Source: Calothrix sp. FI2-JRJ7
GTDB lineage: Bacteria > Cyanobacteriota > Cyanobacteriia > Cyanobacteriales > Nostocaceae
Assembly (NCBI GenBank): GCA_019359675.1
Contig: JAHHGX010000010.1
Span: 1-64,000, forward strand
DNA length: 64,000 nt
Direction: 5' to 3'
The notes beneath the pieces were generated by a model. It was not told where the DNA came from and did no database searches. It was given only the letters and a program-made list of their open reading frames with translations. Numbering within the stretch: the first letter of the stretch is position 1; each line of letters starts with the position of its first letter. A program made the translations under genes and the position numbers. Of the stretch, positions 1 to 64,000 are shown in pieces.

Positions 1-122
1 CTCTAACTCGGTTAATGATAGGTGTGACTCTATACTAATACGTTTTGGCATTGATAATGTAGATGCTTGTAAAAAAGATGTACTCAACTTATTTTACTAT
101 GGGTGTGCCACCGGACATGATA

Positions 123-292
123 TAATACGTTAAGTAAGGTGCGTGACGCTACTAGATTAATCGTTTTGTTTCACAATTGTAATGGCGTCACGTATATTAA
201 AGTGCTTTCATGCACCATTAATACGTTAAGTAAGGTGCGTGACGCTACTAGATTAATCGTTTTGTTTCACAATTGTAATGGCGTCACGCACC
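123..292. repeat. Tandem 70-bp hairpin repeats
   Basis: Two near-identical 70-bp copies lie at 123-192 and 219-288, 96 bp apart. Each has arms GGTGCGTGACGC and GCGTCACG, so each can fold back. The same arm family (GGTGCGTGA / TCACGCACC) recurs at 15831, 24324, 59870 and 60063, so this is a dispersed, MITE-like hairpin family without its own gene. The second copy abuts the stop codon of the transporter that ends at 293 and may act as its 3' hairpin. Positions 1-122 hold nothing I can recognise. Confidence 0.8.
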
Positions 293-1717
293 CTACAATT
301 CTTGTTCTAAGATTGAGGACATTGTGTCTTTTGCGTCGCGTTGAAATTCACTGACGTTGACGCGCGCTAAAAATGATAGCGCTACTATCATACCAATTGC
401 TTGGACTGTAAAGACTAAGCTATATGACATTAGGGGTGTACTAAATAAGTATTTGCCAAAGTTCAATACTGCCCCTCCTGATACTGTTGCTAGTGCCCGT
501 GACATTGCTTGTGCTAAACCCCAGGCGCCTACAAATGTTCCTGCGGCTTCGGCGGCGGTTAAGTCTAACATTAAACTAAGGGCGCCTGTTGTGGTGACAC
601 CTGAAGCAAACCCAAATAATACTAAACACAATTGCAGGACTTTTGGGTTAGCAGTTACTCCAGCAAAGATTAATAGTATGAAGCAAATAGCAACGCCAAT
701 ACATCCAAGTTTCGTAGTAGTTTTTTTACCAATACGTGGTGCAATTAAAATACCTGTCAGCGCTAAGCCAAGCAGTGTGCCGGTTCCAAAAAATGCATTT
801 AACTTAGTTGTCTCGGCAATGGTCATTTTAAATACTTCACCACCGTAGGGTTCCATCACTGCATCTTGCATAAATAAGCTGATGGTCATTACCAGTAAGA
901 AGGTAAAAAATATTCCTGTTTGGCGACTGGCTGTTAATATAGTCAATGCATGACCTATGGTAATTTTATCTTCTCTAACAGTAGGTGTAGAACGTGTACT
1001 CATACGCGAGTATTTTTTCTCAACACCAACTGTCCCAATAAGGCACAGCAAAAATGCAACAAGAGGTATTATGGTAAATAAACGGTTGACTTGGGTTTGA
1101 ATAACTTCAATTGGTGCGTTTAGTTGAATTTGTCTAAGTAAGCCACTGCTAGTTATGGCGCCGATAATAATGCCCACCATCAACATTGACCAAACAATAC
1201 CAACTATTTTGGAGCGGTTGTCTTCGTCGGAGATATCTACTAATAGTGCAGTGAAGGGTGTAGAACTAGCACTTAATGCAACTCCATATATGGCAAATAC
1301 TAACCCTAAGAGTGCTACCCACATTGTAGTTTGACTTGTCCAGGCGCCTCCTGGTTGTAAACTATTACCAACTTGCCAAACAACTTGTACTGCTAAAAAA
1401 GCTGAAGAAGCAAATAAAGCGGCGCCTAACCATATATAACCCGTGCGATGATATCCTAAAAATGGCTTTGAGTCAGAAATCTGTCCAAACCATATGCGAA
1501 CCGGAGCAACAAATTGATGCATTGCAATAGCCAGTGCAGTTATAAACGCTGGAACCTTCAACTCATCAATCATGATACGGTTAAGCACACCTAACGTCAA
1601 AACCGACATTATCCCCAAAGCCATTTGAAAAAAGCCCAGTCGAAACATCGTTAAAGTATCGACCTTTGGTAGACTGTGTGCATCGGACTGTGAACTTGAT
1701 AAATTTCCGCTAGCCAT
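293..1717 (-). CDS. PucC/BCD-family MFS transporter
   Basis: The protein is an integral membrane protein of about 474 residues with around twelve hydrophobic segments. It matches the PucC (BCD) branch of the major facilitator superfamily, which handles chlorophyll or bacteriochlorophyll and assists assembly of light-harvesting complexes. Family-like stretches include FRLGFFQMALG near the N terminus, RIWFGQISDSKP after the second helix, and GYHRTGYIW. The ATG at 1717 is preferred because the only longer start, at 1735, is a TTG with no clear ribosome site. The nearby phycocyanin genes on the same strand fit a photosynthetic role, but a 270-bp gap separates them and co-transcription is not shown. 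The actual substrate cannot be read from the sequence. Confidence 0.85.
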   Translation of the reverse strand: MASGNLSSSQSDAHSLPKVDTLTMFRLGFFQMALGIMSVLTLGVLNRIMIDELKVPAFITALAIAMHQFVAPVRIWFGQISDSKPFLGYHRTGYIWLGAALFASSAFLAVQVVWQVGNSLQPGGAWTSQTTMWVALLGLVFAIYGVALSASSTPFTALLVDISDEDNRSKIVGIVWSMLMVGIIIGAITSSGLLRQIQLNAPIEVIQTQVNRLFTIIPLVAFLLCLIGTVGVEKKYSRMSTRSTPTVREDKITIGHALTILTASRQTGIFFTFLLVMTISLFMQDAVMEPYGGEVFKMTIAETTKLNAFFGTGTLLGLALTGILIAPRIGKKTTTKLGCIGVAICFILLIFAGVTANPKVLQLCLVLFGFASGVTTTGALSLMLDLTAAEAAGTFVGAWGLAQAMSRALATVSGGAVLNFGKYLFSTPLMSYSLVFTVQAIGMIVALSFLARVNVSEFQRDAKDTMSSILEQEL

Positions 1718-1990
1718 TTTGCTTATAAATTCCAAGGAATAAAAGTTTTATCATCTTTTTCCTAGGATAAACGTTCCCACGCACGCATTGGAATCAGAAA
1801 TCAACTTTTTCCCTACTCTTGCCTCTGTGTACAGACGCTCCGGTTCCTCGCGTCTCTACGCTTCTGTGGTAAATATCTATACAAAAAAACAGGTAATAGA
1901 TAGTAACGCTTAGAACTATCTACTACCAGTAAAGCAGAAATAGGAGAACTTTGTTGTAATAAGGGAAGCTTTTGGAAGACCGAAAAAAAA

Positions 1991-2482
1991 CTAGCTCAAG
2001 GAATTAATTACATAATCAATGTAAGAATTTGCTTCTACAGCAGGGTCGCCACTCAGACCATGATTTGCTTTAATGTATTTCAGAGCTTCGACATACCAGC
2101 TAGGTGACAATTCAAAAGATTTGTTGATTTCAGCTAAACCAGCAATCAAATAATCATCAATTGGCCCTGTACCACCTGCAACTAATGCATATGTAATGAT
2201 TCGCAAGTAGTAACCAATGTCACGCACGCATTTTTGCTTACCACGCGCATCTGATGCATAGTTGGGACCTTGTAATTGAGTCGTATAAGGATATTTCTGG
2301 TACACAGCGTTTGCTGCTGCTTCAGCAAGACTTTGCGCTTTACCAGACAAAGTTTTCACTGCTTCGAGTGATGCTGCTGCTTGTCTAAATCGTCCAAAAG
2401 CAACTTGGAATTCTGTGCTGCTCAAAAAGCGACCTTGTGAATCTGCTGTTGCAATTGCTTCTGTTAAAGGTGTTTTGGACAT
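1991..2482 (-). CDS. cpcA: Phycocyanin alpha subunit
   Basis: This is a 163-residue phycobiliprotein beginning [19 protein letters not shown], the typical CpcA N terminus. The chromophore cysteine lies in [11 protein letters not shown], matching Cys84, which binds phycocyanobilin. CpcA pairs with CpcB to form the rods of the phycobilisome on the thylakoid surface. The start at 2482 gives the usual length and follows a GGGAG ribosome site; an upstream in-frame ATG at 2515 would add eleven residues not found in the family. It lies 62 bp downstream of cpcB on the same strand, the standard cpcBA order. No rod linker or bilin lyase gene follows, which suggests that this pair is a stand-alone or additional copy. 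Confidence 0.97.
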
Positions 2483-2544
2483 GATTTGTAATCTCCCTGC
2501 AAAGTTTGTGTACAAAGAAAAGAAGGTTTAAGTTTCTAATTAAT

Positions 2545-3066
2545 TTATGCAACTGCTGATGCTGCACGGTCAAAGTAACTAGCCACTTCAGCAAGTAAAG
2601 CGCTGCAATCTCCACGAGTAATTCCATTTGGGTCACCTGCAATTGCAAGTGAAGCTTCTTTGAGCTTTTGAATTCCAACTGCTACTGAAGCTCCTGGAGT
2701 TCCAAGTGCCAAATAAGTTTCTCGCAAACCGTTTAAAGCACGGTCATCTAACACGCTCGTATCACCTGCAAATATGGCATAAGTCACATAGCACAAAATA
2801 ATTTCTAAATCTCGTAAGCAAGCTGCTGCACGACGATTAGTATATGCATTACCACCAGGAGCAATCAGTTGGGGTTGCTCTTCAAACAATGAGCGTGCAG
2901 CATTCGAAACAATTGCTGAAGCATTGCTCGAAATACGATTCACAATATCTACACGCTTATTTCCTTCTCTGACAAGGTTGAGTAAAGCATCCAACTGCGA
3001 ATTATTCAGATACTCCCCACGTGTGTCTGCTTGAGCAACAACCTTGGTGAATGCATCTAGTACCAT
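2545..3066 (-). CDS. cpcB: Phycocyanin beta subunit
   Basis: The 173-residue protein begins [20 protein letters not shown] and has both chromophore cysteines: one in [10 protein letters not shown] (about Cys82) and one in [11 protein letters not shown] (about Cys153). Asn72 of the family, normally methylated, falls in the APGGNAY stretch. With CpcA it builds the phycobilisome rods. It is the first gene of the cpcBA pair and has a TCTCCCT complement (AGGGAGA ribosome site) just upstream of its ATG. Confidence 0.97.
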
Positions 3067-3457
3067 TGTTTCAATCTCCCTATTATGAATCTCTAGTCAC
3101 TAACTTATAAATACAATATCTCTATCGAGTTACCGTATTTTTATAAAAGCTAGTATGCCACATGAAGTGTGCAAACACAACCACCTCTTTTTGTAAAGTT
3201 TTATTAATGAATTTGTTTTCAATTTGTGTTGAAATGGCGCAAACTCACGAATAAGCAAGACTGGCGCCATCTAGCCCTGAATATTTGTTGATTTTATCTA
3301 CTTGCGTTTTAGAGAAACTCGTGACAAAGTGAATATCATAAAAATACTTAAAGTCTATCGATTAACTGTACTTTAATGAAGTGATGGGCATTGTGTATAG
3401 TCAGGGCGCCCATTATCTTCGTCATGTCATCAAACTTACATTCAAGGAGAATCGTCA
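3067..3457. promoter_or_regulatory. Divergent intergenic region upstream of cpcB
   Basis: This 391-bp AT-rich gap separates cpcB (minus) from the acyl-CoA dehydrogenase-like gene (plus). It must hold the promoter and leader of the phycocyanin transcript and the promoter of the plus-strand gene. I cannot assign a -35/-10 pair with confidence. An AAGGAG ribosome site lies just before the ATG at 3458. Two GGCGCC sites lie at about 3267 and 3407. Confidence 0.5.
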
Positions 3458-4543
3458 ATGGTTAGTCAGCACAGAACTATCGAATTGTCTTTGGCAGAAC
3501 AAGCAGGATGGCTGAATGAAGGTGTATCTGGGTGCAGTGTTGCTTCATCACTCTCACTGCTTTCTTCTTCAGGACGGTTAGCGCACGGTGTAGCAGAGAA
3601 TCTTGGTGGTTCAGGTGGAACATTACTAAGCGCAGTCGAAGAAATAGCAACCGTTTCAGAGCAATGCTTAACAAGCGGATTTGTATTTTGGTGCCAACGA
3701 ACATTTATTGAATACTTAATATCAAGTTCCAACCGTTGGTTACATTTGCAAATACTGCCCAAAATTTTACGAGCGGAATGCTCAGGCGCCACAGTCATAG
3801 AAGATTTTGTGGACTCGGTGCCAATACATGCATCATTGCAAGGAGACACAGTAACTCTACAAGGTTTCTTACCGTGGGTGTCTAATTTGCAACCAAAAAA
3901 CTTTTATGTAGTGGTGACAGCAAAAACTGATGATGGAAAAAAATTGATAGTGGCTGTTCCCTCCAAAGCTAAAGGAATACAAAGGGGAGATGATTTACAA
4001 CTATTAGGGTTGCAAGCATCATGGACAAGTACATTGCGTCTCAATAAAGTATGCTTATCTCGTCAATGGATTATTAGTGAAAACGCCGATTTATTCTTAT
4101 CACAAATTCGTCCTAAATTAATATTAATGCAATGTGCTTTAGGACTAGGAATAACGCGACGGTCACTACAAGAAACATTACAAAGTACAGACGGAGACAA
4201 CGAAGAAGCATTAATTAATCGTCTTAGATATAATGCTTTTACATTAACTCAATTAGAAGCTCAAATTTGGAAACTAGGTACTTTGCAAAACTTTAACTCA
4301 TCAAAACGTGAAATATTAGAACTGCGAGTAGCTTTAACTAGATTAGCACTAGACTCAGTTTGGTTAGAGTTAGAAGCCAAAGGTGTAAATGCTTACTTAA
4401 AACCCAGTGGAACCGCCCGAAGACTACGCGAAGTCGCATTTTTACCAGTAATGGCGCCAACTCTTTTACACCTTGAACAAGAACTCCAAAAAACAACTAA
4501 TATTCTTCCTGGACTCGGCGCCAGTGCATTCAAACAAATCTAA
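3458..4543 (+). CDS. Acyl-CoA dehydrogenase-like flavoprotein
   Basis: The 361-residue protein resembles the acyl-CoA dehydrogenase / DszC-like monooxygenase fold. A helical N-terminal part contains GGSGGTLLSAVEEIATVSEQC and SGFVFWCQRTFIEYL. A central beta domain (about 125-205) contains GFLPWVSN, where family members bind flavin. The helical C-terminal part ends ARRLREVAFLPVMAPTLLHLE. Such enzymes oxidise acyl thioesters or related small molecules with FAD or FMN. The usual catalytic glutamate cannot be placed with confidence, so the substrate is unknown. A strong AAGGAG ribosome site supports the start. The gene stands alone and is divergent from cpcB. Confidence 0.7.
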   Translation: MVSQHRTIELSLAEQAGWLNEGVSGCSVASSLSLLSSSGRLAHGVAENLGGSGGTLLSAVEEIATVSEQCLTSGFVFWCQRTFIEYLISSSNRWLHLQILPKILRAECSGATVIEDFVDSVPIHASLQGDTVTLQGFLPWVSNLQPKNFYVVVTAKTDDGKKLIVAVPSKAKGIQRGDDLQLLGLQASWTSTLRLNKVCLSRQWIISENADLFLSQIRPKLILMQCALGLGITRRSLQETLQSTDGDNEEALINRLRYNAFTLTQLEAQIWKLGTLQNFNSSKREILELRVALTRLALDSVWLELEAKGVNAYLKPSGTARRLREVAFLPVMAPTLLHLEQELQKTTNILPGLGASAFKQI

Positions 4544-5046
4544 AACTTTCACCTCGTAACAAATTTAAAACTCCATCAAAGTATAAAATGTCATCCTAGT
4601 AAGCCAATCAAAGTATAAAATGTCATTCTGAGCGTAGCGAAGAATCTTACAAAGTTTTGATATTTATAAGATGCTTCATACAGTGAGTATGACATTATTT
4701 ATACTTATAAAACATATTAATATATAAATTAATAAATACATTCATCTAACAACAAATTTTTAACATAAATTATTAAAGATTTTTAGATAGTTATTATAAA
4801 CTACAGTACTATAATACTTAAGCCAGGTGTGAGACTAAAAATGACCAATAGTACTGAGACTACAAACACTAATCTATCAGAAGAAGATTTAATTTATTTC
4901 GATTTATTTGATTCACTGAAATATTGCTATCGTGGCATATATCAAGACTTAAATTTAGATATATTTATATATAGTGAAAACATCCCAAAAATGAATTTAA
5001 ATTTGTGAAATGGCTGTCCTCAGCCGTTCTATACTTTTTCCTATAA
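4544..5046. other. Intergenic region with dispersed repeat
   Basis: An imperfect hairpin repeat runs from about 4617 to 4695, with arms TGTCATTCTGAGCG and GTATGACATT. The same family, with the same GCGAAGAATCT core, recurs at 60398-60475. The rest is very AT-rich, and only the weak 55-codon frame listed separately was found. Confidence 0.6.
4841..5008 (+). CDS. Possible small ORF, unknown
   Basis: A 55-codon frame opens with ATG after GTGTGAGACTAAAA and ends in TGA. Its product is acidic and aromatic-rich (SEEDLIYFDLFDSLKYCY). There is no good ribosome site and no relative I recognise, so it may be chance coding in AT-rich DNA. Confidence 0.25.
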   Translation: MTNSTETTNTNLSEEDLIYFDLFDSLKYCYRGIYQDLNLDIFIYSENIPKMNLNL

Positions 5047-6234
5047 TTACTTATCCAAATTAAATACAGAACGTAACTTAACACCAATAAAACTTCCTAA
5101 TAAAGCAAAAACAATCCAAACCCAACCGTGTAAACTAGTAGAAGCAATACCGCCAAAAAAAGCATTAACATTACAACCAAAAGCATTTAAGGCGCCATAA
5201 CCCATCAATATTCCACCTAAGAATGTTGATGCAATGACATTAAAATTTATTTGATTTTTGAGAATTAATCTACCTGCAAAGGCTGCTGCTAAAAATGCTC
5301 CTAGAATAATGCCAATATTCATAACTGAGGTAATATCGGCAAATACGCTTTGCGATAATGCTGCTTGCTGTACTTTTCCTGTCCAAAATGGAGTATTAGA
5401 TGGGTTCCAACCAAAGATAGTAGCTATTTTCGCACTCCATAAAGCAAAACCCCAAGTTATTCGCCAAGGTTGACCAGAAATTATTAAAGTGAGAAAATTT
5501 AGAACAGCTAAAGCAACGGCGCCATATAAAAGTGAATTCGGTATTTGTGGTTTATTTCTTTGGTTTCTACTCCATACCCACAGTAAACCAGCAAGTAATA
5601 TAAATATTCCTAACTGTAAAAAGACGGCGCCTGTCCAACCCAAGCTCTGTCCTAGTACAATTGGAGGAACAGATGGTAAATTAGCCCATACATGACGATT
5701 TAAACTTGCCCAAAACGACCCAACACAAAAAGCTATCACGGTAAAAATCATTGAGAGACTACCGCTACCAACAGTATAGAGAGAACCACAACCACAACCA
5801 GAAGCTATCTGCATTCCAATACCAAATAGTAAAGCACCAATAGCTCCTTGAATTCCAACGGGAGCTATAGACCCTTTAACTTCTTGTCCAAAAGCTGTTC
5901 CAGAAGCAAGAACCGGAGCAAATAAAACTGTTGCAACTGCCAACATTAATAACTGAGCGCACATTCCATTGACTTCCCGTTTAAATAAAAACTTTCGGTA
6001 AGCTGAAGTAAAACCAAAACTCGAATAATATAAAGTTATTCCAAATAACCCACCAATTAAAAATAATACACTTTGGCGCCAACCATAACGACTCAAAGCA
6101 ACTGTTCCAAAAGTAAATAATAAAAGAGCGAGCAAAACAATTGACTTTTGCGCGCGTCTCTTTGGTGGTTCTTGCGAGTATTGGGATACTCCTAATGGAT
6201 TTGATGAAAGATTGCGATTAAGATTGCTGCTCAT
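5047..6234 (-). CDS. YeeE/YedE-family sulfur-compound transporter
   Basis: This is a 395-residue membrane protein with about nine to ten helices and two internally similar halves. Each half has a cysteine-centred loop: ASGCGCGSLYTVGSGS near residue 145 and NAFGCNVNAFFGGIAS near residue 355. These match the conserved cysteine loops of YeeE/YedE (TsuA) proteins, which pass thiosulfate across the inner membrane through transient S-S...H contacts. The neighbouring exported rhodanese, on the same strand and upstream, fits thiosulfate or persulfide import. The first 30 residues are a basic cytoplasmic tail. Thiosulfate as substrate is inferred from family and context. Confidence 0.88.
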   Translation of the reverse strand: MSSNLNRNLSSNPLGVSQYSQEPPKRRAQKSIVLLALLLFTFGTVALSRYGWRQSVLFLIGGLFGITLYYSSFGFTSAYRKFLFKREVNGMCAQLLMLAVATVLFAPVLASGTAFGQEVKGSIAPVGIQGAIGALLFGIGMQIASGCGCGSLYTVGSGSLSMIFTVIAFCVGSFWASLNRHVWANLPSVPPIVLGQSLGWTGAVFLQLGIFILLAGLLWVWSRNQRNKPQIPNSLLYGAVALAVLNFLTLIISGQPWRITWGFALWSAKIATIFGWNPSNTPFWTGKVQQAALSQSVFADITSVMNIGIILGAFLAAAFAGRLILKNQINFNVIASTFLGGILMGYGALNAFGCNVNAFFGGIASTSLHGWVWIVFALLGSFIGVKLRSVFNLDK

Positions 6235-6389
6235 GATTAGTATTTATAAAAATTAACTTGATTTGATCCCCCAACCCCCTTAATAAGGTGGCTAAAAACT
6301 GTTCTGCTCCTATTATTAAAAAGGGCTAAAAACTGCTCTGTTTACCCTTATTAAGGGGGTTAGGGGAGATTATTCCTTTCCCAAACTAT
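6235..6389. repeat. Inverted dispersed repeat
   Basis: Arms ATCCCCCAACCCCCTTAATA (about 6267) and TTATTAAGGGGGTTAGGGGA (about 6348) face each other across two imperfect copies of an inner ctaaaaactg(t/c)tctg motif. This is a common cyanobacterial intergenic hairpin type. It lies between the small 49-residue gene and the transporter in an otherwise co-directional cluster and may attenuate or process the transcript. Confidence 0.7.
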
Positions 6390-6539
6390 TTACGTGTCCT
6401 TATTGCCTCCACTATTTTTCTGTGGAGGTGGTTCGCTAGTAGTGCAACTTATTAAAGTTTGATTGGCGTAGTCTGTAAGTCTTATATCTTTGTAAGCAAA
6501 GCTGATAAGTAATAAGAGCGCTAAAACTCCTAGCTTCAT
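6390..6539 (-). CDS. Small membrane-anchored or exported peptide, unknown
   Basis: This 49-residue protein is too short for most gene callers. It starts MKLGVLALLLLISFAYKD, a basic residue followed by a hydrophobic stretch like a signal anchor, and ends in a Pro/Gly/Asn-rich tail with one cysteine (LISCTTSEPPPQKN). A strong ribosome site, GGGAG, sits 8-10 bases upstream of the ATG. It lies 35 bp after the rhodanese gene and upstream of the YeeE-like transporter on the same strand, so it is probably part of that sulfur operon. I do not recognise a family. Confidence 0.55.
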   Translation of the reverse strand: MKLGVLALLLLISFAYKDIRLTDYANQTLISCTTSEPPPQKNSGGNKDT

Positions 6540-6574
6540 GTAGATATTCTCCCTTTTATTTCATTTCAACACTA

Positions 6575-7528
6575 TTAACTTACTTGTCCGGCGCCTGTTG
6601 CTATTGGTAAATCAGGGTATGAGCTATATTCAGTCCAAGAACCTTCGTAAATTCTGACTTTGGGATATCCAAGCAAGTGCTTCAAGACAACGTATTGCAA
6701 TGTAGCTTCTCTGCCAGTGCTGCAAGTGACGATAATGTCGCTCGATGGGCTAATTCTTTTTTGCGCTAAAATTTGCTTGATTTCTTCTAATGACTTCAAT
6801 TTGTGAGGATTATCTGGTTGTGTAAATGTCACCCAAGGAATATTTACGGCGCCTGGAATATGTCCATTCCGAATAAATACATCCTCTTCTCCTCGAAATA
6901 GTTTCTCTGGTCTAGGGTCAATCATTGATACACCTGGTTTACCAATTGATTTCTTGACTTCATCAAGACTTACCCGAACAGAAGGATTATCTCGGACTAC
7001 GAATTTACCTGGTTTGTACTTAGGAAATTCTCTCGTTACAGGTTGTATTGCTTTATAGTCTTTGTAACCTCCATCCAATACTGCAATATCACGTAGTCCA
7101 GAGCGCTCTAACAAATAAGCAACCATTGTGGCGCCTAAAATATCTCTACCATCTGAGTAAACTAAGACACGACTGTTGTTATTTACTCCAGAGTTAGTAA
7201 AAATTTCTCCCAGCTTTCGGCTATTCCAATACTGTACTGGTAATCCGGATTGTGGCCCTCGAAAAGCACTGTCTGCAATATTTACTGCGTTCGGAACGTG
7301 TCCAGATATATAGTCTAACGGCACATTTCGCACATCCAGAATTCGTAAATTCGCGTTTTTACTATTTTGAGCAACCCAAGTTGGTGAGACAAACTGGATA
7401 CTTGCTTTTTGAGTAGCAGAGAATGCAGGAAAAGCGATAAATGGAATGATTACAAGACAAGCGATGAGAGTCGATAGAAGCCCAAAAAACTTAGGCTTCT
7501 TCAGTATTTGTAATGACTTTAATTTCAT
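6575..7528 (-). CDS. Exported tandem-domain rhodanese (thiosulfate sulfurtransferase)
   Basis: The 317-residue protein opens with a signal peptide (KLKSLQ...LLSTLIACLVIIPFIAFPAFSA, cleavage near 38). Two rhodanese domains follow, at about 45-165 and 185-305. The second has the active-site loop CSTGREA with the catalytic cysteine near 269 and the closing CSxGxxA-type arginine; the first lacks the cysteine and is the usual inactive partner. The family moves the outer sulfur of thiosulfate to a thiol or cyanide acceptor. Export to the periplasm and the downstream YeeE-type transporter suggest that it prepares or delivers sulfane sulfur for import. Confidence 0.9.
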   Translation of the reverse strand: MKLKSLQILKKPKFFGLLSTLIACLVIIPFIAFPAFSATQKASIQFVSPTWVAQNSKNANLRILDVRNVPLDYISGHVPNAVNIADSAFRGPQSGLPVQYWNSRKLGEIFTNSGVNNNSRVLVYSDGRDILGATMVAYLLERSGLRDIAVLDGGYKDYKAIQPVTREFPKYKPGKFVVRDNPSVRVSLDEVKKSIGKPGVSMIDPRPEKLFRGEEDVFIRNGHIPGAVNIPWVTFTQPDNPHKLKSLEEIKQILAQKRISPSSDIIVTCSTGREATLQYVVLKHLLGYPKVRIYEGSWTEYSSYPDLPIATGAGQVS

Positions 7529-7708
7529 AATTATGCTCTAATCGAAGATATGAACTTTTTCAACAAACTACTGCAAATCAGTCGGAATACTGCACTTAGT
7601 ATCTAGCATTCCATAAAAAACGACTAAATAGTACGATTTATATATCAGTTTTTAGTATTTAAAGTATATATTTTTCTTATACTACGGTTGTTGACTTAGA
7701 CGGCGCCT

Positions 7709-7956
7709 AATGTTTTTGTGCGACCACATGACGTTATAATAGAAACTTCAAGAATAGAAGGTGGTATACCAGCTAAGATAAGTCGTTTAATTCACTAGGT
7801 TGGGAAATTCTAGCTGAGTTGGTATTCGATGATGGAAATATTATCACCGCTAACTTATCGCGCGAGCAGTATGATAAATTGAATTTACAACCGCAACAAA
7901 AAGTGTTTGTTAAACCAAAAGACGCAAAAGCTTTCCCGGCAGCATATGCAGCTTAA
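7709..7956 (+). pseudogene. cysA: 3' remnant of sulfate ABC transporter ATPase (cysA), frameshifted
   Basis: Translation from 7709 reads NVFVRPHDVIIETSR...AKISRLIH and then hits TAG. Shifting frame by one base continues as [14 protein letters not shown] and so on to a TAA at 7954-7956. Together these match the C-terminal domain of CysA, the ATPase of the sulfate/thiosulfate importer. One base is missing after LIH, and the whole nucleotide-binding domain is absent. The remnant lies beside the thiosulfate rhodanese/transporter genes, so a sulfur-transport cluster seems to have decayed here. Confidence 0.75.
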
Positions 7957-7989
7957 TTTTTAATATTTATATAACATAGCGCGTGTTTT

Positions 7990-8577
7990 CTATCCACCAT
8001 TCACGTGTGGTCGAAAAGTCAAGTTAATACGTTCTTCTACAGGTTGAGTAGTTTTCGGCAACTGATGAACCCAGCTTTCCTGACATCCTGGGTGCATTAG
8101 TAATAAACTTCCATGTTCTAACCAAATATTTACTGGTTTACCTTTCTTTCCTTGTCGCATTTGGAATTTACGTTTTTGTCCAAGCGTTATTGATGCGATA
8201 GCTGGAGATTTACCCATGCTTTTTTCATTGTCTGCGTGCCATCCATTCGAGTCGCGACCATCTCGATAACGGTTACATAGTACTACATTAAATAAGTAAC
8301 CCGTACTTGATTCGATATGTAATCGCAGTTGTTTAAGTTCTGGTGTCCAAGGAATTGGCTGTAGTAATACTGATTTTGAGTAAATATAATCACATCCTTC
8401 ATCACCGTACATACATTCTAATCGCGGTACGGGCATAGTTTTACCAATAATTTTAATTGTGTTCTGGCGCCATGCTAAGGTTTCGCAATGATTATATAGT
8501 TCCGAAGCCTGAGTTGGTGTTAAAAAGTTTGATATGTATTCGATTGGTGGATTTATGTCCGTTGATGATAAGACCAT
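7990..8577 (-). CDS. AlkB-like 2-oxoglutarate/Fe(II) dioxygenase
   Basis: The 195-residue protein carries the full AlkB-type active site. HxD lies in NGWHADNEKSMG (about 113-115), the distal histidine in SWVHQLPK (about 168), and the 2-oxoglutarate-binding arginines in ERINLTFRPH (about 183-189). The nucleotide-recognition lid includes PVPRLECMYGDEG. Such enzymes reverse alkylation damage in DNA or RNA by oxidative demethylation. The length equals that of compact bacterial AlkB homologues. It stands alone on the minus strand. Confidence 0.9.
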   Translation of the reverse strand: MVLSSTDINPPIEYISNFLTPTQASELYNHCETLAWRQNTIKIIGKTMPVPRLECMYGDEGCDYIYSKSVLLQPIPWTPELKQLRLHIESSTGYLFNVVLCNRYRDGRDSNGWHADNEKSMGKSPAIASITLGQKRKFQMRQGKKGKPVNIWLEHGSLLLMHPGCQESWVHQLPKTTQPVEERINLTFRPHVNGG

Positions 8578-9035
8578 AAGATAAAATCTATGCTAACAGT
8601 AAATTAATTGACATTCTCGTTGTTTTGATACCAAAAATATCAAGAAAAGTTAAAAATATTTCTTTACATACAAATACTTACCTTCAGGTACGGCACACAC
8701 CTCCAGCAAACAAACAAGTACTGCGACCAAACTAAGAAATGGCTTAGTGACTACATTTGGGGTTTTTGATGATGCTAAGTTGAAGCCATTTTTAATTATA
8801 CTTAAAGCGTTTGTCAATACTGCATAAGTTGTACTTTTATAAAGTATAATTAAGGATGAAGATATATATACGTAGGTAGTTAATTTTTGTTACTTACGTC
8901 TTGTATATTACCCGGAAATGTACATATTCAAGTTGTTTTAAAAAAAAGCAGCGAGTATCCTTCGGGAGAAGCGTGCGTTTTGTCTAGTACGTTTTGTTAA
9001 TTGTAAATTTATTGGTTTGAGAGGCAAAGGTCTTT
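8578..9035. other. Intergenic region upstream of ABC1 kinase gene
   Basis: An AT-rich 458-bp gap. An imperfect inverted repeat (AAATGGCTT at about 8737, AAGCCATTT at about 8782) lies in the middle. A minus-strand frame at 8650-8817 (55 residues with a hydrophobic centre, TTG start) is open, but the TTGACA at its start could as well be promoter sequence, so I do not call it a gene. Confidence 0.4.
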
Positions 9036-10754
9036 GTGGGTCAGTATCAACCTACTCAGCTTATTCGCTACAGTCCGGATGCTGTAGCTAGTTATTATCG
9101 GTTCCGTCCTTGGCACGTTTGGGCAAGGGCAATTAAGATAATATGGAATTTTGTTGGGTTTATTCTTGGTTTAAAGTCCGATGAATGGTTTGACCGTGTT
9201 GAACAAAATAAGTTGAAGCGGGCAACCCAGTTAAGGATGATGTTGACAAATTTGGGTCCAACTTTTATCAAGGTTGGTCAAGCCCTTTCAACTCGTCCTG
9301 ACTTGATACGTAAGGATTTTCTCGAAGAATTGATAAAACTGCAAGACCAGTTACCACCATTCGATAGTAATCTCGCTTATCGTATTATTGAAGCTCAACT
9401 TGGTGAGTCAATATCTAAAATTTATAGTGAGTTATCACCTACTCCTGTTGCAGCAGCTTCTCTAGGTCAAGTATACCGTGGGCGCCTAGCTTCTACAGGA
9501 GAAGAAGTAGCGGTAAAAGTGCAGCGTCCCAACCTTCGTCCCACACTAACGCTTGACTTATATTTAATGCGGTGGGCAGCAAGTTGGCTATCTCCGTGGT
9601 TGCCTCTCAACCTTGGGCACGATTTAACTTTGATAGTAGACGAATTTGGCACCAAGTTATTTGAAGAAATTGACTATCTTAACGAAGCACGCAACGCTGA
9701 GAAGTTTGCTAGTAATTTTCGTAATGAACCCACTGTAAAGGTTCCAAAAATTTACTGGCATCATACAACGAACCGCGTTTTAACTTTAGAATGGATAAAC
9801 GGGTTCAAATTAAACGATACAAAAGCTATTCGTGAAGCTGGTTTAGACCCAGAAGCAATAGTTCAAATAGGTGTAACAGCAGGGTTACAACAATTACTCG
9901 AACATGGTTTCTTCCATGCAGACCCTCATCCAGGTAACTTGTTTGCAACTCCCGATGGTCGCATGGCTTATATTGACTTTGGGATGATGGATCAACTCGA
10001 TGAAACCACAAAAGAGACCTTGGTTGATTCGGTGGTACATTTGACTAATAAAGAGTACACAGACTTAGCCATCGACTTTGTTAATTTAGGTTTCTTAACA
10101 CCCGATACTGACATTCGTCCAATTATTCCTGCACTCGAAACAGTATTGGGAGATGCTATAGGTAAAAACGTCGGGGAGTTTAACTTTAAAACTGTTACCG
10201 ACCAGTTCTCCGAGTTGATGTATGAGTATCCCTTCCGAGTCCCTGCTAAGTTTGCTTTAATTATTCGTTCCTTAGTAACACAAGAAGGTATTGCTCTGAG
10301 TCTCAACCCTAACTTTAAAATAGTCGAGGTCGCATATCCATATGTCGCACGTCGGTTATTAACGGGTGAATCACCTCAACTACGGCGCCGACTGTTGAAT
10401 ATACTATTTAAAGATGGTAAATTCCAATGGGAACGTTTAGAAAACTTAATTAGTATTGCGCGTACCGATAACAGCTTTGACGTATTACCCACAGCAAAAC
10501 TTGGTATTCGATATTTAATGTCGGATGAAGGTAAGTTTTTACGGCGCCAGTTGGTGTTAGCGTTAACTGAAGACGACCGTTTACACACCGAAGAAGTACA
10601 ACGTTTGTGGAATTTAGTCAAGGATGATTTACAACCTGACAAGATATTAAGCGCAGCTATTAGTGTATTAACAGAGTTTTCACGCGAAGGTGTTGCTGCT
10701 ATTTTACCAAAGGCGCCGATGTTTGCCGTGTTTGATAAACCTAAAGCTAAATAG
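9036..10754 (+). CDS. ABC1/UbiB-family atypical kinase
   Basis: The 572-residue protein has all the marks of the ABC1/ADCK/UbiB family. The KxGQ motif lies in FIKVGQALSTRPDL (about 76-90), the alanine-rich nucleotide loop in AAASLGQVYRG, the catalytic loop in HADPHPGNLF, and the metal-binding DFG in IDFGMMD. These ATPases support prenyl-lipid metabolism; in cyanobacteria the products are plastoquinone and tocopherol rather than ubiquinone. The C terminus is a longer helical region typical of plastid and cyanobacterial members. The start is GTG. A rho-independent terminator follows closely. Confidence 0.92.
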   Translation: MGQYQPTQLIRYSPDAVASYYRFRPWHVWARAIKIIWNFVGFILGLKSDEWFDRVEQNKLKRATQLRMMLTNLGPTFIKVGQALSTRPDLIRKDFLEELIKLQDQLPPFDSNLAYRIIEAQLGESISKIYSELSPTPVAAASLGQVYRGRLASTGEEVAVKVQRPNLRPTLTLDLYLMRWAASWLSPWLPLNLGHDLTLIVDEFGTKLFEEIDYLNEARNAEKFASNFRNEPTVKVPKIYWHHTTNRVLTLEWINGFKLNDTKAIREAGLDPEAIVQIGVTAGLQQLLEHGFFHADPHPGNLFATPDGRMAYIDFGMMDQLDETTKETLVDSVVHLTNKEYTDLAIDFVNLGFLTPDTDIRPIIPALETVLGDAIGKNVGEFNFKTVTDQFSELMYEYPFRVPAKFALIIRSLVTQEGIALSLNPNFKIVEVAYPYVARRLLTGESPQLRRRLLNILFKDGKFQWERLENLISIARTDNSFDVLPTAKLGIRYLMSDEGKFLRRQLVLALTEDDRLHTEEVQRLWNLVKDDLQPDKILSAAISVLTEFSREGVAAILPKAPMFAVFDKPKAK

Positions 10755-10760
10755 TTAAAT

Positions 10761-10792
10761 CCCCCCGAACTCGCGTTCTTGTTGGGGGGATT
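10761..10792 (+). terminator. Intrinsic terminator after the ABC1 kinase gene
   Basis: AATCCCCCC and GGGGGGATT form a strong stem, with the loop GAACTCGCGTTCTTGTT between them and a T-rich stretch after it. It lies six bases past the stop codon. Confidence 0.85.
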
Positions 10793-10844
10793 ATATCTTT
10801 GTGATTGAGATATATTAGGTGTAAAACTAAATATTTACTTAAAT

Positions 10845-13800
10845 ATGTCTCCTGTCAGTGTAGGCGCCAGTACTAAGCGTAAGCAAAATACAACTCCCAA
10901 AATATGGCTGTTGTTAGTGGGGGTTAATCAATATATTGATGAAGAGTTACCTTCTTTGCGGTACCCTGCACTCGACTGTCAAGGTTTAGCTGAAGCGTTA
11001 GAAACTGCCATACGACAATTTTCTGATATTTATATTGCTACTTACCATGACTTTGGTCAGTTACCTGTTTTAGAAAATGTCCGACAGTCTTTAACGACGA
11101 TAAGCAAAGGCGCCAAATCATCTGACACTATTTTATTTTATTTCTCTGGACATGGTATAATAGATGCCGCTACACAACAAACTTATTTGTGTTTACGCGG
11201 TACTCGTAAGGATAATTTAGAAAATACTGCTTTTGCACTTCAGGAATTATTACAGCTTTTAGAAACTTCGTCTGCACGTCATCAGCTTGTTTGGTTAGAT
11301 GCTTGTCATAGTGGAGGAATGACACTACGGGGAAGTACTTTAAACCCAACACCTCAATTATTACAGGTTTTACAAAATGCGGCTTCTGCTAGTAATGGTT
11401 TCTACGCCATGCTTTCGTGCGATAATAACCAACAGTCTTGGGAATTTCCTGAGTTAGGACATGGTGTGTTTACATACTACCTCATGCGGGGGTTACGAGG
11501 TGAAGCCGCAGATAATCGTGGTATTGTGACAGCAGATGGACTTTATCGCTACGTTTATCATCAAACTCTAAGATATATAGATAAGACTAATCAACAGTTA
11601 CGTTTAATTAACCAGCAACGACGCAGTAAGGGAGACACACATCTATATAGTGAATATCCCCTGCAAACACCAAAGCGTATAGTCGAAGGTGTTGGAGAAA
11701 TTATTTTAGGGAAAAAATCAATTATCGAAAACTCTCGTCGAGTTGCTTTGGTTATCGAAGGTTTGACGAATAATACAACGTTGACTTTGAGTAAGTTGTT
11801 ACGAACTCAAGGTAGTTTCAATATTGAATATCTATCTGCACATGATACTACACACTCTCCGGCGCCTATAAATATAACCAGTTCTATCCAAGCTTGTTTA
11901 CAAGATAATCTCAACACTACTGTACTACTATATTTACGCGGAAAGTTAGAGGATGCAGTATTAACGGTTGGGGAAAATATTTGTTTGAGTCGTGACTGGT
12001 TACGACAAGAGTTACGTCATTCTTGTTGCCTACACCTTATTATTATCTTAGATTGTCCTCACAGTGAAACGTATATTTCTGATTGGGTCGATGATTTACA
12101 GATAGATACAGACAAAGGTTTATGTATTATAGCAGGCGCCTCTCCCAATCACGATTTTGCTGATTCTTTAATTGAAACTCTACAAGCAGTTGACCAAGAC
12201 ACCGGGTTAACCGCAGCAGGATGGTTGACACAGTTACAAGTTATTAGCACTGCTCCACTATATATATGGTTATCTGGTGTGCAGGGTGTTATCGAAGTTG
12301 TCCCTGTACAAGAACATATATTAATTCAAAATACAGACTTAGGAATTTGTCCTTATTTAGGTTTACACGCTTTCAGTGAAAACGATAGTCAATACTTTTA
12401 TGGTCGTGAAGCTTTAACGCAGCAGCTACTTAATCATATCGCGTCGCAGTCATTTCTTGCTCTTGTCGGTGCCTCTGGTAGTGGAAAGTCTTCGGTCGTT
12501 CAAGCTGGGTTAATTGCACAACTACGACAAGGTAAACATTTTCCTTCTAGTAACTGGCTTATTTATTGTATACGTCCCGGTGCCAATCCTCTCGATACTT
12601 TAGTCAAAAAGTTGGAAAACGAAAATAATATCCTCGAAGCACTACTTTATCAAGGTGTGGAAGGTTTTGTTTACTGGTTGCGAAGTAGAGAAGCAATGGT
12701 AGTCTTAGTTATAGACCAGTTTGAAGAACTTTTTACACTGGCGCCAAATCAAGATAGACAGCATTTTATAGAATTAGTTTTGGGAGCATTGGAATATGCC
12801 AGCGATAAGTTTAAACTCGTGATTACACTGCGTGCTGACTTTATCGGGTCTTGCTTAGAAATCCCCACTGTTGCTACATTACTCCAGAAATCGAGCGTAT
12901 TTGTACCTCCGCATCTCAACGACGACGAATATCGTAGCGTTATTATTAACCCAGCAGAAAAAGTTGGACTACAAGTAGAACCCAGCTTAGTTGAAGTTTT
13001 ATTACAAGAACTTCAGCATTCAGCAGGAGATTTACCTTTATTAGAATTTGTTTTAGAAGAGTTATGGCATCATCGTTGCGAAGGTAAATTAACTTTATCA
13101 GCATATCAGCAACATTTGGGTGGAATTGCAGGCGCCCTAGAAAGAAAAGCCAATTGCGTTTATGCTGGTTTAGATGATGAAAGTAAAGAATGCGCTAAAT
13201 GGATTTTTCTTGCTTTAACTCAGTTAGGTGAAGGTACCGAAGATACGCGACGACGTGTATTAAAATCTGAATTAGTAGTGAAGAAGTTTTCACAAGCTTT
13301 GGTAGAGAGTACATTACAAGCTTTAACGACAGCAAAATTAGTAGTTGTAAATGTTGAAGAATCATTAGGTGCCAGTAAAGGGGACGGCGCCGAACCAGAT
13401 ATAATGTCATTACAACCGAGCGTTGAAGTTATCCACGAAATCTTAATACGTCACTGGTCAACTTTACGATGGTGGTTAGAAGAGAATCGCAGCAGAATCA
13501 GAACGCATCGTCAAATCGAACAAGCTGCAAAATTATGGTTACAAAATCACGAAAATAGTGACTTTTTACTTCAAGGTGTACGTTTAGCAGAAGCAGAAGA
13601 TATTTATATTAAGTATACAGATGAACTTTCGTTTGATATTCAAAGATTTATCGAAGCTTGTTTAGTTGAGCGTAAAAGACTTCAATATCAAGAAAAAAGA
13701 AGACTTCGACAAGCACAAAGAGCAGTTATTGCCCTCAGTATATTAGGTATTGCTGCATGTAGTTTTGGTGGTTTAGCTTACTGGCAAAGACGTGAAGCAC

Positions 13801-15827
13801 GGATAAGCGAAATTCAAGCATTAAATCAATCATCAAAAGCAAATCTATTATTGAATCAACAGTTAGAAGCGTTAGTTGCCAGTATCAAAGCAGGAAAACA
13901 GTTAAAAAACACTTTCGCATTACCACCTTATCTTAGAGTAGAGACAATTGCCACACTTGAACAATCTATTTCGCAAATGCAAGAACGTAACCGTTTCGAG
14001 GGACACGAAGACGGAGTTATCAGCGTTGCTTTTAGTAATGATAGTCAAATTATCGCAAGTGGCAGTTTAGATAAAACGATAAAGCTGTGGAATATTAACG
14101 GTAAGCTTCTCAGAACTTTAACGGGACATACCGAACCAGTATACAGCGTCAGCTTGGCGCCTGATGGAAAAATTCTCGCTTCTAGTAGCGTTGATAAAAC
14201 GGTTAAATTATGGAATGTCGAAGATGGAAGTTTGATAAAAACCTTGGAAGGACATACTCAAAACGTTAATAATGTGGTTTTTAGTCCAGATGGACAAACT
14301 CTTGCATCTGCGAGTTCAGATAAAACGATAAAAATATGGAGTCGTCAAGATGGGCGCCTGCTCAAAACCATTACAGGATATAATTTCCCCATTATAAGTA
14401 TTGCATTTAGTCCAGATAGTAAAAATATAGCTGCGGGTGGTGAAGACAAAACGATAAAAATCTGGGATATTAACAATGGGCGCCTGCTGAAAACGCTATC
14501 AGAACACCAAGGATGGGTAAACAGTCTTAATTATAGTAAAGACGGTAAAAGCCTTGCTTCTGGAAGTGCCGATAAAAATATTATCCTATGGAGCGTTAGT
14601 GACGGCAAATTAATCAAAACCATATCAGGACATACAGCTTCAGTATGGGGTGTTCGCTTTAGTCCCGATGACAAAATGATAATTTCAGCAAGTCGTGACA
14701 GAACGATTAAACTTTGGAATCGTAACGGCAGTATATTAGAAGAATTCAAAGGACATAATAACGGTGTTTATAATGCAGTCTTTAGTCCAGACGGCAAAAA
14801 TATCGCATCCGCTAGCTTAGATGGTACACTAAAACTATGGCGGCGCCGAGACATTTCACTATTAGATGTATTAAGTGGACACAGTAACGGAGTTTATGCA
14901 GTTGCTTATAGTGTTGACGGTAGTAAAATAATATCAGCCAGTGGTGATGGATACGTCAAAGTATGGAACCGTAATGGAATATTATTCAAAAGTTTTGCTG
15001 CACATAGTAAAGAAATATATAGTATAGCTGTTGGTAAAGATAAATTTGCCACCGCAGGTAGTGATGGTGCCATTAAGATATGGCAAGATGATAAATTAAT
15101 TCAAACTATAAACGCTCACAATGCAGAAATTAACCATATAACTTTTAGTCCAGACAACAAATTAATTGCCTCTGCAAGTAAAGACAACACTGTAAAAATC
15201 TGGGTAGTTAGTACAGGTAAATTATTTTTTACATTAGAACATACAGCAGAAGTATATGGGGTAAGCTTTAGTAGAGATGCAGAAAATATAGCATCTGCGA
15301 GTGTAGATAAAACAATAAAACTTTGGCGCCGTAGTGATGGTAAATTATTAAATACGCTTTTGGGTCATAAAGACTGGGTGTATAGCGTAACCTTTAGTCC
15401 AGATAGTAAAATTATAGCTTCAACGAGTGCAGATAAAACGATAAAACTATGGCGCCGTGCCAATGGGAAATTGCTTCGTACTCTCAGAGGACATATGGCA
15501 GAAGTATATAAAGCAGACTTTTCTGTTGATGGTAAAACCATAACCTCAGCATCTGAAGATAAAACAATCAAACTTTGGCATATCGATGGGCACCTAATGA
15601 CTACATTACCAGAATTAGGCGCCGGAGTTATGAGCATAAATTTTAGTCCTGATAATAAAACAATAGTATCAGGTAGTATAGATAATACTGTAAGAATTTG
15701 GCGGTTTGATAATAATCAAATAAATACTTTAGAAGTTAATCAGTTAATTAATAATGGGTGTCAATGGGTCAAAAATTATTTAATCAATAATTCCAAGGTT
15801 GTAGTACAAAATATTTGCAATAGATAA
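10845..15827 (+). CDS. Caspase-like - STAND ATPase - 14x WD40 protein
   Basis: This giant 1660-residue protein has four parts. First is a caspase/metacaspase-like peptidase (about 1-270) with the histidine in FYFSGHGI (about 100) and the cysteine in LDACHSGG (about 153). Second is a STAND P-loop ATPase (about 500-900) with Walker [10 protein letters not shown] (about 540) and Walker [11 protein letters not shown] (about 620). Third is one predicted membrane helix (about 960-980). Fourth are 14 WD40 repeats (about 1055-1620), enough for two seven-bladed propellers. Proteins of this plan act as signal-gated switches in bacterial stress, cell death or anti-phage responses. The WD40 part would sense, the ATPase would oligomerise, and the caspase part would cleave. 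The trigger is unknown. Confidence 0.93.
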
Positions 15828-15830
15828 AGT

Positions 15831-15893
15831 AGGGTGCGTAAAAGCCTTTACTATTTATCAATGAAACGCAAATTAAGCTGCTTTTACGCACCA
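15831..15893. repeat. Hairpin repeat of the GGTGCGT family
   Basis: Arms GGGTGCGTAAAAGC and GCTTTTACGCACC fold over a loop of about 35 bases. It lies just past the stop of the WD40 protein and may serve as its terminator. Confidence 0.75.
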
Positions 15894-15932
15894 TCTAGAA
15901 TTTGCTGGTCGGTTTAAAAGCCAACAGAATAG

Positions 15933-15956
15933 AGAGACGTAACATGTTACGTCTCT
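15933..15956. repeat. Perfect 24-bp palindrome
   Basis: AGAGACGTAACA is followed directly by its reverse complement. Related palindromes with AGAGACGT / ACGTCTCT arms occur at 19223-19252, and variants occur near 1826 and 61838. This is another dispersed hairpin family. Confidence 0.8.
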
Positions 15957-15968
15957 ACATTTCCTGTT

Positions 15969-16301
15969 CTATCGTGCCTGATTAATCGAATTAATTTGAG
16001 GTAATGCTTCAGTACCACCGGGGCCTTTTGGTTTTGGACGTATTCGTGTATTAATATTTGAATCTATTCCTGGTCGTGCTTGTAATGCATCACTTCCACC
16101 TGGGCCAGGTGGTTTTGGTCTTGTTGTATCTGATATTCCACCACCTAGCTTGGCGCCTGTAGATGTGGGAATATTTACATGGGTGCCAACATTGACTTTT
16201 TGTACTTGCTGCAATGTATTGGTTTGAGCGACTTCACCAGCAAAACTTACTGTAGCGCTTCCTAGGAGTACAACAGCTCCTATTGCAAAATGCTTAATCA
16301 T
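15969..16301 (-). CDS. Small exported Pro/Gly-rich protein
   Basis: The 110-residue protein has a clear signal peptide (MIKHFAIGAVVLLGSATVSFA, cleavage near 21). The mature part is short and disordered and holds two copies of RPKPxGPGGxxAL, at about 62-74 and 88-100. An AAGGAGG ribosome site lies before the ATG. I do not recognise a family. The repeated Lys/Pro/Gly motif suggests a cell-wall or sheath-associated peptide, but that is a guess. Confidence 0.7.
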   Translation of the reverse strand: MIKHFAIGAVVLLGSATVSFAGEVAQTNTLQQVQKVNVGTHVNIPTSTGAKLGGGISDTTRPKPPGPGGSDALQARPGIDSNINTRIRPKPKGPGGTEALPQINSINQAR

Positions 16302-16532
16302 ATATGAGCCTCCTTGTATCTTAAGATACTGGATGTACTTTTTTCGATTTCACTTGTCTATATGTTTGGCTTGTCGTGTTTATGCAGCCCTGTCATATAT
16401 TTATATACAGTGGCGCCTATGAAATTTCGGAATTTTAGCTTGGTACTTGGTAAGGTGTGGTGCCTTGTACAGTAAACTATTGTTACAAAGGCATAATTTA
16501 TTTAACGTTCAGAATTAAAACAGGAGTCCTGC

Positions 16533-16907
16533 GTGTATTATTATCCAACCTACCCGCCATATTTTGTACTTGCATTTGGATTATTTGCGGCTATAACATC
16601 GGGTGCAGCACTCGCTGGAACTCTAAAAACAGTTGTAACTAAATGGCAAAGCGGTGGCGCCGAGAAGTCTGGCACTACTTTATCGAAAAAAGCTTTATTA
16701 TTTCCATTTCTGGGTGTAACCATTGGTCTCGTGTCGTTTTTAGTCTCAGGTTTAGAAATATTTGGGTTTCCTCCAACTCTCGCTTTAGCTATAGGTTTAC
16801 CTATTGCGCTGTTGACATGTTTACTAATGTGGGTACAGCTTGGCAGCATGATGACCTTTGTTGAAACACGGGGAATGAGTTCTTTAGATTTAGATTCAAT
16901 GAGCTAG
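16533..16907 (+). CDS. Conserved cyanobacterial membrane protein, unknown
   Basis: The 124-residue protein has about three to four hydrophobic segments: FVLAFGLFAAITSGAALAG, LLFPFLGVTIGLVSFLVSG and LALAIGLPIALLTCLLMWVQ. A basic, Gly-rich loop lies after the first segment and an acidic tail follows. The GTG start is preferred because AGGAG stands seven bases upstream. The pattern is that of small cyanobacterial membrane proteins of unknown role. Confidence 0.75.
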   Translation: MYYYPTYPPYFVLAFGLFAAITSGAALAGTLKTVVTKWQSGGAEKSGTTLSKKALLFPFLGVTIGLVSFLVSGLEIFGFPPTLALAIGLPIALLTCLLMWVQLGSMMTFVETRGMSSLDLDSMS

Positions 16908-17293
16908 ATTTTAAATTAGTATATATTCTAAATAGAGGTACTTAATTTAACTACCTCTATTTTTATGCCTTGTTTTAAAAAGTATCGTTATTAATTATAA
17001 ATTAAAAATACCAAAAGCACATATTATTGATGAATTACCATTGAAATTAATAGTGATAAATTTAGAAACAGCAGAGATAGTACAATGGATAAGATGACTA
17101 ATTATCGAGAAATCGTTAAACAAGTAATTAGCCAATATTCGCGCTTTGTGCCTCAAATTTGTAAATTTTTTGTAACAATTGGCGCAGACTTACTTATTTA
17201 GAAACCGGGTTTCTTGGTTGAGAAATTGCAATAAAAACGAGGATTTTGGGTAGAAACCGGGTTTATTTGAAGTTTTGTACTACAATTAGATAT
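16908..17293. other. Intergenic region with XisH/XisI-like remnant and repeats
   Basis: A short coding remnant lies at about 17000-17201 (listed separately). It is followed by two copies of AGAAACCGGGTTT (about 17201 and 17252), a repeat common in cyanobacterial intergenic DNA. The longer ABC-exporter frame starting at 17246 would run through the second copy, so that start is unlikely. Confidence 0.5.
17000..17201 (+). pseudogene. Possible XisH/XisI gene-pair remnant
   Basis: A frame ending in IPKAHIIDELPLKL...AEIVQWIR stops at a TGA that overlaps a second start at 17085. That second frame reads MDKMTNYREIVKQVISQYSR and stops after 38 residues. The second piece resembles the N terminus of XisI, an accessory protein named for heterocyst excision elements and usually encoded right after XisH with a similar overlap. 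Both pieces are truncated. The match rests on short stretches only. Confidence 0.35.
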
Positions 17294-19108
17294 ATGAGAA
17301 ATAGTAACATTGGGAACTTGCTGCGCCAATCTCTGGGTGTCTTTCGCTATAGTGGGCGTGCTGTAAATTTGGTATGGACGACGAGCAGAAATCTTACTAT
17401 TATTTTTGGAGTATTGACACTGGCTGGGGGTATATTGCCTGCTGCAATGGCTTATATCGGTAAGTTCATTGTAGATGCAGTAGTTGTAGCATCACAGTCA
17501 AATAATGATATCTATCGTCCGTTGATCTTTGTTGGGTTGGAAGCTATTGCTGTTATATTACTGGCAGCAAGTCAACGTGGACAAAGTATTTGCCAGTCTT
17601 TATTACGGGCAATGCTTGGACAACGGGTTAATGAGCTTATATTAAGTAAGGCTTTAACTTTAGAGTTACCCCAGTTTGAAGATTCAGAGTTTTATGACAA
17701 GATGACTAACGCACGTCGTGAAGCTTCATCGCGTCCGCTATCTTTAGTGACTCGGACTTTTGGGTTAGTTCAAAATGCTCTTTCGCTTTTAACATTCGGT
17801 GCCTTATTAGTCAAGTTTTCGATATGGGCTGTAATAATATTAGTCATTGCCGCTATTCCTTCATTTATTGGTGAAACGAAATTCGCTTCGCAAGCTTTTC
17901 GCCTTTTTAGTTGGAGGGCGCCGGAAACTAGGCAACAATCTTATTTAGAAACTTTAGTAGCACGCGAAGATTTTGCCAAAGAAGTAAAATTGTACCAATT
18001 GGGAGACATGTTGCTGCGACGTTACCGCAATAACTTCCACCAACTCTTCTATGAAGACAGAGATTTAACGTTGCGACGAGGGTTATGGGGGTACTTATTA
18101 GGGTTGCTGAGTAACATTACTTTCTATATAACTTATGCGTGGATAGTTATCGAAACGGTTGCGGGACGAATATCTTTGGGAGACATGACTATGTACATCA
18201 CCGTGTTTCGCCAAGGACAAGCAACTTTTTCCGGCGCCTTAACTTCGATTGGTGGAATGTACGAAGATAATTTATATCTATCTAACTTGTATGAGTTTTT
18301 AGAAGCGGAAGTTCCAACGCGAATAGGTAAAGCCACCAAGGGAGTTAACCGAAACGACGGAATTAGATTTGAAAACGTCAGCTTTACTTACCCAGGAAAT
18401 AATCAGCCAGCGCTACAAAACATATCTTTTCACCTCAAACCAGGAGAAAAGCTGGCAATTGTTGGAGAAAATGGTTCAGGTAAGACAACTTTAATCAAAC
18501 TTCTAACTCGACTATATAATCCTGACTCTGGAAAAATTTTACTCGATGGTTTGGATTTACAAGAGTGGGATGTAGATATATTACGTCAACGTATTGGAGT
18601 TATTTTCCAGAACTTTGTCCGTTACCAGTTTACAGTCGGTGAGAACATCGGTGTTGGAGATGTGCAGCGCATTGATGATAAAGAACTATGGGAAATGGCA
18701 GCATCAAAGGGTATGGCGACACCATTTATCGAAAAATTGCCCGATAATTTTTCTACCCAGTTAGGTAAATGGTTTAAAGACGGGCAGGAACTATCGGGTG
18801 GGCAATGGCAGAAAATAGCCCTTGCACGCGCCTTCATGCGAACCGATGCAGATATTCTAGTATTAGACGAACCAACTTCTGCCATCGACGCCCAAGCAGA
18901 ATTTGAAATTTTTGAACGACTGCGAACCTTGACCAAACACCAAATGGTCTTTTTAATATCACACCGCTTTTCCACCGTGCGAATGGCAAACAAAATCATC
19001 GTTATCGAAGGTGGAGAACTCATCGAAGAAGGAACCCACGAACAACTTCTTAAAAAAGGCGCCAGATATGCCGAATTATTTACATTACAAGCATCCGGAT
19101 ACAGATAA
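17294..19108 (+). CDS. ABC exporter, fused membrane and ATPase domains
   Basis: About 604 residues. An exporter-type transmembrane domain with six helices occupies about 30-320. The nucleotide-binding domain has Walker A GENGSGKTTL (about 390), signature LSGGQWQK (about 500), Walker B ILVLDEPTSAID (about 523) and the switch histidine in LISHRFSTV. It would work as a homodimeric or heterodimeric half-transporter exporting lipid, peptide or polysaccharide across the inner membrane; the substrate cannot be read. The ATG at 17294 (MRNSNIGN) is chosen over the in-frame start at 17246, which runs through a dispersed repeat. Confidence 0.9.
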   Translation: MRNSNIGNLLRQSLGVFRYSGRAVNLVWTTSRNLTIIFGVLTLAGGILPAAMAYIGKFIVDAVVVASQSNNDIYRPLIFVGLEAIAVILLAASQRGQSICQSLLRAMLGQRVNELILSKALTLELPQFEDSEFYDKMTNARREASSRPLSLVTRTFGLVQNALSLLTFGALLVKFSIWAVIILVIAAIPSFIGETKFASQAFRLFSWRAPETRQQSYLETLVAREDFAKEVKLYQLGDMLLRRYRNNFHQLFYEDRDLTLRRGLWGYLLGLLSNITFYITYAWIVIETVAGRISLGDMTMYITVFRQGQATFSGALTSIGGMYEDNLYLSNLYEFLEAEVPTRIGKATKGVNRNDGIRFENVSFTYPGNNQPALQNISFHLKPGEKLAIVGENGSGKTTLIKLLTRLYNPDSGKILLDGLDLQEWDVDILRQRIGVIFQNFVRYQFTVGENIGVGDVQRIDDKELWEMAASKGMATPFIEKLPDNFSTQLGKWFKDGQELSGGQWQKIALARAFMRTDADILVLDEPTSAIDAQAEFEIFERLRTLTKHQMVFLISHRFSTVRMANKIIVIEGGELIEEGTHEQLLKKGARYAELFTLQASGYR

Positions 19109-19126
19109 CGTATACGGTATACCGTC

Positions 19127-19252
19127 GTATATCGTAGGGGCAGGTTAACCCATAAATTCCAACAAAATAATAACTCCGAAAACCTGTCCCTGCCCCCTGA
19201 ATTGTTCATGAATATTGTAGATTGTAGAGACGTGATTAATCACGTCTCTACA
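19127..19252. repeat. Two hairpin repeats after the ABC exporter
   Basis: An imperfect stem with arms GGGGCAGGTT and AACCTGTCCCTGCCCC runs from about 19136 to 19197. A perfect 30-bp palindrome follows at 19223-19252, centred on GTGATTAATCAC. Either could end the exporter transcript. The rest of the gap up to 19359 shows nothing else. Confidence 0.7.
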
Positions 19253-19359
19253 TTTGTTTTTGGGTTAAATTAAAAAATTATTACTAAAATCAGTTGTAAT
19301 AAATCTCATCGAGCGGTACAATCACCATTTGTCTAATGCAAATGTTCTAACTTAAAACA

Positions 19360-20127
19360 GTGTCCACAACTCGCATTCTGGCTTTATTTAACCAAAGTGG
19401 AGGCGTTGGTAAAACAAGTTTAACCATGAACTTGGGTTATCACCTTGCACAAAGAAAAAAAAACCGTGTCTTACTTGTAGACATGGACCCCCAAGCAAGT
19501 CTAACTACTTTCATGGGTTTAGACCCTGATTCTTTAAACAAAACTGTATATGAAGCAATTGTTGGAGAAGAGGATTTACCTATATATCCCGAACTGATTC
19601 ACAATATGGCACTGGCGCCTGCTAATATCAACTTGAGTGCAGCGGAACTTGAGTTGGTTTCTGCTTTAATGCGAGAAATGCGTTTAAAAAATGCATTGGC
19701 GCCAATATTAGATAATTACGATTACGTTCTTATCGATTGTCCACCATCTTTAGGTATTTTGAGTGTAATTAGTTTAGTAGCTGCGACTCATGTATTAGTT
19801 CCAATTCAATGTCAATTTAAATCATTTCAGGGAACTGATTTATTACTCAAAACAGTCGCAGCATTAAAAAAAGGCGCCAATCGACAATTAGCTATTGCCG
19901 GATTCATTCCAACAATGTATGATTCCCGTACTGCTCAAGAAAGCAGAACTAGTAAAGCAATTTTTGAACAGTTATCACCCCTTGCCACGGTCTTTGACCC
20001 GATACCAAAAACAATTGCATTTGCCGACGCTAGCGAAGCGCGACTACCTATTGCTTTATCTAGTCCTAAAAATCCCGCCGTTGAAGTTCTCAAAAAAACA
20101 GCATCCAAATTAGAGAAACTCAAGTGA
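19360..20127 (+). CDS. ParA/Soj-type partition ATPase
   Basis: The 255-residue deviant-Walker ATPase has GGVGKTS at 14-20 with the extra lysine-type signature region, LLVDMDPQASLT (Walker A', about 38-50) and VLIDCPPSLG (Walker B, about 123-132). ParA proteins bind DNA as ATP dimers and move ParB-parS complexes. It overlaps the parB-like gene by four bases (GTGA), so the two form one operon. The GTG start gives the normal N terminus. No replication gene is nearby, so the pair could serve the chromosome or be left from an integrated plasmid. Confidence 0.92.
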   Translation: MSTTRILALFNQSGGVGKTSLTMNLGYHLAQRKKNRVLLVDMDPQASLTTFMGLDPDSLNKTVYEAIVGEEDLPIYPELIHNMALAPANINLSAAELELVSALMREMRLKNALAPILDNYDYVLIDCPPSLGILSVISLVAATHVLVPIQCQFKSFQGTDLLLKTVAALKKGANRQLAIAGFIPTMYDSRTAQESRTSKAIFEQLSPLATVFDPIPKTIAFADASEARLPIALSSPKNPAVEVLKKTASKLEKLK

Positions 20128-21080
20128 AAACTAAAAAAGAACTACCTTACACAAGTCAACTCAAAGGAGTAGCCGCTTTACTCAGTAACCAAAGCGGCGC
20201 CTATGATGATGAAGTACAAGAAATCAGAACCAACAGCATTTCCATTTCTCTCATTAACCTACCACCTTCTCAACCTCGACATTACTTTGACGAGCAAAAG
20301 CTATATGAACTAGCTCGCTCAATCGAAAAATTTGGTGTCCTCGAACCATTATTAGTTAGACCGTTAGCTAATAATAGATACGAATTAATTTCTGGAGAAA
20401 GGCGCCTGCGAGCCTCCAAAATTGCCGAACTCACAGAAGTACCCGTCAACATTCTCGACCTCGACGATTACACCACCGCTCAAGTCCGTCTCGTTGAAAA
20501 TCTTCAACGCGAAGACCTCAACCCAGTTGAAGAAGCGAGTGCGATAATTTCACTGCTTGCAATACAACTTCACAAACAAGAAAGTGAAATTACAAGCCAC
20601 TTCTATAAAATGCGTAATGCATGTGACAGAGGTGACGATTCCCAGAAGGAAAACGTTTTCTCCCAACCAGAGAGTATCGCAATTCAAGAACTCTTCAAAA
20701 CCCTAGGGCGCCTGACATGGGAATCATTCATTAAAGTTCGCTTACCATTACTCAACTTACCAGACGACGTATTAAAAATACTCAGTAGTGGTAAATTAGA
20801 ATATACAAAAGCGCTAGCAATATCTAGAATCAAAGACCCAGAACAGCGAGCATCATTATTAGAAAAAGCAGTTGCCGAAAATTTATCATTGTCAGCAATA
20901 AAAAATCTGATTCGCGAACTCTCGGCGCCTGCAACAAGTAATAATGATGTAACTCTTAAAGAACGCTATAAAACCCTATCAAGCCAATTTCTGAAAGCTA
21001 AATTGTGGGACAACCCCAAAAAGCGTAAGCAACTAGAAAAAATGCTCGCCACCATCGAAACCATGCTAAACGAAGATTAA
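20124..21080 (+). CDS. ParB-like partition protein (CTPase domain)
   Basis: The 318-residue protein shows the ParB N-terminal CTP-binding fold: LPPSQPRHYFDEQKLYEL (about 48-65), YELISGERRLRASK with the GERR motif (about 90-103), and VRLVENLQREDLNPVEEA (about 118-135). A helix-turn-helix-rich middle (about 190-265, KVRLPLLNLPDDVLKILSSG and so on) would bind parS, and a helical C terminus would dimerise. The region about 150-190 is an insertion relative to short ParBs. It uses a GTG start overlapping parA. Confidence 0.9.
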   Translation: MKTKKELPYTSQLKGVAALLSNQSGAYDDEVQEIRTNSISISLINLPPSQPRHYFDEQKLYELARSIEKFGVLEPLLVRPLANNRYELISGERRLRASKIAELTEVPVNILDLDDYTTAQVRLVENLQREDLNPVEEASAIISLLAIQLHKQESEITSHFYKMRNACDRGDDSQKENVFSQPESIAIQELFKTLGRLTWESFIKVRLPLLNLPDDVLKILSSGKLEYTKALAISRIKDPEQRASLLEKAVAENLSLSAIKNLIRELSAPATSNNDVTLKERYKTLSSQFLKAKLWDNPKKRKQLEKMLATIETMLNED

Positions 21081-21085
21081 CAACG

Positions 21086-21185
21086 GATAGAACGGATGTA
21101 ACGGATGGGTTATTTTATAGAACAAAAATTTGTTCCTAACTGATAAATTATCCGTTACATCCATTTATCATTTATCATCCGTTGG
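21086..21185. repeat. Inverted ACGGAT-rich repeat
   Basis: The unit AACGGAT(G) is repeated several times and faces ATCCGTT copies about 80 bases on, so the region can fold into a long imperfect hairpin after parB. The remaining bases to 21316 hold nothing I recognise. Confidence 0.6.
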
Positions 21186-21316
21186 CGGGATATCTATCTT
21201 AAGATAGTAAGCATAGTTACTTACCTCTCCTAAGATTGACGGTGGAGGTTCTTTATCTTAAATATTTGTCATGAATCCCACAGTTCAAATTAATCGGCGC
21301 CTCCTGAACAGTTACA

Positions 21317-24106
21317 TCAAATAGGTTTAAAATCATACTGGTCTTGCCCGTCTTTGTTGGCGGCAATTTTTTCAACTTTACCTATGACACCAAATTTGGA
21401 GTTTGCATCAATTTTACGGTCGCCCTCTTCAAATCTGATATTGTCATTGAAGGCGCCTTGTGCAGAAAAGCCAGGAGCAGATATAATTCTCTGTAAATCT
21501 TGGCGAATATTTTCTTTTGAGTTTTGTAACTGCTGAGTTTTATCTAATGCTGTGGTAATTACTTTAGTTGCATCATATGTTGTAGCAGTGCGCCAGTTGA
21601 TAGGAGCATTTCCCCAAAAAGCTTTAGCTTGTTTTTCAAATTCGGTTGGCTGTTGACGATTTCTTAACCAATGTACCGCAATAACTAAATTTTTAGATTT
21701 TTCCTTTAAATCTAAGGTGTCTGAGCTATACATTGTATCTCCACCTAAAACTTGAATTTTATCACTGTCATTCAAAGCTTTTAATAAATCCAATGCTTTT
21801 GGAGACTCATTTGAACCAGGTACTACTAACAAAGCTCCTGCTTGACCTCTAATTGCATTTAGACAATCAGTTGGGTCAAAAGTACTACTATTAAAAATAC
21901 ACTTCATATTGTCATTGAAATAAAGACTTTTATCATTTAATTTGCTTATAAAGTCGTTCCGATAAAGCTTACTATATTCGGAATTATTACTATAAGCAAT
22001 AGCAAATTTTTGATTAACGTTATTTTTCCAGTAATCAAATAATGTGTCAATGGCAACCATATCATTTGCTGGAGTGCGAAAAATATATTTACCTAAAAAA
22101 TATGTGCGAGGATTTTTAACTGAGTCTCTAACCGCAGTACTAATAGGAGATATTGCCACTATTCTATTTTCGTCGTATACACCACCCGCTTTGGCTGTTG
22201 TGTTACTGGTAGAATGACCAACGACTGCTAGAAAATCTTGTTGAACTATTTCTTGAGCAACTTTGGTTGCTAAATCATCTTTACTTCCATCTCCAAAAAC
22301 CGCTACCTGTAGCATTCTATTTTTGATTCCGCCTTTACAGTTTACTTCGTTTTGGACTTGTGCTACTCCTCGCAACATTTCTAAGGCAATATCAGGTTTA
22401 GCTGCTTCAGTAAAACTAAGTGGAATTACAACAGCAATTTCAAGAGGATTATTTTGAGATTGTGGTAAAGTGCATTTATTATTATGTACATCAAGTTTTT
22501 GACTCAGAGATTTAAATTTACTTGAATATTCTTCTTTGGGGTAGTAGCTGATAGCATTATTTAAATAAATTCTTGCTTCTGGGTCATTTGGATTGTTTGA
22601 AAGTGATGTCGAAAAATAATTAATAGCTTCATCTAATTTCAACATTGCAGAGCTTTTATCGTTTTTTAACAAGTCTAGTGCTTCTTTGAAAGCTTTGGCG
22701 CCGTTTTCTCTGGTATTATTGTTATTGTTTAAAACGGTAAAAAAGTTTTGCCCGTAGCTTGATAAACTTACTTGTGCTTGTGCTATTGGTGTCTGAACTA
22801 GCGTTTTAATCGTAGGTATTGGTATTGGTGGCACCGGATTTGTTACAATTTTTGGATGATTTTGTAAAAGTAAAATTAAAACAAACGACAAGAGGGATAA
22901 TGCCATTAAAGCTAATAAAAGCTTCGTGCGACGAGAAGTACTAGCAACAAAACGTTTAATACTAGATAGCCATGAAATAATTTTTGACCTTTTAGACCAC
23001 CGTAGTGGTTCGGCATTACGATTTTGATAAATAACAGGTAGCCAAGAAGCACATGGGTAACGACCTTCTAATGCTTCTAAACGTTCACAAGCTTCTCGCA
23101 CTGCTGAATACAGTGATTTTCCTGTGGTAAAACATTCTAAAAAATATTGTAAAAATTTGCGTGCTACTTCATCGGGCACTAGTTCCCGCATTACAATAAT
23201 TTGCGGTACTTTAACGTTATCTAGAACTGCCGCTAAACCAAGTCCATCACAAGAATTAAAAATAGCTAACTTTAAACCCTTTTTGACTGCTTTCTTTAAA
23301 CTTTGCTTTAAATCCCTAAGCGATAAATGCTCTGTATCATTAATCGCTAATTCTCCACTTTTTAACCCTGGATGGCTAGAACTATGACCAGCAAAGAATA
23401 ATACATCCCACTTTTGGTTCCAAAGCTCGTCACTCAATTGTTCTCTGGTTGGTTTTGTGATTTGTGTAACTTCTGCCCCTTTCGCTCTTAAACTATTCAA
23501 TAACTGTTTATCTTCTTTTAGCTTTAGTCCCTCATCGCTACCACCGAACACAGCCAATATTCTCACTGGATATCTTAGCGGTGGATTCGCTGGAGTATCT
23601 TGAAGACTTAATGCAAAATATGTATTTTCCCGATTTTCAAATAAATCCCACAAATGCCAAGGTAGCTTTTTTAAACAAGCACTATCTATTTGCGAATTAC
23701 CAATTTGGGTATTATTTTTCTGAATGTTATCAAAGTGAAATATAACCCGAAAAAATTCATCGCTTTTAAAAGTATTCTCTATTTTCAGCCTTATTTCTTG
23801 CCAACCAAACTGAGCCAACCATAAAATAAAGCTGTCTTGCAATCTCTCTGCTGCTGTCTGACAGTCTTCCACTAACGAACAATTCGTAATTTGAGCAGGG
23901 GGCATGGTAATAGGAGAGAACTTAAACTCGCTCCCTAGTTGGTGGTACGATATGGCAAACTCTTCATATAACCTAGGTATATCTGGCGCCGCAGGTACAT
24001 TAAAATGATAATCAAAATCATTTGTTCCCTTACGGATGCGTAAATCAACTCTAAATCCTCCATCAAAGCTGCCGCTATTAATGATAACTATAGCTAAGTT
24101 GCTCAT
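21317..24106 (-). CDS. CHAT protease domain - TM - periplasmic ligand-binding fusion
   Basis: 929 residues with an unusual layout. The N-terminal ~370 residues hold a CHAT domain (caspase relative) with its histidine in FFAGHSSSHPG and its cysteine in FNSCDGLGLA. One membrane helix follows at about 394-415 (LLLALMALSLLSFVLILLL). Next come a Pro-rich linker and a helical TPR-like part (about 455-535). The last ~375 residues are a type I periplasmic-binding domain like those for branched-chain amino acids (LEIAVVIPLSF...; VVGHSTSNTTAKAGGVYDEN; YDATKVITTAL). The layout puts the ligand sensor outside the membrane and the protease-like domain inside. It could therefore be a one-piece receptor that turns ligand binding into proteolysis. 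The ligand and target are unknown. Confidence 0.85.
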   Translation of the reverse strand: MSNLAIVIINSGSFDGGFRVDLRIRKGTNDFDYHFNVPAAPDIPRLYEEFAISYHQLGSEFKFSPITMPPAQITNCSLVEDCQTAAERLQDSFILWLAQFGWQEIRLKIENTFKSDEFFRVIFHFDNIQKNNTQIGNSQIDSACLKKLPWHLWDLFENRENTYFALSLQDTPANPPLRYPVRILAVFGGSDEGLKLKEDKQLLNSLRAKGAEVTQITKPTREQLSDELWNQKWDVLFFAGHSSSHPGLKSGELAINDTEHLSLRDLKQSLKKAVKKGLKLAIFNSCDGLGLAAVLDNVKVPQIIVMRELVPDEVARKFLQYFLECFTTGKSLYSAVREACERLEALEGRYPCASWLPVIYQNRNAEPLRWSKRSKIISWLSSIKRFVASTSRRTKLLLALMALSLLSFVLILLLQNHPKIVTNPVPPIPIPTIKTLVQTPIAQAQVSLSSYGQNFFTVLNNNNNTRENGAKAFKEALDLLKNDKSSAMLKLDEAINYFSTSLSNNPNDPEARIYLNNAISYYPKEEYSSKFKSLSQKLDVHNNKCTLPQSQNNPLEIAVVIPLSFTEAAKPDIALEMLRGVAQVQNEVNCKGGIKNRMLQVAVFGDGSKDDLATKVAQEIVQQDFLAVVGHSTSNTTAKAGGVYDENRIVAISPISTAVRDSVKNPRTYFLGKYIFRTPANDMVAIDTLFDYWKNNVNQKFAIAYSNNSEYSKLYRNDFISKLNDKSLYFNDNMKCIFNSSTFDPTDCLNAIRGQAGALLVVPGSNESPKALDLLKALNDSDKIQVLGGDTMYSSDTLDLKEKSKNLVIAVHWLRNRQQPTEFEKQAKAFWGNAPINWRTATTYDATKVITTALDKTQQLQNSKENIRQDLQRIISAPGFSAQGAFNDNIRFEEGDRKIDANSKFGVIGKVEKIAANKDGQDQYDFKPI

Positions 24107-24323
24107 ATTACATATATATAGGTATTTAAAGGCACTGGTCTTTTGGAGAGATTATATATATGTATCTATTTTATAGACGTATTGCTTGTACTGTAGCTAT
24201 TTTCTTAGAGTTAGATTACGTATTTTCAGGTAAAAAGAGACTGATTTGTCAAGGTTTGTTGACAAATCAGTCAAATTATACTTACCTATCAAGATGAAAG
24301 TGTTATGTGCATGTTTTAAAGTA
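24107..24323. other. Intergenic region upstream of the CHAT-fusion gene
   Basis: This AT-rich stretch should contain the promoter of the minus-strand CHAT-fusion gene. A short inverted repeat (TGATTTGTCAA at about 24241, TTGACAAATCA at about 24259) lies in the middle. I cannot assign promoter boxes with confidence. Confidence 0.4.
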
Positions 24324-24693
24324 GGGTGCGTGACACCACGAAAAAACTTCAACTAACGCTATAAGACCTGTGGTGTCACGCACCAAGTCCTAATTGTAAC
24401 TTCAACTAACGCTATAAGACCTGTGGCGCCACGCACCAAGTCCTAATTGTAACTTATAACAACGCTATAAGACCTGTGGCGCCACGCACCAAGTCCTAAT
24501 TGTAACTTCAACTAACGCTATAAGACCTGTGGTGTCACGCACCAAGTCCTAATTGTAACTAACGCTATAAGACCTGTGGTGTCACGCACCAAGTCGTAAT
24601 TGTAACTTCAACTAACGCTATAAGACCTGTGGTGTCACGCACCAAGTCCTAATTGTAACGAATATTTATGGTGCTGTGGCGCCACGCACCAAG
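24324..24693. repeat. Array of about 53-bp hairpin repeats, seven right arms
   Basis: A GGTGCGTGACACCAC arm at 24325 is followed by seven copies of a unit. Each copy contains CGCTATAAGACCTGTGG, then TGTCACGCACC or CGCCACGCACC, then AAGTCCTAATTGTAAC. Copies differ mainly at one spot, TGTCA versus CGCCA; the second version creates the hexamer GGCGCC. Spacing is about 48-56 bp. The array belongs to the dispersed GGTGCGT hairpin family and ends about 30 bp before the mobile element insertion site. Confidence 0.85.
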
Positions 24694-24724
24694 TAACGAA
24701 TAGTTTATCGTGCGTACATTTTTA

Positions 24725-24728
24725 ATTC
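24725..24728. other. Core ATTC at host/element left boundary
   Basis: Left host flank TTTTTA, then ATTC, then element ACTCTAAG. The four bases are shared with the internal junction (40118-40121) and the right boundary (55511-55514), so they are the crossover core or target overlap. The empty site would have read TTTTTA-ATTC-TTCCTAGG. Confidence 0.9.
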
Positions 24729-24756
24729 ACTCTAAGAAGAGTGAACACGTTTACCC

Positions 24757-24984
24757 TCAAAATGGTAACTTTTGGTAACTTTCCCCACAGTCTACTTTTC
24801 GTCTATCCAAACACATTAAGTGATACCTCCATTCCCGGTTTTCTGCCATTAGTGCGGCGTCCGTAATAGGCACTATTTTGATCAACTTGTCAAAAATTGG
24901 AAGTAAGCACCGCGAACATAAACAACCGGGACCGGCTTCACGCCGCACTAAAAAACTAACGTCAGTACATCTAATTTGATTCAT
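24757..24984 (-). CDS. Small zinc-finger-like protein next to the recombinase (copy 1)
   Basis: This 75-residue protein has a CxCxxC knuckle (GCLCSRCLLP, about 21-26) and an HxxC (YHLMC, about 55-58), which could bind one zinc ion. The C-terminal part is basic and rich in charged residues. Its start overlaps the end of the recombinase gene by 14 bases on the same strand, so the two are probably translated together. It is the last gene before the element's RE terminus. It could be an accessory DNA- or RNA-binding factor for recombination; this is inferred from position only. Confidence 0.65.
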   Translation of the reverse strand: MNQIRCTDVSFLVRREAGPGCLCSRCLLPIFDKLIKIVPITDAALMAENREWRYHLMCLDRRKVDCGESYQKLPF

Positions 24985-26170
24985 TTGTTCTAGTCAATTC
25001 ACGAAATAGCATTTTTATAGCTTTAACCGCAACGCGCGAACGAATCAAGCGCACTGGTTTACCGCTTAATTTTTCTTTATCTAAGTACTCACAGAGTAAT
25101 TTAATTACCTCGGTATCACGGCGCCGCGACCTTGGTTCAAGTGCTGTAAATACCCACTGCCAAAGCGCTTTACGGCATAGCTTCGAGCCATTGTGAGTCT
25201 TTGTGCCGCGCTTATCACCCGATGATTCTTGTACAGGCGCCATGCCCAATACTTTCTGAAATCGTCGTAGTGATAAATGGTGTTTGGTAGGTTTCCCTGA
25301 GTTGCGTCCTCTGCATATCCGTATCTCTGGCTTACCATCTACCAAGAACTGTTCGATTGGGTAAATGTAAGCGATTACTACCCACTGCAATCGCTCACCA
25401 AAATTAAATACCCCAAACACTTTTTTGTAGTGTTCAAAGCCAGCATCATTCAATAATTCCCGTAATTCTTGCTCAACTAACACTTCTTGACGTTGTAATG
25501 AGCAAATTATTTTTGCTCGTTCGCGTGTAGACGTTTCAATGCCTGTACCAATGCTTTGGGCGTATAGATAATCGTACTTTTTAGAATTACGCTCCTGGGC
25601 TATCCAACCCCACAACAGAGGGACTAAACCACTGGCGCCGCGCTTAGATTCAACTAATGCGACTTCTGGAAACTGCCACGCTAATTCCTGACGCAACTTA
25701 TTAATTACAGGTGATTGAACGCGGTTAAGGTGTTCTAGTCTAAAAACTAATTGCCTAATTTTGGTGATAGTTTCGTCGTAGCCAGCTACAAATCTATTCG
25801 GTTGTTCGAGGTAATCGAAATAGTAACAAGCAAGGGCAAGAGCATCGGCGTTATCGTCTTTGTCTGGTAAATTTAATTGATATGCCCGGTAGTGGCGTAA
25901 TTCCTTGTGCCCGACGAATAACACCTTTACTCCCGCGTTGGCTAGGTGGTGTTTCCAGATATGCGAGTAATTGTTCCCGGTCGGCTCAAGTATTGCTATG
26001 TCGGGTTTGAGTGCGAGTAACTCCTTTATTCCCGATTTGTTAGCGTGTAAATTTAGGAAGTTACATTTGTAATAATAGTTACGTGGTTCGTTAGGCTTTT
26101 GATTGATTAGACATGCAGAAACAGAGGCTTTGCTAACGTCAAGCCCTAAAATTCTTAATTGTTTTGTCAT
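24971..26170 (-). CDS. IS110-family DEDD recombinase (bridge recombinase) (copy 1)
   Basis: The 399-residue protein has the RuvC-like DEDD domain of IS110 transposases: D11 in ILGLDVSKAS, E62 in AILEPTGNN, and D106/D109 in DKDDNADALALA. The C-terminal Tnp domain (about 300-345) has GMAPVQESSGDKRGTK, where the catalytic serine of the family lies. IS110 enzymes act with a structured bridge RNA whose loops pair with target and donor DNA. The 263 bases upstream hold such an RNA here. Its donor loop matches the ends of the whole 15.4-kb unit, so this enzyme is probably the element's integrase and excisionase. A role confined to a short insertion sequence is rejected because no nearer matching end exists. 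Confidence 0.93.
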   Translation of the reverse strand: MTKQLRILGLDVSKASVSACLINQKPNEPRNYYYKCNFLNLHANKSGIKELLALKPDIAILEPTGNNYSHIWKHHLANAGVKVLFVGHKELRHYRAYQLNLPDKDDNADALALACYYFDYLEQPNRFVAGYDETITKIRQLVFRLEHLNRVQSPVINKLRQELAWQFPEVALVESKRGASGLVPLLWGWIAQERNSKKYDYLYAQSIGTGIETSTRERAKIICSLQRQEVLVEQELRELLNDAGFEHYKKVFGVFNFGERLQWVVIAYIYPIEQFLVDGKPEIRICRGRNSGKPTKHHLSLRRFQKVLGMAPVQESSGDKRGTKTHNGSKLCRKALWQWVFTALEPRSRRRDTEVIKLLCEYLDKEKLSGKPVRLIRSRVAVKAIKMLFRELTRTNESN

Positions 26171-26204
26171 GGGTTACGGTGGAACGTAAATTAATATGCT
26201 GCGA

Positions 26205-26405
26205 ATGCCTGCGAATCACCCAAAAGCCCGTATAGAGCTTAATTCACTCTCAAGACAGCAGGTTATCAGTATCAACCAGTAACCGAGCTTGCGAATTAAA
26301 AAAAGCGATAGCTTGCTTCTTCCTAAAAACCCTAAATTACTTTTATTGATACTGGCGCCTTAGTTGCCCAAGTCGCTACACTGCTATAGAGGGCAGTGTT
26401 TCGCC
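26205..26405 (-). ncRNA. Bridge RNA (target loop and donor loop decoded), copy 1
   Basis: Read on the minus strand, three structures follow in order. A 5' stem-loop has 7-bp arms ACACTGC/GCAGTGT (26378-26399). The target loop is closed by 9-bp arms CAGTATCAA/TTGATACTG (26346-26354, 26267-26275). The donor loop is closed by CCTGC/GCAGG (26258-26262, 26208-26212), with an inner hairpin at 26224-26240. Target loop: UAGGAAGAA (26317-26325) matches the right host flank 55512-55520, and UUUUUAAUUC (26293-26302) matches the left host flank 24719-24728. Donor loop: AGAGUGAAU (26242-26250) matches the RE end 24725-24733, and UUGGG-u-GAUUC (26213-26223) matches the LE end and core 40112-40121 with one bulge. 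This order and strand logic is that of IS110 bridge RNA. Confidence 0.87.
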
Positions 26406-26433
26406 GGCGGGACACCCGGCTCGTCAGGCGATA
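26406..26433 (-). terminator. GC-rich hairpin after the 116-residue gene
   Basis: GCCGG and CCGGC arms (within 26402-26420) form a stem directly after the stop at 26434 and just before the bridge RNA. It may end the upstream transcript or form the 5' end of the RNA. TATAGT on the minus strand (about 26432-26437) is a possible -10 box for the RNA. This is weakly supported. Confidence 0.35.
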
Positions 26434-26784
26434 CTATAACGGGTCGAGTGCTATTTCAGAAGCAAGTTTCAACCAAGCAGAAATAGCCTCTACAGAGTTT
26501 ATATTTTTGGTGTCTTCCCTTAACCTGGTAAGTGTACCGTTACCATCGTCTTGCCAGCATGGCGCCATAATGTAGTGTTCAAAGTAGTAACGTATCAGAA
26601 ATATTTGGGTTTCATTTGGAGGGACGGTAGCATGTTTAGTTACAAATTCGAGATATGCGAATATTGCATTTTCTAACTGTCCGCTTTGTTCATCCCTCCA
26701 ATACAAAGGGACTCCCATAGGTGGACTATAAAAGTTTGGAATCGGATTTTCTTTCATTGCATCAGCCCAAAAATTAGTTACCAT
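26434..26784 (-). CDS. Hypothetical protein, 116 residues (copy 1)
   Basis: A soluble, mostly helical protein with a Pro/Tyr-rich N-terminal part (NPIPNFYSPPMGVPLYWRDE) and an aromatic centre (IFLIRYYFEHYI). No family is recognised. It overlaps the upstream zinc-ribbon gene by seven bases and belongs to the same minus-strand operon as the recombinase and ATPase. Confidence 0.7.
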   Translation of the reverse strand: MVTNFWADAMKENPIPNFYSPPMGVPLYWRDEQSGQLENAIFAYLEFVTKHATVPPNETQIFLIRYYFEHYIMAPCWQDDGNGTLTRLREDTKNINSVEAISAWLKLASEIALDPL

Positions 26785-27002
26785 TCAGACCCGCAGTTGT
26801 AGCACTTTCTTGGTTCATCGGTACTTGGGGAATCATCGTAATACCCACAAACAGGACATATGTCGTCTGTTTCTTCATAGTCCGGGTCATCTTTGTCATA
26901 TGCCCAATATTCCCCACAGGTTTTACACTTGTAAAACCGATACTCTAGGTCGTAAACAACTGTAGATGTGCCGCATTTTTTGCACCCCGCAGGAGTATTC
27001 AT
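26778..27002 (-). CDS. Small zinc-ribbon protein (copy 1)
   Basis: The 74-residue protein has four CxxC pairs: CKKCGTS (about 7-10), CKTCGEYW (about 26-29), CPVCGYYD (about 49-52) and CYNCGSEW (about 68-71), enough for two zinc ribbons. An acidic stretch, DKDDPDYEETDD, lies in the middle. Such small ribbons often bind nucleic acid or act as regulators in phages and plasmids. It overlaps its neighbours on both sides by a few bases. Confidence 0.75.
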   Translation of the reverse strand: MNTPAGCKKCGTSTVVYDLEYRFYKCKTCGEYWAYDKDDPDYEETDDICPVCGYYDDSPSTDEPRKCYNCGSEW

Positions 27003-27304
27003 AACTTGAACCCTCTATTTTTTAAATAGTTGTCAAGGTTCCCATTCGTTGTGTCTTCATAAGTTGCTATTACTATTTCAGATTGCTGCGGTTGAACCGT
27101 TCGATAGTCCACGGCTCTAGCCCTAACGCCACGGCGCCTAAACTCCCGCTGCACTTCCACTAAGTCAAGCGCGCTTCTGTAGTCAGCTAAGTCTTGCGGG
27201 AGGCACGGATAGATTATTTCATCCATACCGCTATTTTCCCGAAGTATTCTTAAGATATTTTCTTTGGCTTGCTGTATTGGTGGTTTCACATTCATTGCTC
27301 CCAT
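26999..27304 (-). CDS. Hypothetical protein, about 100 residues (copy 1)
   Basis: A mixed alpha/beta protein (QAKENILRILRENSGMDEIIYPCLPQ; SEIVIATYEDTT) with no recognised family. The longest frame starts at a TTG at 27319, inside a terminator stem, so the ATG at 27304 or the one at 27295, which has a close GGGAG, is more likely. It ends with a four-base overlap into the zinc-ribbon gene. Confidence 0.6.
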   Translation of the reverse strand: MGAMNVKPPIQQAKENILRILRENSGMDEIIYPCLPQDLADYRSALDLVEVQREFRRRGVRARAVDYRTVQPQQSEIVIATYEDTTNGNLDNYLKNRGFKL

Positions 27305-27305
27305 T

Positions 27306-27330
27306 AAAAAGGGGGGCAAAATGCCCCTAA
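27306..27330. terminator. Intrinsic terminator between ATPase and following gene (copy 1)
   Basis: GGGGCA (27313-27318) and TGCCCC (27322-27327) form a tight stem. A run of A on the left gives the U-tract for minus-strand transcripts, and a T-poor right side makes it mainly unidirectional. It would separate the ATPase message from the downstream recombinase part. Copy 2 is at 42699-42723. Confidence 0.7.
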
Positions 27331-27333
27331 AAA

Positions 27334-28476
27334 TTATTCTCTCAACTGTTCGAGCAGTTGCTTACCCGACTGGTAACGATTACCGGAGCAACCCAAAATA
27401 TCTTTAATGATTTTGGAATCGCTCAAACCCGCTTCAGCACAGGCTTTTACGGCTTTTTTTAGTGCTTCTAAATCTTGGTTCGGGGGCGAATCTTGGAGCT
27501 GAAATGCTTGCTGTGCGGTCGTTTCAGGCGTTACCGATTTTTGATCAACCGGGGGCATGAGTAACCGTTGTGTAACCGATTTCATTTCCCGGTAAGCAGG
27601 TAATTTACACGGTTCGTCGTCGAGCAAGCAGTGCGAACGGTCGAGTTTTAACCACTCAATTAGGTCATCACGCTTGAGCGATTTTGCGTGTGCAACCGCT
27701 TTTTTACCTAACCGTAAACGGTAAAAAGCATCAGCTAAATCAGCCTTCCCCTCAATTCCCCAAGCTGCTACACGGTCGTATTGAGAGAGAAGTACTGTAA
27801 ATCGTCGAGCTTTGCGACCTCTACGCGCGTGGCGTTCGAGCCATTCCCCCGATGCCTCGACCTTGGAAACTAGCTCTGGGTATTCCTCACAGATAATCAC
27901 CTTTTCTGTTCCACTCAATGCAGCTTCACCCTTTTCGTTGCGTAACTGCATCTGGCTTGATAGGTCTTCAAGGTCGGCAAGCATCCCTTGATTAATGCTT
28001 TCCCAGTCCTCACCCTTCCCGATTACCTCTAAACCTGCCCAATCGTCGGGGGTTCCCTCGCATTCGTATACCTTCACCCTTCCACCAACTGTGTAAGCGA
28101 GGTACTGAGCAATGGTGCTTTTACCCGTGCCCATTTCCCCAATTATCATCAGCTGTTTACCCTCAATCGCGGTGATGATATCGGTAATGGGTGTTACTTC
28201 CCCAACCTCGACAACAGAAGCATCTATATATTTAGCTTCTGTTATTCCCATATGGGGGAGTTGTTCGTAAATTTCGAGTAGTCGATATGTACCCTTTTCG
28301 GTCTGGTCAACAACTGCGATAACTACCTTGCAGCTAATACGGACGGTATTAAGCCCGAACAGCCAAACAGAAAAACATACTCTACCAACCGCCCAACCAA
28401 AAAACCTATCAAAATCTTTCAGGGACGGGAGTTTTAAATCCACCCATTCAATACGACGTAAGCGGTTATTTTCCAT
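27334..28476 (-). CDS. FtsK/HerA-type P-loop ATPase (copy 1)
   Basis: A 380-residue ATPase. A hydrophobic stretch near the N terminus (about 25-55, AVGRVCFSVWLFGLNTV and following) could anchor it in the membrane. Walker A is GEMGTGKST (about 113-121), Walker B is KVIICEEYPEL (about 190-200), and the polar sensor lies in FTVLLSQYDRV (about 228-238) followed by GIEGKADLADAF. This set is typical of FtsK/HerA-like ATPases on cyanobacterial plasmids and phage-like elements, which pump DNA. In this element it could package DNA or move it across the membrane. A four-helix C-terminal tail (about 325-380) may bind DNA. It overlaps a 49-residue membrane peptide gene upstream. Confidence 0.8.
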   Translation of the reverse strand: MENNRLRRIEWVDLKLPSLKDFDRFFGWAVGRVCFSVWLFGLNTVRISCKVVIAVVDQTEKGTYRLLEIYEQLPHMGITEAKYIDASVVEVGEVTPITDIITAIEGKQLMIIGEMGTGKSTIAQYLAYTVGGRVKVYECEGTPDDWAGLEVIGKGEDWESINQGMLADLEDLSSQMQLRNEKGEAALSGTEKVIICEEYPELVSKVEASGEWLERHARRGRKARRFTVLLSQYDRVAAWGIEGKADLADAFYRLRLGKKAVAHAKSLKRDDLIEWLKLDRSHCLLDDEPCKLPAYREMKSVTQRLLMPPVDQKSVTPETTAQQAFQLQDSPPNQDLEALKKAVKACAEAGLSDSKIIKDILGCSGNRYQSGKQLLEQLRE

Positions 28477-28615
28477 AAATCACCCCGTCACGAAATCCCT
28501 TATATTCGGCGTTACAGGTGTTTAATTTATCCTGTAATTCGCTTTTCCCAATCTGTAGAAATGTAGTAGCAGCAATGGCCGCTACTACTAAATACAAAGT
28601 AGTAGCGTCATTCAT
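28466..28615 (-). CDS. Small membrane peptide overlapping the ATPase (copy 1)
   Basis: A 49-residue protein read from the minus strand. Its start ATG shares bases with the TAA of the gene before it (TAATG), and its end overlaps the ATPase start by 11 bases. It has one hydrophobic helix near the N terminus (LYLVVAAIAATTFL) followed by a charged tail with one cysteine. Coupling on both sides makes it a real gene. A small membrane partner of the ATPase, for example in DNA translocation, is a reasonable guess. Confidence 0.65.
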   Translation of the reverse strand: MNDATTLYLVVAAIAATTFLQIGKSELQDKLNTCNAEYKGFRDGVIYGK

Positions 28616-28797
28616 TAGCTTTGCTTATCCCTTGCTGTATTCAATATTGTTTCCCGCTGTTCATTGGTAAGCTTGTCCTCTCCGCATGGGATGACTTCCA
28701 AATGCGTACCAAGTCGATACAGCGCATCGTCTTTAACAGCTTGAGAATCATTAGAATCGTGGATTTGTAGTTGCTTTTCTGTGTATTTATCTGCCAT
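28615..28797 (-). CDS. Small acidic hypothetical protein (copy 1)
   Basis: About 60 residues, beginning MADKYTEKQLQIHDSNDSQ. The ATG at 28797 is chosen because GGGAG lies nine bases upstream; a longer frame begins at 28836. The product is charged and helical with the C-terminal part LTNEQRETILNTARDK. No family is recognised. It leads the segment of overlapping genes that ends with the ATPase. Confidence 0.6.
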   Translation of the reverse strand: MADKYTEKQLQIHDSNDSQAVKDDALYRLGTHLEVIPCGEDKLTNEQRETILNTARDKQS

Positions 28798-28849
28798 ATT
28801 TAGGTAACTCCCAGTGAGTGAACGAGTAGTCGGCATAGCGCATCAATCA

Positions 28850-29215
28850 TTATGCCGACTTGGAATTTTCGCTATTACTAATAGGTTTGAAGTTGAGGTA
28901 ATTAACTCGGTAAACCCGACCTCCACCCGTTAAAAACGGCTTACCGTCAAGCAACCTTGCAGCTTTTGAACAGGTGACTTTAATCATCACGTCGTTACCG
29001 TCCTCGACTGTTGAAAATAGTTCGTACAAGTCGAGTGCGCTAAATTCCGCAGGCGAACGATTTATAGCTACCTCAATAACACCTTTATTGGTGTCTTTGG
29101 CACTACTGGCTATAGGTAAACCAGGTAGATACCGTGCCTTCTTAGGCTTTTTATCTGGCTTATTACCGTTGCTTACCAAGTCTTTACTGCCATTTAAAGC
29201 GGTGGATTCAGTCAT
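28850..29215 (-). CDS. Hypothetical protein, 121 residues, first gene of minus operon (copy 1)
   Basis: A basic N-terminal arm (PDKKPKKARYLPGLP) precedes a compact alpha/beta part (SPAEFSALDLYELFSTVEDGN; MIKVTCSKAARLLDG; GRVYRVNYLNFKP). The basic arm suggests nucleic-acid binding, but I recognise no family. It starts next to the operator array, so it is likely the first gene of the minus-strand operon that runs down to the recombinase. An AGGAGG-like site lies upstream of the ATG. Confidence 0.7.
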   Translation of the reverse strand: MTESTALNGSKDLVSNGNKPDKKPKKARYLPGLPIASSAKDTNKGVIEVAINRSPAEFSALDLYELFSTVEDGNDVMIKVTCSKAARLLDGKPFLTGGGRVYRVNYLNFKPISNSENSKSA

Positions 29216-29392
29216 TTAACTTATTGAATACCTCCTGTGTTAATGGTGTTTACTGAGGTTTTTTTATTTAATCCATTGCTTGCAACGTAGACAATGCAAG
29301 GGTTTTAACTGTTTTAATGCTTTCAGTGTATAGACTCGCTGCGGGATAAACCACTAGTCAGCGGACATCAGTCCTATACAAATTGTTTCATT

Positions 29393-29494
29393 AATCTTAC
29401 ACACAGTCTTGTGTAAGATTGAAATTATGATAACATCTTGTGTAAGATTATCAAGTCTTGTTGTGTAAGAAATGTTAAACTTCTTGTGTAAGAT
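29393..29494. promoter_or_regulatory. Operator array for the RHH regulator (copy 1)
   Basis: Four direct copies of TCTTGTGTAAGAT-type sites lie at 29407-29420, 29436-29449, about 29456-29470 (one base longer) and 29482-29494. One inverted copy, AATCTTACACA, lies at 29393-29403. Each has TCTT/AAGA arms, as expected for ribbon-helix-helix operators. The last one touches the ATG at 29495. The array lies in the divergent gap between the minus operon (start 29215) and the regulator, so it probably controls both. Copy 2 is at 44786-44887. Confidence 0.75.
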
Positions 29495-29833
29495 ATGGAA
29501 TCAACTTTAAATAATGAAGAAAAAGCACGGGAGATACGACGAACCGAAGGAGAGAGTGAATATGTCGCTGACACTTACAGCTATAACTCACCTAGACTTG
29601 AAGGCGTCACAGATGGGATTGAGCCGCTCCGAGCTGATAGAAACGATAGCGAGAGAAAACTCTATACCGAAAAGTCAAAAGCTGTTACTGGGAAAGTCAT
29701 CGACCAACTTATAAGTGAGTGCGTAATCCAGATTGAAGCAAAGAAACAAGAAATAAAGCAGCTTGAATCTAAGTTTTCTCAACTAAAGTCATTACGCAGT
29801 GAGCTAGTAGAAGACGAAAATCAAAGCTTATAA
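29495..29833 (+). CDS. Frame overlapping the RHH gene, coiled-coil C terminus (copy 1)
   Basis: 112 codons. The first ~60 residues look like an out-of-frame reading of the RHH gene (odd, charged, no pattern). The last ~47 form a good coiled coil (KVIDQLISECVIQIEAKKQE, then IKQLESKFSQLKSL). RHH regulators of cyanobacterial elements often end in just such a coiled coil. The natural product may therefore be RHH plus coiled coil, joined by a -1 frameshift near 29670-29700 or split by a mutation. Alternatively this frame is translated on its own from the ATG at 29495. Confidence 0.45.
   Translation: MESTLNNEEKAREIRRTEGESEYVADTYSYNSPRLEGVTDGIEPLRADRNDSERKLYTEKSKAVTGKVIDQLISECVIQIEAKKQEIKQLESKFSQLKSLRSELVEDENQSL
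29514..29714 (+). CDS. Ribbon-helix-helix regulator (copy 1)
   Basis: A 66-residue protein with the RHH (CopG/Arc-like) core PKERVNMSLTLTAITHLDLK and MGLSRSELIETIAR, a pattern typical of cyanobacterial RHH proteins. It should dimerise and bind short palindromic sites. The array of TCTTGTGTAAGAT sites directly upstream is the likely operator, giving autoregulation and control of the divergent operon. It may function as the element's immunity or copy-control switch. The frame ends soon after the RHH core; see the overlapping frame for the probable C terminus. Confidence 0.75.
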   Translation: MKKKHGRYDEPKERVNMSLTLTAITHLDLKASQMGLSRSELIETIARENSIPKSQKLLLGKSSTNL

Positions 29834-29866
29834 CCGCCGGTCAAGAGACGCGGCGGTTTGTTTTAT
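29832..29866 (+). terminator. Intrinsic terminator after the RHH gene (copy 1)
   Basis: AACCGCC (29832-29838) and GGCGGTT (29852-29858) form a stem followed by GTTTTATT. Copy 2 is at 45225-45259. Confidence 0.8.
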
Positions 29867-29951
29867 TGCAAAAAAAAACCAAAAAAGCATCTCTAGAGAA
29901 CGTGAAGGGAGCAGCTTTAATGGTTTTTGTTTCTTTTAACTTATTTCTATT

Positions 29952-30686
29952 ATGCCAAAAACATCAACAAAACAAAAGAACCTTTGGACTGAACAGCATG
30001 AAGTTTTCTGCTTAGAAAACAAAGTACCCCACGCGGCTCAAAGATTGTGGCAATGGCTACTGTGGGAGGCAAAGCTTACTGAAGAAGTAGAGCCAGACTT
30101 GACAGATTTTAACGCATGGATAGAAGAGACACGCGGTAAAAAATATGCGAACCAATACCTAAAGAAAATGTTTGAGTTACTGAAGTCTTTAGGGGTAATT
30201 GGTGTACTAAAAAAATTCTGTTGGAAGATATACCGAGTTGTTATTCGACCTCTCGAATGGGTGCAACCACTTAAGAAAAAAAAGTTACAAAGTGGAAACT
30301 CTAGTTACAAAACAGAGGCATCAAATGATTGCAATGCGGCGGTCGCCTCTTTGCAGCAGCAGCATTCTGACTTAAAGCTTAATCAAGAGACGTTGGCAGA
30401 AAATGATATTAATTTTGATACTAAGGAGACTGAAGTATTGAGCAGGCCTCATTGGGAGATAAGAGCATCTATTGTCTTATTTCAGATTAGACAAGCTAGG
30501 AAACATATCGAAAATCCTGAAGGGTGGATGAGGGAATGTCTACGTAATAGGTATTGGGAATCACGTCGTAACTACCTAGCAATTGTATTCAAAGCCTCTG
30601 GATTAACACCTTATGATGATATTACTGGGGTGTCTCTAGATACAATGTTTGAGGAATTAGACTCATTGCAACAAAAAACCCTCTAA
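29952..30686 (+). CDS. Hypothetical protein, possible replication or DNA-binding role (copy 1)
   Basis: The 244-residue protein starts with a helical, Trp-rich region (LWTEQHEVFCLENKVPH; LWQWLLWEA) followed by what looks like a winged-helix segment (YANQYLKKMFELLKSLGVIG). A polar linker leads to a conserved-looking C-terminal part (PHWEIRASIVLFQIRQARKH; PEGWMRECLRNRYWES). It is one of the few candidates in the element for a replication initiator, but no known Rep motif is visible. Its stop is followed by a CCCTCTA/TAGAGGG hairpin at 30679-30699. Confidence 0.6.
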   Translation: MPKTSTKQKNLWTEQHEVFCLENKVPHAAQRLWQWLLWEAKLTEEVEPDLTDFNAWIEETRGKKYANQYLKKMFELLKSLGVIGVLKKFCWKIYRVVIRPLEWVQPLKKKKLQSGNSSYKTEASNDCNAAVASLQQQHSDLKLNQETLAENDINFDTKETEVLSRPHWEIRASIVLFQIRQARKHIENPEGWMRECLRNRYWESRRNYLAIVFKASGLTPYDDITGVSLDTMFEELDSLQQKTL

Positions 30687-30729
30687 ATATAGAGGGCATT
30701 CAACATAAAACCTTAACTTCGATTGTTAT

Positions 30730-31434
30730 ATGAATAAACCTAAAAGGAAAGTTAAAGCAGGACAGTTTGAGGAGAGTCCTGGACAGATACCTTTGTTTAA
30801 TGTTTTACCCATTCACCCAATAACAACAGTACATGATACCTATTGGGATGAAATAGTTAAATCTGCACCCGAACACCTCGACAATAATGAGGACAGTGCT
30901 TTAACGCAAAACTCTATTCCATCTCAGGAAAGTGTTCGGGTGCAACTTCAAGCTCCACAATCTGCACCCGAACACTATGGGAGTAATGAGGGGGGTGTTT
31001 TATTGCAAAACTCCACTCCATCTCAGGAAAGTGTTCGGGTGCAACTTCAAGCTCCACAATCTGCACCCGAACACTATGGGAGTAATGAGGAGTGGGAGGC
31101 GCTACAAGTAAGCACTCTTTCAGATGAAAGTGTTCGGGTGCAATTTCTACCATCTAAAAATCTCAATCATCAACCACACGGTAAGAAAAAACCAGAATGT
31201 AAACAAGATACTCATTGGGTCGAGGTTTATTGGGTGAAGCGCGGACAGAAAAAACATTACTACTATCGCTATTGCTGGATGATTGGGCGTAAAACTAATA
31301 AACTACACCTTGGTTCGGTTTCATCGAACGATGGAAAGATGCGGCGCCGTGAAGTACTGGAATTAATTGATGCAGGTGCATTGCCTACAAAAATAGTGGA
31401 GTATGTAAAGAAGTCCAATAACTCTAGAAATTAA
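30730..31434 (+). CDS. 99-bp-repeat protein with C-terminal recognition-like domain (copy 1)
   Basis: A 234-residue protein. The N-terminal half has about three 33-residue repeats (SAPEHYGSNEGG ... QESVRVQLQAPQ), low in structure. The C-terminal ~70 residues form a basic, aromatic domain (HWVEVYWVKRGQKKHYYYRY; GRKTNKLHLG) like those in cyanobacterial plasmid and transposon proteins that bind DNA. At the DNA level each repeat carries a 12-bp inverted pair (see the repeat entry), so the protein and its own gene may interact. A strong terminator follows. Confidence 0.65.
   Translation: MNKPKRKVKAGQFEESPGQIPLFNVLPIHPITTVHDTYWDEIVKSAPEHLDNNEDSALTQNSIPSQESVRVQLQAPQSAPEHYGSNEGGVLLQNSTPSQESVRVQLQAPQSAPEHYGSNEEWEALQVSTLSDESVRVQFLPSKNLNHQPHGKKKPECKQDTHWVEVYWVKRGQKKHYYYRYCWMIGRKTNKLHLGSVSSNDGKMRRREVLELIDAGALPTKIVEYVKKSNNSRN
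30865..31141. repeat. 99-bp tandem units with paired 12-bp inverted motifs (copy 1)
   Basis: GCACCCGAACAC occurs at 30865, 30964 and 31063. Its reverse complement GTGTTCGGGTGC occurs at 30932, 31031 and 31130. The spacing within each series is exactly 99 bp. The motifs lie inside a coding region and keep the reading frame. Such phased, inverted iterons could be origin or operator sites, or could fold the mRNA. Copy 2 is at 46258-46534. Confidence 0.85.
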
Positions 31435-31437
31435 TAA

Positions 31438-31471
31438 ATAAGCCGACTACGTGGGGAAGTCGGCTTTTTTG
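31438..31471. terminator. Bidirectional terminator (copy 1)
   Basis: AAGCCGAC and GTCGGCTT arms with a TTTTTT tract lie between convergent genes, the repeat protein on the plus strand and the amidase on the minus strand. Copy 2 is at 46831-46864. Confidence 0.85.
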
Positions 31472-31493
31472 ACTTCATATCCTATGCTGATGA

Positions 31494-32030
31494 TTATGCT
31501 GCTTTGTCAGCAATATTAGGAGTTTTACCGCACAATCCAAGCACTATTGCATTGGCCATATGTTCGGCTTCGTATAGTGCAATATCTCGCATCGAATCTA
31601 TAAAACAACCCTCAACTAACACTGCTGGCATCGACGTACTACGAACTACGTAAAGATGTGAACCATCTTTTACACCTCGGTTGATAAAACCTAATGCGCT
31701 AATTTCATTCACAATTTTTTGAGCAAGTCTACGACCGGGCAAGCTCATTGCAAATACTTCTGTACCATTAGCTCTACCGTTTGCGGCATTGAAATGTAGG
31801 GATACATATATATTAGCTTTGGCGTCGTCGGCCGCGTCGCATCGTTGTTGTAGGGAGTTGGTAATCCCAGCACAATTCTTGGGTCTAACCTCTATAACCT
31901 CATGTCCCAATAATTTCAACTTTTGAATAACTAAGGCGCCTGTTTCGTTAATCAAGTCTTCCTCGTCTCTAATGCCAGAGGCGCCTCTATCTCTACCTAC
32001 ACCATGTCCTAGGTCAATTGCGTATTTCAT
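31494..32030 (-). CDS. N-acetylmuramoyl-L-alanine amidase (endolysin-like) (copy 1)
   Basis: A 178-residue Amidase_3 enzyme. The zinc ligands are visible: His in IDLGHGVGRD, Glu in INETGALV and His in VSLHFNAAN. The catalytic Glu lies in LVEGCFIDS. It cuts the bond between MurNAc and the stem peptide of the cell wall. It has no signal peptide and no wall-binding domain, as in small phage endolysins that leave through a holin; a holin-like gene lies at 39706. The ATG at 32030 is chosen over a TTG at 32039 because AAGGA lies ten bases before it. It is directly downstream of the tyrosine recombinase. Confidence 0.9.
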   Translation of the reverse strand: MKYAIDLGHGVGRDRGASGIRDEEDLINETGALVIQKLKLLGHEVIEVRPKNCAGITNSLQQRCDAADDAKANIYVSLHFNAANGRANGTEVFAMSLPGRRLAQKIVNEISALGFINRGVKDGSHLYVVRSTSMPAVLVEGCFIDSMRDIALYEAEHMANAIVLGLCGKTPNIADKAA

Positions 32031-32043
32031 CTTTATCAATTCC

Positions 32044-32628
32044 TTAAATTAAAGCTATAGCGTTAGTGATTCTACTGGCTTCGATTTCCACGTATCCGTT
32101 CAGTGCTTTTAAATCTTGATGCCCGGTTATTTTTTGCAGTGTGTAAAGGTCAACTCCCTTGCTATGGAGTTTAGTAATGAACGAGCGCCTGGTGCTATGG
32201 GTAGATATCCCCTTGTCACCAAGTCCCGCGCGTTCGGTAGCGGTTCGCAGTATTTTATCTGCAAGCCTCAAGTTGATATGAGCTTCCGGGTTTTGAGCGG
32301 GAAATAAATAGCCGCTACTACTCACAGTTTTGTATTGCCTCAGTATTTCTTTTAGCGTTGGGTGAGTAGGAACCTGACGTGTTTTGCGTTTACCGTCGGG
32401 TGATGCCTTACGGGTTACAGCCCTAAAAGTAATAATTTCGAGCGGTTTACCGTCGGGCTGATAAATATCTTCAAACTTTAGTTGAACCAATGCACCCCAC
32501 CTTTCACCCGTGAACCAGGCCAAATCTAAAAGTAATTGGTACTTTTTATTTTTGATTTGAGAACGAATTTTAAAATACTCACCATCGGATAGAATCGCGG
32601 CTTGTCCATTGCGGTTATTCTTTGGCAT
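32044..32628 (-). CDS. Compact tyrosine recombinase (copy 1)
   Basis: The 194-residue protein corresponds to the catalytic domain of the phage-integrase family. The first Arg lies in TGERWGALVQL (about 42), HxxR in HSTRRSFI (about 143-146), the later His in TGHQDLKALN (about 168) and the nucleophile Tyr in NGYVEIEA (about 178). The usual N-terminal arm- and core-binding domains are missing. Small recombinases like this often resolve multimers or invert segments. Since the IS110-type enzyme appears to do the integration, this one may resolve dimers or the tandem copies. It overlaps the CxxC protein upstream by 14 bases. Confidence 0.85.
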   Translation of the reverse strand: MPKNNRNGQAAILSDGEYFKIRSQIKNKKYQLLLDLAWFTGERWGALVQLKFEDIYQPDGKPLEIITFRAVTRKASPDGKRKTRQVPTHPTLKEILRQYKTVSSSGYLFPAQNPEAHINLRLADKILRTATERAGLGDKGISTHSTRRSFITKLHSKGVDLYTLQKITGHQDLKALNGYVEIEASRITNAIALI

Positions 32629-32809
32629 AAGGATTATTCATTGCAGTCCGGTTTAACCTCTGCGAAAGGTTATTCCGGTATCTTTTTTTTTGAGCTAATA
32701 AGCGTAATCGCTGTATTCTATATTTAGCAATACTTTCACTGCATCCGTAAAGTACCGGATTTACATAAAAGCGGCAGTTTACGCAATCTTTAATATTCTC
32801 TAAATTCAA
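32615..32809 (-). CDS. Small basic CxxC protein (copy 1)
   Basis: 64 residues with DCVNCRFYVNP (CxxC) and one more cysteine (LYGCSES), then a strongly basic tail (RIQRLRLLAQKKRYRNN). It is probably a DNA-binding partner and leads the three-gene minus operon with the recombinase and amidase. No family is recognised. The gap to the divergent plus operon is only about 30 bp, so promoters must overlap coding DNA. Confidence 0.6.
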   Translation of the reverse strand: MNLENIKDCVNCRFYVNPVLYGCSESIAKYRIQRLRLLAQKKRYRNNLSQRLNRTAMNNPYAKE

Positions 32810-32839
32810 AGAGTAATTATTAAATTAACCTTGACTCAA

Positions 32840-33163
32840 ATGGCAGAACCTACACTTACCCAAGTCTTTGGAACCAACGCAACCCAAGATGCTACTACTA
32901 TTACTATTTATAAGGCTGATTTAACTGGACTAACTGCTACCGCGAACAACTCAGCAGAATCGATACTAGCTGCAATTGATTTAAAAGCTTCGAGCTATTT
33001 AACTCAGACTAATCAAGACTTGAACCCTGACCAAAGTATTGTAATTGAGCAAGGTACTGGCAGCATAACAACACGAAACAATTTAAATTACCGCGAATAC
33101 AATCTGACAATTACGTTGAGTAAATTAGATACTCAGTCAGCAATCGACCCTAATGACTTTTAA
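32840..33163 (+). CDS. Small structural-like protein, paralogue 1 (copy 1)
   Basis: About 107 residues with LTQVFGTNATQDATTITIYK and ANNSAESILAAIDLKA, a pattern shared with the next gene (LTLQELFG..., NNSAQALFAALLEKA). The two are diverged tandem duplicates. The beta-rich, Thr/Ser-rich make-up suits a virion or surface protein. The ATG at 32840 is preferred to the TTG at 32831. It is the first gene of the long plus-strand block. Confidence 0.6.
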   Translation: MAEPTLTQVFGTNATQDATTITIYKADLTGLTATANNSAESILAAIDLKASSYLTQTNQDLNPDQSIVIEQGTGSITTRNNLNYREYNLTITLSKLDTQSAIDPNDF

Positions 33164-33165
33164 TT

Positions 33166-33495
33166 ATGCAGCTAACCTTACAAGAATTATTTGGTGAGGG
33201 AAGCTACCAGGATATTAATAAGGTAGTGATAAATAAAAACTCATTGCCTTTATTGATTCCTAATAGCAATAACTCAGCACAGGCATTATTTGCCGCATTG
33301 CTTGAAAAAGCACGAGTTAATTATCATGCTCAATTGTCAACTGGTACTACTACATTAACCATCGACGGTTACGAGCCTATTGAGTACGATGCTTCTGTCA
33401 ATTATGACTTTTTGAACGTTTATTACTCTAGAAACCAGATAAATACTGATACTTTTAACTTTATATACAAAGTAGTTATTAGAGAGCTAATTTAA
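33166..33495 (+). CDS. Small structural-like protein, paralogue 2 (copy 1)
   Basis: 109 residues, related to the preceding gene through the LF/FG motif at the start and the NNSAxxxxAA segment in the middle. The C-terminal half (INTDTFNFIYKVVIRELI) is beta-rich. It overlaps the next gene by one base (TAATG). Its role is unknown. Confidence 0.6.
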   Translation: MQLTLQELFGEGSYQDINKVVINKNSLPLLIPNSNNSAQALFAALLEKARVNYHAQLSTGTTTLTIDGYEPIEYDASVNYDFLNVYYSRNQINTDTFNFIYKVVIRELI

Positions 33496-34166
33496 TGGAA
33501 GTTAGATTATTAACAGAGGCTACCTCCGCAGAAGATACAGATTGGATTTACTTGCAAAAAATAAATGGATTACCTCGCAAGATTAAAAAATCTAATTTAG
33601 TTCCACCAGTCCAACCGCAAAGTACAGCGATTTTAACTAGTGCAACAATTCCATCAAATCCACAGCAAGGAACTAGATGGAATGAGTTGGACAGTAATAG
33701 TAATATCCTTGAAACTTGGAATTACATAAACAATCGCTGGGTATCTGATGAAAAGAAATTTATATTAGATAGTGTCACAAATTTAGGTAACGGAGCTTTT
33801 CATGTTATACCACTCAAGTTAAATCATCGATATTTAATTAATAAAATTGATGTTGCTATTTTTTCTAATGGAAGTTTCAATTCTAATGATTTTTGGAGTC
33901 TTTTTATAGAGCATCAGAGAAATAATAGCTCTGTTGTTACTTCTGTCTTAAACAGGGTTTATAACAGCAATATTAGCAGCTTTAAATACTCTTATACTTA
34001 TCCACTCAATCTAGAAATCAATCCAACAAATACTACTAGTTTAAATTTCAATGATGGTACCAATAGTAGTCAAGTACTGAACGTTCGATTTTCAAGAACG
34101 GCAGGGGTACAGAATACAGGTATTGCTTATTGTGTTGAAATTTTTTACAGGCTGATTAGATTATGA
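33495..34166 (+). CDS. Putative fibre or surface protein (copy 1)
   Basis: 223 residues. The segment PQQGTRWNELDSNSNILETW, then NYINNRWVS, resembles the short repeats of phage tail-fibre or adsorption proteins. The rest is beta- and Asn/Ser-rich (NNSSVVTSVLNRVYNSNIS), as in extracellular binding domains. No signal peptide is present. It overlaps the next gene by four bases (ATGA). The fibre role is inferred from composition and position. Confidence 0.5.
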   Translation: MEVRLLTEATSAEDTDWIYLQKINGLPRKIKKSNLVPPVQPQSTAILTSATIPSNPQQGTRWNELDSNSNILETWNYINNRWVSDEKKFILDSVTNLGNGAFHVIPLKLNHRYLINKIDVAIFSNGSFNSNDFWSLFIEHQRNNSSVVTSVLNRVYNSNISSFKYSYTYPLNLEINPTNTTSLNFNDGTNSSQVLNVRFSRTAGVQNTGIAYCVEIFYRLIRL

Positions 34167-34795
34167 ATGTTTACTGTGACGGTAGCGCGGCGGCTGAAAT
34201 TTTATTTTCACTCACTGGAGGTAGAGAAGGGAGGTTGATATCTTACGCGCCTCCGGTTGTTATCGACTACGGGCAAGACGGATACATATTGAGTATCTCA
34301 GAATTTTTTAATCCAGATGGTAATCCAATAATTACAACTTTAGCAACGCTTTTTATCAAAGCTAATGAAAAAAGCAATGGAGGGTATGATTTTTTTGGCA
34401 CTGAGGGAATATATAGTACTTGGTATGATTCAGAAATAGAGCTAGTACAAGTAGGAATTGCCTTTAAACGTCAATTTACGATGTTTAAAAAATACTATCT
34501 ATTGAGCGATGGTAGTTTTGTTAAATCTGAATTGTTTTATCAATCAGCATTGGTAGAAGATTTTCAGATAACAACTTCGTTTAAAAGAAATAATTTATTG
34601 TTAATTACTGACAATGAGGGTGTTCTTTATGCTTACGAATACCCTGAAGGATTCACTCCTGCATGGCAAGTTAATTGTATTGGATGTAACGAGGGTGAAT
34701 GTGCTGGCAGCGATGGTAAAGGGGGTGTAACTTGTATGGATTGTGTGCAGATGGATAGAGATATACAGCAGATTAAAAAAACCCTAAGCAATTAA
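34163..34795 (+). CDS. Hypothetical beta-rich protein with C-terminal Cys cluster (copy 1)
   Basis: 210 residues, mostly beta strands, ending in a cysteine cluster, CIGCNEGECAGS ... TCMDCVQM (four to five Cys), that could bind zinc or form disulfides, then a helical tail (DRDIQQIKKTL). No family is recognised. It lies between the fibre-like and coiled-coil genes of the same operon. Confidence 0.6.
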   Translation: MNVYCDGSAAAEILFSLTGGREGRLISYAPPVVIDYGQDGYILSISEFFNPDGNPIITTLATLFIKANEKSNGGYDFFGTEGIYSTWYDSEIELVQVGIAFKRQFTMFKKYYLLSDGSFVKSELFYQSALVEDFQITTSFKRNNLLLITDNEGVLYAYEYPEGFTPAWQVNCIGCNEGECAGSDGKGGVTCMDCVQMDRDIQQIKKTLSN

Positions 34796-34803
34796 AGTTA
34801 AAT

Positions 34804-35046
34804 ATGGCTGTACCAGATAACGATGTAAAAAAGCTTTACCAGCAGATTAACGAGCTTAAAGCGATAGTTAGTAAATATGAAGGTAGGTTAGAAGCAGTTG
34901 AAAAGTATATTGTTAAATTGAATGAATATGGGAAAAAGCGTGACAAACAGCTTGGTAATTACATGAGGAATCAATCAGTTTTTTTTAATGAATTATTTGA
35001 TAGCGTCGAAACAGTACTTAGTATAGTAAAAGGGTTTTTACCATGA
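34804..35046 (+). CDS. Small coiled-coil protein (copy 1)
   Basis: 80 residues, nearly all helix with heptad pattern (VKKLYQQINELKAIVSKYEG; LEAVEKYIVKLNEYGKKRDK). It overlaps the start of the 845-residue coiled-coil gene by four bases and probably partners it. Confidence 0.65.
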   Translation: MAVPDNDVKKLYQQINELKAIVSKYEGRLEAVEKYIVKLNEYGKKRDKQLGNYMRNQSVFFNELFDSVETVLSIVKGFLP

Positions 35047-37580
35047 AATACGCTATACCAGACCCTTGGGTAAGTGATACTAACCCTTTTGATTTTGACA
35101 TTGAAGGAGAGGGTAGGAGAAGACAAGCTAACGCAAGAGGATTAAACAAAGTAAAGCCCAATGCAGCCCAAAAAGCAGCGACTAGGAGAGAGATTGCTAA
35201 GTGGCGGGAAGCTGCTAAATTAAGTAGGGAGTTTAACAAATTCAAAAAAGATTATGGCAAGGCACAGCACGAAATTAAAAAGTTTCAAAGGTCTACTACG
35301 CAAACAGTGACTAGGGTACAAAAAGTACTTAAACCAATACAAGATACTATTAAAAAAGTACCAGCATTAGAAAAAGCAGGTAAGGAAGCTACTAGAGTAA
35401 TTGATGCGATTAAAAAGAGTCAGTTTGCTAAAGTTAGCAAAGCTTTTGGCTCTAAGATGGCCGGATTGTCAGGCGCCGCTAGTTTAGCTTTTGGCTTGGC
35501 TGGTGTAGGTCTAGGGTTAGCTAACCTAAAGCTAAACGAGATAACCGACGAAACACAGCAAAACCAACTTGATTTGTATGGTAGAGAAATAGGTAAACAA
35601 TTACAAATACTTATTAAAAACACTCTAACTATCCGAAATCTAGAAAAGCGTACTGCTGCTAATGATGCTGCCATTGACGTAATGAGTGCCGCTATAGGTG
35701 AAAAAACTCGTTATATTGATAGGGTTATTAATGAGTTTCAAATTAAAGTAGAAGGTCAAAAAACTATTAATGATAAACAAGGTGAGTTGATAGTCAACCT
35801 TGTAAAAACGGTTTTTACAGATATTGCGCCGACCGTTAGTCAACAGAAAACAGAGGTTAAAAATTTACAAGCTCAAGTTAAAGCGTTAGGTGGTAGTCGC
35901 CAACCAAATCAACAGAATAATCAGTCTCAGATTAATCAGTTAAATACTAAGGTCAACAATGTAGAAAAAAAAGTTGAGCAAAATGTTAAAGATATTGAGC
36001 AACTAAAGAAAGTTCCTAACTTACCAGGTAATATACTTCAAAAAGTGCAAGACGCTGTAAGTACTGCTAGCAACGCTTTAGGTAAAGCTAGTAAGCTTGA
36101 AAAGGAGATACCAGGGATTATAACTAAATTAGTTGACGGTAAGGTTACAGAAGTAGTGCAAGCTACTAACAAAGTGCTTAAAGATGAACTTGGTATTGAA
36201 ATTACTAAAAAGGTTGACAAGGATAATTTAGTAACTGAAATCAAGCAACGTAATGGTGAGGTTATCAGGGTATTAGAACCAGCGATTAAAGAGGCGACTA
36301 AGCAGATTGTTGACCAGAAAGTAAAACCTCTAGAGGTAGTGAGTGAAAACGTAAGTGCAGCAGTTGGTAATATTTTAGAAATTGTTGGCGGTCATGGTAA
36401 AAAAATCAATGACCATACTAAAAGGATAGATAGAGAGGAAATCGACAACAATAAACAAGCTATTGATATTGAGATACTTAAACAGAAAAATAGAGAGCTT
36501 GATAAAAAAATAAGGGAACAAGAAAAGGTGAACCAAGAGGGTAATAAAAAGTTAGACGATTTATTAAAATGGTCGCTAGGAATACCTCCAGCACTGGCAT
36601 TAATACCCCGCAAAACGGCTGACTTGGTTAATCCCAATATTCCATCCAAAAACGATATTAAAAATATAGTGAAGGATAATACACCGCAGTCTAGCTGTAG
36701 GTTTACAGAGGTACCCATATATGATGCAGCGAACCGCGTCAATACGCATACAAGCGCGCTTGACGTGGTGCAAACAGGGCTGATAACAGCCAATACCGCA
36801 ATATCAAATACTATTAATGACAAATTAGGTGCGGCGATTCCAGGCGGTGGGATTGGAGGCTCTATAAAGCGAATATTTGAAAACTCTGTTGTTGACAGAG
36901 CAATTAATATTTACGCGCTGATTTTATCCTTTCATAATGCGGCTATGCTTTCTAATTCTTTATTTCAAAGTATCCTTAGTGCTGGTGATTTAATTCTTCA
37001 AGCATTAGGCTTTAAAGTCAAGGATGCGGAAGGAAATGAAACAGATTTGAACCAAGCAGCACGGATACTTTGGCAACAATTTTTAACTAGTATATTTGGT
37101 GCCGAGACTGTTAAGCAAATTAACGAGAATTGGGCACGTTGGAATCGTATATATCAAAGTGCAGCCAATTTACTAAGTCTTACACAGTCGATGTTTGACA
37201 GTTTAAGGAGTGTTTTGGAAGTTACTTCAAAATACACAGGACAAATCGGCAACGCACTTAAATCTGCGGGTGTCGTATTCGACAATTCCTATGATTGGAT
37301 GAGCGAGAAGTTATCAAGCGCGCGCGGACGATTAGGTGCTTTCCAAAGATTTTCTGAAGGTTTAGAAAGTGCTGAGAACATTACATCTAATGTCGCCTCT
37401 GTCGCTGGCTCAGTTGTATCGGTACAGTCCGAATTAAATGAGTTTAAACAAGAGCAAGATAATTTTACTAAAGCAGTTACAAACCAGAAAGACGAAAAAG
37501 ATAAATCAGAAAAAGCTAGTACTGAGGCTAGTAAATCACCATCTATATCAATAGTTCAGGAACGCAACCCAAGTAGTTAA
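35043..37580 (+). CDS. Large coiled-coil membrane-associated protein (copy 1)
   Basis: 845 residues and the largest product of the element. A basic helical N terminus (about 20-130) leads to a Gly/Ala/Leu segment that could cross a membrane (GAASLAFGLAGVGLGLANLK, about 143-162). Long coiled coils with Gln/Lys/Asn-rich heptads follow (about 190-515), then two more hydrophobic stretches (LLKWSLGIPPALALIP, about 515; INIYALILSFHNAAMLSNSL, about 635) and an acidic, polar tail. The plan resembles a tape-measure or DNA-injection protein, or a filament-tip or secretion scaffold. No catalytic domain is visible. Confidence 0.65.
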   Translation: MKYAIPDPWVSDTNPFDFDIEGEGRRRQANARGLNKVKPNAAQKAATRREIAKWREAAKLSREFNKFKKDYGKAQHEIKKFQRSTTQTVTRVQKVLKPIQDTIKKVPALEKAGKEATRVIDAIKKSQFAKVSKAFGSKMAGLSGAASLAFGLAGVGLGLANLKLNEITDETQQNQLDLYGREIGKQLQILIKNTLTIRNLEKRTAANDAAIDVMSAAIGEKTRYIDRVINEFQIKVEGQKTINDKQGELIVNLVKTVFTDIAPTVSQQKTEVKNLQAQVKALGGSRQPNQQNNQSQINQLNTKVNNVEKKVEQNVKDIEQLKKVPNLPGNILQKVQDAVSTASNALGKASKLEKEIPGIITKLVDGKVTEVVQATNKVLKDELGIEITKKVDKDNLVTEIKQRNGEVIRVLEPAIKEATKQIVDQKVKPLEVVSENVSAAVGNILEIVGGHGKKINDHTKRIDREEIDNNKQAIDIEILKQKNRELDKKIREQEKVNQEGNKKLDDLLKWSLGIPPALALIPRKTADLVNPNIPSKNDIKNIVKDNTPQSSCRFTEVPIYDAANRVNTHTSALDVVQTGLITANTAISNTINDKLGAAIPGGGIGGSIKRIFENSVVDRAINIYALILSFHNAAMLSNSLFQSILSAGDLILQALGFKVKDAEGNETDLNQAARILWQQFLTSIFGAETVKQINENWARWNRIYQSAANLLSLTQSMFDSLRSVLEVTSKYTGQIGNALKSAGVVFDNSYDWMSEKLSSARGRLGAFQRFSEGLESAENITSNVASVAGSVVSVQSELNEFKQEQDNFTKAVTNQKDEKDKSEKASTEASKSPSISIVQERNPSS

Positions 37581-37584
37581 ATAT

Positions 37585-38418
37585 ATGACATTACCCGCAA
37601 ATTTCAATAAGTGGAGACACTTTCTAAGTGTCGTAACACAGATTCAAAACCGTATTGTTAAAGAAGATTTTCGAGACGTTAGTGATGATGAAGAATGGCA
37701 GCCAACTATCGGGACTCCTAGAGCTTCATTACGTACTGCTTGTACTATTCAGGCAACCGATTCTCAGCCAATGGTTATTTTAAAATTGGTTTTGTATTAC
37801 ATAATTTTGCGTAAAGCGCAGGATTTACAAATACCTTACTACGGGATACCAGCAGGTGCGCTACAGGCACAGCGTAAATTTAGACCCCAAGTAACGCTTT
37901 ACTTTTTACAAAGTGCTTTGACTGTTGGTAAAAACGAAACGCCTGTAACGGGTGAAATATCATGGCGTATTATGAACGAAACAAGCGAAAGTTTAACTAA
38001 ATCAGAAGTTGAACGCATTGCCAACTTAGTCAAACTCAATTTTGGTGGTACTACACCTTTTACTTGGAAAAAGGGCAAGGTACTTGTTTCTTATACAGAC
38101 TGGAACCAGGGCTTACAACTACAGCTATTGTGCAGGACAGATGAAGAAGGGGAACGTGTTATACGCGAAGTACTTAAGGTACACGGAGCATCATTCATTA
38201 GTAAAAAAATGAACGTAGTAACAAACGCCGACCCCACCGATAAATACCCCACAACACCGGGTAACGAAGTAATTCTAGGAGAAACTATCAAGCAACAGCG
38301 AGAACGTCCGAATGAGGACGTAATTTTTCAGTATGCGACCTTAACCCTACACGGTCGCCCACGTCCCGTACATTTGTACGACAGAACCCTAAGATTGTCT
38401 GATTGCGTTGTGCGCTAA
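37585..38418 (+). CDS. Hypothetical structural-block protein, 277 residues (copy 1)
   Basis: A soluble alpha/beta protein beginning NFNKWRHFLSVVTQIQNRIV. It contains IGTPRASLRTACTIQATDSQ near 50 and a regular alpha/beta repeat in the middle (EVERIANLVKLNFGG; KVLVSYTDWNQGLQLQLLCR). It is the last gene before a strong terminator. No family is recognised. By size and place it could be a capsid, portal-like or minor structural protein; the sequence alone does not decide. Confidence 0.6.
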   Translation: MTLPANFNKWRHFLSVVTQIQNRIVKEDFRDVSDDEEWQPTIGTPRASLRTACTIQATDSQPMVILKLVLYYIILRKAQDLQIPYYGIPAGALQAQRKFRPQVTLYFLQSALTVGKNETPVTGEISWRIMNETSESLTKSEVERIANLVKLNFGGTTPFTWKKGKVLVSYTDWNQGLQLQLLCRTDEEGERVIREVLKVHGASFISKKMNVVTNADPTDKYPTTPGNEVILGETIKQQRERPNEDVIFQYATLTLHGRPRPVHLYDRTLRLSDCVVR

Positions 38419-38420
38419 TA

Positions 38421-38467
38421 CCCTAAAAATTCCTAGAAGGGTTTAACCTGTCTAGGAATTTTTGGGG
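38421..38467 (+). terminator. Strong hairpin ending the structural operon (copy 1)
   Basis: AAAAATTCCTAG (38425-38436) and CTAGGAATTTTT (38452-38463) pair over twelve bases and are extended by CCC/GGG, three bases after the stop. It isolates the following gene, which then needs its own promoter. Copy 2 is at 53814-53860. Confidence 0.85.
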
Positions 38468-38534
38468 CTTGCGGGAATCTGAAACCCTTTGATACAAAGG
38501 ATTCAACTACTACAACAAGCTTTTATTATTCTTC

Positions 38535-39017
38535 ATGGCAAACGAATATACTACCGTTAGTATGGATATCGGGTCAAACCGAACGGTATCCATCCAGATG
38601 AGAAAGGATATCGCTACATACTTTGGCTTTACCGCAGCTACAACCACAGAAAATACAGTTACACGACGCCGCAAAGCCCATACTCGTGGGGTATATGGTG
38701 GTTTAGCTGATACCTCAGCAACGACAACCAACGTAGAAGCCTCTACTTGGATTGCAGTTAAAAAAGCTGCGGAGATTGGTTCTGGTAAAGCTGTTAAAGT
38801 CCCTACAAAACTTAAAAATGCCAAAGGTGGAACTCGCTACGTTACCCTCCGTTTTCCTGGTAACGCGAACGTAGCAAGTATTTCAGACTTTTTGTATACC
38901 TCAACAGTTGAAAAACGTCCCGAATTTTTCATTATGCCTAGCGGCGCCAAATATCCAGTGGTCAATATCACTGGGGACGTCAACCCAGGTGAAGGTGATA
39001 CACCTCCACCAGCTTAA
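38535..39017 (+). CDS. Candidate major coat or surface-layer protein (copy 1)
   Basis: A 160-residue, Thr/Ala-rich, beta-type protein (ATTTENTVTRRRKAHTRGVY; TRYVTLRFPGNANV; PEFFIMPSGAKYPVVNITG) with a disordered acidic/Pro tail. It lies alone after a strong terminator and must have its own promoter, as is common for highly made coat proteins. A hairpin CCTTTG/CAAAGG lies at about 38486-38500 in its leader. A coat role is inferred; no family is recognised. Confidence 0.5.
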   Translation: MANEYTTVSMDIGSNRTVSIQMRKDIATYFGFTAATTTENTVTRRRKAHTRGVYGGLADTSATTTNVEASTWIAVKKAAEIGSGKAVKVPTKLKNAKGGTRYVTLRFPGNANVASISDFLYTSTVEKRPEFFIMPSGAKYPVVNITGDVNPGEGDTPPPA

Positions 39018-39022
39018 GCTAA

Positions 39023-39472
39023 GTGATAATTGATACTCAAAACCCCGACCTATGGGAGTCCGTGTGGTCGGGGAGTTACGAGCAGCAACCTGTACCGGGA
39101 GAGTTAACCCGCTTTTATCCGATTGCGACTATAAACGTCCCAATATTATTAACCTCTCCGGTTATTCTTGTTAATTGCACAAGTGTTAATGCTCCCCTCA
39201 ACTGGAAATTTGCAGGTTACTTACGTCAGGTTATCCCCTCTCCCCTACTTATCGGCGCCGCGACAACCGCGAACACTCGACAAGAAAGAATTTATTTAAA
39301 TCGGTTGTCACTAATTCAATTTGAGCGATTGGTTAGTACTTACCAACTGCTAATCGATATTCCTTACTGGATTATTGATGTGCAATTGAGCATTTTTGAA
39401 TACGTTGGTATTGTTGCTGATACAATCCAGCGTCTGGAAACAATAGAAGCCAAAATTGACAACCTTAATTGA
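39023..39472 (+). CDS. Hypothetical protein, 149 residues (copy 1)
   Basis: GTG start five bases after the preceding stop. Beta-rich first part (PIATINVPILLTSPVILVNC) and helical end with aromatic residues (YQLLIDIPYWIIDVQLSIFE). It is probably in the same transcript as the candidate coat protein. No family is recognised. Confidence 0.6.
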   Translation: MIIDTQNPDLWESVWSGSYEQQPVPGELTRFYPIATINVPILLTSPVILVNCTSVNAPLNWKFAGYLRQVIPSPLLIGAATTANTRQERIYLNRLSLIQFERLVSTYQLLIDIPYWIIDVQLSIFEYVGIVADTIQRLETIEAKIDNLN

Positions 39473-39671
39473 TGGTTGATGATTTTGCTTTTTCAAGATA
39501 TTTAATGGCAGCATCTATATTTTTATCAAGCTCGGTACTCGCAGATTCGTCCAATGATTTGGCGTATTTTACAGATTGCCGAGCTTTGTCTAAGCTTGCT
39601 TGAACTTTATGCAGTGAATGCCAAGGCAAATAATAGTCCCATGCGGGGCTAGGGTTAAAGTCGTCTTCCAT
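39465..39671 (-). CDS. Small helical protein, opposite strand (copy 1)
   Basis: 68 residues with a Trp/Pro-rich start (PSPAWDYYLPWHSLHK) and a helical, Lys-rich body (LDKARQSVKYAKSLDE). It converges on the 149-residue gene with an eight-base overlap. A GGTGGAAAGATGG context at the start gives some support. Its function is unknown. Confidence 0.45.
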   Translation of the reverse strand: MEDDFNPSPAWDYYLPWHSLHKVQASLDKARQSVKYAKSLDESASTELDKNIDAAIKYLEKAKSSTIN

Positions 39672-39705
39672 CTTTCCACCTATTAAATTTTATAAATATA
39701 CCATC

Positions 39706-39909
39706 ATGATTGGGATTGATATAGCGGCCGCAGGCTTTGCACTTTGCGCTATTGGGATGTTCAGCAAACTTTTTGCATTTGTTCGTAAGGAAAGTAAAGA
39801 CGCTGCAAGTGAACGTGCAATGTTACAAGGAGAATTGAAAATTATCAACTGGCGAATTATCCGAATTGAGCGAAACTTGGGAATCGAACAACTCCCAAGC
39901 GAAAAGTAA
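39706..39909 (+). CDS. Holin-like small membrane protein (copy 1)
   Basis: 67 residues: one N-terminal helix (IDIAAAGFALCAIGMFSKLF), then a charged amphipathic coiled coil (SKDAASERAMLQGELKIINW). This one-helix-plus-coil plan resembles small haemolysin/holin partners of phage lysis systems. With the amidase at 31494 it could form a lysis pair, although the two genes are far apart. The lytic role is inferred. Confidence 0.5.
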   Translation: MIGIDIAAAGFALCAIGMFSKLFAFVRKESKDAASERAMLQGELKIINWRIIRIERNLGIEQLPSEK

Positions 39910-39933
39910 CTACATGTCCAAATGTCCAAAATC

Positions 39934-39962
39934 AAAGACGTAGCCATTATAGCTACGTCTTT
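39934..39962. terminator. Bidirectional terminator before the mini-array (copy 1)
   Basis: AAAGACGTAGC (39934-39944) and GCTACGTCTTT (39952-39962) form an 11-bp perfect stem with A/T runs on both sides. It ends plus-strand transcription from the holin-like gene and would also end a minus-strand transcript of the mini-array. Copy 2 is at 55327-55355. Confidence 0.85.
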
Positions 39963-39982
39963 GTGTTGTTTAAACAAAGTCT

Positions 39983-40094
39983 GTTTCAATCCCTTACAGG
40001 GATTCGTTTGTGTTTAACCCCAAAAAGGGCTAGGGGAAAAATCTTCTTCCACCATAGAGTTTCAATCCCTAGCAGGGAGTTTTTGTGTTGCAAC
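39983..40094 (-). CRISPR. Two-repeat CRISPR-like mini-array at element end (copy 1)
   Basis: Two 36-nt repeats (40059-40094 and 39983-40018) flank one 40-nt spacer (40019-40058). On the minus strand each repeat ends in GGGATTGAAAC, the common 5' handle of cyanobacterial crRNAs. The first begins GTTGCAAC and has the inner inverted repeat CTCCCT/AGGGAT. The second is diverged in its first half, as terminal repeats often are. No cas gene is in the window. The array lies 24 bp inside the LE terminus of the element and just before the bidirectional terminator. Confidence 0.72.
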
Positions 40095-40117
40095 TCCCTA
40101 ACTATACCATATTGGGG

Positions 40118-40121
40118 ATTC
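40118..40121. other. Internal RE-LE junction core (tandem junction)
   Basis: CATATTGGGG-ATTC-ACTCTAAG joins the two ends of the element exactly as they would be joined in a free circle. Both donor-loop guides of the bridge RNA match here. Read on the minus strand, TATAGT at 40101-40106 follows the junction and could be a -10 box; the -35 match (TTAGAG) is weak. Confidence 0.88.
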
Positions 40122-40149
40122 ACTCTAAGAAGAGTGAACACGTTTACCC

Positions 40150-40377
40150 TCAAAATGGTAACTTTTGGTAACTTTCCCCACAGTCTACTTTTCGTCTATC
40201 CAAACACATTAAGTGATACCTCCATTCCCGGTTTTCTGCCATTAGTGCGGCGTCCGTAATAGGCACTATTTTGATCAACTTGTCAAAAATTGGAAGTAAG
40301 CACCGCGAACATAAACAACCGGGACCGGCTTCACGCCGCACTAAAAAACTAACGTCAGTACATCTAATTTGATTCAT
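40150..40377 (-). CDS. Small zinc-finger-like protein (copy 2)
   Basis: Identical in translation to the gene at 24757-24984; it lies 32 bp inside the tandem junction. Confidence 0.65.
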   Translation of the reverse strand: MNQIRCTDVSFLVRREAGPGCLCSRCLLPIFDKLIKIVPITDAALMAENREWRYHLMCLDRRKVDCGESYQKLPF

Positions 40378-41563
40378 TTGTTCTAGTCAATTCACGAAAT
40401 AGCATTTTTATAGCTTTAACCGCAACGCGCGAACGAATCAAGCGCACTGGTTTACCGCTTAATTTTTCTTTATCTAAGTACTCACAGAGTAATTTAATTA
40501 CCTCGGTATCACGGCGCCGCGACCTTGGTTCAAGTGCTGTAAATACCCACTGCCAAAGCGCTTTACGGCATAGCTTCGAGCCATTGTGAGTCTTTGTGCC
40601 GCGCTTATCACCCGATGATTCTTGTACAGGCGCCATGCCCAATACTTTCTGAAATCGTCGTAGTGATAAATGGTGTTTGGTAGGTTTCCCTGAGTTGCGT
40701 CCTCTGCATATCCGTATCTCTGGCTTACCATCTACCAAGAACTGTTCGATTGGGTAAATGTAAGCGATTACTACCCACTGCAATCGCTCACCAAAATTAA
40801 ATACCCCAAACACTTTTTTGTAGTGTTCAAAGCCAGCATCATTCAATAATTCCCGTAATTCTTGCTCAACTAACACTTCTTGACGTTGTAATGAGCAAAT
40901 TATTTTTGCTCGTTCGCGTGTAGACGTTTCAATGCCTGTACCAATGCTTTGGGCGTATAGATAATCGTACTTTTTAGAATTACGCTCCTGGGCTATCCAA
41001 CCCCACAACAGAGGGACTAAACCACTGGCGCCGCGCTTAGATTCAACTAATGCGACTTCTGGAAACTGCCACGCTAATTCCTGACGCAACTTATTAATTA
41101 CAGGTGATTGAACGCGGTTAAGGTGTTCTAGTCTAAAAACTAATTGCCTAATTTTGGTGATAGTTTCGTCGTAGCCAGCTACAAATCTATTCGGTTGTTC
41201 GAGGTAATCGAAATAGTAACAAGCAAGGGCAAGAGCATCGGCGTTATCGTCTTTGTCTGGTAAATTTAATTGATATGCCCGGTAGTGGCGTAATTCCTTG
41301 TGCCCGACGAATAACACCTTTACTCCCGCGTTGGCTAGGTGGTGTTTCCAGATATGCGAGTAATTGTTCCCGGTCGGCTCAAGTATTGCTATGTCGGGTT
41401 TGAGTGCGAGTAACTCCTTTATTCCCGATTTGTTAGCGTGTAAATTTAGGAAGTTACATTTGTAATAATAGTTACGTGGTTCGTTAGGCTTTTGATTGAT
41501 TAGACATGCAGAAACAGAGGCTTTGCTAACGTCAAGCCCTAAAATTCTTAATTGTTTTGTCAT
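40364..41563 (-). CDS. IS110-family DEDD recombinase (copy 2)
   Basis: Identical to 24971-26170, with D11, E62, D106, D109 and the SSG serine region intact, so both copies should be active. Confidence 0.93.
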   Translation of the reverse strand: MTKQLRILGLDVSKASVSACLINQKPNEPRNYYYKCNFLNLHANKSGIKELLALKPDIAILEPTGNNYSHIWKHHLANAGVKVLFVGHKELRHYRAYQLNLPDKDDNADALALACYYFDYLEQPNRFVAGYDETITKIRQLVFRLEHLNRVQSPVINKLRQELAWQFPEVALVESKRGASGLVPLLWGWIAQERNSKKYDYLYAQSIGTGIETSTRERAKIICSLQRQEVLVEQELRELLNDAGFEHYKKVFGVFNFGERLQWVVIAYIYPIEQFLVDGKPEIRICRGRNSGKPTKHHLSLRRFQKVLGMAPVQESSGDKRGTKTHNGSKLCRKALWQWVFTALEPRSRRRDTEVIKLLCEYLDKEKLSGKPVRLIRSRVAVKAIKMLFRELTRTNESN

Positions 41564-41597
41564 GGGTTACGGTGGAACGTAAATTAATATGCTGCGA

Positions 41598-41798
41598 ATG
41601 CCTGCGAATCACCCAAAAGCCCGTATAGAGCTTAATTCACTCTCAAGACAGCAGGTTATCAGTATCAACCAGTAACCGAGCTTGCGAATTAAAAAAAGCG
41701 ATAGCTTGCTTCTTCCTAAAAACCCTAAATTACTTTTATTGATACTGGCGCCTTAGTTGCCCAAGTCGCTACACTGCTATAGAGGGCAGTGTTTCGCC
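41598..41798 (-). ncRNA. Bridge RNA (copy 2)
   Basis: Same fold and guide segments as 26205-26405: target guides at 41710-41718 and 41686-41695, donor guides at 41635-41643 and 41606-41616. Confidence 0.87.
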
Positions 41799-41826
41799 GG
41801 CGGGACACCCGGCTCGTCAGGCGATA

Positions 41827-42177
41827 CTATAACGGGTCGAGTGCTATTTCAGAAGCAAGTTTCAACCAAGCAGAAATAGCCTCTACAGAGTTTATATTTT
41901 TGGTGTCTTCCCTTAACCTGGTAAGTGTACCGTTACCATCGTCTTGCCAGCATGGCGCCATAATGTAGTGTTCAAAGTAGTAACGTATCAGAAATATTTG
42001 GGTTTCATTTGGAGGGACGGTAGCATGTTTAGTTACAAATTCGAGATATGCGAATATTGCATTTTCTAACTGTCCGCTTTGTTCATCCCTCCAATACAAA
42101 GGGACTCCCATAGGTGGACTATAAAAGTTTGGAATCGGATTTTCTTTCATTGCATCAGCCCAAAAATTAGTTACCAT
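41827..42177 (-). CDS. Hypothetical protein, 116 residues (copy 2)
   Basis: Identical in translation to 26434-26784. Confidence 0.7.
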   Translation of the reverse strand: MVTNFWADAMKENPIPNFYSPPMGVPLYWRDEQSGQLENAIFAYLEFVTKHATVPPNETQIFLIRYYFEHYIMAPCWQDDGNGTLTRLREDTKNINSVEAISAWLKLASEIALDPL

Positions 42178-42395
42178 TCAGACCCGCAGTTGTAGCACTT
42201 TCTTGGTTCATCGGTACTTGGGGAATCATCGTAATACCCACAAACAGGACATATGTCGTCTGTTTCTTCATAGTCCGGGTCATCTTTGTCATATGCCCAA
42301 TATTCCCCACAGGTTTTACACTTGTAAAACCGATACTCTAGGTCGTAAACAACTGTAGATGTGCCGCATTTTTTGCACCCCGCAGGAGTATTCAT
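42171..42395 (-). CDS. Small zinc-ribbon protein (copy 2)
   Basis: Identical in translation to 26778-27002; all four CxxC pairs are kept. Confidence 0.75.
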   Translation of the reverse strand: MNTPAGCKKCGTSTVVYDLEYRFYKCKTCGEYWAYDKDDPDYEETDDICPVCGYYDDSPSTDEPRKCYNCGSEW

Positions 42396-42697
42396 AACTT
42401 GAACCCTCTATTTTTTAAATAGTTGTCAAGGTTCCCATTCGTTGTGTCTTCATAAGTTGCTATTACTATTTCAGATTGCTGCGGTTGAACCGTTCGATAG
42501 TCCACGGCTCTAGCCCTAACGCCACGGCGCCTAAACTCCCGCTGCACTTCCACTAAGTCAAGCGCGCTTCTGTAGTCAGCTAAGTCTTGCGGGAGGCACG
42601 GATAGATTATTTCATCCATACCGCTATTTTCCCGAAGTATTCTTAAGATATTTTCTTTGGCTTGCTGTATTGGTGGTTTCACATTCATTGCTCCCAT
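42392..42697 (-). CDS. Hypothetical protein, about 100 residues (copy 2)
   Basis: Identical in translation to 26999-27304; the same doubt about the start applies. Confidence 0.6.
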   Translation of the reverse strand: MGAMNVKPPIQQAKENILRILRENSGMDEIIYPCLPQDLADYRSALDLVEVQREFRRRGVRARAVDYRTVQPQQSEIVIATYEDTTNGNLDNYLKNRGFKL

Positions 42698-42726
42698 TAA
42701 AAAGGGGGGCAAAATGCCCCTAAAAA

Positions 42727-43869
42727 TTATTCTCTCAACTGTTCGAGCAGTTGCTTACCCGACTGGTAACGATTACCGGAGCAACCCAAAATATCTTTAA
42801 TGATTTTGGAATCGCTCAAACCCGCTTCAGCACAGGCTTTTACGGCTTTTTTTAGTGCTTCTAAATCTTGGTTCGGGGGCGAATCTTGGAGCTGAAATGC
42901 TTGCTGTGCGGTCGTTTCAGGCGTTACCGATTTTTGATCAACCGGGGGCATGAGTAACCGTTGTGTAACCGATTTCATTTCCCGGTAAGCAGGTAATTTA
43001 CACGGTTCGTCGTCGAGCAAGCAGTGCGAACGGTCGAGTTTTAACCACTCAATTAGGTCATCACGCTTGAGCGATTTTGCGTGTGCAACCGCTTTTTTAC
43101 CTAACCGTAAACGGTAAAAAGCATCAGCTAAATCAGCCTTCCCCTCAATTCCCCAAGCTGCTACACGGTCGTATTGAGAGAGAAGTACTGTAAATCGTCG
43201 AGCTTTGCGACCTCTACGCGCGTGGCGTTCGAGCCATTCCCCCGATGCCTCGACCTTGGAAACTAGCTCTGGGTATTCCTCACAGATAATCACCTTTTCT
43301 GTTCCACTCAATGCAGCTTCACCCTTTTCGTTGCGTAACTGCATCTGGCTTGATAGGTCTTCAAGGTCGGCAAGCATCCCTTGATTAATGCTTTCCCAGT
43401 CCTCACCCTTCCCGATTACCTCTAAACCTGCCCAATCGTCGGGGGTTCCCTCGCATTCGTATACCTTCACCCTTCCACCAACTGTGTAAGCGAGGTACTG
43501 AGCAATGGTGCTTTTACCCGTGCCCATTTCCCCAATTATCATCAGCTGTTTACCCTCAATCGCGGTGATGATATCGGTAATGGGTGTTACTTCCCCAACC
43601 TCGACAACAGAAGCATCTATATATTTAGCTTCTGTTATTCCCATATGGGGGAGTTGTTCGTAAATTTCGAGTAGTCGATATGTACCCTTTTCGGTCTGGT
43701 CAACAACTGCGATAACTACCTTGCAGCTAATACGGACGGTATTAAGCCCGAACAGCCAAACAGAAAAACATACTCTACCAACCGCCCAACCAAAAAACCT
43801 ATCAAAATCTTTCAGGGACGGGAGTTTTAAATCCACCCATTCAATACGACGTAAGCGGTTATTTTCCAT
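42727..43869 (-). CDS. FtsK/HerA-type P-loop ATPase (copy 2)
   Basis: Identical in translation to 27334-28476, with Walker A and B intact. Confidence 0.8.
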   Translation of the reverse strand: MENNRLRRIEWVDLKLPSLKDFDRFFGWAVGRVCFSVWLFGLNTVRISCKVVIAVVDQTEKGTYRLLEIYEQLPHMGITEAKYIDASVVEVGEVTPITDIITAIEGKQLMIIGEMGTGKSTIAQYLAYTVGGRVKVYECEGTPDDWAGLEVIGKGEDWESINQGMLADLEDLSSQMQLRNEKGEAALSGTEKVIICEEYPELVSKVEASGEWLERHARRGRKARRFTVLLSQYDRVAAWGIEGKADLADAFYRLRLGKKAVAHAKSLKRDDLIEWLKLDRSHCLLDDEPCKLPAYREMKSVTQRLLMPPVDQKSVTPETTAQQAFQLQDSPPNQDLEALKKAVKACAEAGLSDSKIIKDILGCSGNRYQSGKQLLEQLRE

Positions 43870-44008
43870 AAATCACCCCGTCACGAAATCCCTTATATTC
43901 GGCGTTACAGGTGTTTAATTTATCCTGTAATTCGCTTTTCCCAATCTGTAGAAATGTAGTAGCAGCAATGGCCGCTACTACTAAATACAAAGTAGTAGCG
44001 TCATTCAT
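43859..44008 (-). CDS. Small membrane peptide overlapping the ATPase (copy 2)
   Basis: Same 49-residue frame and overlaps as 28466-28615. Confidence 0.65.
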   Translation of the reverse strand: MNDATTLYLVVAAIAATTFLQIGKSELQDKLNTCNAEYKGFRDGVIYGK

Positions 44009-44190
44009 TAGCTTTGCTTATCCCTTGCTGTATTCAATATTGTTTCCCGCTGTTCATTGGTAAGCTTGTCCTCTCCGCATGGGATGACTTCCAAATGCGT
44101 ACCAAGTCGATACAGCGCATCGTCTTTAACAGCTTGAGAATCATTAGAATCGTGGATTTGTAGTTGCTTTTCTGTGTATTTATCTGCCAT
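44008..44190 (-). CDS. Small acidic hypothetical protein (copy 2)
   Basis: Identical in translation to 28615-28797. Confidence 0.6.
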   Translation of the reverse strand: MADKYTEKQLQIHDSNDSQAVKDDALYRLGTHLEVIPCGEDKLTNEQRETILNTARDKQS

Positions 44191-44242
44191 ATTTAGGTAA
44201 CTCCCAGTGAGTGAACGAGTAGTCGGCATAGCGCATCAATCA

Positions 44243-44608
44243 TTATGCCGACTTGGAATTTTCGCTATTACTAATAGGTTTGAAGTTGAGGTAATTAACT
44301 CGGTAAACCCGACCTCCACCCGTTAAAAACGGCTTACCGTCAAGCAACCTTGCAGCTTTTGAACAGGTGACTTTAATCATCACGTCGTTACCGTCCTCGA
44401 CTGTTGAAAATAGTTCGTACAAGTCGAGTGCGCTAAATTCCGCAGGCGAACGATTTATAGCTACCTCAATAACACCTTTATTGGTGTCTTTGGCACTACT
44501 GGCTATAGGTAAACCAGGTAGATACCGTGCCTTCTTAGGCTTTTTATCTGGCTTATTACCGTTGCTTACCAAGTCTTTACTGCCATTTAAAGCGGTGGAT
44601 TCAGTCAT
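44243..44608 (-). CDS. Hypothetical protein, 121 residues (copy 2)
   Basis: Identical in translation to 28850-29215. Confidence 0.7.
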   Translation of the reverse strand: MTESTALNGSKDLVSNGNKPDKKPKKARYLPGLPIASSAKDTNKGVIEVAINRSPAEFSALDLYELFSTVEDGNDVMIKVTCSKAARLLDGKPFLTGGGRVYRVNYLNFKPISNSENSKSA

Positions 44609-44785
44609 TTAACTTATTGAATACCTCCTGTGTTAATGGTGTTTACTGAGGTTTTTTTATTTAATCCATTGCTTGCAACGTAGACAATGCAAGGGTTTTA
44701 ACTGTTTTAATGCTTTCAGTGTATAGACTCGCTGCGGGATAAACCACTAGTCAGCGGACATCAGTCCTATACAAATTGTTTCATT

Positions 44786-44887
44786 AATCTTACACACAGT
44801 CTTGTGTAAGATTGAAATTATGATAACATCTTGTGTAAGATTATCAAGTCTTGTTGTGTAAGAAATGTTAAACTTCTTGTGTAAGAT
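44786..44887. promoter_or_regulatory. Operator array for the RHH regulator (copy 2)
   Basis: The same four direct and one inverted TCTTGTGTAAGAT-type sites as at 29393-29494. Confidence 0.75.
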
Positions 44888-45226
44888 ATGGAATCAACTT
44901 TAAATAATGAAGAAAAAGCACGGGAGATACGACGAACCGAAGGAGAGAGTGAATATGTCGCTGACACTTACAGCTATAACTCACCTAGACTTGAAGGCGT
45001 CACAGATGGGATTGAGCCGCTCCGAGCTGATAGAAACGATAGCGAGAGAAAACTCTATACCGAAAAGTCAAAAGCTGTTACTGGGAAAGTCATCGACCAA
45101 CTTATAAGTGAGTGCGTAATCCAGATTGAAGCAAAGAAACAAGAAATAAAGCAGCTTGAATCTAAGTTTTCTCAACTAAAGTCATTACGCAGTGAGCTAG
45201 TAGAAGACGAAAATCAAAGCTTATAA
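44888..45226 (+). CDS. Frame overlapping the RHH gene, coiled-coil C terminus (copy 2)
   Basis: Identical to 29495-29833. The frame relation to the RHH gene is the same, so any frameshift predates the duplication. Confidence 0.45.
   Translation: MESTLNNEEKAREIRRTEGESEYVADTYSYNSPRLEGVTDGIEPLRADRNDSERKLYTEKSKAVTGKVIDQLISECVIQIEAKKQEIKQLESKFSQLKSLRSELVEDENQSL
44907..45107 (+). CDS. Ribbon-helix-helix regulator (copy 2)
   Basis: Identical in translation to 29514-29714. Confidence 0.75.
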   Translation: MKKKHGRYDEPKERVNMSLTLTAITHLDLKASQMGLSRSELIETIARENSIPKSQKLLLGKSSTNL

Positions 45227-45344
45227 CCGCCGGTCAAGAGACGCGGCGGTTTGTTTTATTGCAAAAAAAAACCAAAAAAGCATCTCTAGAGAACGTGAAG
45301 GGAGCAGCTTTAATGGTTTTTGTTTCTTTTAACTTATTTCTATT

Positions 45345-46079
45345 ATGCCAAAAACATCAACAAAACAAAAGAACCTTTGGACTGAACAGCATGAAGTTTT
45401 CTGCTTAGAAAACAAAGTACCCCACGCGGCTCAAAGATTGTGGCAATGGCTACTGTGGGAGGCAAAGCTTACTGAAGAAGTAGAGCCAGACTTGACAGAT
45501 TTTAACGCATGGATAGAAGAGACACGCGGTAAAAAATATGCGAACCAATACCTAAAGAAAATGTTTGAGTTACTGAAGTCTTTAGGGGTAATTGGTGTAC
45601 TAAAAAAATTCTGTTGGAAGATATACCGAGTTGTTATTCGACCTCTCGAATGGGTGCAACCACTTAAGAAAAAAAAGTTACAAAGTGGAAACTCTAGTTA
45701 CAAAACAGAGGCATCAAATGATTGCAATGCGGCGGTCGCCTCTTTGCAGCAGCAGCATTCTGACTTAAAGCTTAATCAAGAGACGTTGGCAGAAAATGAT
45801 ATTAATTTTGATACTAAGGAGACTGAAGTATTGAGCAGGCCTCATTGGGAGATAAGAGCATCTATTGTCTTATTTCAGATTAGACAAGCTAGGAAACATA
45901 TCGAAAATCCTGAAGGGTGGATGAGGGAATGTCTACGTAATAGGTATTGGGAATCACGTCGTAACTACCTAGCAATTGTATTCAAAGCCTCTGGATTAAC
46001 ACCTTATGATGATATTACTGGGGTGTCTCTAGATACAATGTTTGAGGAATTAGACTCATTGCAACAAAAAACCCTCTAA
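45345..46079 (+). CDS. Hypothetical protein, possible replication or DNA-binding role (copy 2)
   Basis: Identical in translation to 29952-30686. Confidence 0.6.
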   Translation: MPKTSTKQKNLWTEQHEVFCLENKVPHAAQRLWQWLLWEAKLTEEVEPDLTDFNAWIEETRGKKYANQYLKKMFELLKSLGVIGVLKKFCWKIYRVVIRPLEWVQPLKKKKLQSGNSSYKTEASNDCNAAVASLQQQHSDLKLNQETLAENDINFDTKETEVLSRPHWEIRASIVLFQIRQARKHIENPEGWMRECLRNRYWESRRNYLAIVFKASGLTPYDDITGVSLDTMFEELDSLQQKTL

Positions 46080-46122
46080 ATATAGAGGGCATTCAACATA
46101 AAACCTTAACTTCGATTGTTAT

Positions 46123-46827
46123 ATGAATAAACCTAAAAGGAAAGTTAAAGCAGGACAGTTTGAGGAGAGTCCTGGACAGATACCTTTGTTTAATGTTTTA
46201 CCCATTCACCCAATAACAACAGTACATGATACCTATTGGGATGAAATAGTTAAATCTGCACCCGAACACCTCGACAATAATGAGGACAGTGCTTTAACGC
46301 AAAACTCTATTCCATCTCAGGAAAGTGTTCGGGTGCAACTTCAAGCTCCACAATCTGCACCCGAACACTATGGGAGTAATGAGGGGGGTGTTTTATTGCA
46401 AAACTCCACTCCATCTCAGGAAAGTGTTCGGGTGCAACTTCAAGCTCCACAATCTGCACCCGAACACTATGGGAGTAATGAGGAGTGGGAGGCGCTACAA
46501 GTAAGCACTCTTTCAGATGAAAGTGTTCGGGTGCAATTTCTACCATCTAAAAATCTCAATCATCAACCACACGGTAAGAAAAAACCAGAATGTAAACAAG
46601 ATACTCATTGGGTCGAGGTTTATTGGGTGAAGCGCGGACAGAAAAAACATTACTACTATCGCTATTGCTGGATGATTGGGCGTAAAACTAATAAACTACA
46701 CCTTGGTTCGGTTTCATCGAACGATGGAAAGATGCGGCGCCGTGAAGTACTGGAATTAATTGATGCAGGTGCATTGCCTACAAAAATAGTGGAGTATGTA
46801 AAGAAGTCCAATAACTCTAGAAATTAA
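46123..46827 (+). CDS. 99-bp-repeat protein (copy 2)
   Basis: Identical to 30730-31434, including the number of repeat units. Repeat number often drifts quickly, so this also points to a very recent duplication. Confidence 0.65.
   Translation: MNKPKRKVKAGQFEESPGQIPLFNVLPIHPITTVHDTYWDEIVKSAPEHLDNNEDSALTQNSIPSQESVRVQLQAPQSAPEHYGSNEGGVLLQNSTPSQESVRVQLQAPQSAPEHYGSNEEWEALQVSTLSDESVRVQFLPSKNLNHQPHGKKKPECKQDTHWVEVYWVKRGQKKHYYYRYCWMIGRKTNKLHLGSVSSNDGKMRRREVLELIDAGALPTKIVEYVKKSNNSRN
46258..46534. repeat. 99-bp tandem units with paired 12-bp inverted motifs (copy 2)
   Basis: Same three inverted pairs and 99-bp spacing as at 30865-31141. Confidence 0.85.
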
Positions 46828-46886
46828 TAAATAAGCCGACTACGTGGGGAAGTCGGCTTTTTTGACTTCATATCCTATGCTGATGA

Positions 46887-47423
46887 TTATGCTGCTTTGT
46901 CAGCAATATTAGGAGTTTTACCGCACAATCCAAGCACTATTGCATTGGCCATATGTTCGGCTTCGTATAGTGCAATATCTCGCATCGAATCTATAAAACA
47001 ACCCTCAACTAACACTGCTGGCATCGACGTACTACGAACTACGTAAAGATGTGAACCATCTTTTACACCTCGGTTGATAAAACCTAATGCGCTAATTTCA
47101 TTCACAATTTTTTGAGCAAGTCTACGACCGGGCAAGCTCATTGCAAATACTTCTGTACCATTAGCTCTACCGTTTGCGGCATTGAAATGTAGGGATACAT
47201 ATATATTAGCTTTGGCGTCGTCGGCCGCGTCGCATCGTTGTTGTAGGGAGTTGGTAATCCCAGCACAATTCTTGGGTCTAACCTCTATAACCTCATGTCC
47301 CAATAATTTCAACTTTTGAATAACTAAGGCGCCTGTTTCGTTAATCAAGTCTTCCTCGTCTCTAATGCCAGAGGCGCCTCTATCTCTACCTACACCATGT
47401 CCTAGGTCAATTGCGTATTTCAT
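46887..47423 (-). CDS. N-acetylmuramoyl-L-alanine amidase (copy 2)
   Basis: Identical in translation to 31494-32030; the active-site residues are intact. Confidence 0.9.
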   Translation of the reverse strand: MKYAIDLGHGVGRDRGASGIRDEEDLINETGALVIQKLKLLGHEVIEVRPKNCAGITNSLQQRCDAADDAKANIYVSLHFNAANGRANGTEVFAMSLPGRRLAQKIVNEISALGFINRGVKDGSHLYVVRSTSMPAVLVEGCFIDSMRDIALYEAEHMANAIVLGLCGKTPNIADKAA

Positions 47424-47436
47424 CTTTATCAATTCC

Positions 47437-48021
47437 TTAAATTAAAGCTATAGCGTTAGTGATTCTACTGGCTTCGATTTCCACGTATCCGTTCAGTGCT
47501 TTTAAATCTTGATGCCCGGTTATTTTTTGCAGTGTGTAAAGGTCAACTCCCTTGCTATGGAGTTTAGTAATGAACGAGCGCCTGGTGCTATGGGTAGATA
47601 TCCCCTTGTCACCAAGTCCCGCGCGTTCGGTAGCGGTTCGCAGTATTTTATCTGCAAGCCTCAAGTTGATATGAGCTTCCGGGTTTTGAGCGGGAAATAA
47701 ATAGCCGCTACTACTCACAGTTTTGTATTGCCTCAGTATTTCTTTTAGCGTTGGGTGAGTAGGAACCTGACGTGTTTTGCGTTTACCGTCGGGTGATGCC
47801 TTACGGGTTACAGCCCTAAAAGTAATAATTTCGAGCGGTTTACCGTCGGGCTGATAAATATCTTCAAACTTTAGTTGAACCAATGCACCCCACCTTTCAC
47901 CCGTGAACCAGGCCAAATCTAAAAGTAATTGGTACTTTTTATTTTTGATTTGAGAACGAATTTTAAAATACTCACCATCGGATAGAATCGCGGCTTGTCC
48001 ATTGCGGTTATTCTTTGGCAT
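47437..48021 (-). CDS. Compact tyrosine recombinase (copy 2)
   Basis: Identical in translation to 32044-32628; R, HxxR, H and Y are intact. Confidence 0.85.
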   Translation of the reverse strand: MPKNNRNGQAAILSDGEYFKIRSQIKNKKYQLLLDLAWFTGERWGALVQLKFEDIYQPDGKPLEIITFRAVTRKASPDGKRKTRQVPTHPTLKEILRQYKTVSSSGYLFPAQNPEAHINLRLADKILRTATERAGLGDKGISTHSTRRSFITKLHSKGVDLYTLQKITGHQDLKALNGYVEIEASRITNAIALI

Positions 48022-48202
48022 AAGGATTATTCATTGCAGTCCGGTTTAACCTCTGCGAAAGGTTATTCCGGTATCTTTTTTTTTGAGCTAATAAGCGTAA
48101 TCGCTGTATTCTATATTTAGCAATACTTTCACTGCATCCGTAAAGTACCGGATTTACATAAAAGCGGCAGTTTACGCAATCTTTAATATTCTCTAAATTC
48201 AA
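48008..48202 (-). CDS. Small basic CxxC protein (copy 2)
   Basis: Identical in translation to 32615-32809. Confidence 0.6.
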   Translation of the reverse strand: MNLENIKDCVNCRFYVNPVLYGCSESIAKYRIQRLRLLAQKKRYRNNLSQRLNRTAMNNPYAKE

Positions 48203-48232
48203 AGAGTAATTATTAAATTAACCTTGACTCAA

Positions 48233-48556
48233 ATGGCAGAACCTACACTTACCCAAGTCTTTGGAACCAACGCAACCCAAGATGCTACTACTATTACTAT
48301 TTATAAGGCTGATTTAACTGGACTAACTGCTACCGCGAACAACTCAGCAGAATCGATACTAGCTGCAATTGATTTAAAAGCTTCGAGCTATTTAACTCAG
48401 ACTAATCAAGACTTGAACCCTGACCAAAGTATTGTAATTGAGCAAGGTACTGGCAGCATAACAACACGAAACAATTTAAATTACCGCGAATACAATCTGA
48501 CAATTACGTTGAGTAAATTAGATACTCAGTCAGCAATCGACCCTAATGACTTTTAA
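48233..48556 (+). CDS. Small structural-like protein, paralogue 1 (copy 2)
   Basis: Identical in translation to 32840-33163. Confidence 0.6.
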   Translation: MAEPTLTQVFGTNATQDATTITIYKADLTGLTATANNSAESILAAIDLKASSYLTQTNQDLNPDQSIVIEQGTGSITTRNNLNYREYNLTITLSKLDTQSAIDPNDF

Positions 48557-48558
48557 TT

Positions 48559-48888
48559 ATGCAGCTAACCTTACAAGAATTATTTGGTGAGGGAAGCTAC
48601 CAGGATATTAATAAGGTAGTGATAAATAAAAACTCATTGCCTTTATTGATTCCTAATAGCAATAACTCAGCACAGGCATTATTTGCCGCATTGCTTGAAA
48701 AAGCACGAGTTAATTATCATGCTCAATTGTCAACTGGTACTACTACATTAACCATCGACGGTTACGAGCCTATTGAGTACGATGCTTCTGTCAATTATGA
48801 CTTTTTGAACGTTTATTACTCTAGAAACCAGATAAATACTGATACTTTTAACTTTATATACAAAGTAGTTATTAGAGAGCTAATTTAA
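48559..48888 (+). CDS. Small structural-like protein, paralogue 2 (copy 2)
   Basis: Identical in translation to 33166-33495. Confidence 0.6.
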   Translation: MQLTLQELFGEGSYQDINKVVINKNSLPLLIPNSNNSAQALFAALLEKARVNYHAQLSTGTTTLTIDGYEPIEYDASVNYDFLNVYYSRNQINTDTFNFIYKVVIRELI

Positions 48889-49559
48889 TGGAAGTTAGAT
48901 TATTAACAGAGGCTACCTCCGCAGAAGATACAGATTGGATTTACTTGCAAAAAATAAATGGATTACCTCGCAAGATTAAAAAATCTAATTTAGTTCCACC
49001 AGTCCAACCGCAAAGTACAGCGATTTTAACTAGTGCAACAATTCCATCAAATCCACAGCAAGGAACTAGATGGAATGAGTTGGACAGTAATAGTAATATC
49101 CTTGAAACTTGGAATTACATAAACAATCGCTGGGTATCTGATGAAAAGAAATTTATATTAGATAGTGTCACAAATTTAGGTAACGGAGCTTTTCATGTTA
49201 TACCACTCAAGTTAAATCATCGATATTTAATTAATAAAATTGATGTTGCTATTTTTTCTAATGGAAGTTTCAATTCTAATGATTTTTGGAGTCTTTTTAT
49301 AGAGCATCAGAGAAATAATAGCTCTGTTGTTACTTCTGTCTTAAACAGGGTTTATAACAGCAATATTAGCAGCTTTAAATACTCTTATACTTATCCACTC
49401 AATCTAGAAATCAATCCAACAAATACTACTAGTTTAAATTTCAATGATGGTACCAATAGTAGTCAAGTACTGAACGTTCGATTTTCAAGAACGGCAGGGG
49501 TACAGAATACAGGTATTGCTTATTGTGTTGAAATTTTTTACAGGCTGATTAGATTATGA
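48888..49559 (+). CDS. Putative fibre or surface protein (copy 2)
   Basis: Identical in translation to 33495-34166. Confidence 0.5.
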   Translation: MEVRLLTEATSAEDTDWIYLQKINGLPRKIKKSNLVPPVQPQSTAILTSATIPSNPQQGTRWNELDSNSNILETWNYINNRWVSDEKKFILDSVTNLGNGAFHVIPLKLNHRYLINKIDVAIFSNGSFNSNDFWSLFIEHQRNNSSVVTSVLNRVYNSNISSFKYSYTYPLNLEINPTNTTSLNFNDGTNSSQVLNVRFSRTAGVQNTGIAYCVEIFYRLIRL

Positions 49560-50188
49560 ATGTTTACTGTGACGGTAGCGCGGCGGCTGAAATTTTATTT
49601 TCACTCACTGGAGGTAGAGAAGGGAGGTTGATATCTTACGCGCCTCCGGTTGTTATCGACTACGGGCAAGACGGATACATATTGAGTATCTCAGAATTTT
49701 TTAATCCAGATGGTAATCCAATAATTACAACTTTAGCAACGCTTTTTATCAAAGCTAATGAAAAAAGCAATGGAGGGTATGATTTTTTTGGCACTGAGGG
49801 AATATATAGTACTTGGTATGATTCAGAAATAGAGCTAGTACAAGTAGGAATTGCCTTTAAACGTCAATTTACGATGTTTAAAAAATACTATCTATTGAGC
49901 GATGGTAGTTTTGTTAAATCTGAATTGTTTTATCAATCAGCATTGGTAGAAGATTTTCAGATAACAACTTCGTTTAAAAGAAATAATTTATTGTTAATTA
50001 CTGACAATGAGGGTGTTCTTTATGCTTACGAATACCCTGAAGGATTCACTCCTGCATGGCAAGTTAATTGTATTGGATGTAACGAGGGTGAATGTGCTGG
50101 CAGCGATGGTAAAGGGGGTGTAACTTGTATGGATTGTGTGCAGATGGATAGAGATATACAGCAGATTAAAAAAACCCTAAGCAATTAA
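49556..50188 (+). CDS. Hypothetical beta-rich protein with C-terminal Cys cluster (copy 2)
   Basis: Identical in translation to 34163-34795. Confidence 0.6.
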   Translation: MNVYCDGSAAAEILFSLTGGREGRLISYAPPVVIDYGQDGYILSISEFFNPDGNPIITTLATLFIKANEKSNGGYDFFGTEGIYSTWYDSEIELVQVGIAFKRQFTMFKKYYLLSDGSFVKSELFYQSALVEDFQITTSFKRNNLLLITDNEGVLYAYEYPEGFTPAWQVNCIGCNEGECAGSDGKGGVTCMDCVQMDRDIQQIKKTLSN

Positions 50189-50196
50189 AGTTAAAT

Positions 50197-50439
50197 ATGG
50201 CTGTACCAGATAACGATGTAAAAAAGCTTTACCAGCAGATTAACGAGCTTAAAGCGATAGTTAGTAAATATGAAGGTAGGTTAGAAGCAGTTGAAAAGTA
50301 TATTGTTAAATTGAATGAATATGGGAAAAAGCGTGACAAACAGCTTGGTAATTACATGAGGAATCAATCAGTTTTTTTTAATGAATTATTTGATAGCGTC
50401 GAAACAGTACTTAGTATAGTAAAAGGGTTTTTACCATGA
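50197..50439 (+). CDS. Small coiled-coil protein (copy 2)
   Basis: Identical in translation to 34804-35046. Confidence 0.65.
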   Translation: MAVPDNDVKKLYQQINELKAIVSKYEGRLEAVEKYIVKLNEYGKKRDKQLGNYMRNQSVFFNELFDSVETVLSIVKGFLP

Positions 50440-52973
50440 AATACGCTATACCAGACCCTTGGGTAAGTGATACTAACCCTTTTGATTTTGACATTGAAGG
50501 AGAGGGTAGGAGAAGACAAGCTAACGCAAGAGGATTAAACAAAGTAAAGCCCAATGCAGCCCAAAAAGCAGCGACTAGGAGAGAGATTGCTAAGTGGCGG
50601 GAAGCTGCTAAATTAAGTAGGGAGTTTAACAAATTCAAAAAAGATTATGGCAAGGCACAGCACGAAATTAAAAAGTTTCAAAGGTCTACTACGCAAACAG
50701 TGACTAGGGTACAAAAAGTACTTAAACCAATACAAGATACTATTAAAAAAGTACCAGCATTAGAAAAAGCAGGTAAGGAAGCTACTAGAGTAATTGATGC
50801 GATTAAAAAGAGTCAGTTTGCTAAAGTTAGCAAAGCTTTTGGCTCTAAGATGGCCGGATTGTCAGGCGCCGCTAGTTTAGCTTTTGGCTTGGCTGGTGTA
50901 GGTCTAGGGTTAGCTAACCTAAAGCTAAACGAGATAACCGACGAAACACAGCAAAACCAACTTGATTTGTATGGTAGAGAAATAGGTAAACAATTACAAA
51001 TACTTATTAAAAACACTCTAACTATCCGAAATCTAGAAAAGCGTACTGCTGCTAATGATGCTGCCATTGACGTAATGAGTGCCGCTATAGGTGAAAAAAC
51101 TCGTTATATTGATAGGGTTATTAATGAGTTTCAAATTAAAGTAGAAGGTCAAAAAACTATTAATGATAAACAAGGTGAGTTGATAGTCAACCTTGTAAAA
51201 ACGGTTTTTACAGATATTGCGCCGACCGTTAGTCAACAGAAAACAGAGGTTAAAAATTTACAAGCTCAAGTTAAAGCGTTAGGTGGTAGTCGCCAACCAA
51301 ATCAACAGAATAATCAGTCTCAGATTAATCAGTTAAATACTAAGGTCAACAATGTAGAAAAAAAAGTTGAGCAAAATGTTAAAGATATTGAGCAACTAAA
51401 GAAAGTTCCTAACTTACCAGGTAATATACTTCAAAAAGTGCAAGACGCTGTAAGTACTGCTAGCAACGCTTTAGGTAAAGCTAGTAAGCTTGAAAAGGAG
51501 ATACCAGGGATTATAACTAAATTAGTTGACGGTAAGGTTACAGAAGTAGTGCAAGCTACTAACAAAGTGCTTAAAGATGAACTTGGTATTGAAATTACTA
51601 AAAAGGTTGACAAGGATAATTTAGTAACTGAAATCAAGCAACGTAATGGTGAGGTTATCAGGGTATTAGAACCAGCGATTAAAGAGGCGACTAAGCAGAT
51701 TGTTGACCAGAAAGTAAAACCTCTAGAGGTAGTGAGTGAAAACGTAAGTGCAGCAGTTGGTAATATTTTAGAAATTGTTGGCGGTCATGGTAAAAAAATC
51801 AATGACCATACTAAAAGGATAGATAGAGAGGAAATCGACAACAATAAACAAGCTATTGATATTGAGATACTTAAACAGAAAAATAGAGAGCTTGATAAAA
51901 AAATAAGGGAACAAGAAAAGGTGAACCAAGAGGGTAATAAAAAGTTAGACGATTTATTAAAATGGTCGCTAGGAATACCTCCAGCACTGGCATTAATACC
52001 CCGCAAAACGGCTGACTTGGTTAATCCCAATATTCCATCCAAAAACGATATTAAAAATATAGTGAAGGATAATACACCGCAGTCTAGCTGTAGGTTTACA
52101 GAGGTACCCATATATGATGCAGCGAACCGCGTCAATACGCATACAAGCGCGCTTGACGTGGTGCAAACAGGGCTGATAACAGCCAATACCGCAATATCAA
52201 ATACTATTAATGACAAATTAGGTGCGGCGATTCCAGGCGGTGGGATTGGAGGCTCTATAAAGCGAATATTTGAAAACTCTGTTGTTGACAGAGCAATTAA
52301 TATTTACGCGCTGATTTTATCCTTTCATAATGCGGCTATGCTTTCTAATTCTTTATTTCAAAGTATCCTTAGTGCTGGTGATTTAATTCTTCAAGCATTA
52401 GGCTTTAAAGTCAAGGATGCGGAAGGAAATGAAACAGATTTGAACCAAGCAGCACGGATACTTTGGCAACAATTTTTAACTAGTATATTTGGTGCCGAGA
52501 CTGTTAAGCAAATTAACGAGAATTGGGCACGTTGGAATCGTATATATCAAAGTGCAGCCAATTTACTAAGTCTTACACAGTCGATGTTTGACAGTTTAAG
52601 GAGTGTTTTGGAAGTTACTTCAAAATACACAGGACAAATCGGCAACGCACTTAAATCTGCGGGTGTCGTATTCGACAATTCCTATGATTGGATGAGCGAG
52701 AAGTTATCAAGCGCGCGCGGACGATTAGGTGCTTTCCAAAGATTTTCTGAAGGTTTAGAAAGTGCTGAGAACATTACATCTAATGTCGCCTCTGTCGCTG
52801 GCTCAGTTGTATCGGTACAGTCCGAATTAAATGAGTTTAAACAAGAGCAAGATAATTTTACTAAAGCAGTTACAAACCAGAAAGACGAAAAAGATAAATC
52901 AGAAAAAGCTAGTACTGAGGCTAGTAAATCACCATCTATATCAATAGTTCAGGAACGCAACCCAAGTAGTTAA
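50436..52973 (+). CDS. Large coiled-coil membrane-associated protein (copy 2)
   Basis: Identical in translation over all 845 residues to 35043-37580. Confidence 0.65.
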   Translation: MKYAIPDPWVSDTNPFDFDIEGEGRRRQANARGLNKVKPNAAQKAATRREIAKWREAAKLSREFNKFKKDYGKAQHEIKKFQRSTTQTVTRVQKVLKPIQDTIKKVPALEKAGKEATRVIDAIKKSQFAKVSKAFGSKMAGLSGAASLAFGLAGVGLGLANLKLNEITDETQQNQLDLYGREIGKQLQILIKNTLTIRNLEKRTAANDAAIDVMSAAIGEKTRYIDRVINEFQIKVEGQKTINDKQGELIVNLVKTVFTDIAPTVSQQKTEVKNLQAQVKALGGSRQPNQQNNQSQINQLNTKVNNVEKKVEQNVKDIEQLKKVPNLPGNILQKVQDAVSTASNALGKASKLEKEIPGIITKLVDGKVTEVVQATNKVLKDELGIEITKKVDKDNLVTEIKQRNGEVIRVLEPAIKEATKQIVDQKVKPLEVVSENVSAAVGNILEIVGGHGKKINDHTKRIDREEIDNNKQAIDIEILKQKNRELDKKIREQEKVNQEGNKKLDDLLKWSLGIPPALALIPRKTADLVNPNIPSKNDIKNIVKDNTPQSSCRFTEVPIYDAANRVNTHTSALDVVQTGLITANTAISNTINDKLGAAIPGGGIGGSIKRIFENSVVDRAINIYALILSFHNAAMLSNSLFQSILSAGDLILQALGFKVKDAEGNETDLNQAARILWQQFLTSIFGAETVKQINENWARWNRIYQSAANLLSLTQSMFDSLRSVLEVTSKYTGQIGNALKSAGVVFDNSYDWMSEKLSSARGRLGAFQRFSEGLESAENITSNVASVAGSVVSVQSELNEFKQEQDNFTKAVTNQKDEKDKSEKASTEASKSPSISIVQERNPSS

Positions 52974-52977
52974 ATAT

Positions 52978-53811
52978 ATGACATTACCCGCAAATTTCAA
53001 TAAGTGGAGACACTTTCTAAGTGTCGTAACACAGATTCAAAACCGTATTGTTAAAGAAGATTTTCGAGACGTTAGTGATGATGAAGAATGGCAGCCAACT
53101 ATCGGGACTCCTAGAGCTTCATTACGTACTGCTTGTACTATTCAGGCAACCGATTCTCAGCCAATGGTTATTTTAAAATTGGTTTTGTATTACATAATTT
53201 TGCGTAAAGCGCAGGATTTACAAATACCTTACTACGGGATACCAGCAGGTGCGCTACAGGCACAGCGTAAATTTAGACCCCAAGTAACGCTTTACTTTTT
53301 ACAAAGTGCTTTGACTGTTGGTAAAAACGAAACGCCTGTAACGGGTGAAATATCATGGCGTATTATGAACGAAACAAGCGAAAGTTTAACTAAATCAGAA
53401 GTTGAACGCATTGCCAACTTAGTCAAACTCAATTTTGGTGGTACTACACCTTTTACTTGGAAAAAGGGCAAGGTACTTGTTTCTTATACAGACTGGAACC
53501 AGGGCTTACAACTACAGCTATTGTGCAGGACAGATGAAGAAGGGGAACGTGTTATACGCGAAGTACTTAAGGTACACGGAGCATCATTCATTAGTAAAAA
53601 AATGAACGTAGTAACAAACGCCGACCCCACCGATAAATACCCCACAACACCGGGTAACGAAGTAATTCTAGGAGAAACTATCAAGCAACAGCGAGAACGT
53701 CCGAATGAGGACGTAATTTTTCAGTATGCGACCTTAACCCTACACGGTCGCCCACGTCCCGTACATTTGTACGACAGAACCCTAAGATTGTCTGATTGCG
53801 TTGTGCGCTAA
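52978..53811 (+). CDS. Hypothetical structural-block protein, 277 residues (copy 2)
   Basis: Identical in translation to 37585-38418; the strong hairpin follows at 53814-53860. Confidence 0.6.
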   Translation: MTLPANFNKWRHFLSVVTQIQNRIVKEDFRDVSDDEEWQPTIGTPRASLRTACTIQATDSQPMVILKLVLYYIILRKAQDLQIPYYGIPAGALQAQRKFRPQVTLYFLQSALTVGKNETPVTGEISWRIMNETSESLTKSEVERIANLVKLNFGGTTPFTWKKGKVLVSYTDWNQGLQLQLLCRTDEEGERVIREVLKVHGASFISKKMNVVTNADPTDKYPTTPGNEVILGETIKQQRERPNEDVIFQYATLTLHGRPRPVHLYDRTLRLSDCVVR

Positions 53812-53927
53812 TACCCTAAAAATTCCTAGAAGGGTTTAACCTGTCTAGGAATTTTTGGGGCTTGCGGGAATCTGAAACCCTTTGATACAAAGGATTCAAC
53901 TACTACAACAAGCTTTTATTATTCTTC

Positions 53928-54410
53928 ATGGCAAACGAATATACTACCGTTAGTATGGATATCGGGTCAAACCGAACGGTATCCATCCAGATGAGAAAGG
54001 ATATCGCTACATACTTTGGCTTTACCGCAGCTACAACCACAGAAAATACAGTTACACGACGCCGCAAAGCCCATACTCGTGGGGTATATGGTGGTTTAGC
54101 TGATACCTCAGCAACGACAACCAACGTAGAAGCCTCTACTTGGATTGCAGTTAAAAAAGCTGCGGAGATTGGTTCTGGTAAAGCTGTTAAAGTCCCTACA
54201 AAACTTAAAAATGCCAAAGGTGGAACTCGCTACGTTACCCTCCGTTTTCCTGGTAACGCGAACGTAGCAAGTATTTCAGACTTTTTGTATACCTCAACAG
54301 TTGAAAAACGTCCCGAATTTTTCATTATGCCTAGCGGCGCCAAATATCCAGTGGTCAATATCACTGGGGACGTCAACCCAGGTGAAGGTGATACACCTCC
54401 ACCAGCTTAA
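53928..54410 (+). CDS. Candidate major coat or surface-layer protein (copy 2)
   Basis: Identical in translation to 38535-39017. Confidence 0.5.
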   Translation: MANEYTTVSMDIGSNRTVSIQMRKDIATYFGFTAATTTENTVTRRRKAHTRGVYGGLADTSATTTNVEASTWIAVKKAAEIGSGKAVKVPTKLKNAKGGTRYVTLRFPGNANVASISDFLYTSTVEKRPEFFIMPSGAKYPVVNITGDVNPGEGDTPPPA

Positions 54411-54415
54411 GCTAA

Positions 54416-54865
54416 GTGATAATTGATACTCAAAACCCCGACCTATGGGAGTCCGTGTGGTCGGGGAGTTACGAGCAGCAACCTGTACCGGGAGAGTTAA
54501 CCCGCTTTTATCCGATTGCGACTATAAACGTCCCAATATTATTAACCTCTCCGGTTATTCTTGTTAATTGCACAAGTGTTAATGCTCCCCTCAACTGGAA
54601 ATTTGCAGGTTACTTACGTCAGGTTATCCCCTCTCCCCTACTTATCGGCGCCGCGACAACCGCGAACACTCGACAAGAAAGAATTTATTTAAATCGGTTG
54701 TCACTAATTCAATTTGAGCGATTGGTTAGTACTTACCAACTGCTAATCGATATTCCTTACTGGATTATTGATGTGCAATTGAGCATTTTTGAATACGTTG
54801 GTATTGTTGCTGATACAATCCAGCGTCTGGAAACAATAGAAGCCAAAATTGACAACCTTAATTGA
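54416..54865 (+). CDS. Hypothetical protein, 149 residues (copy 2)
   Basis: Identical in translation to 39023-39472. Confidence 0.6.
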   Translation: MIIDTQNPDLWESVWSGSYEQQPVPGELTRFYPIATINVPILLTSPVILVNCTSVNAPLNWKFAGYLRQVIPSPLLIGAATTANTRQERIYLNRLSLIQFERLVSTYQLLIDIPYWIIDVQLSIFEYVGIVADTIQRLETIEAKIDNLN

Positions 54866-55064
54866 TGGTTGATGATTTTGCTTTTTCAAGATATTTAATG
54901 GCAGCATCTATATTTTTATCAAGCTCGGTACTCGCAGATTCGTCCAATGATTTGGCGTATTTTACAGATTGCCGAGCTTTGTCTAAGCTTGCTTGAACTT
55001 TATGCAGTGAATGCCAAGGCAAATAATAGTCCCATGCGGGGCTAGGGTTAAAGTCGTCTTCCAT
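54858..55064 (-). CDS. Small helical protein, opposite strand (copy 2)
   Basis: Identical in translation to 39465-39671. Confidence 0.45.
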   Translation of the reverse strand: MEDDFNPSPAWDYYLPWHSLHKVQASLDKARQSVKYAKSLDESASTELDKNIDAAIKYLEKAKSSTIN

Positions 55065-55098
55065 CTTTCCACCTATTAAATTTTATAAATATACCATC

Positions 55099-55302
55099 AT
55101 GATTGGGATTGATATAGCGGCCGCAGGCTTTGCACTTTGCGCTATTGGGATGTTCAGCAAACTTTTTGCATTTGTTCGTAAGGAAAGTAAAGACGCTGCA
55201 AGTGAACGTGCAATGTTACAAGGAGAATTGAAAATTATCAACTGGCGAATTATCCGAATTGAGCGAAACTTGGGAATCGAACAACTCCCAAGCGAAAAGT
55301 AA
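55099..55302 (+). CDS. Holin-like small membrane protein (copy 2)
   Basis: Identical in translation to 39706-39909. Confidence 0.5.
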   Translation: MIGIDIAAAGFALCAIGMFSKLFAFVRKESKDAASERAMLQGELKIINWRIIRIERNLGIEQLPSEK

Positions 55303-55375
55303 CTACATGTCCAAATGTCCAAAATCAAAGACGTAGCCATTATAGCTACGTCTTTGTGTTGTTTAAACAAAGTCT

Positions 55376-55487
55376 GTTTCAATCCCTTACAGGGATTCGT
55401 TTGTGTTTAACCCCAAAAAGGGCTAGGGGAAAAATCTTCTTCCACCATAGAGTTTCAATCCCTAGCAGGGAGTTTTTGTGTTGCAAC
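55376..55487 (-). CRISPR. Two-repeat CRISPR-like mini-array (copy 2)
   Basis: Repeats at 55452-55487 and 55376-55411, spacer at 55412-55451, same as copy 1. Here the LE terminus abuts host DNA, so any junction promoter seen at 40118 would be absent or replaced by host sequence. Confidence 0.72.
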
Positions 55488-55510
55488 TCCCTAACTATAC
55501 CATATTGGGG

Positions 55511-55514
55511 ATTC
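55511..55514. other. Core ATTC at host/element right boundary
   Basis: Element GGGG, then ATTC, then host TTCCTAGG. The host bases TTCTTCCTA (55512-55520) are matched by a target guide of the bridge RNA. Confidence 0.9.
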
Positions 55515-55530
55515 TTCCTAGGGGATAAAA

Positions 55531-56220
55531 TTATCCAATAGGATTTACATCATCAACAAACTTAAGCATATCAGCCATTGAAAATGTACCATTAACCTGT
55601 GCAGGCAACATTGGTCTCCATTCAGGGTTACGTGCTATAAACGAACTACTATCAGCTTCTAGCAATCCAACAAACACCTCAGCCAAAATACGACTCCCAA
55701 CTTGACCTAAACGTAAACCCTTACCTTGAATTTGCGCTTCTTTAAGAATGTAATACCACAAAGGCGATTCTATATGGAAATTGTGCTTAACTGCAACGGT
55801 GCCATCTGCACCAGTAGCCATTTCAGCAGGAGATAATGGCTTAAATCTCATTAATCGAGCAATACTTTGACCCGATGGTAAGCCCATACTACGACCACGT
55901 AACAAATTTCTCACAGCTAAAGAATTTGGCGCCGGAACATTTGGTAAATTTTTGAGTGGGTCAACCAAAAATGGGTCTAATTTACGACTTGGATTAGTTG
56001 GTACATTCGGGTCAATATTAAAGAATCTTCTCCAATCGATAATCCAGTCACTAGGAAGTGGAACACTGATTTCGCCGTTTAGACCAGATTTGGCGGTAAA
56101 AGTAAATAATAATTCTAATGTTGCAGGAGTCAGTCCACCAGGAAGAGGAGTAAAAACGCGATTATAATCATAATCTGCACGTATCATGCTGTGTCCGAGA
56201 CGGAAAGCTGCAACAGAAAA
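55531..56220 (-). pseudogene. C-terminal remnant of a haem peroxidase
   Basis: The minus-strand frame reads GFSVAAFRLGHSMIRADYDY and continues for about 218 residues to FVDDVNPIG. AAFRLGHSM is the proximal-histidine motif of the animal-type haem peroxidase family, normally deep inside a protein of about 500 residues or more. Upstream the frame meets TAG at about 56221-56223, and the rest of the gene is missing, with an acetyltransferase gene in its place. The remnant lacks the distal haem pocket and should be inactive. The mobile element inserted 17 bp beyond its stop. Confidence 0.75.
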
Positions 56221-56316
56221 TCCTTTTGGGTGCTATTTATGACAATGTGGCGCCATACAAACAAAGCAAGCTTTGGCAGGCTATATTTATATAACTGTTA
56301 TTATTTTTGCGTGAAG

Positions 56317-56868
56317 ATGCAAAATCGTTATTATCTGCCTCCTGCTTTTTTTATTCGACGCGCACGTTCGAGGGACAAATGGAAGATTAAACAATTATTG
56401 CTAACGTGGAATGAGGCTAATAATATTTTGCCTATCAATTTTTACTCGTTGACACTGATTTTATTGTGTTGTGTATTCTTATGGTTCAACGCGATTGTAT
56501 TTGCACTTCTTATCTTTATATATTTATTATATGAAGTTAGATTAAAAGATTATTCAGATTTTTGGGTTATCGATTATAATGGCGCCGTAATTGGTTGTGC
56601 CGAATTACGTGTCTTTAAAAAATATTCCTTAATATTTAATCTTTGTGTGAAAAAAGAATATCGGTGTCAGAAACTAGCATCATGTATGATTCAGCATTTA
56701 ATAAAAGAAGCAAGAGAACCAATATACTTATCTTGTTTCAAAGAATTAATACCCTTTTACACTCGCTTTGGTTTTATAGTTATCCACCCAGACGCATTAC
56801 CCGAAGGCTTACAACTAGTACTAGGAGCAACACCAGGGGCGCCAGTAGTCCCCATGAAGCTAGGATAA
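56317..56868 (+). CDS. GNAT-family acetyltransferase with membrane segment
   Basis: About 183 residues from the ATG at 56317 (MQNRYYLPPAFFIRRARSRD). A hydrophobic double helix lies at about 40-75 (LTLILLCCVFLWFNAIVFAL and following). It is followed by the GNAT core: DYNGAVIGCAELRVF, LCVKKEYRCQKLASCMIQHL (acetyl-CoA loop region) and PFYTRFGFIVI. The membrane part is placed inside the domain, as in some cyanobacterial relatives. The substrate is unknown. The longer frame from 56191 overlaps the peroxidase remnant and is less likely. Confidence 0.75.
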   Translation: MQNRYYLPPAFFIRRARSRDKWKIKQLLLTWNEANNILPINFYSLTLILLCCVFLWFNAIVFALLIFIYLLYEVRLKDYSDFWVIDYNGAVIGCAELRVFKKYSLIFNLCVKKEYRCQKLASCMIQHLIKEAREPIYLSCFKELIPFYTRFGFIVIHPDALPEGLQLVLGATPGAPVVPMKLG

Positions 56869-56895
56869 CCCCCAAACACCTTCGTAATAACCACT

Positions 56896-57549
56896 TCAGT
56901 GCTTCCCTTCATACTCTCCCCCCCTCAACCAACACATAAAACCATACACAGCCAAAAACAACAAAATCACATAAAGCAAAGCAACAAACTTAACCCCCTT
57001 AACATAATAAAGCCAAACCCCAACACCATCCACAATTATCCAATAAAACCAGCTTTCCAACCTCTTAAGCGCCATTAACCACATAGCAGAAAAACTCATA
57101 ATAGTAGTAAGCGCATCCAAAAAAGGAAAAGAAGCTTTCTCAGGAAACAAAGCAGGAACCAACAAATGCACTCGACTCATCAAAGCACCAAATGCAAATG
57201 CAACTCCCACCGTTATCGCAGCAACTAAAACAATTCGGCGCCACTCACTATATTTAATCCTCAAAACTTTACCAGTATCTTTCAAAGGCGTACTCCAACG
57301 CCACCACCCATACACACTAACAATAATAAAATACAACTGCTCCAACATATCCGAATACAACCGGATTTGAAAGAAAAGCACCATATATAAAATCGAACTG
57401 ACAATCCCAACAGGCCAATTCAGCATCTTTTGTTTAGCAACAAGCCAAGTTGCCCACAAATATAAAATTGTTCCAATAAACTCAATATAGCTCATTGGAT
57501 ACCCAATCACCTCAAAGGCAATATTATTAATACTCCAAAAATCTAGCAT
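56896..57549 (-). CDS. pnuC: Nicotinamide riboside transporter PnuC
   Basis: The 217-residue membrane protein has about seven helices. PnuC hallmarks are GWWRWSTPL in the middle and WFYWIIVDGVGVWLYYVKG near the end, with LYLWATWLVAKQKMLNWPVG near the start. It takes up nicotinamide riboside by facilitated diffusion. The upstream gene on the same strand encodes NadR, which traps the substrate by phosphorylation, so the two form a salvage operon for NAD. Confidence 0.93.
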   Translation of the reverse strand: MLDFWSINNIAFEVIGYPMSYIEFIGTILYLWATWLVAKQKMLNWPVGIVSSILYMVLFFQIRLYSDMLEQLYFIIVSVYGWWRWSTPLKDTGKVLRIKYSEWRRIVLVAAITVGVAFAFGALMSRVHLLVPALFPEKASFPFLDALTTIMSFSAMWLMALKRLESWFYWIIVDGVGVWLYYVKGVKFVALLYVILLFLAVYGFMCWLRGGEYEGKH

Positions 57550-57561
57550 TTAATCTAATAT

Positions 57562-58572
57562 TTATATATAATCAACTATATTACTGTACTTTCTATATTG
57601 ACCCAATACATTTTTAACATACTGAACGCGCTCATCAAGATTCCCACATAAACGAAAAAATGGAATTTTCCTAATAATCAACTCACTCTCAATTTGTCTT
57701 TGAAATATTTTGCGGTTTGCCTCTCCTGAACGGTCATAAGTATCATCATACGGAATATCATCCGAACAAACAAACACCAAATCATAACGTGATGCCGATT
57801 CAATAGCAAGTTGCACCAACTCCGGCGCCGCTGCATTATGGTAATATAACGAAAAATGATAAGTAGTTAGTGCATTTGTATCTGTAAATAAAAATTGATT
57901 CGCTCGACGTAATAAAGCTTCTTCTCGTTCTAAATGACCTTGTGCAATCTCTACCAATTGCATCAACGAAAGTCTTCTATTAACTTGATGCTCTTCCCAA
58001 TACTCGCGTCCATACTCCGGCATCCACACAGTATTATACTCTTGAGCTAACTGTGATGCAATCGTTGTTTTGCCAGTTGAAGGGGCGCCAAGAAAAACTA
58101 CATTAGTAATCAAATCACGGTATACTAAAGGATGTAAATAAGAACGACATGCATAAGCATTTTCTCTGATTTGAGTAGCCGAAATAGGCACAGTATTACG
58201 CTCACAATCTACAAGTCTATTTATGGCGCCAAGCGCTTCACTAACATGCTCACCGTAAAATTCGCTACTATAAAAATGTGTAATTTTGCGACCTGCTAAC
58301 TGCTTGATAATATAATCTTCGTGCATTTTCTTAATTTCAGGAGTGAGTCCAATTTCACTTGGCCCATCCCAAGCTTCAATCACCTCAACACTAGGATAAA
58401 TAGAACGTAACCAATTAGCACGAACAGCAAGAGGAATATTAGTAACTTCAGGAGAATCATAAATCATTACAACTACCTCATCCATTTCTAAAATGGCAGT
58501 CTCAATGACAAACTGATGTCCCTTATGAAGAGGAGCATATTTACCTAGTGTTAACCCACATCGACTGTTCAT
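57562..58572 (-). CDS. nadR: NadR-type NMN adenylyltransferase / ribosylnicotinamide kinase
   Basis: The 336-residue protein has two domains. The N-terminal nucleotidyltransferase (about 1-150) has LGKYAPLHKGHQ with the HxGH site, and ISATQIREN near its end. The C-terminal kinase (about 155-330) has Walker A LGAPSTGKTT (about 160-169). It converts nicotinamide riboside to NMN and on to NAD. The DNA-binding domain of enteric NadR is absent, so it is an enzyme only. The gene lies 12 bp upstream of pnuC. Confidence 0.93.
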   Translation of the reverse strand: MNSRCGLTLGKYAPLHKGHQFVIETAILEMDEVVVMIYDSPEVTNIPLAVRANWLRSIYPSVEVIEAWDGPSEIGLTPEIKKMHEDYIIKQLAGRKITHFYSSEFYGEHVSEALGAINRLVDCERNTVPISATQIRENAYACRSYLHPLVYRDLITNVVFLGAPSTGKTTIASQLAQEYNTVWMPEYGREYWEEHQVNRRLSLMQLVEIAQGHLEREEALLRRANQFLFTDTNALTTYHFSLYYHNAAAPELVQLAIESASRYDLVFVCSDDIPYDDTYDRSGEANRKIFQRQIESELIIRKIPFFRLCGNLDERVQYVKNVLGQYRKYSNIVDYI

Positions 58573-58607
58573 CGGTATATTATTAAACTACTTATATACT
58601 AAACATC

Positions 58608-59450
58608 ATGCCAGAAATCACGCGACGCGTTCACGGAGTGTCCCGCAGGGAATTTATTGCAACAGCTACCCTCGCTACAGGTTTTGCGCTCGCAGTGCAA
58701 CCTATTTCAGCCAAAGTTATTACTACCAATACAAAAGGACTAATAGCAGGCGCCGTAAAAATTCCTGTTACAGATGGAGAAATACCAGCTTACCGCGCAC
58801 AACCCAGTAAAGGTACAAATTTTCCTATAGTTTTAGTAATTCAAGAAATCTTTGGTGTTCATGAGCATATTCAAGATGTAACTCGTCGCTTTGCAAAATT
58901 AGGATATCTTGCCATAGCTCCAGAACTATTTATACGTCAAGGTGATGTATCTAAGTTGAGTAGTATCGAAGAAATTCGTCCAATAGTTGCTAAAGTTCCA
59001 GATGCTCAAGTATTATCTGACCTTGATGCGATTGTCAACTGGGCAGTAAAATCTTCTAAGGGAAATGCTTCAAGATTAGGAATTACAGGTTTTTGTTGGG
59101 GTGGTAGAATAACATGGTTATATGCTGCACATAATCCGAAAGTTAAAGCTGGAGTTGCATGGTATGGGCGCCTGGTAGGAGACAAAACAGAGATTACACC
59201 ACAACATCCCCTTGATATAGCATCCACATTAACTGTTCCGGTTTTAGGATTATATGGTGGTAAAGATACGGGTATTCCATTAAACACAGTCGAGCAAATG
59301 CGCGCACAGTTGAATAATAAATCTAAAATAATTGTTTATCCTGATGCACCACACGCCTTTTTTGCTGATTATCGCCCATCATATCGTGAGAAGGAGGCAA
59401 AAAATGGTTGGAGACAGCTTCAAAAATGGTTTAAACAAAATGGGTTATGA
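58608..59450 (+). CDS. Tat-exported dienelactone hydrolase family protein
   Basis: The 280-residue protein begins with a twin-arginine signal ([19 protein letters not shown]), so it is exported folded. The alpha/beta-hydrolase domain has the nucleophile cysteine in TGFCWGGR (about 163), an acid after [12 protein letters not shown] and the histidine in [11 protein letters not shown] (about 249). Family members hydrolyse dienelactone or related esters. The periplasmic location suggests action on external aromatic breakdown products. A DOPA-dioxygenase-like gene converges on its 3' end with a six-base overlap. Confidence 0.88.
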
Positions 59451-59795
59451 ACTAATTCGTCGAAGAAACTCGACATTTAACTCTAACTTATTCCCCAACC
59501 ACAAAGCATGTTTCATGTGGTCTGCGACATCATCACCTGTGCTTGGATGAACGAGTATATCTAAATTTTCTCGGTTTAACATTAACCAAGGAACAACTTG
59601 AGCAAACTGTTCACATGCAAAGGCAACTTGATACATTGACTTTGGATGTGGACCAATCGGTTTCTCGTGCCAACGTCCTAATGTTACCTCAAAATTGGCG
59701 CCTAACCCTTCACGTACACGTGCTGCTGCATCATGAGTTTCGGGGTCAAAGTAAACATGTGCGTGAAAACCAGTAATTTCCATAATTTTTTTCAT
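59445..59795 (-). CDS. DOPA 4,5-dioxygenase-like protein
   Basis: 116 residues with the family pattern [14 protein letters not shown] at the start, [18 protein letters not shown] in the middle and [16 protein letters not shown] near the end; the histidines are likely metal ligands. The family cleaves catechol rings such as DOPA. Two possible starts lie close together (59795 and 59783). It is convergent with the dienelactone hydrolase gene; the two could act on related compounds. Confidence 0.85.
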
Positions 59796-59866
59796 GATTT
59801 TTGCTTATGCTATCCTATAAATAAGAGTTACGCGATTAGAATGGCACTTATTTAATGTATTAATGG

Positions 59867-60190
59867 ATTAATGGTGCGTGAAAGCACTTGATTTTGCGCT
59901 ACATTCATTGATTGTAATAGCTTTCACGCACCCTACCAATTTTATTGGCGGCGATTACCGCGATTGTAAACAACATTCAACCGTCGGGTGGAATTGTCAC
60001 ATTGCTAAGGCGCCTATAAAATAAAGGCGAATGTACCCGATGTGGAATGTAGAGTTAGTATTAATGGTGCGTGAAAGCACTTCGATTTTGCGTTACATTG
60101 ATTGATTGTAAACAACATTCAACCGTAGGGTGCGTGACGCTACAAGTCTTATCGCTACGTTGAAATTTGTTTGTAGCGTCACGCACCAGC
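59867..60190. repeat. Cluster of GGTGCGTGA-family hairpins
   Basis: Three hairpin units lie close together. 59870-59934 has GGTGCGTGAAAGC / GCTTTCACGCACC arms. 60064-60110 is a partial related unit. 60128-60187 has GGTGCGTGACGCTAC / GTAGCGTCACGCACC arms. Segments such as AAACAACATTCAACCGT occur twice (59966 and 60108). The last unit interrupts the SMI1-like gene. The rest of 59796-60060 holds nothing else. Confidence 0.8.
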
Positions 60191-60372
60191 ATTCTACCGT
60201 TTTTCCACTGGTATAGCTCTCGAATATCTTGAGGTAATTGTAAAGGCAAATCTTCTAGAAGTTCGTTGATTTCTGCTTCAGTTAAACCTGGTTGTAAAAG
60301 TGCAACGTGAGATGGATAATTTTTTTGTAGCCAACTTAGTATTTTATCTAATGCATTTGTTAAGTCTGACAT
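60188..60372 (-). pseudogene. SMI1/KNR4-domain gene cut short by a hairpin repeat
   Basis: The first ~60 residues (LDKILSWLQKNYPSHVALLQ; LTEAEINELLEDLPLQLPQD; IRELYQWKNG) match the N-terminal half of an SMI1/KNR4 domain, a fold often used for immunity proteins. Right after YQWKNGRM the reading runs into the GGTGCGTGACGC hairpin, and the rest of the frame (to 60061) is repeat-derived. The second half of the domain is missing from the window. Confidence 0.7.
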
Positions 60373-60397
60373 ACAAGTTTTTATTTCAATTTACAAT

Positions 60398-60475
60398 AAT
60401 GTCATGCTGAACGTAGTGAAGCATCTAAAAAACTTGAAAGTTAAAGAGATTCTTCGCTGCGCTCAGAATGACAGT
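60398..60475. repeat. Dispersed hairpin repeat (GCGAAGAATCT family)
   Basis: TGTCATGCTGAACG and CGCTCAGAATGACA form the arms around AAGCATCT and AGATTCTTCGC. It is the same family as the repeat at about 4617-4695. Confidence 0.75.
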
Positions 60476-60497
60476 TTACTCAATATGACAGTTTATA

Positions 60498-61793
60498 TTA
60501 AATTCCTAGTCTTTGATATACCTCATCTAGATGTTGAAGGTGGTGCTGTGGGTTAAAACAAGCTTCAATTTCTTGTGGTGATAGTTTTTCCTTTACCCGT
60601 GCGTCTTGAGTAATTAAATCACGGAAGTTACCGTCAAGTTTATTCCATGCGGTATGGGCATTTTCTTGCACTATTTTATATGCTTCTTCGCGTCGTACTC
60701 CTTTTTCTACTAATGTCAGCATGACTCTTTGACTAAATACAACACCCCCGTAACAATTCATGTTTCTGGCCATGTTTTCGGGATACACGAGTAAGTTCTT
60801 TACTAACTCGGTCATTTCCACAAGCATAAAATGCGTTATTATACACGCATCTGGTAACATGACTCGTTCTACAGAACTGTGGGATATATCACGTTCGTGC
60901 CAAAGTGCAACGTTTTCTACTGCTGCTACTGCATAACTACGAACCATTCGTGCCATTCCTGTTAAACGTTCTGAGCGAATAGGGTTACGTTTATGTGGCA
61001 TCGCTGAAGAACCTTTTTGTCCTTTAGAAAAATATTCTTCGACTTCGAGGACATCGGTTTTTTGCAAGTTACGAATTTCTACTGCAAATCTTTCAATAGA
61101 TGCTGCTAGTAATGCTAGTTGCTGTACGTACTCAGCATGTATATCTCGCGATACTACTTGTGTTGATGCTGCATCTGGTCGAAGTCCCAATGACTCACAT
61201 GCTAATGCTTCTACACGCGGTTCTATATTCGCATACGTACCAACGGCGCCAGATATTTTACCAACGGCGATATTTTTGCGGACGCTTTGTAAACGCTCTT
61301 GGTTACGTAGTGCTTCTGCTAACCATCCCGCTAGTTTGAAACCAAATGTCATCGGTTCGGCGTGGATTCCATGCGAACGTCCTATCATTACTGTATAACG
61401 GTGTTCGCCCGCACGTTTACGAATTGCTTCAATTAAATCCTCTAGGCGCCGTAATATTAAATCTAAACTCGCCACCATTTGTACTGCTAATGCTGTGTCC
61501 AGTACATCGGAACTTGTCATGCCGAGGTGGATGTAGCGTCCAGCATCACCAACATATTCGTTAACATTGGTTAAAAAAGCAATCACATCGTGGCGGACTT
61601 CTGCTTCAATTTCGAGGATGCGTTCGGGGTCAAAATTAGCTTTTGCTTTAATTTCGGCAACTGCCTCACGCGGGATATAACCCAACTGAGCTTGTGCTTC
61701 ACAAACGGCAATTTCTACCTGTAGCCAAGTTTGAAACTTGTAGGCATCAGTCCAAAGCGCGCCCATTTCGGGCAAAGTATAACGTTCAATCAC
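60498..61793 (-). CDS. purB: Adenylosuccinate lyase
   Basis: A 431-residue fumarase/aspartase-superfamily lyase. Key parts: LPEMGALWTDAYKFQTWLQVE near the start, TSSDVLDTALA (about 90-100), RSHGIHAEPMTFG with the catalytic histidine (about 140), and the signature GSSAMPHKRNP (about 261-270) with the mobile catalytic serine. It removes fumarate from SAICAR and adenylosuccinate in purine synthesis. Length and motifs are normal. Confidence 0.97.
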   Translation of the reverse strand: MIERYTLPEMGALWTDAYKFQTWLQVEIAVCEAQAQLGYIPREAVAEIKAKANFDPERILEIEAEVRHDVIAFLTNVNEYVGDAGRYIHLGMTSSDVLDTALAVQMVASLDLILRRLEDLIEAIRKRAGEHRYTVMIGRSHGIHAEPMTFGFKLAGWLAEALRNQERLQSVRKNIAVGKISGAVGTYANIEPRVEALACESLGLRPDAASTQVVSRDIHAEYVQQLALLAASIERFAVEIRNLQKTDVLEVEEYFSKGQKGSSAMPHKRNPIRSERLTGMARMVRSYAVAAVENVALWHERDISHSSVERVMLPDACIITHFMLVEMTELVKNLLVYPENMARNMNCYGGVVFSQRVMLTLVEKGVRREEAYKIVQENAHTAWNKLDGNFRDLITQDARVKEKLSPQEIEACFNPQHHLQHLDEVYQRLGI

Positions 61794-61837
61794 GGTCCGC
61801 CATTGATTACAACGTTATATTTTACCACAGAGGCACA

Positions 61838-61866
61838 GTACAGACGCGATTCCGGAGCGTCTGTAC
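61838..61866. repeat. GTACAGACGC hairpin
   Basis: Arms GTACAGACGC and GCGTCTGTAC over a 9-base loop. A related sequence lies at about 1828-1858. Confidence 0.75.
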
Positions 61867-61964
61867 AAAGATTTAGTTTCAAAATGTACAGATTTTATAG
61901 TTAATCGTTTCTAACATTACGACCAATAATGAATCCACTATATTAACGCTTCATCAATTGGTGT

Positions 61965-63305
61965 ATGTTTGATACAAATTTGCCTGATGGTCCAATTATG
62001 CCGACTTTGTTACGCCAGATGAAACTAGTTTTTCAGCCTTTGGAATATTTAGAAGATTTTGCAAAGGTTTATGGTGATAATTTTACTATTAAAAACAAAA
62101 GTGGTAATCATACTGTATATTTTAGTCACCCGAAAGCACTGGAACAAATATTTACTGCTGATGCCAGTAAGTTAGACGCTGGTAGCGAAAATGAAATTTT
62201 AAGGTATCTTTTTGGTAGTCATTCTGTTGTTGTATTAGACGGTATACCTCATCGTAATCAACGCAAGTTGTTGGCGCCTCCTTTTCATGGCGATAGAATG
62301 CGTGCATATGGCGCCACTATTCAAGATATTACTCAACACGTTATTGACTCCTGGCAAGATACGAAACCTTTTAATGTTCGTAATGCTATGCAGGAAATTA
62401 CTATACGCATAATTTTACGAGTTGTTTTTGGTTTGGATGAAGGTATACATTTAGAAAAGCTACGTAACTGCTTGATATCACTTTTAGAGTTAGTCGGTTA
62501 TCCTGTAGTTTCTGGCGCCTTATTATTTAAGTTTTGGAAAAAAGATTTAGGTGTATGGAGTCCTTGGGGTAGAATTATGCATCTACTTAAAAAGGTGGAT
62601 GAGTTAATTTATAGTCATATTCAAGAAACTCGCAAGAACTTTGATGAAAATCGTAAAGATATTTTAAGCTTGATGATGACTGCCCGTTATGATGACGGTC
62701 AAGCAATGACAGATGAAGAATTACGTGATGAATTGGTGACATTACTCGTAATCGGACACGAAACTACTGCTTCATCTTTGGTTTGGGCATTATCTTGGAT
62801 TGACCAATTACCAGAAGTACAGGAAAAATTACAAACAGAACTTTGTCAAAATATTCATGAACCATCAGAACTTGCCAAACTTCCTTATTTAACAGCAGTT
62901 TGTCAAGAAACGCTAAGAATTTGCCCTGTTTTCACAACTTGCTTAAGTCGAGTAGTAAAATCTCCTTTAAATGTTATGGGGTATGAGTTACCTGCTAAGA
63001 CTTTAATTATCCCTAATATTTACCTTACACATCATCGTGAAGAAGTATATCCTAACCCGAAGCAATTTATTCCAGAGCGTTTTTTAGAGCGACAATTTTC
63101 ACCTTACGAATATCTACCCTTTGGTGGTGGAAACCGTCAATGTATTGGAATGGCATTTGCCATGTACGAAATGAAAATCATTCTAGGAACCATCTTAAGC
63201 CAATACCAAATTTCATCTTTAATACGGCGCCCTATCAAACCAGCGCGTCGAGGTTTAACAATAGTAGTTCCTCCCAAAATGCAAATGCAAGCTACACCCA
63301 GATAA
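61965..63305 (+). CDS. Cytochrome P450 (CYP110-like)
   Basis: The 446-residue protein has the complete P450 set. The I-helix oxygen site is IGHETTASSLVW (about 263-274), the ExxR is in CQETLRI, the PERF region is FIPERFLER, and the haem ligand loop is FGGGNRQCIGMAFAMYE (Cys near 392). There is no membrane anchor, as in soluble cyanobacterial CYP110 enzymes, which oxidise fatty acids or terpenoids. The proline-rich start (LPDGPIMPTLLRQM) fits this group. No redox partner is nearby. Confidence 0.93.
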   Translation: MFDTNLPDGPIMPTLLRQMKLVFQPLEYLEDFAKVYGDNFTIKNKSGNHTVYFSHPKALEQIFTADASKLDAGSENEILRYLFGSHSVVVLDGIPHRNQRKLLAPPFHGDRMRAYGATIQDITQHVIDSWQDTKPFNVRNAMQEITIRIILRVVFGLDEGIHLEKLRNCLISLLELVGYPVVSGALLFKFWKKDLGVWSPWGRIMHLLKKVDELIYSHIQETRKNFDENRKDILSLMMTARYDDGQAMTDEELRDELVTLLVIGHETTASSLVWALSWIDQLPEVQEKLQTELCQNIHEPSELAKLPYLTAVCQETLRICPVFTTCLSRVVKSPLNVMGYELPAKTLIIPNIYLTHHREEVYPNPKQFIPERFLERQFSPYEYLPFGGGNRQCIGMAFAMYEMKIILGTILSQYQISSLIRRPIKPARRGLTIVVPPKMQMQATPR

Positions 63306-63309
63306 TATA

Positions 63310-63783
63310 TTACGTTTCAGCAAACTCGCGTACACGTTCCCATCCCCAACGCCAAGCAGTTTCCACTAGTAATAACTTACCATTCATAAATAAAATAAAC
63401 TCTTTGCCGTCTTCGTAACACACATCAGAGACAAGCTGGTTACGTATATCCCACCCCCACATTTTAGCGGCGCCGTTCCACCATTTTTGCCCAATAGACT
63501 GTACATCTGGTTTATCAAAATATTCAGGATGCCAATGCGAAGGTTTCCATTGTCGCTGCAACGCACTAATTAATACAGCGTTGGGAAACACTTCTTTATC
63601 ATGTTCCTTCAACCATAATATATACTCAATCGCACTTCTAAACGCATCCTCTAATCCATACGTACACCCTTCAAGCACATCGCAAACATCTTGGTTACTA
63701 AAATCTACACCTAACGCTATCAGTGGACGTTCGTATTGTTTGAATAATTCATACTCTATCGAATCTTCTTCCCAAAAAAACAT
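63310..63783 (-). CDS. Hypothetical protein, 157 residues
   Basis: A soluble protein rich in Trp and acidic residues (LEDAFRSAIEYILWLKEHDK; QKWWNGAAKMWGWDIRNQLV; WRWGWERVREF). It ends four bases after the P450 stop on the opposite strand. No family is recognised. Confidence 0.7.
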   Translation of the reverse strand: MFFWEEDSIEYELFKQYERPLIALGVDFSNQDVCDVLEGCTYGLEDAFRSAIEYILWLKEHDKEVFPNAVLISALQRQWKPSHWHPEYFDKPDVQSIGQKWWNGAAKMWGWDIRNQLVSDVCYEDGKEFILFMNGKLLLVETAWRWGWERVREFAET

Positions 63784-63846
63784 AATTATTAATTCCTACT
63801 AATTCCTTGACAAAACACAAAGTTATATTTTAACTTTATACTAGCA

Positions 63847-63860
63847 TCCGAACGTTCGGA
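63847..63860. promoter_or_regulatory. Probable TetR-type operator palindrome
   Basis: A perfect 14-bp palindrome, TCCGAACGTTCGGA, lies 33 bases before the ATG of a TetR-like gene. Its size and place fit an autoregulatory operator. It could also control the divergent gene that starts at 63783. Confidence 0.65.
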
Positions 63861-63892
63861 CATAATGTATATATTAATAAAATCATAAAACA

Positions 63893-64000
63893 ATGAATGA
63901 GAGTGCATTACTAACACCGGAAAAAGCAGAGAAACAAGATAGTCGAAGTAAAATTTTGGCGGTTGCGTTGAAATTATTTACAGTGAAGGGTTACGAAGGC
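63893..64000 (+). CDS. TetR-family regulator, 5' part only
   Basis: The first 36 residues are in the window: a short lead, then SRSKILAVALKLFTVKGYEG, the first helices of the TetR DNA-binding domain. The gene runs off the edge. Confidence 0.75.
   Translation, partial: MNESALLTPEKAEKQDSRSKILAVALKLFTVKGYEG

What the first reader, a model, noticed from the sequence alone, without database searches (positions are those of the whole stretch)
26205..26405. Decodable bridge RNA whose loops match the real insertion site and the real element ends
Upstream of the IS110-type recombinase the minus strand folds as a 5' stem-loop, a target loop and a donor loop. Target guides: UAGGAAGAA equals the complement of the right host flank (55512-55520), and UUUUUAAUUC equals the left host flank (24719-24728). 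Donor guides: AGAGUGAAU equals the RE end (24725-24733), and UUGGG-u-GAUUC equals the LE end plus core (40112-40121, one bulge). The guide order and strands follow the published IS110/IS621 bridge-RNA scheme. Four independent matches of 9-10 bases in the expected order are unlikely by chance.
Basis: partly seen in the sequence, partly recalled or inferred. Interest (0 to 1): 0.97.

Follow-up and report, generated by a model that had tools for sequence, protein, structure and literature searches.

The report
RNA-guided integration of phage-like element
A 15-kilobase, phage-like mobile element in a cyanobacterium carries a small RNA gene whose loops spell out both its own ends and the exact spot in the host DNA where it sits, and many related elements carry the same RNA rewritten to match their own different insertion sites.

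Summary
The RNA is the bridge RNA of a 15,393-bp element present as two identical tandem copies. Three guides match the real ends and flanks exactly over 9-10 nt. The fourth (right donor) is 5+5 nt around one bulge and is weak on its own.

I tested relatives. All 40 fetched (57-83% recombinase identity) carry the same RNA, with a constant donor loop and a hypervariable target loop. Own guides match own right flanks 5/5 in 27 of 39 loci, against 4 of 1,482 foreign pairings. At the left end 14 of 26 match 6/6, against 0 of 650. A second recombinase subfamily repeats this: 11 of 13 and 10 of 10. Donor guides covary with element ends. One genome has identical guides at two unlinked sites, matching 10/10 and 9/10. 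Three elements match poorly at both ends.

The element is not an ordinary insertion sequence but one of a family of about 8-19 kb elements with a shared, phage-like gene set. RNA and recombinase sit at the right end, 14 kb from the left end, so surveys using 1-kb flanks could miss it. RNA production and activity are untested.

The parts
24725..40117 (-). element copy 1 (15,393 bp); RE at 24725, RNA and recombinase near RE
   Evidence: identical to copy 2, 0 differences
40118..55510 (-). element copy 2; the junction around 40118 is the RE-core-LE donor junction
55511..55514 (.). ATTC core (GAAT on minus) at the outer end; also at 24725-24728 and 40118-40121
26205..26429 (-). bridge RNA: 5' stem, target loop, donor loop (second copy about 41598-41822)
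   Evidence: found in all 40 fetched relatives; covariance model E 1.1e-24 at 26210-26361 (the window is among its training rows); paired-site covariation
26317..26325 (-). left target guide TAGGAAGAA
   Evidence: matches complement of 55512-55520
26293..26302 (-). right target guide TTTTTAATTC
   Evidence: matches 24719-24728
26242..26250 (-). left donor guide AGAGTGAAT
   Evidence: matches complement of 24725-24733; covaries in relatives
26213..26223 (-). right donor guide TTGGGTGATTC (one unpaired U)
   Evidence: matches 40112-40121 around the bulge; L035 carries a compensated variant
24971..26170 (-). IS110-type DEDD recombinase, 399 aa (second copy 40364-41563)
   Evidence: Pfam PF01548 5e-9 and PF02371 7.7e-7; D11, E62, D106, D109, S317 invariant in 20 aligned sequences
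55515..55520 (.). left-target host flank (TAGGAA on minus)
   Evidence: corresponding place in L173
24719..24724 (.). right-target host flank
   Evidence: corresponding place in L173
32044..32628 (-). small tyrosine integrase, 194 aa
   Evidence: Pfam PF00589 1.5e-16; in 19 of 19 delimited elements
31494..32039 (-). amidase / endolysin
   Evidence: PF01520 1.5e-30; phrog_435 2.1e-54
35043..37580 (+). 845-aa helical protein, tape-measure-like by appearance only
   Evidence: family in 18 of 19 elements; no PHROG match
37585..38418 (+). 277-aa conserved protein of unknown fold
   Evidence: AlphaFold pLDDT 84; no Foldseek match at E<=0.001 in PDB or BFVD
27334..28476 (-). AAA-type ATPase
   Evidence: weak Pfam AAA matches, below curated cut-offs; 8 of 19 elements
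33495..34166 (+). 223-aa fibre-like protein, by appearance
   Evidence: no Pfam match; assignment by eye

Best explanation
A whole 15.4-kb phage-like element is integrated by its IS110-type recombinase under the guidance of a bridge RNA encoded just upstream of the recombinase gene. The donor loop base-pairs with the RE-core-LE junction of the circular element (LDG with ...AGAGT-GAA, RDG with GAATC-CCC around a bulged U). The target loop base-pairs with T-N5-GAA-N5 in the host (LTG with the five bases left of GAA, RTG with GAA plus five bases right of it). Strand exchange at the shared GAA(T) core inserts the element and repeats only the core. Shown by sequence: anatomy, ends, and matching and covariation of guides. 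Inferred: transcription, RNA-protein complex, circular intermediate, catalysis, and that the whole unit moves as one. The tandem pair would arise by insertion of a second circle or by homologous recombination.
For: Exact ends and flanks. A place in another genome of the genus without the element reads ACATTTTTAATTTTTTCTAGGGG against joined window flanks ACATTTTTAATTCTTCCTAGGGG (left-side similarity there is only this short stretch). No other exact TAGGAAGAATTAAAAA in the host genome. The RNA is in 40 of 40 fetched relatives, with 97.7% of pair cells paired and 67 double-change cells against 19.9 in shuffles. RE test, type A: 27 of 39 at 5/5 against 4 of 1,482 cross pairs; 163 of 195 bases against a maximum of 89 in 20,000 permutations. 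LE test, type A: 14 of 26 at 6/6 against 0 of 650 cross pairs. 15 loci match at all 10 guide bases at both ends. Type B recombinases (36-42% identity): RE 11 of 13 (cross 3 of 156), LE 10 of 10 with a candidate (cross 1 of 120). More distant loci: exact RE match in 7 of 9 readable of 11. Donor covariation: AGAGT ends with AGAGT guides in 31 of 31, AGACT with AGACT in 8 of 8 (search limited to AGA[GC]T); AGAAT, AGAGG and AGAAG match in L196, L192 and L194, ACCCT in type B. Same guides at two unlinked sites in one genome: TAGGGT-GAA-CGAAA and TAGGGT-GAA-CTAAA. Catalytic residues invariant.
Against: Of 39 type A loci testable at RE, 8 match 3/5 or less and 4 match 4/5; two of the 8 (L034, L041) are one-base shifts. 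Of the two not testable there, L055 matches 5/5 and L057 fails. L048, L051 and L071 match poorly at both ends (left 3/6, 3/6, 4/6; right 1/5, 2/5, 1/5), so their guides do not describe where they now sit. L187 has a 4/5 right site and L189 no right match. Of 58 integrase-scan loci with at least two core cargo families, 20 show no IS110 match; most end early, but L095, L099 and L129 have 9-10 kb beyond the integrase and none. No RNA data. The window's right-donor match alone is not significant. No promoter-like site on the RNA strand in a simple scan of 24700-26900. A tyrosine integrase is present in every delimited element.
Confidence: 0.93

Rival explanations
1. The element is integrated by its small tyrosine integrase (32044-32628); the IS110 gene and RNA are passengers or only mobilise themselves.
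For: The integrase is in 19 of 19 delimited elements, and three loci with core genes and 9-10 kb beyond the integrase show no IS110 match.
Against: The outer ends of the 8-17 kb units, not ends of a short unit around the recombinase, match the RNA guides at both sides. The shared core is only GAA(T). Flanks of different elements showed no common site by blastn. The integrase may rather resolve multimers such as the tandem pair (inference).
Confidence: 0.05
2. Guide-flank matches are chance, or leftovers of the search that defined the ends.
For: In one search left ends were first found by searching with the guide itself.
Against: In one search and for type B left ends the ends were defined by donor motifs alone and then scored against own and foreign guides: 27/39 vs 4/1482; 14/26 vs 0/650; 10/10 vs 1/120. 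For type B right ends the score was presence of GAA plus 5 nt within 400 nt: 11/13 vs 3/156.
Confidence: 0.01
3. An ordinary IS110 insertion sequence sits next to unrelated genes, and the 15.4-kb repeat is an assembly artefact or segmental duplication.
For: Two copies are perfectly identical, which an assembly error could produce.
Against: 18 relatives have a unit with a shared gene set and a guide-matched left end 7.8-17.1 kb from the right end. The tandem copy number in this assembly remains unverified.
Confidence: 0.02

Closest known systems
IS621 / IS110-group insertion sequences with bridge RNA (Durrant 2024 PMC11208160, sections 4, 6, 12, 13, 19 read; Hiraizumi 2024 PMC11208158, passages)
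   Same: DEDD plus serine recombinase; RNA upstream of the gene with 5' stem, target loop then donor loop; left guides pair with the bottom strand and right guides with the top strand; unpaired U in the right donor guide (IS621 flips U159/U160); insertion at a short core.
   Different: IS621 is a minimal element with the RNA in the left end and a promoter formed at the RE-LE junction. Here the RNA is 14 kb from LE and starts close to the stop of an upstream ORF (33 of 40 loci within 16 nt). Core is GAA(T) rather than CT. Target has a fixed T six bases left of the core that the guide need not encode. The unit is 8-19 kb with many genes.
Filamentous phages with IS110-type recombinase: Neisseria Nf (PivNM/Irg), Thermus phiOH16/Zuza, Acinetobacter Af1 (PMC11437467 and PMC11209303, passages read)
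   Same: IS110-type gene at one end of an integrated phage genome, thought to integrate it.
   Different: No bridge RNA is mentioned in the passages I read; Af1 is 7.2 kb and carries inovirus genes such as zot. No inovirus hallmark was recognised here.
IS1111/IS110 seekRNA elements and natural reprogramming ISEc11/ISXne4 (PMC11187229, passages read)
   Same: Related elements with altered guides sit at sites matching the altered guides.
   Different: One pair of simple insertion sequences there; here dozens of elements, two recombinase subfamilies, large cargo, and guides at chance identity even between near-identical RNAs.

Membership tests
IS110 family recombinase | DEDD_Tnp_IS110 and Transposase_20 domains above Pfam cut-off | tested here: met
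   36.6 vs 29 bits; 29.9 vs 21.3 bits
IS110 family recombinase | catalytic D, E, D, D and serine | tested here: met
   D11, E62, D106, D109, S317 invariant in 20 sequences; correspondence to IS621 D11/E60/D102/D105/S241 (passage) is by spacing; no PDB match by phmmer or profile
bridge RNA | conserved fold with two internal guide loops | tested here: met
   no Rfam family matched at gathering threshold
bridge RNA | target-loop guides covary with insertion flanks | tested here: met
   exceptions listed in the Against line
bridge RNA | donor-loop guides covary with element ends | tested here: met
   L035 variant
bridge RNA | expressed and bound by the recombinase | not testable with these tools
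   needs RNA and protein work
IS110-group insertion sequence (minimal element, RNA in left end) | short element; RNA in the noncoding left end | tested here: not met
   15,393 bp, many genes, RNA 14 kb from LE
IS110-group insertion sequence (minimal element, RNA in left end) | promoter at the RE-LE junction drives the RNA | tested here: inconclusive
   the junction lies 14 kb from the RNA; no promoter-like site on the RNA strand in 24700-26900 by a simple scan
tailed phage | terminase, portal or major capsid gene | tested here: not met
   none among matches of the window proteins scanned nor in the 25 families shown of 67 (PHROGs) and of 34 (Pfam) for 60 cargo proteins; the rest of those lists was not seen
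inovirus | Zot-type ATPase | tested here: inconclusive
   an AAA-type ATPase in 8 of 19 elements with only weak generic matches; no Zot match seen

The most novel reading that the evidence does not exclude
An unrecognised lineage of cyanobacterial viruses or virus satellites uses a bridge RNA in place of a fixed attachment site, and rewrites its target guides by a process much faster than ordinary mutation of the RNA scaffold, so that lineage members gain new integration sites while their donor guides stay fixed.
Probability: 0.25. Interest if true: 0.93.

Novelty: new variant of a known kind. Interest (0 to 1): 0.82.

Why it matters
It points to bridge-RNA recombination moving natural units of 8-19 kb rather than minimal insertion sequences, and it gives dozens of natural guide-target-donor sets from which the target rule (T-N5-GAA-N5), donor code and bulge tolerance can be read. 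It also makes a concrete question testable: how an element changes its guides, since guides are at chance identity between RNAs whose scaffolds are 85-97% identical. A published boundary method took only 1 kb on each side of the gene (PMC11208160, section 19), so elements of this shape could have been missed elsewhere.

Tried and rejected
Rfam at gathering threshold: nothing in the window. IMG/VR scans with recombinase, 845-aa protein, integrase profile and recombinase profile: only one weak integrase fragment. Phage records: no match to recombinase, 845-aa or 277-aa protein. Plasmids: two records with recombinase relatives. Foldseek with two cargo proteins: no fold at E<=0.001; the best BFVD match of the 277-aa protein was E 0.006 at TM 0.36. 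Common insertion site between elements: none found by blastn of flanks, so the target is not one conserved gene. Protospacer for the window element's CRISPR-like spacer: none in 208 genomes at up to 3 mismatches. PDB matches to the recombinase: none. A tandem pair in L042 was suspected from a donor-like junction, but the sequence before it does not match that element's right end. No description of bridge-RNA elements of this size or of bridge-RNA-guided prophages was seen in the listings of literature searches (open-access library, no preprints).

Full report
WHAT IS THERE. The window lies in an 8.66-Mb genome. A unit of exactly 15,393 bp is present twice, head to tail and without a single difference, at 24725-40117 and 40118-55510. 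The three junctions share only ATTC (GAAT on the minus strand). Read on the strand of the recombinase, the joined flanks give the target CCCCTAGGAA-GAAT-TAAAAATG and the copy-copy junction gives the donor CTTAGAGT-GAAT-CCCCAATATGG. The recombinase (24971-26170, minus, 399 aa) has both IS110 Pfam domains above cut-off. Upstream of it on the same strand lies the RNA, about 26429-26205.

All are at the stated coordinates. Against 4,000 mononucleotide shuffles of the 152-nt RNA core, the left target, right target and left donor words of 9, 10 and 9 nt were reached 18, 10 and 21 times. The right donor's longest exact word is 5 nt and was reached 3,489 times. All four together were reached 0 times. 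So three matches are strong and the fourth rests on relatives.

SITE WITHOUT THE ELEMENT. The right flank is similar over 714 bp, but the left side only over this short stretch. In G060 and G062 both flanks are similar at a distance; in G060 the place starts ACATTTTTAAT but then differs by about 27 bp. So the clean insertion is well supported on the right and only modestly on the left. No other exact copy of TAGGAAGAATTAAAAA exists in the host genome; three places have one mismatch.

RELATIVES. The recombinase has relatives at E<=1e-40 in 81 of 217 genomes of the family. I fetched the 40 highest-scoring places besides the window's own, 57-83% identical. All 40, and the window, have the RNA, with the target loop about 130-240 nt before the gene; a pattern read both target guides in 39 of 41 and the other two (L057, L070) were read by eye. 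Layout: 5' stem; TTAGGGCTTT-N6-GAA...GGCTTT-N5/6-TTC-NNAAGCTCGG, the target loop; TTGAGAGTGAA...GGGTGATTC, the donor loop. RNAalifold gives 26 pairs; 97.7% of cells pair, and there are 67 double-change cells against 19.9 expected from shuffles. A covariance model built from these 41 finds only the two window copies in the host genome at E 1e-24; the next hit is E 0.24. In 386 genomes sampled from the phylum it has matches at E<=0.01 in 17, own genome included, some in other orders; the weakest (E 0.005) may be chance.

TARGET COVARIATION, TYPE A. Right ends were defined by the donor motif TAGA[GC]TGAA alone. Of 39 testable loci of 41, own guide and flank agree 5/5 in 27, 4/5 in 4 and 3/5 or less in 8. 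Foreign guides give 5/5 in 4 of 1,482 pairings. The sum is 163 of 195, against a maximum of 89 in 20,000 permutations. Left ends were defined by GAATCCCCA[AG] or GAACCCAAAG alone. Of 26 loci of 41 with a candidate, 14 agree 6/6, 5 agree 5/6, 2 agree 4/6 and 5 less; foreign guides give 6/6 in 0 of 650 and 5/6 in 13. The five at 5/6 differ only at position 1. In all 19 loci matched at positions 2-6 the target starts with T, while guide position 1 is T in 14 and G in 5. So the rule is T-N5-GAA-N5, with a T that the guide need not encode. Fifteen loci, the window included, agree at all ten guide bases.

TARGET COVARIATION, TYPE B. A scan with the element's integrase gave 80 loci, 42 with an IS110 match. 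I examined 16 of these whose recombinase is only 36-42% identical (L086, L100, L130, L136 and others were not tested). Their RNA has the same plan. Loops were readable in 13 of 16 (not in L081, L094, L096). Right-end agreement is 11 of 13 against 3 of 156 foreign; left-end agreement is 10 of 10 with a candidate against 1 of 120. In those ten, guide position 1 is A, G or C and the target base is still T.

MORE DISTANT LOCI. Of 11 loci taken from other parts of the covariance-model list, the target loop was read in 9 (not L191, L193). The right site matches exactly in 7 of 9, is 4/5 in L187 and was not found in L189. Left sites match in L190 and L194 and in L186 and L187.

DONOR COVARIATION. In more distant loci AGAAT (L196), AGAGG (L192) and AGAAG (L194) agree as well. 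In type B, ends TTACCCT, TTAGAGT and TTAGACT go with guides TTTACtCCT, TTTAGgAGT and TTTAGgACT, one base bulged. L035 has LE GAACCCAAAG with right donor guide TTTTG-c-GGTTC, compensated and bulged at the same place as the window's. Some type B right donor guides have no bulge.

SAME GUIDES, TWO SITES. Genome G301 has two elements, about 19 kb each, with identical target guides. They sit at TAGGGT-GAA-CGAAA and TAGGGT-GAA-CTAAA (10/10 and 9/10), 3.4 Mb apart, with no blastn similarity of the flanks on either side.

EXCEPTIONS. L048, L051 and L071 match poorly at both ends (left 3/6, 3/6, 4/6; right 1/5, 2/5, 1/5). L043, L057, L059 and L063 fail at the right end; L034 and L041 are one-base shifts; L037, L049, L053 and L067 are 4/5; L055, untestable, is 5/5. 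Elements matching poorly at both ends could have changed guides after integration, exchanged the RNA module with another element, or inserted off target; I cannot tell which.

THE ELEMENT. In 18 relatives whose left end matches the guide at 5/6 or better, and in the window, the unit is 7.8-17.1 kb (right ends of L043 and L049 are uncertain). Families among these 19: tyrosine integrase 19, IS110 recombinase 19 (by construction, since the loci were found with it), 845-aa-type protein 18, F3 15, F4 14, F5 11, F6 11, AAA-type ATPase 8. Seen from the cargo, 58 of 80 integrase-scan loci hold at least two core families and 38 of these 58 have an IS110 match; most of the other 20 are cut short, but L095, L099 and L129 reach 9-10 kb past the integrase without one. 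The window copy also has an endolysin-type amidase. Among 60 cargo proteins scanned together, PHROGs gave tail-fibre, tail-needle, hol-like, minor-head and virion-structural matches, each in one member (25 of 67 families were shown). No terminase, portal or capsid was seen. Models of F6 (pLDDT 84) and F11 (pLDDT 85) have no Foldseek match at E<=0.001 in the PDB; F6 has none in BFVD either. The elements gave no match in the phage records tested and one weak fragment in IMG/VR. I call them phage-like; virus, satellite or other is open. No two elements shared a site by blastn; in 8 of 16 elements with both flanks in hand the joined site lies in an open frame longer than 200 codons.

ARCHITECTURE. 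RNA and recombinase sit at the right end, with all cargo between LE and RNA. In 33 of 40 loci (window included) the 5' stem starts within 16 nt of the stop of an upstream same-strand ORF by a simple ORF call, so the RNA is probably made from an internal transcript rather than from an RE-LE junction promoter as in IS621 (PMC11208160 sections, PMC11208158 passages). A scan of 24700-26900 found no promoter-like site on the RNA strand.

GUIDE TURNOVER. Among 820 pairs of type A RNAs, the 40 pairs with scaffold identity of 85% or more share on average 3.15 of 10 guide bases, much like more distant pairs (2.7-3.1). L040 and L041 have 97% identical scaffolds and share 3 of 10. Selection on random mutation, exchange between elements, or a dedicated rewriting process could explain this; none was tested.

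WHAT IS KNOWN. The mechanism is that of IS110/IS621 bridge RNA. IS110-type genes at the ends of integrated filamentous phages are known (PMC11437467, PMC11209303, passages), and natural reprogramming is known for one IS pair (PMC11187229, passage). I saw no description of bridge-RNA elements of this size or with phage-like cargo in the listings of searches of an open-access library without preprints. Hence: new variant of a known kind.

Noticed in passing
39983-40094 and 55376-55487: Next to LE the element carries a mini CRISPR-like array: two 36-nt repeats of the host's own repeat type (host arrays on contigs C38, C77, C87) and one 40-nt spacer with no match in 208 genomes apart from itself.
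   Followed up: partly
L033 1063-1215 (element of Calothrix sp. PCC 7103): The closest relative also has a mini array near LE with three repeats and two spacers. One spacer resembles a place in a type B element (L074 about 4175, 25 of 34 bases; background about 22), a weak hint of element-against-element targeting.
   Followed up: partly
24725-55510: Two perfectly identical 15,393-bp tandem copies; biology or assembly cannot be told apart here.
   Followed up: partly
L047 element flank: This element interrupts an open frame that looks like cas1 (recognised by eye) near a CRISPR-type repeat array.
   Followed up: partly
L042 about 368 (in recombinase orientation): A donor-like junction CACTAGAGTGAATCCCCAG sits at this element's left end, as if it abutted another element's right end.
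   Followed up: partly
L062 (G167:C2): One element's contig has the length of plasmid CP150887.1, a hit, so the family also occurs on a plasmid.
   Followed up: no
24334-24664: Array of about 53-bp repeats in the host DNA just left of the insertion.
   Followed up: no
24726-24745: RE carries an 8-bp palindrome TTCACTCT-AAGA-AGAGTGAA, so the left donor guide word occurs on both strands at this end.
   Followed up: no
L048, L051, L071: Elements whose guides match both flanks poorly: possible guide change after integration.
   Followed up: partly
donor and target loops of the RNA: Target and donor loops share one plan (GCTTT-N6-GAA...GCCTTT-N5-TTC-NNAAGC), as if one loop were a duplicate of the other.
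   Followed up: no
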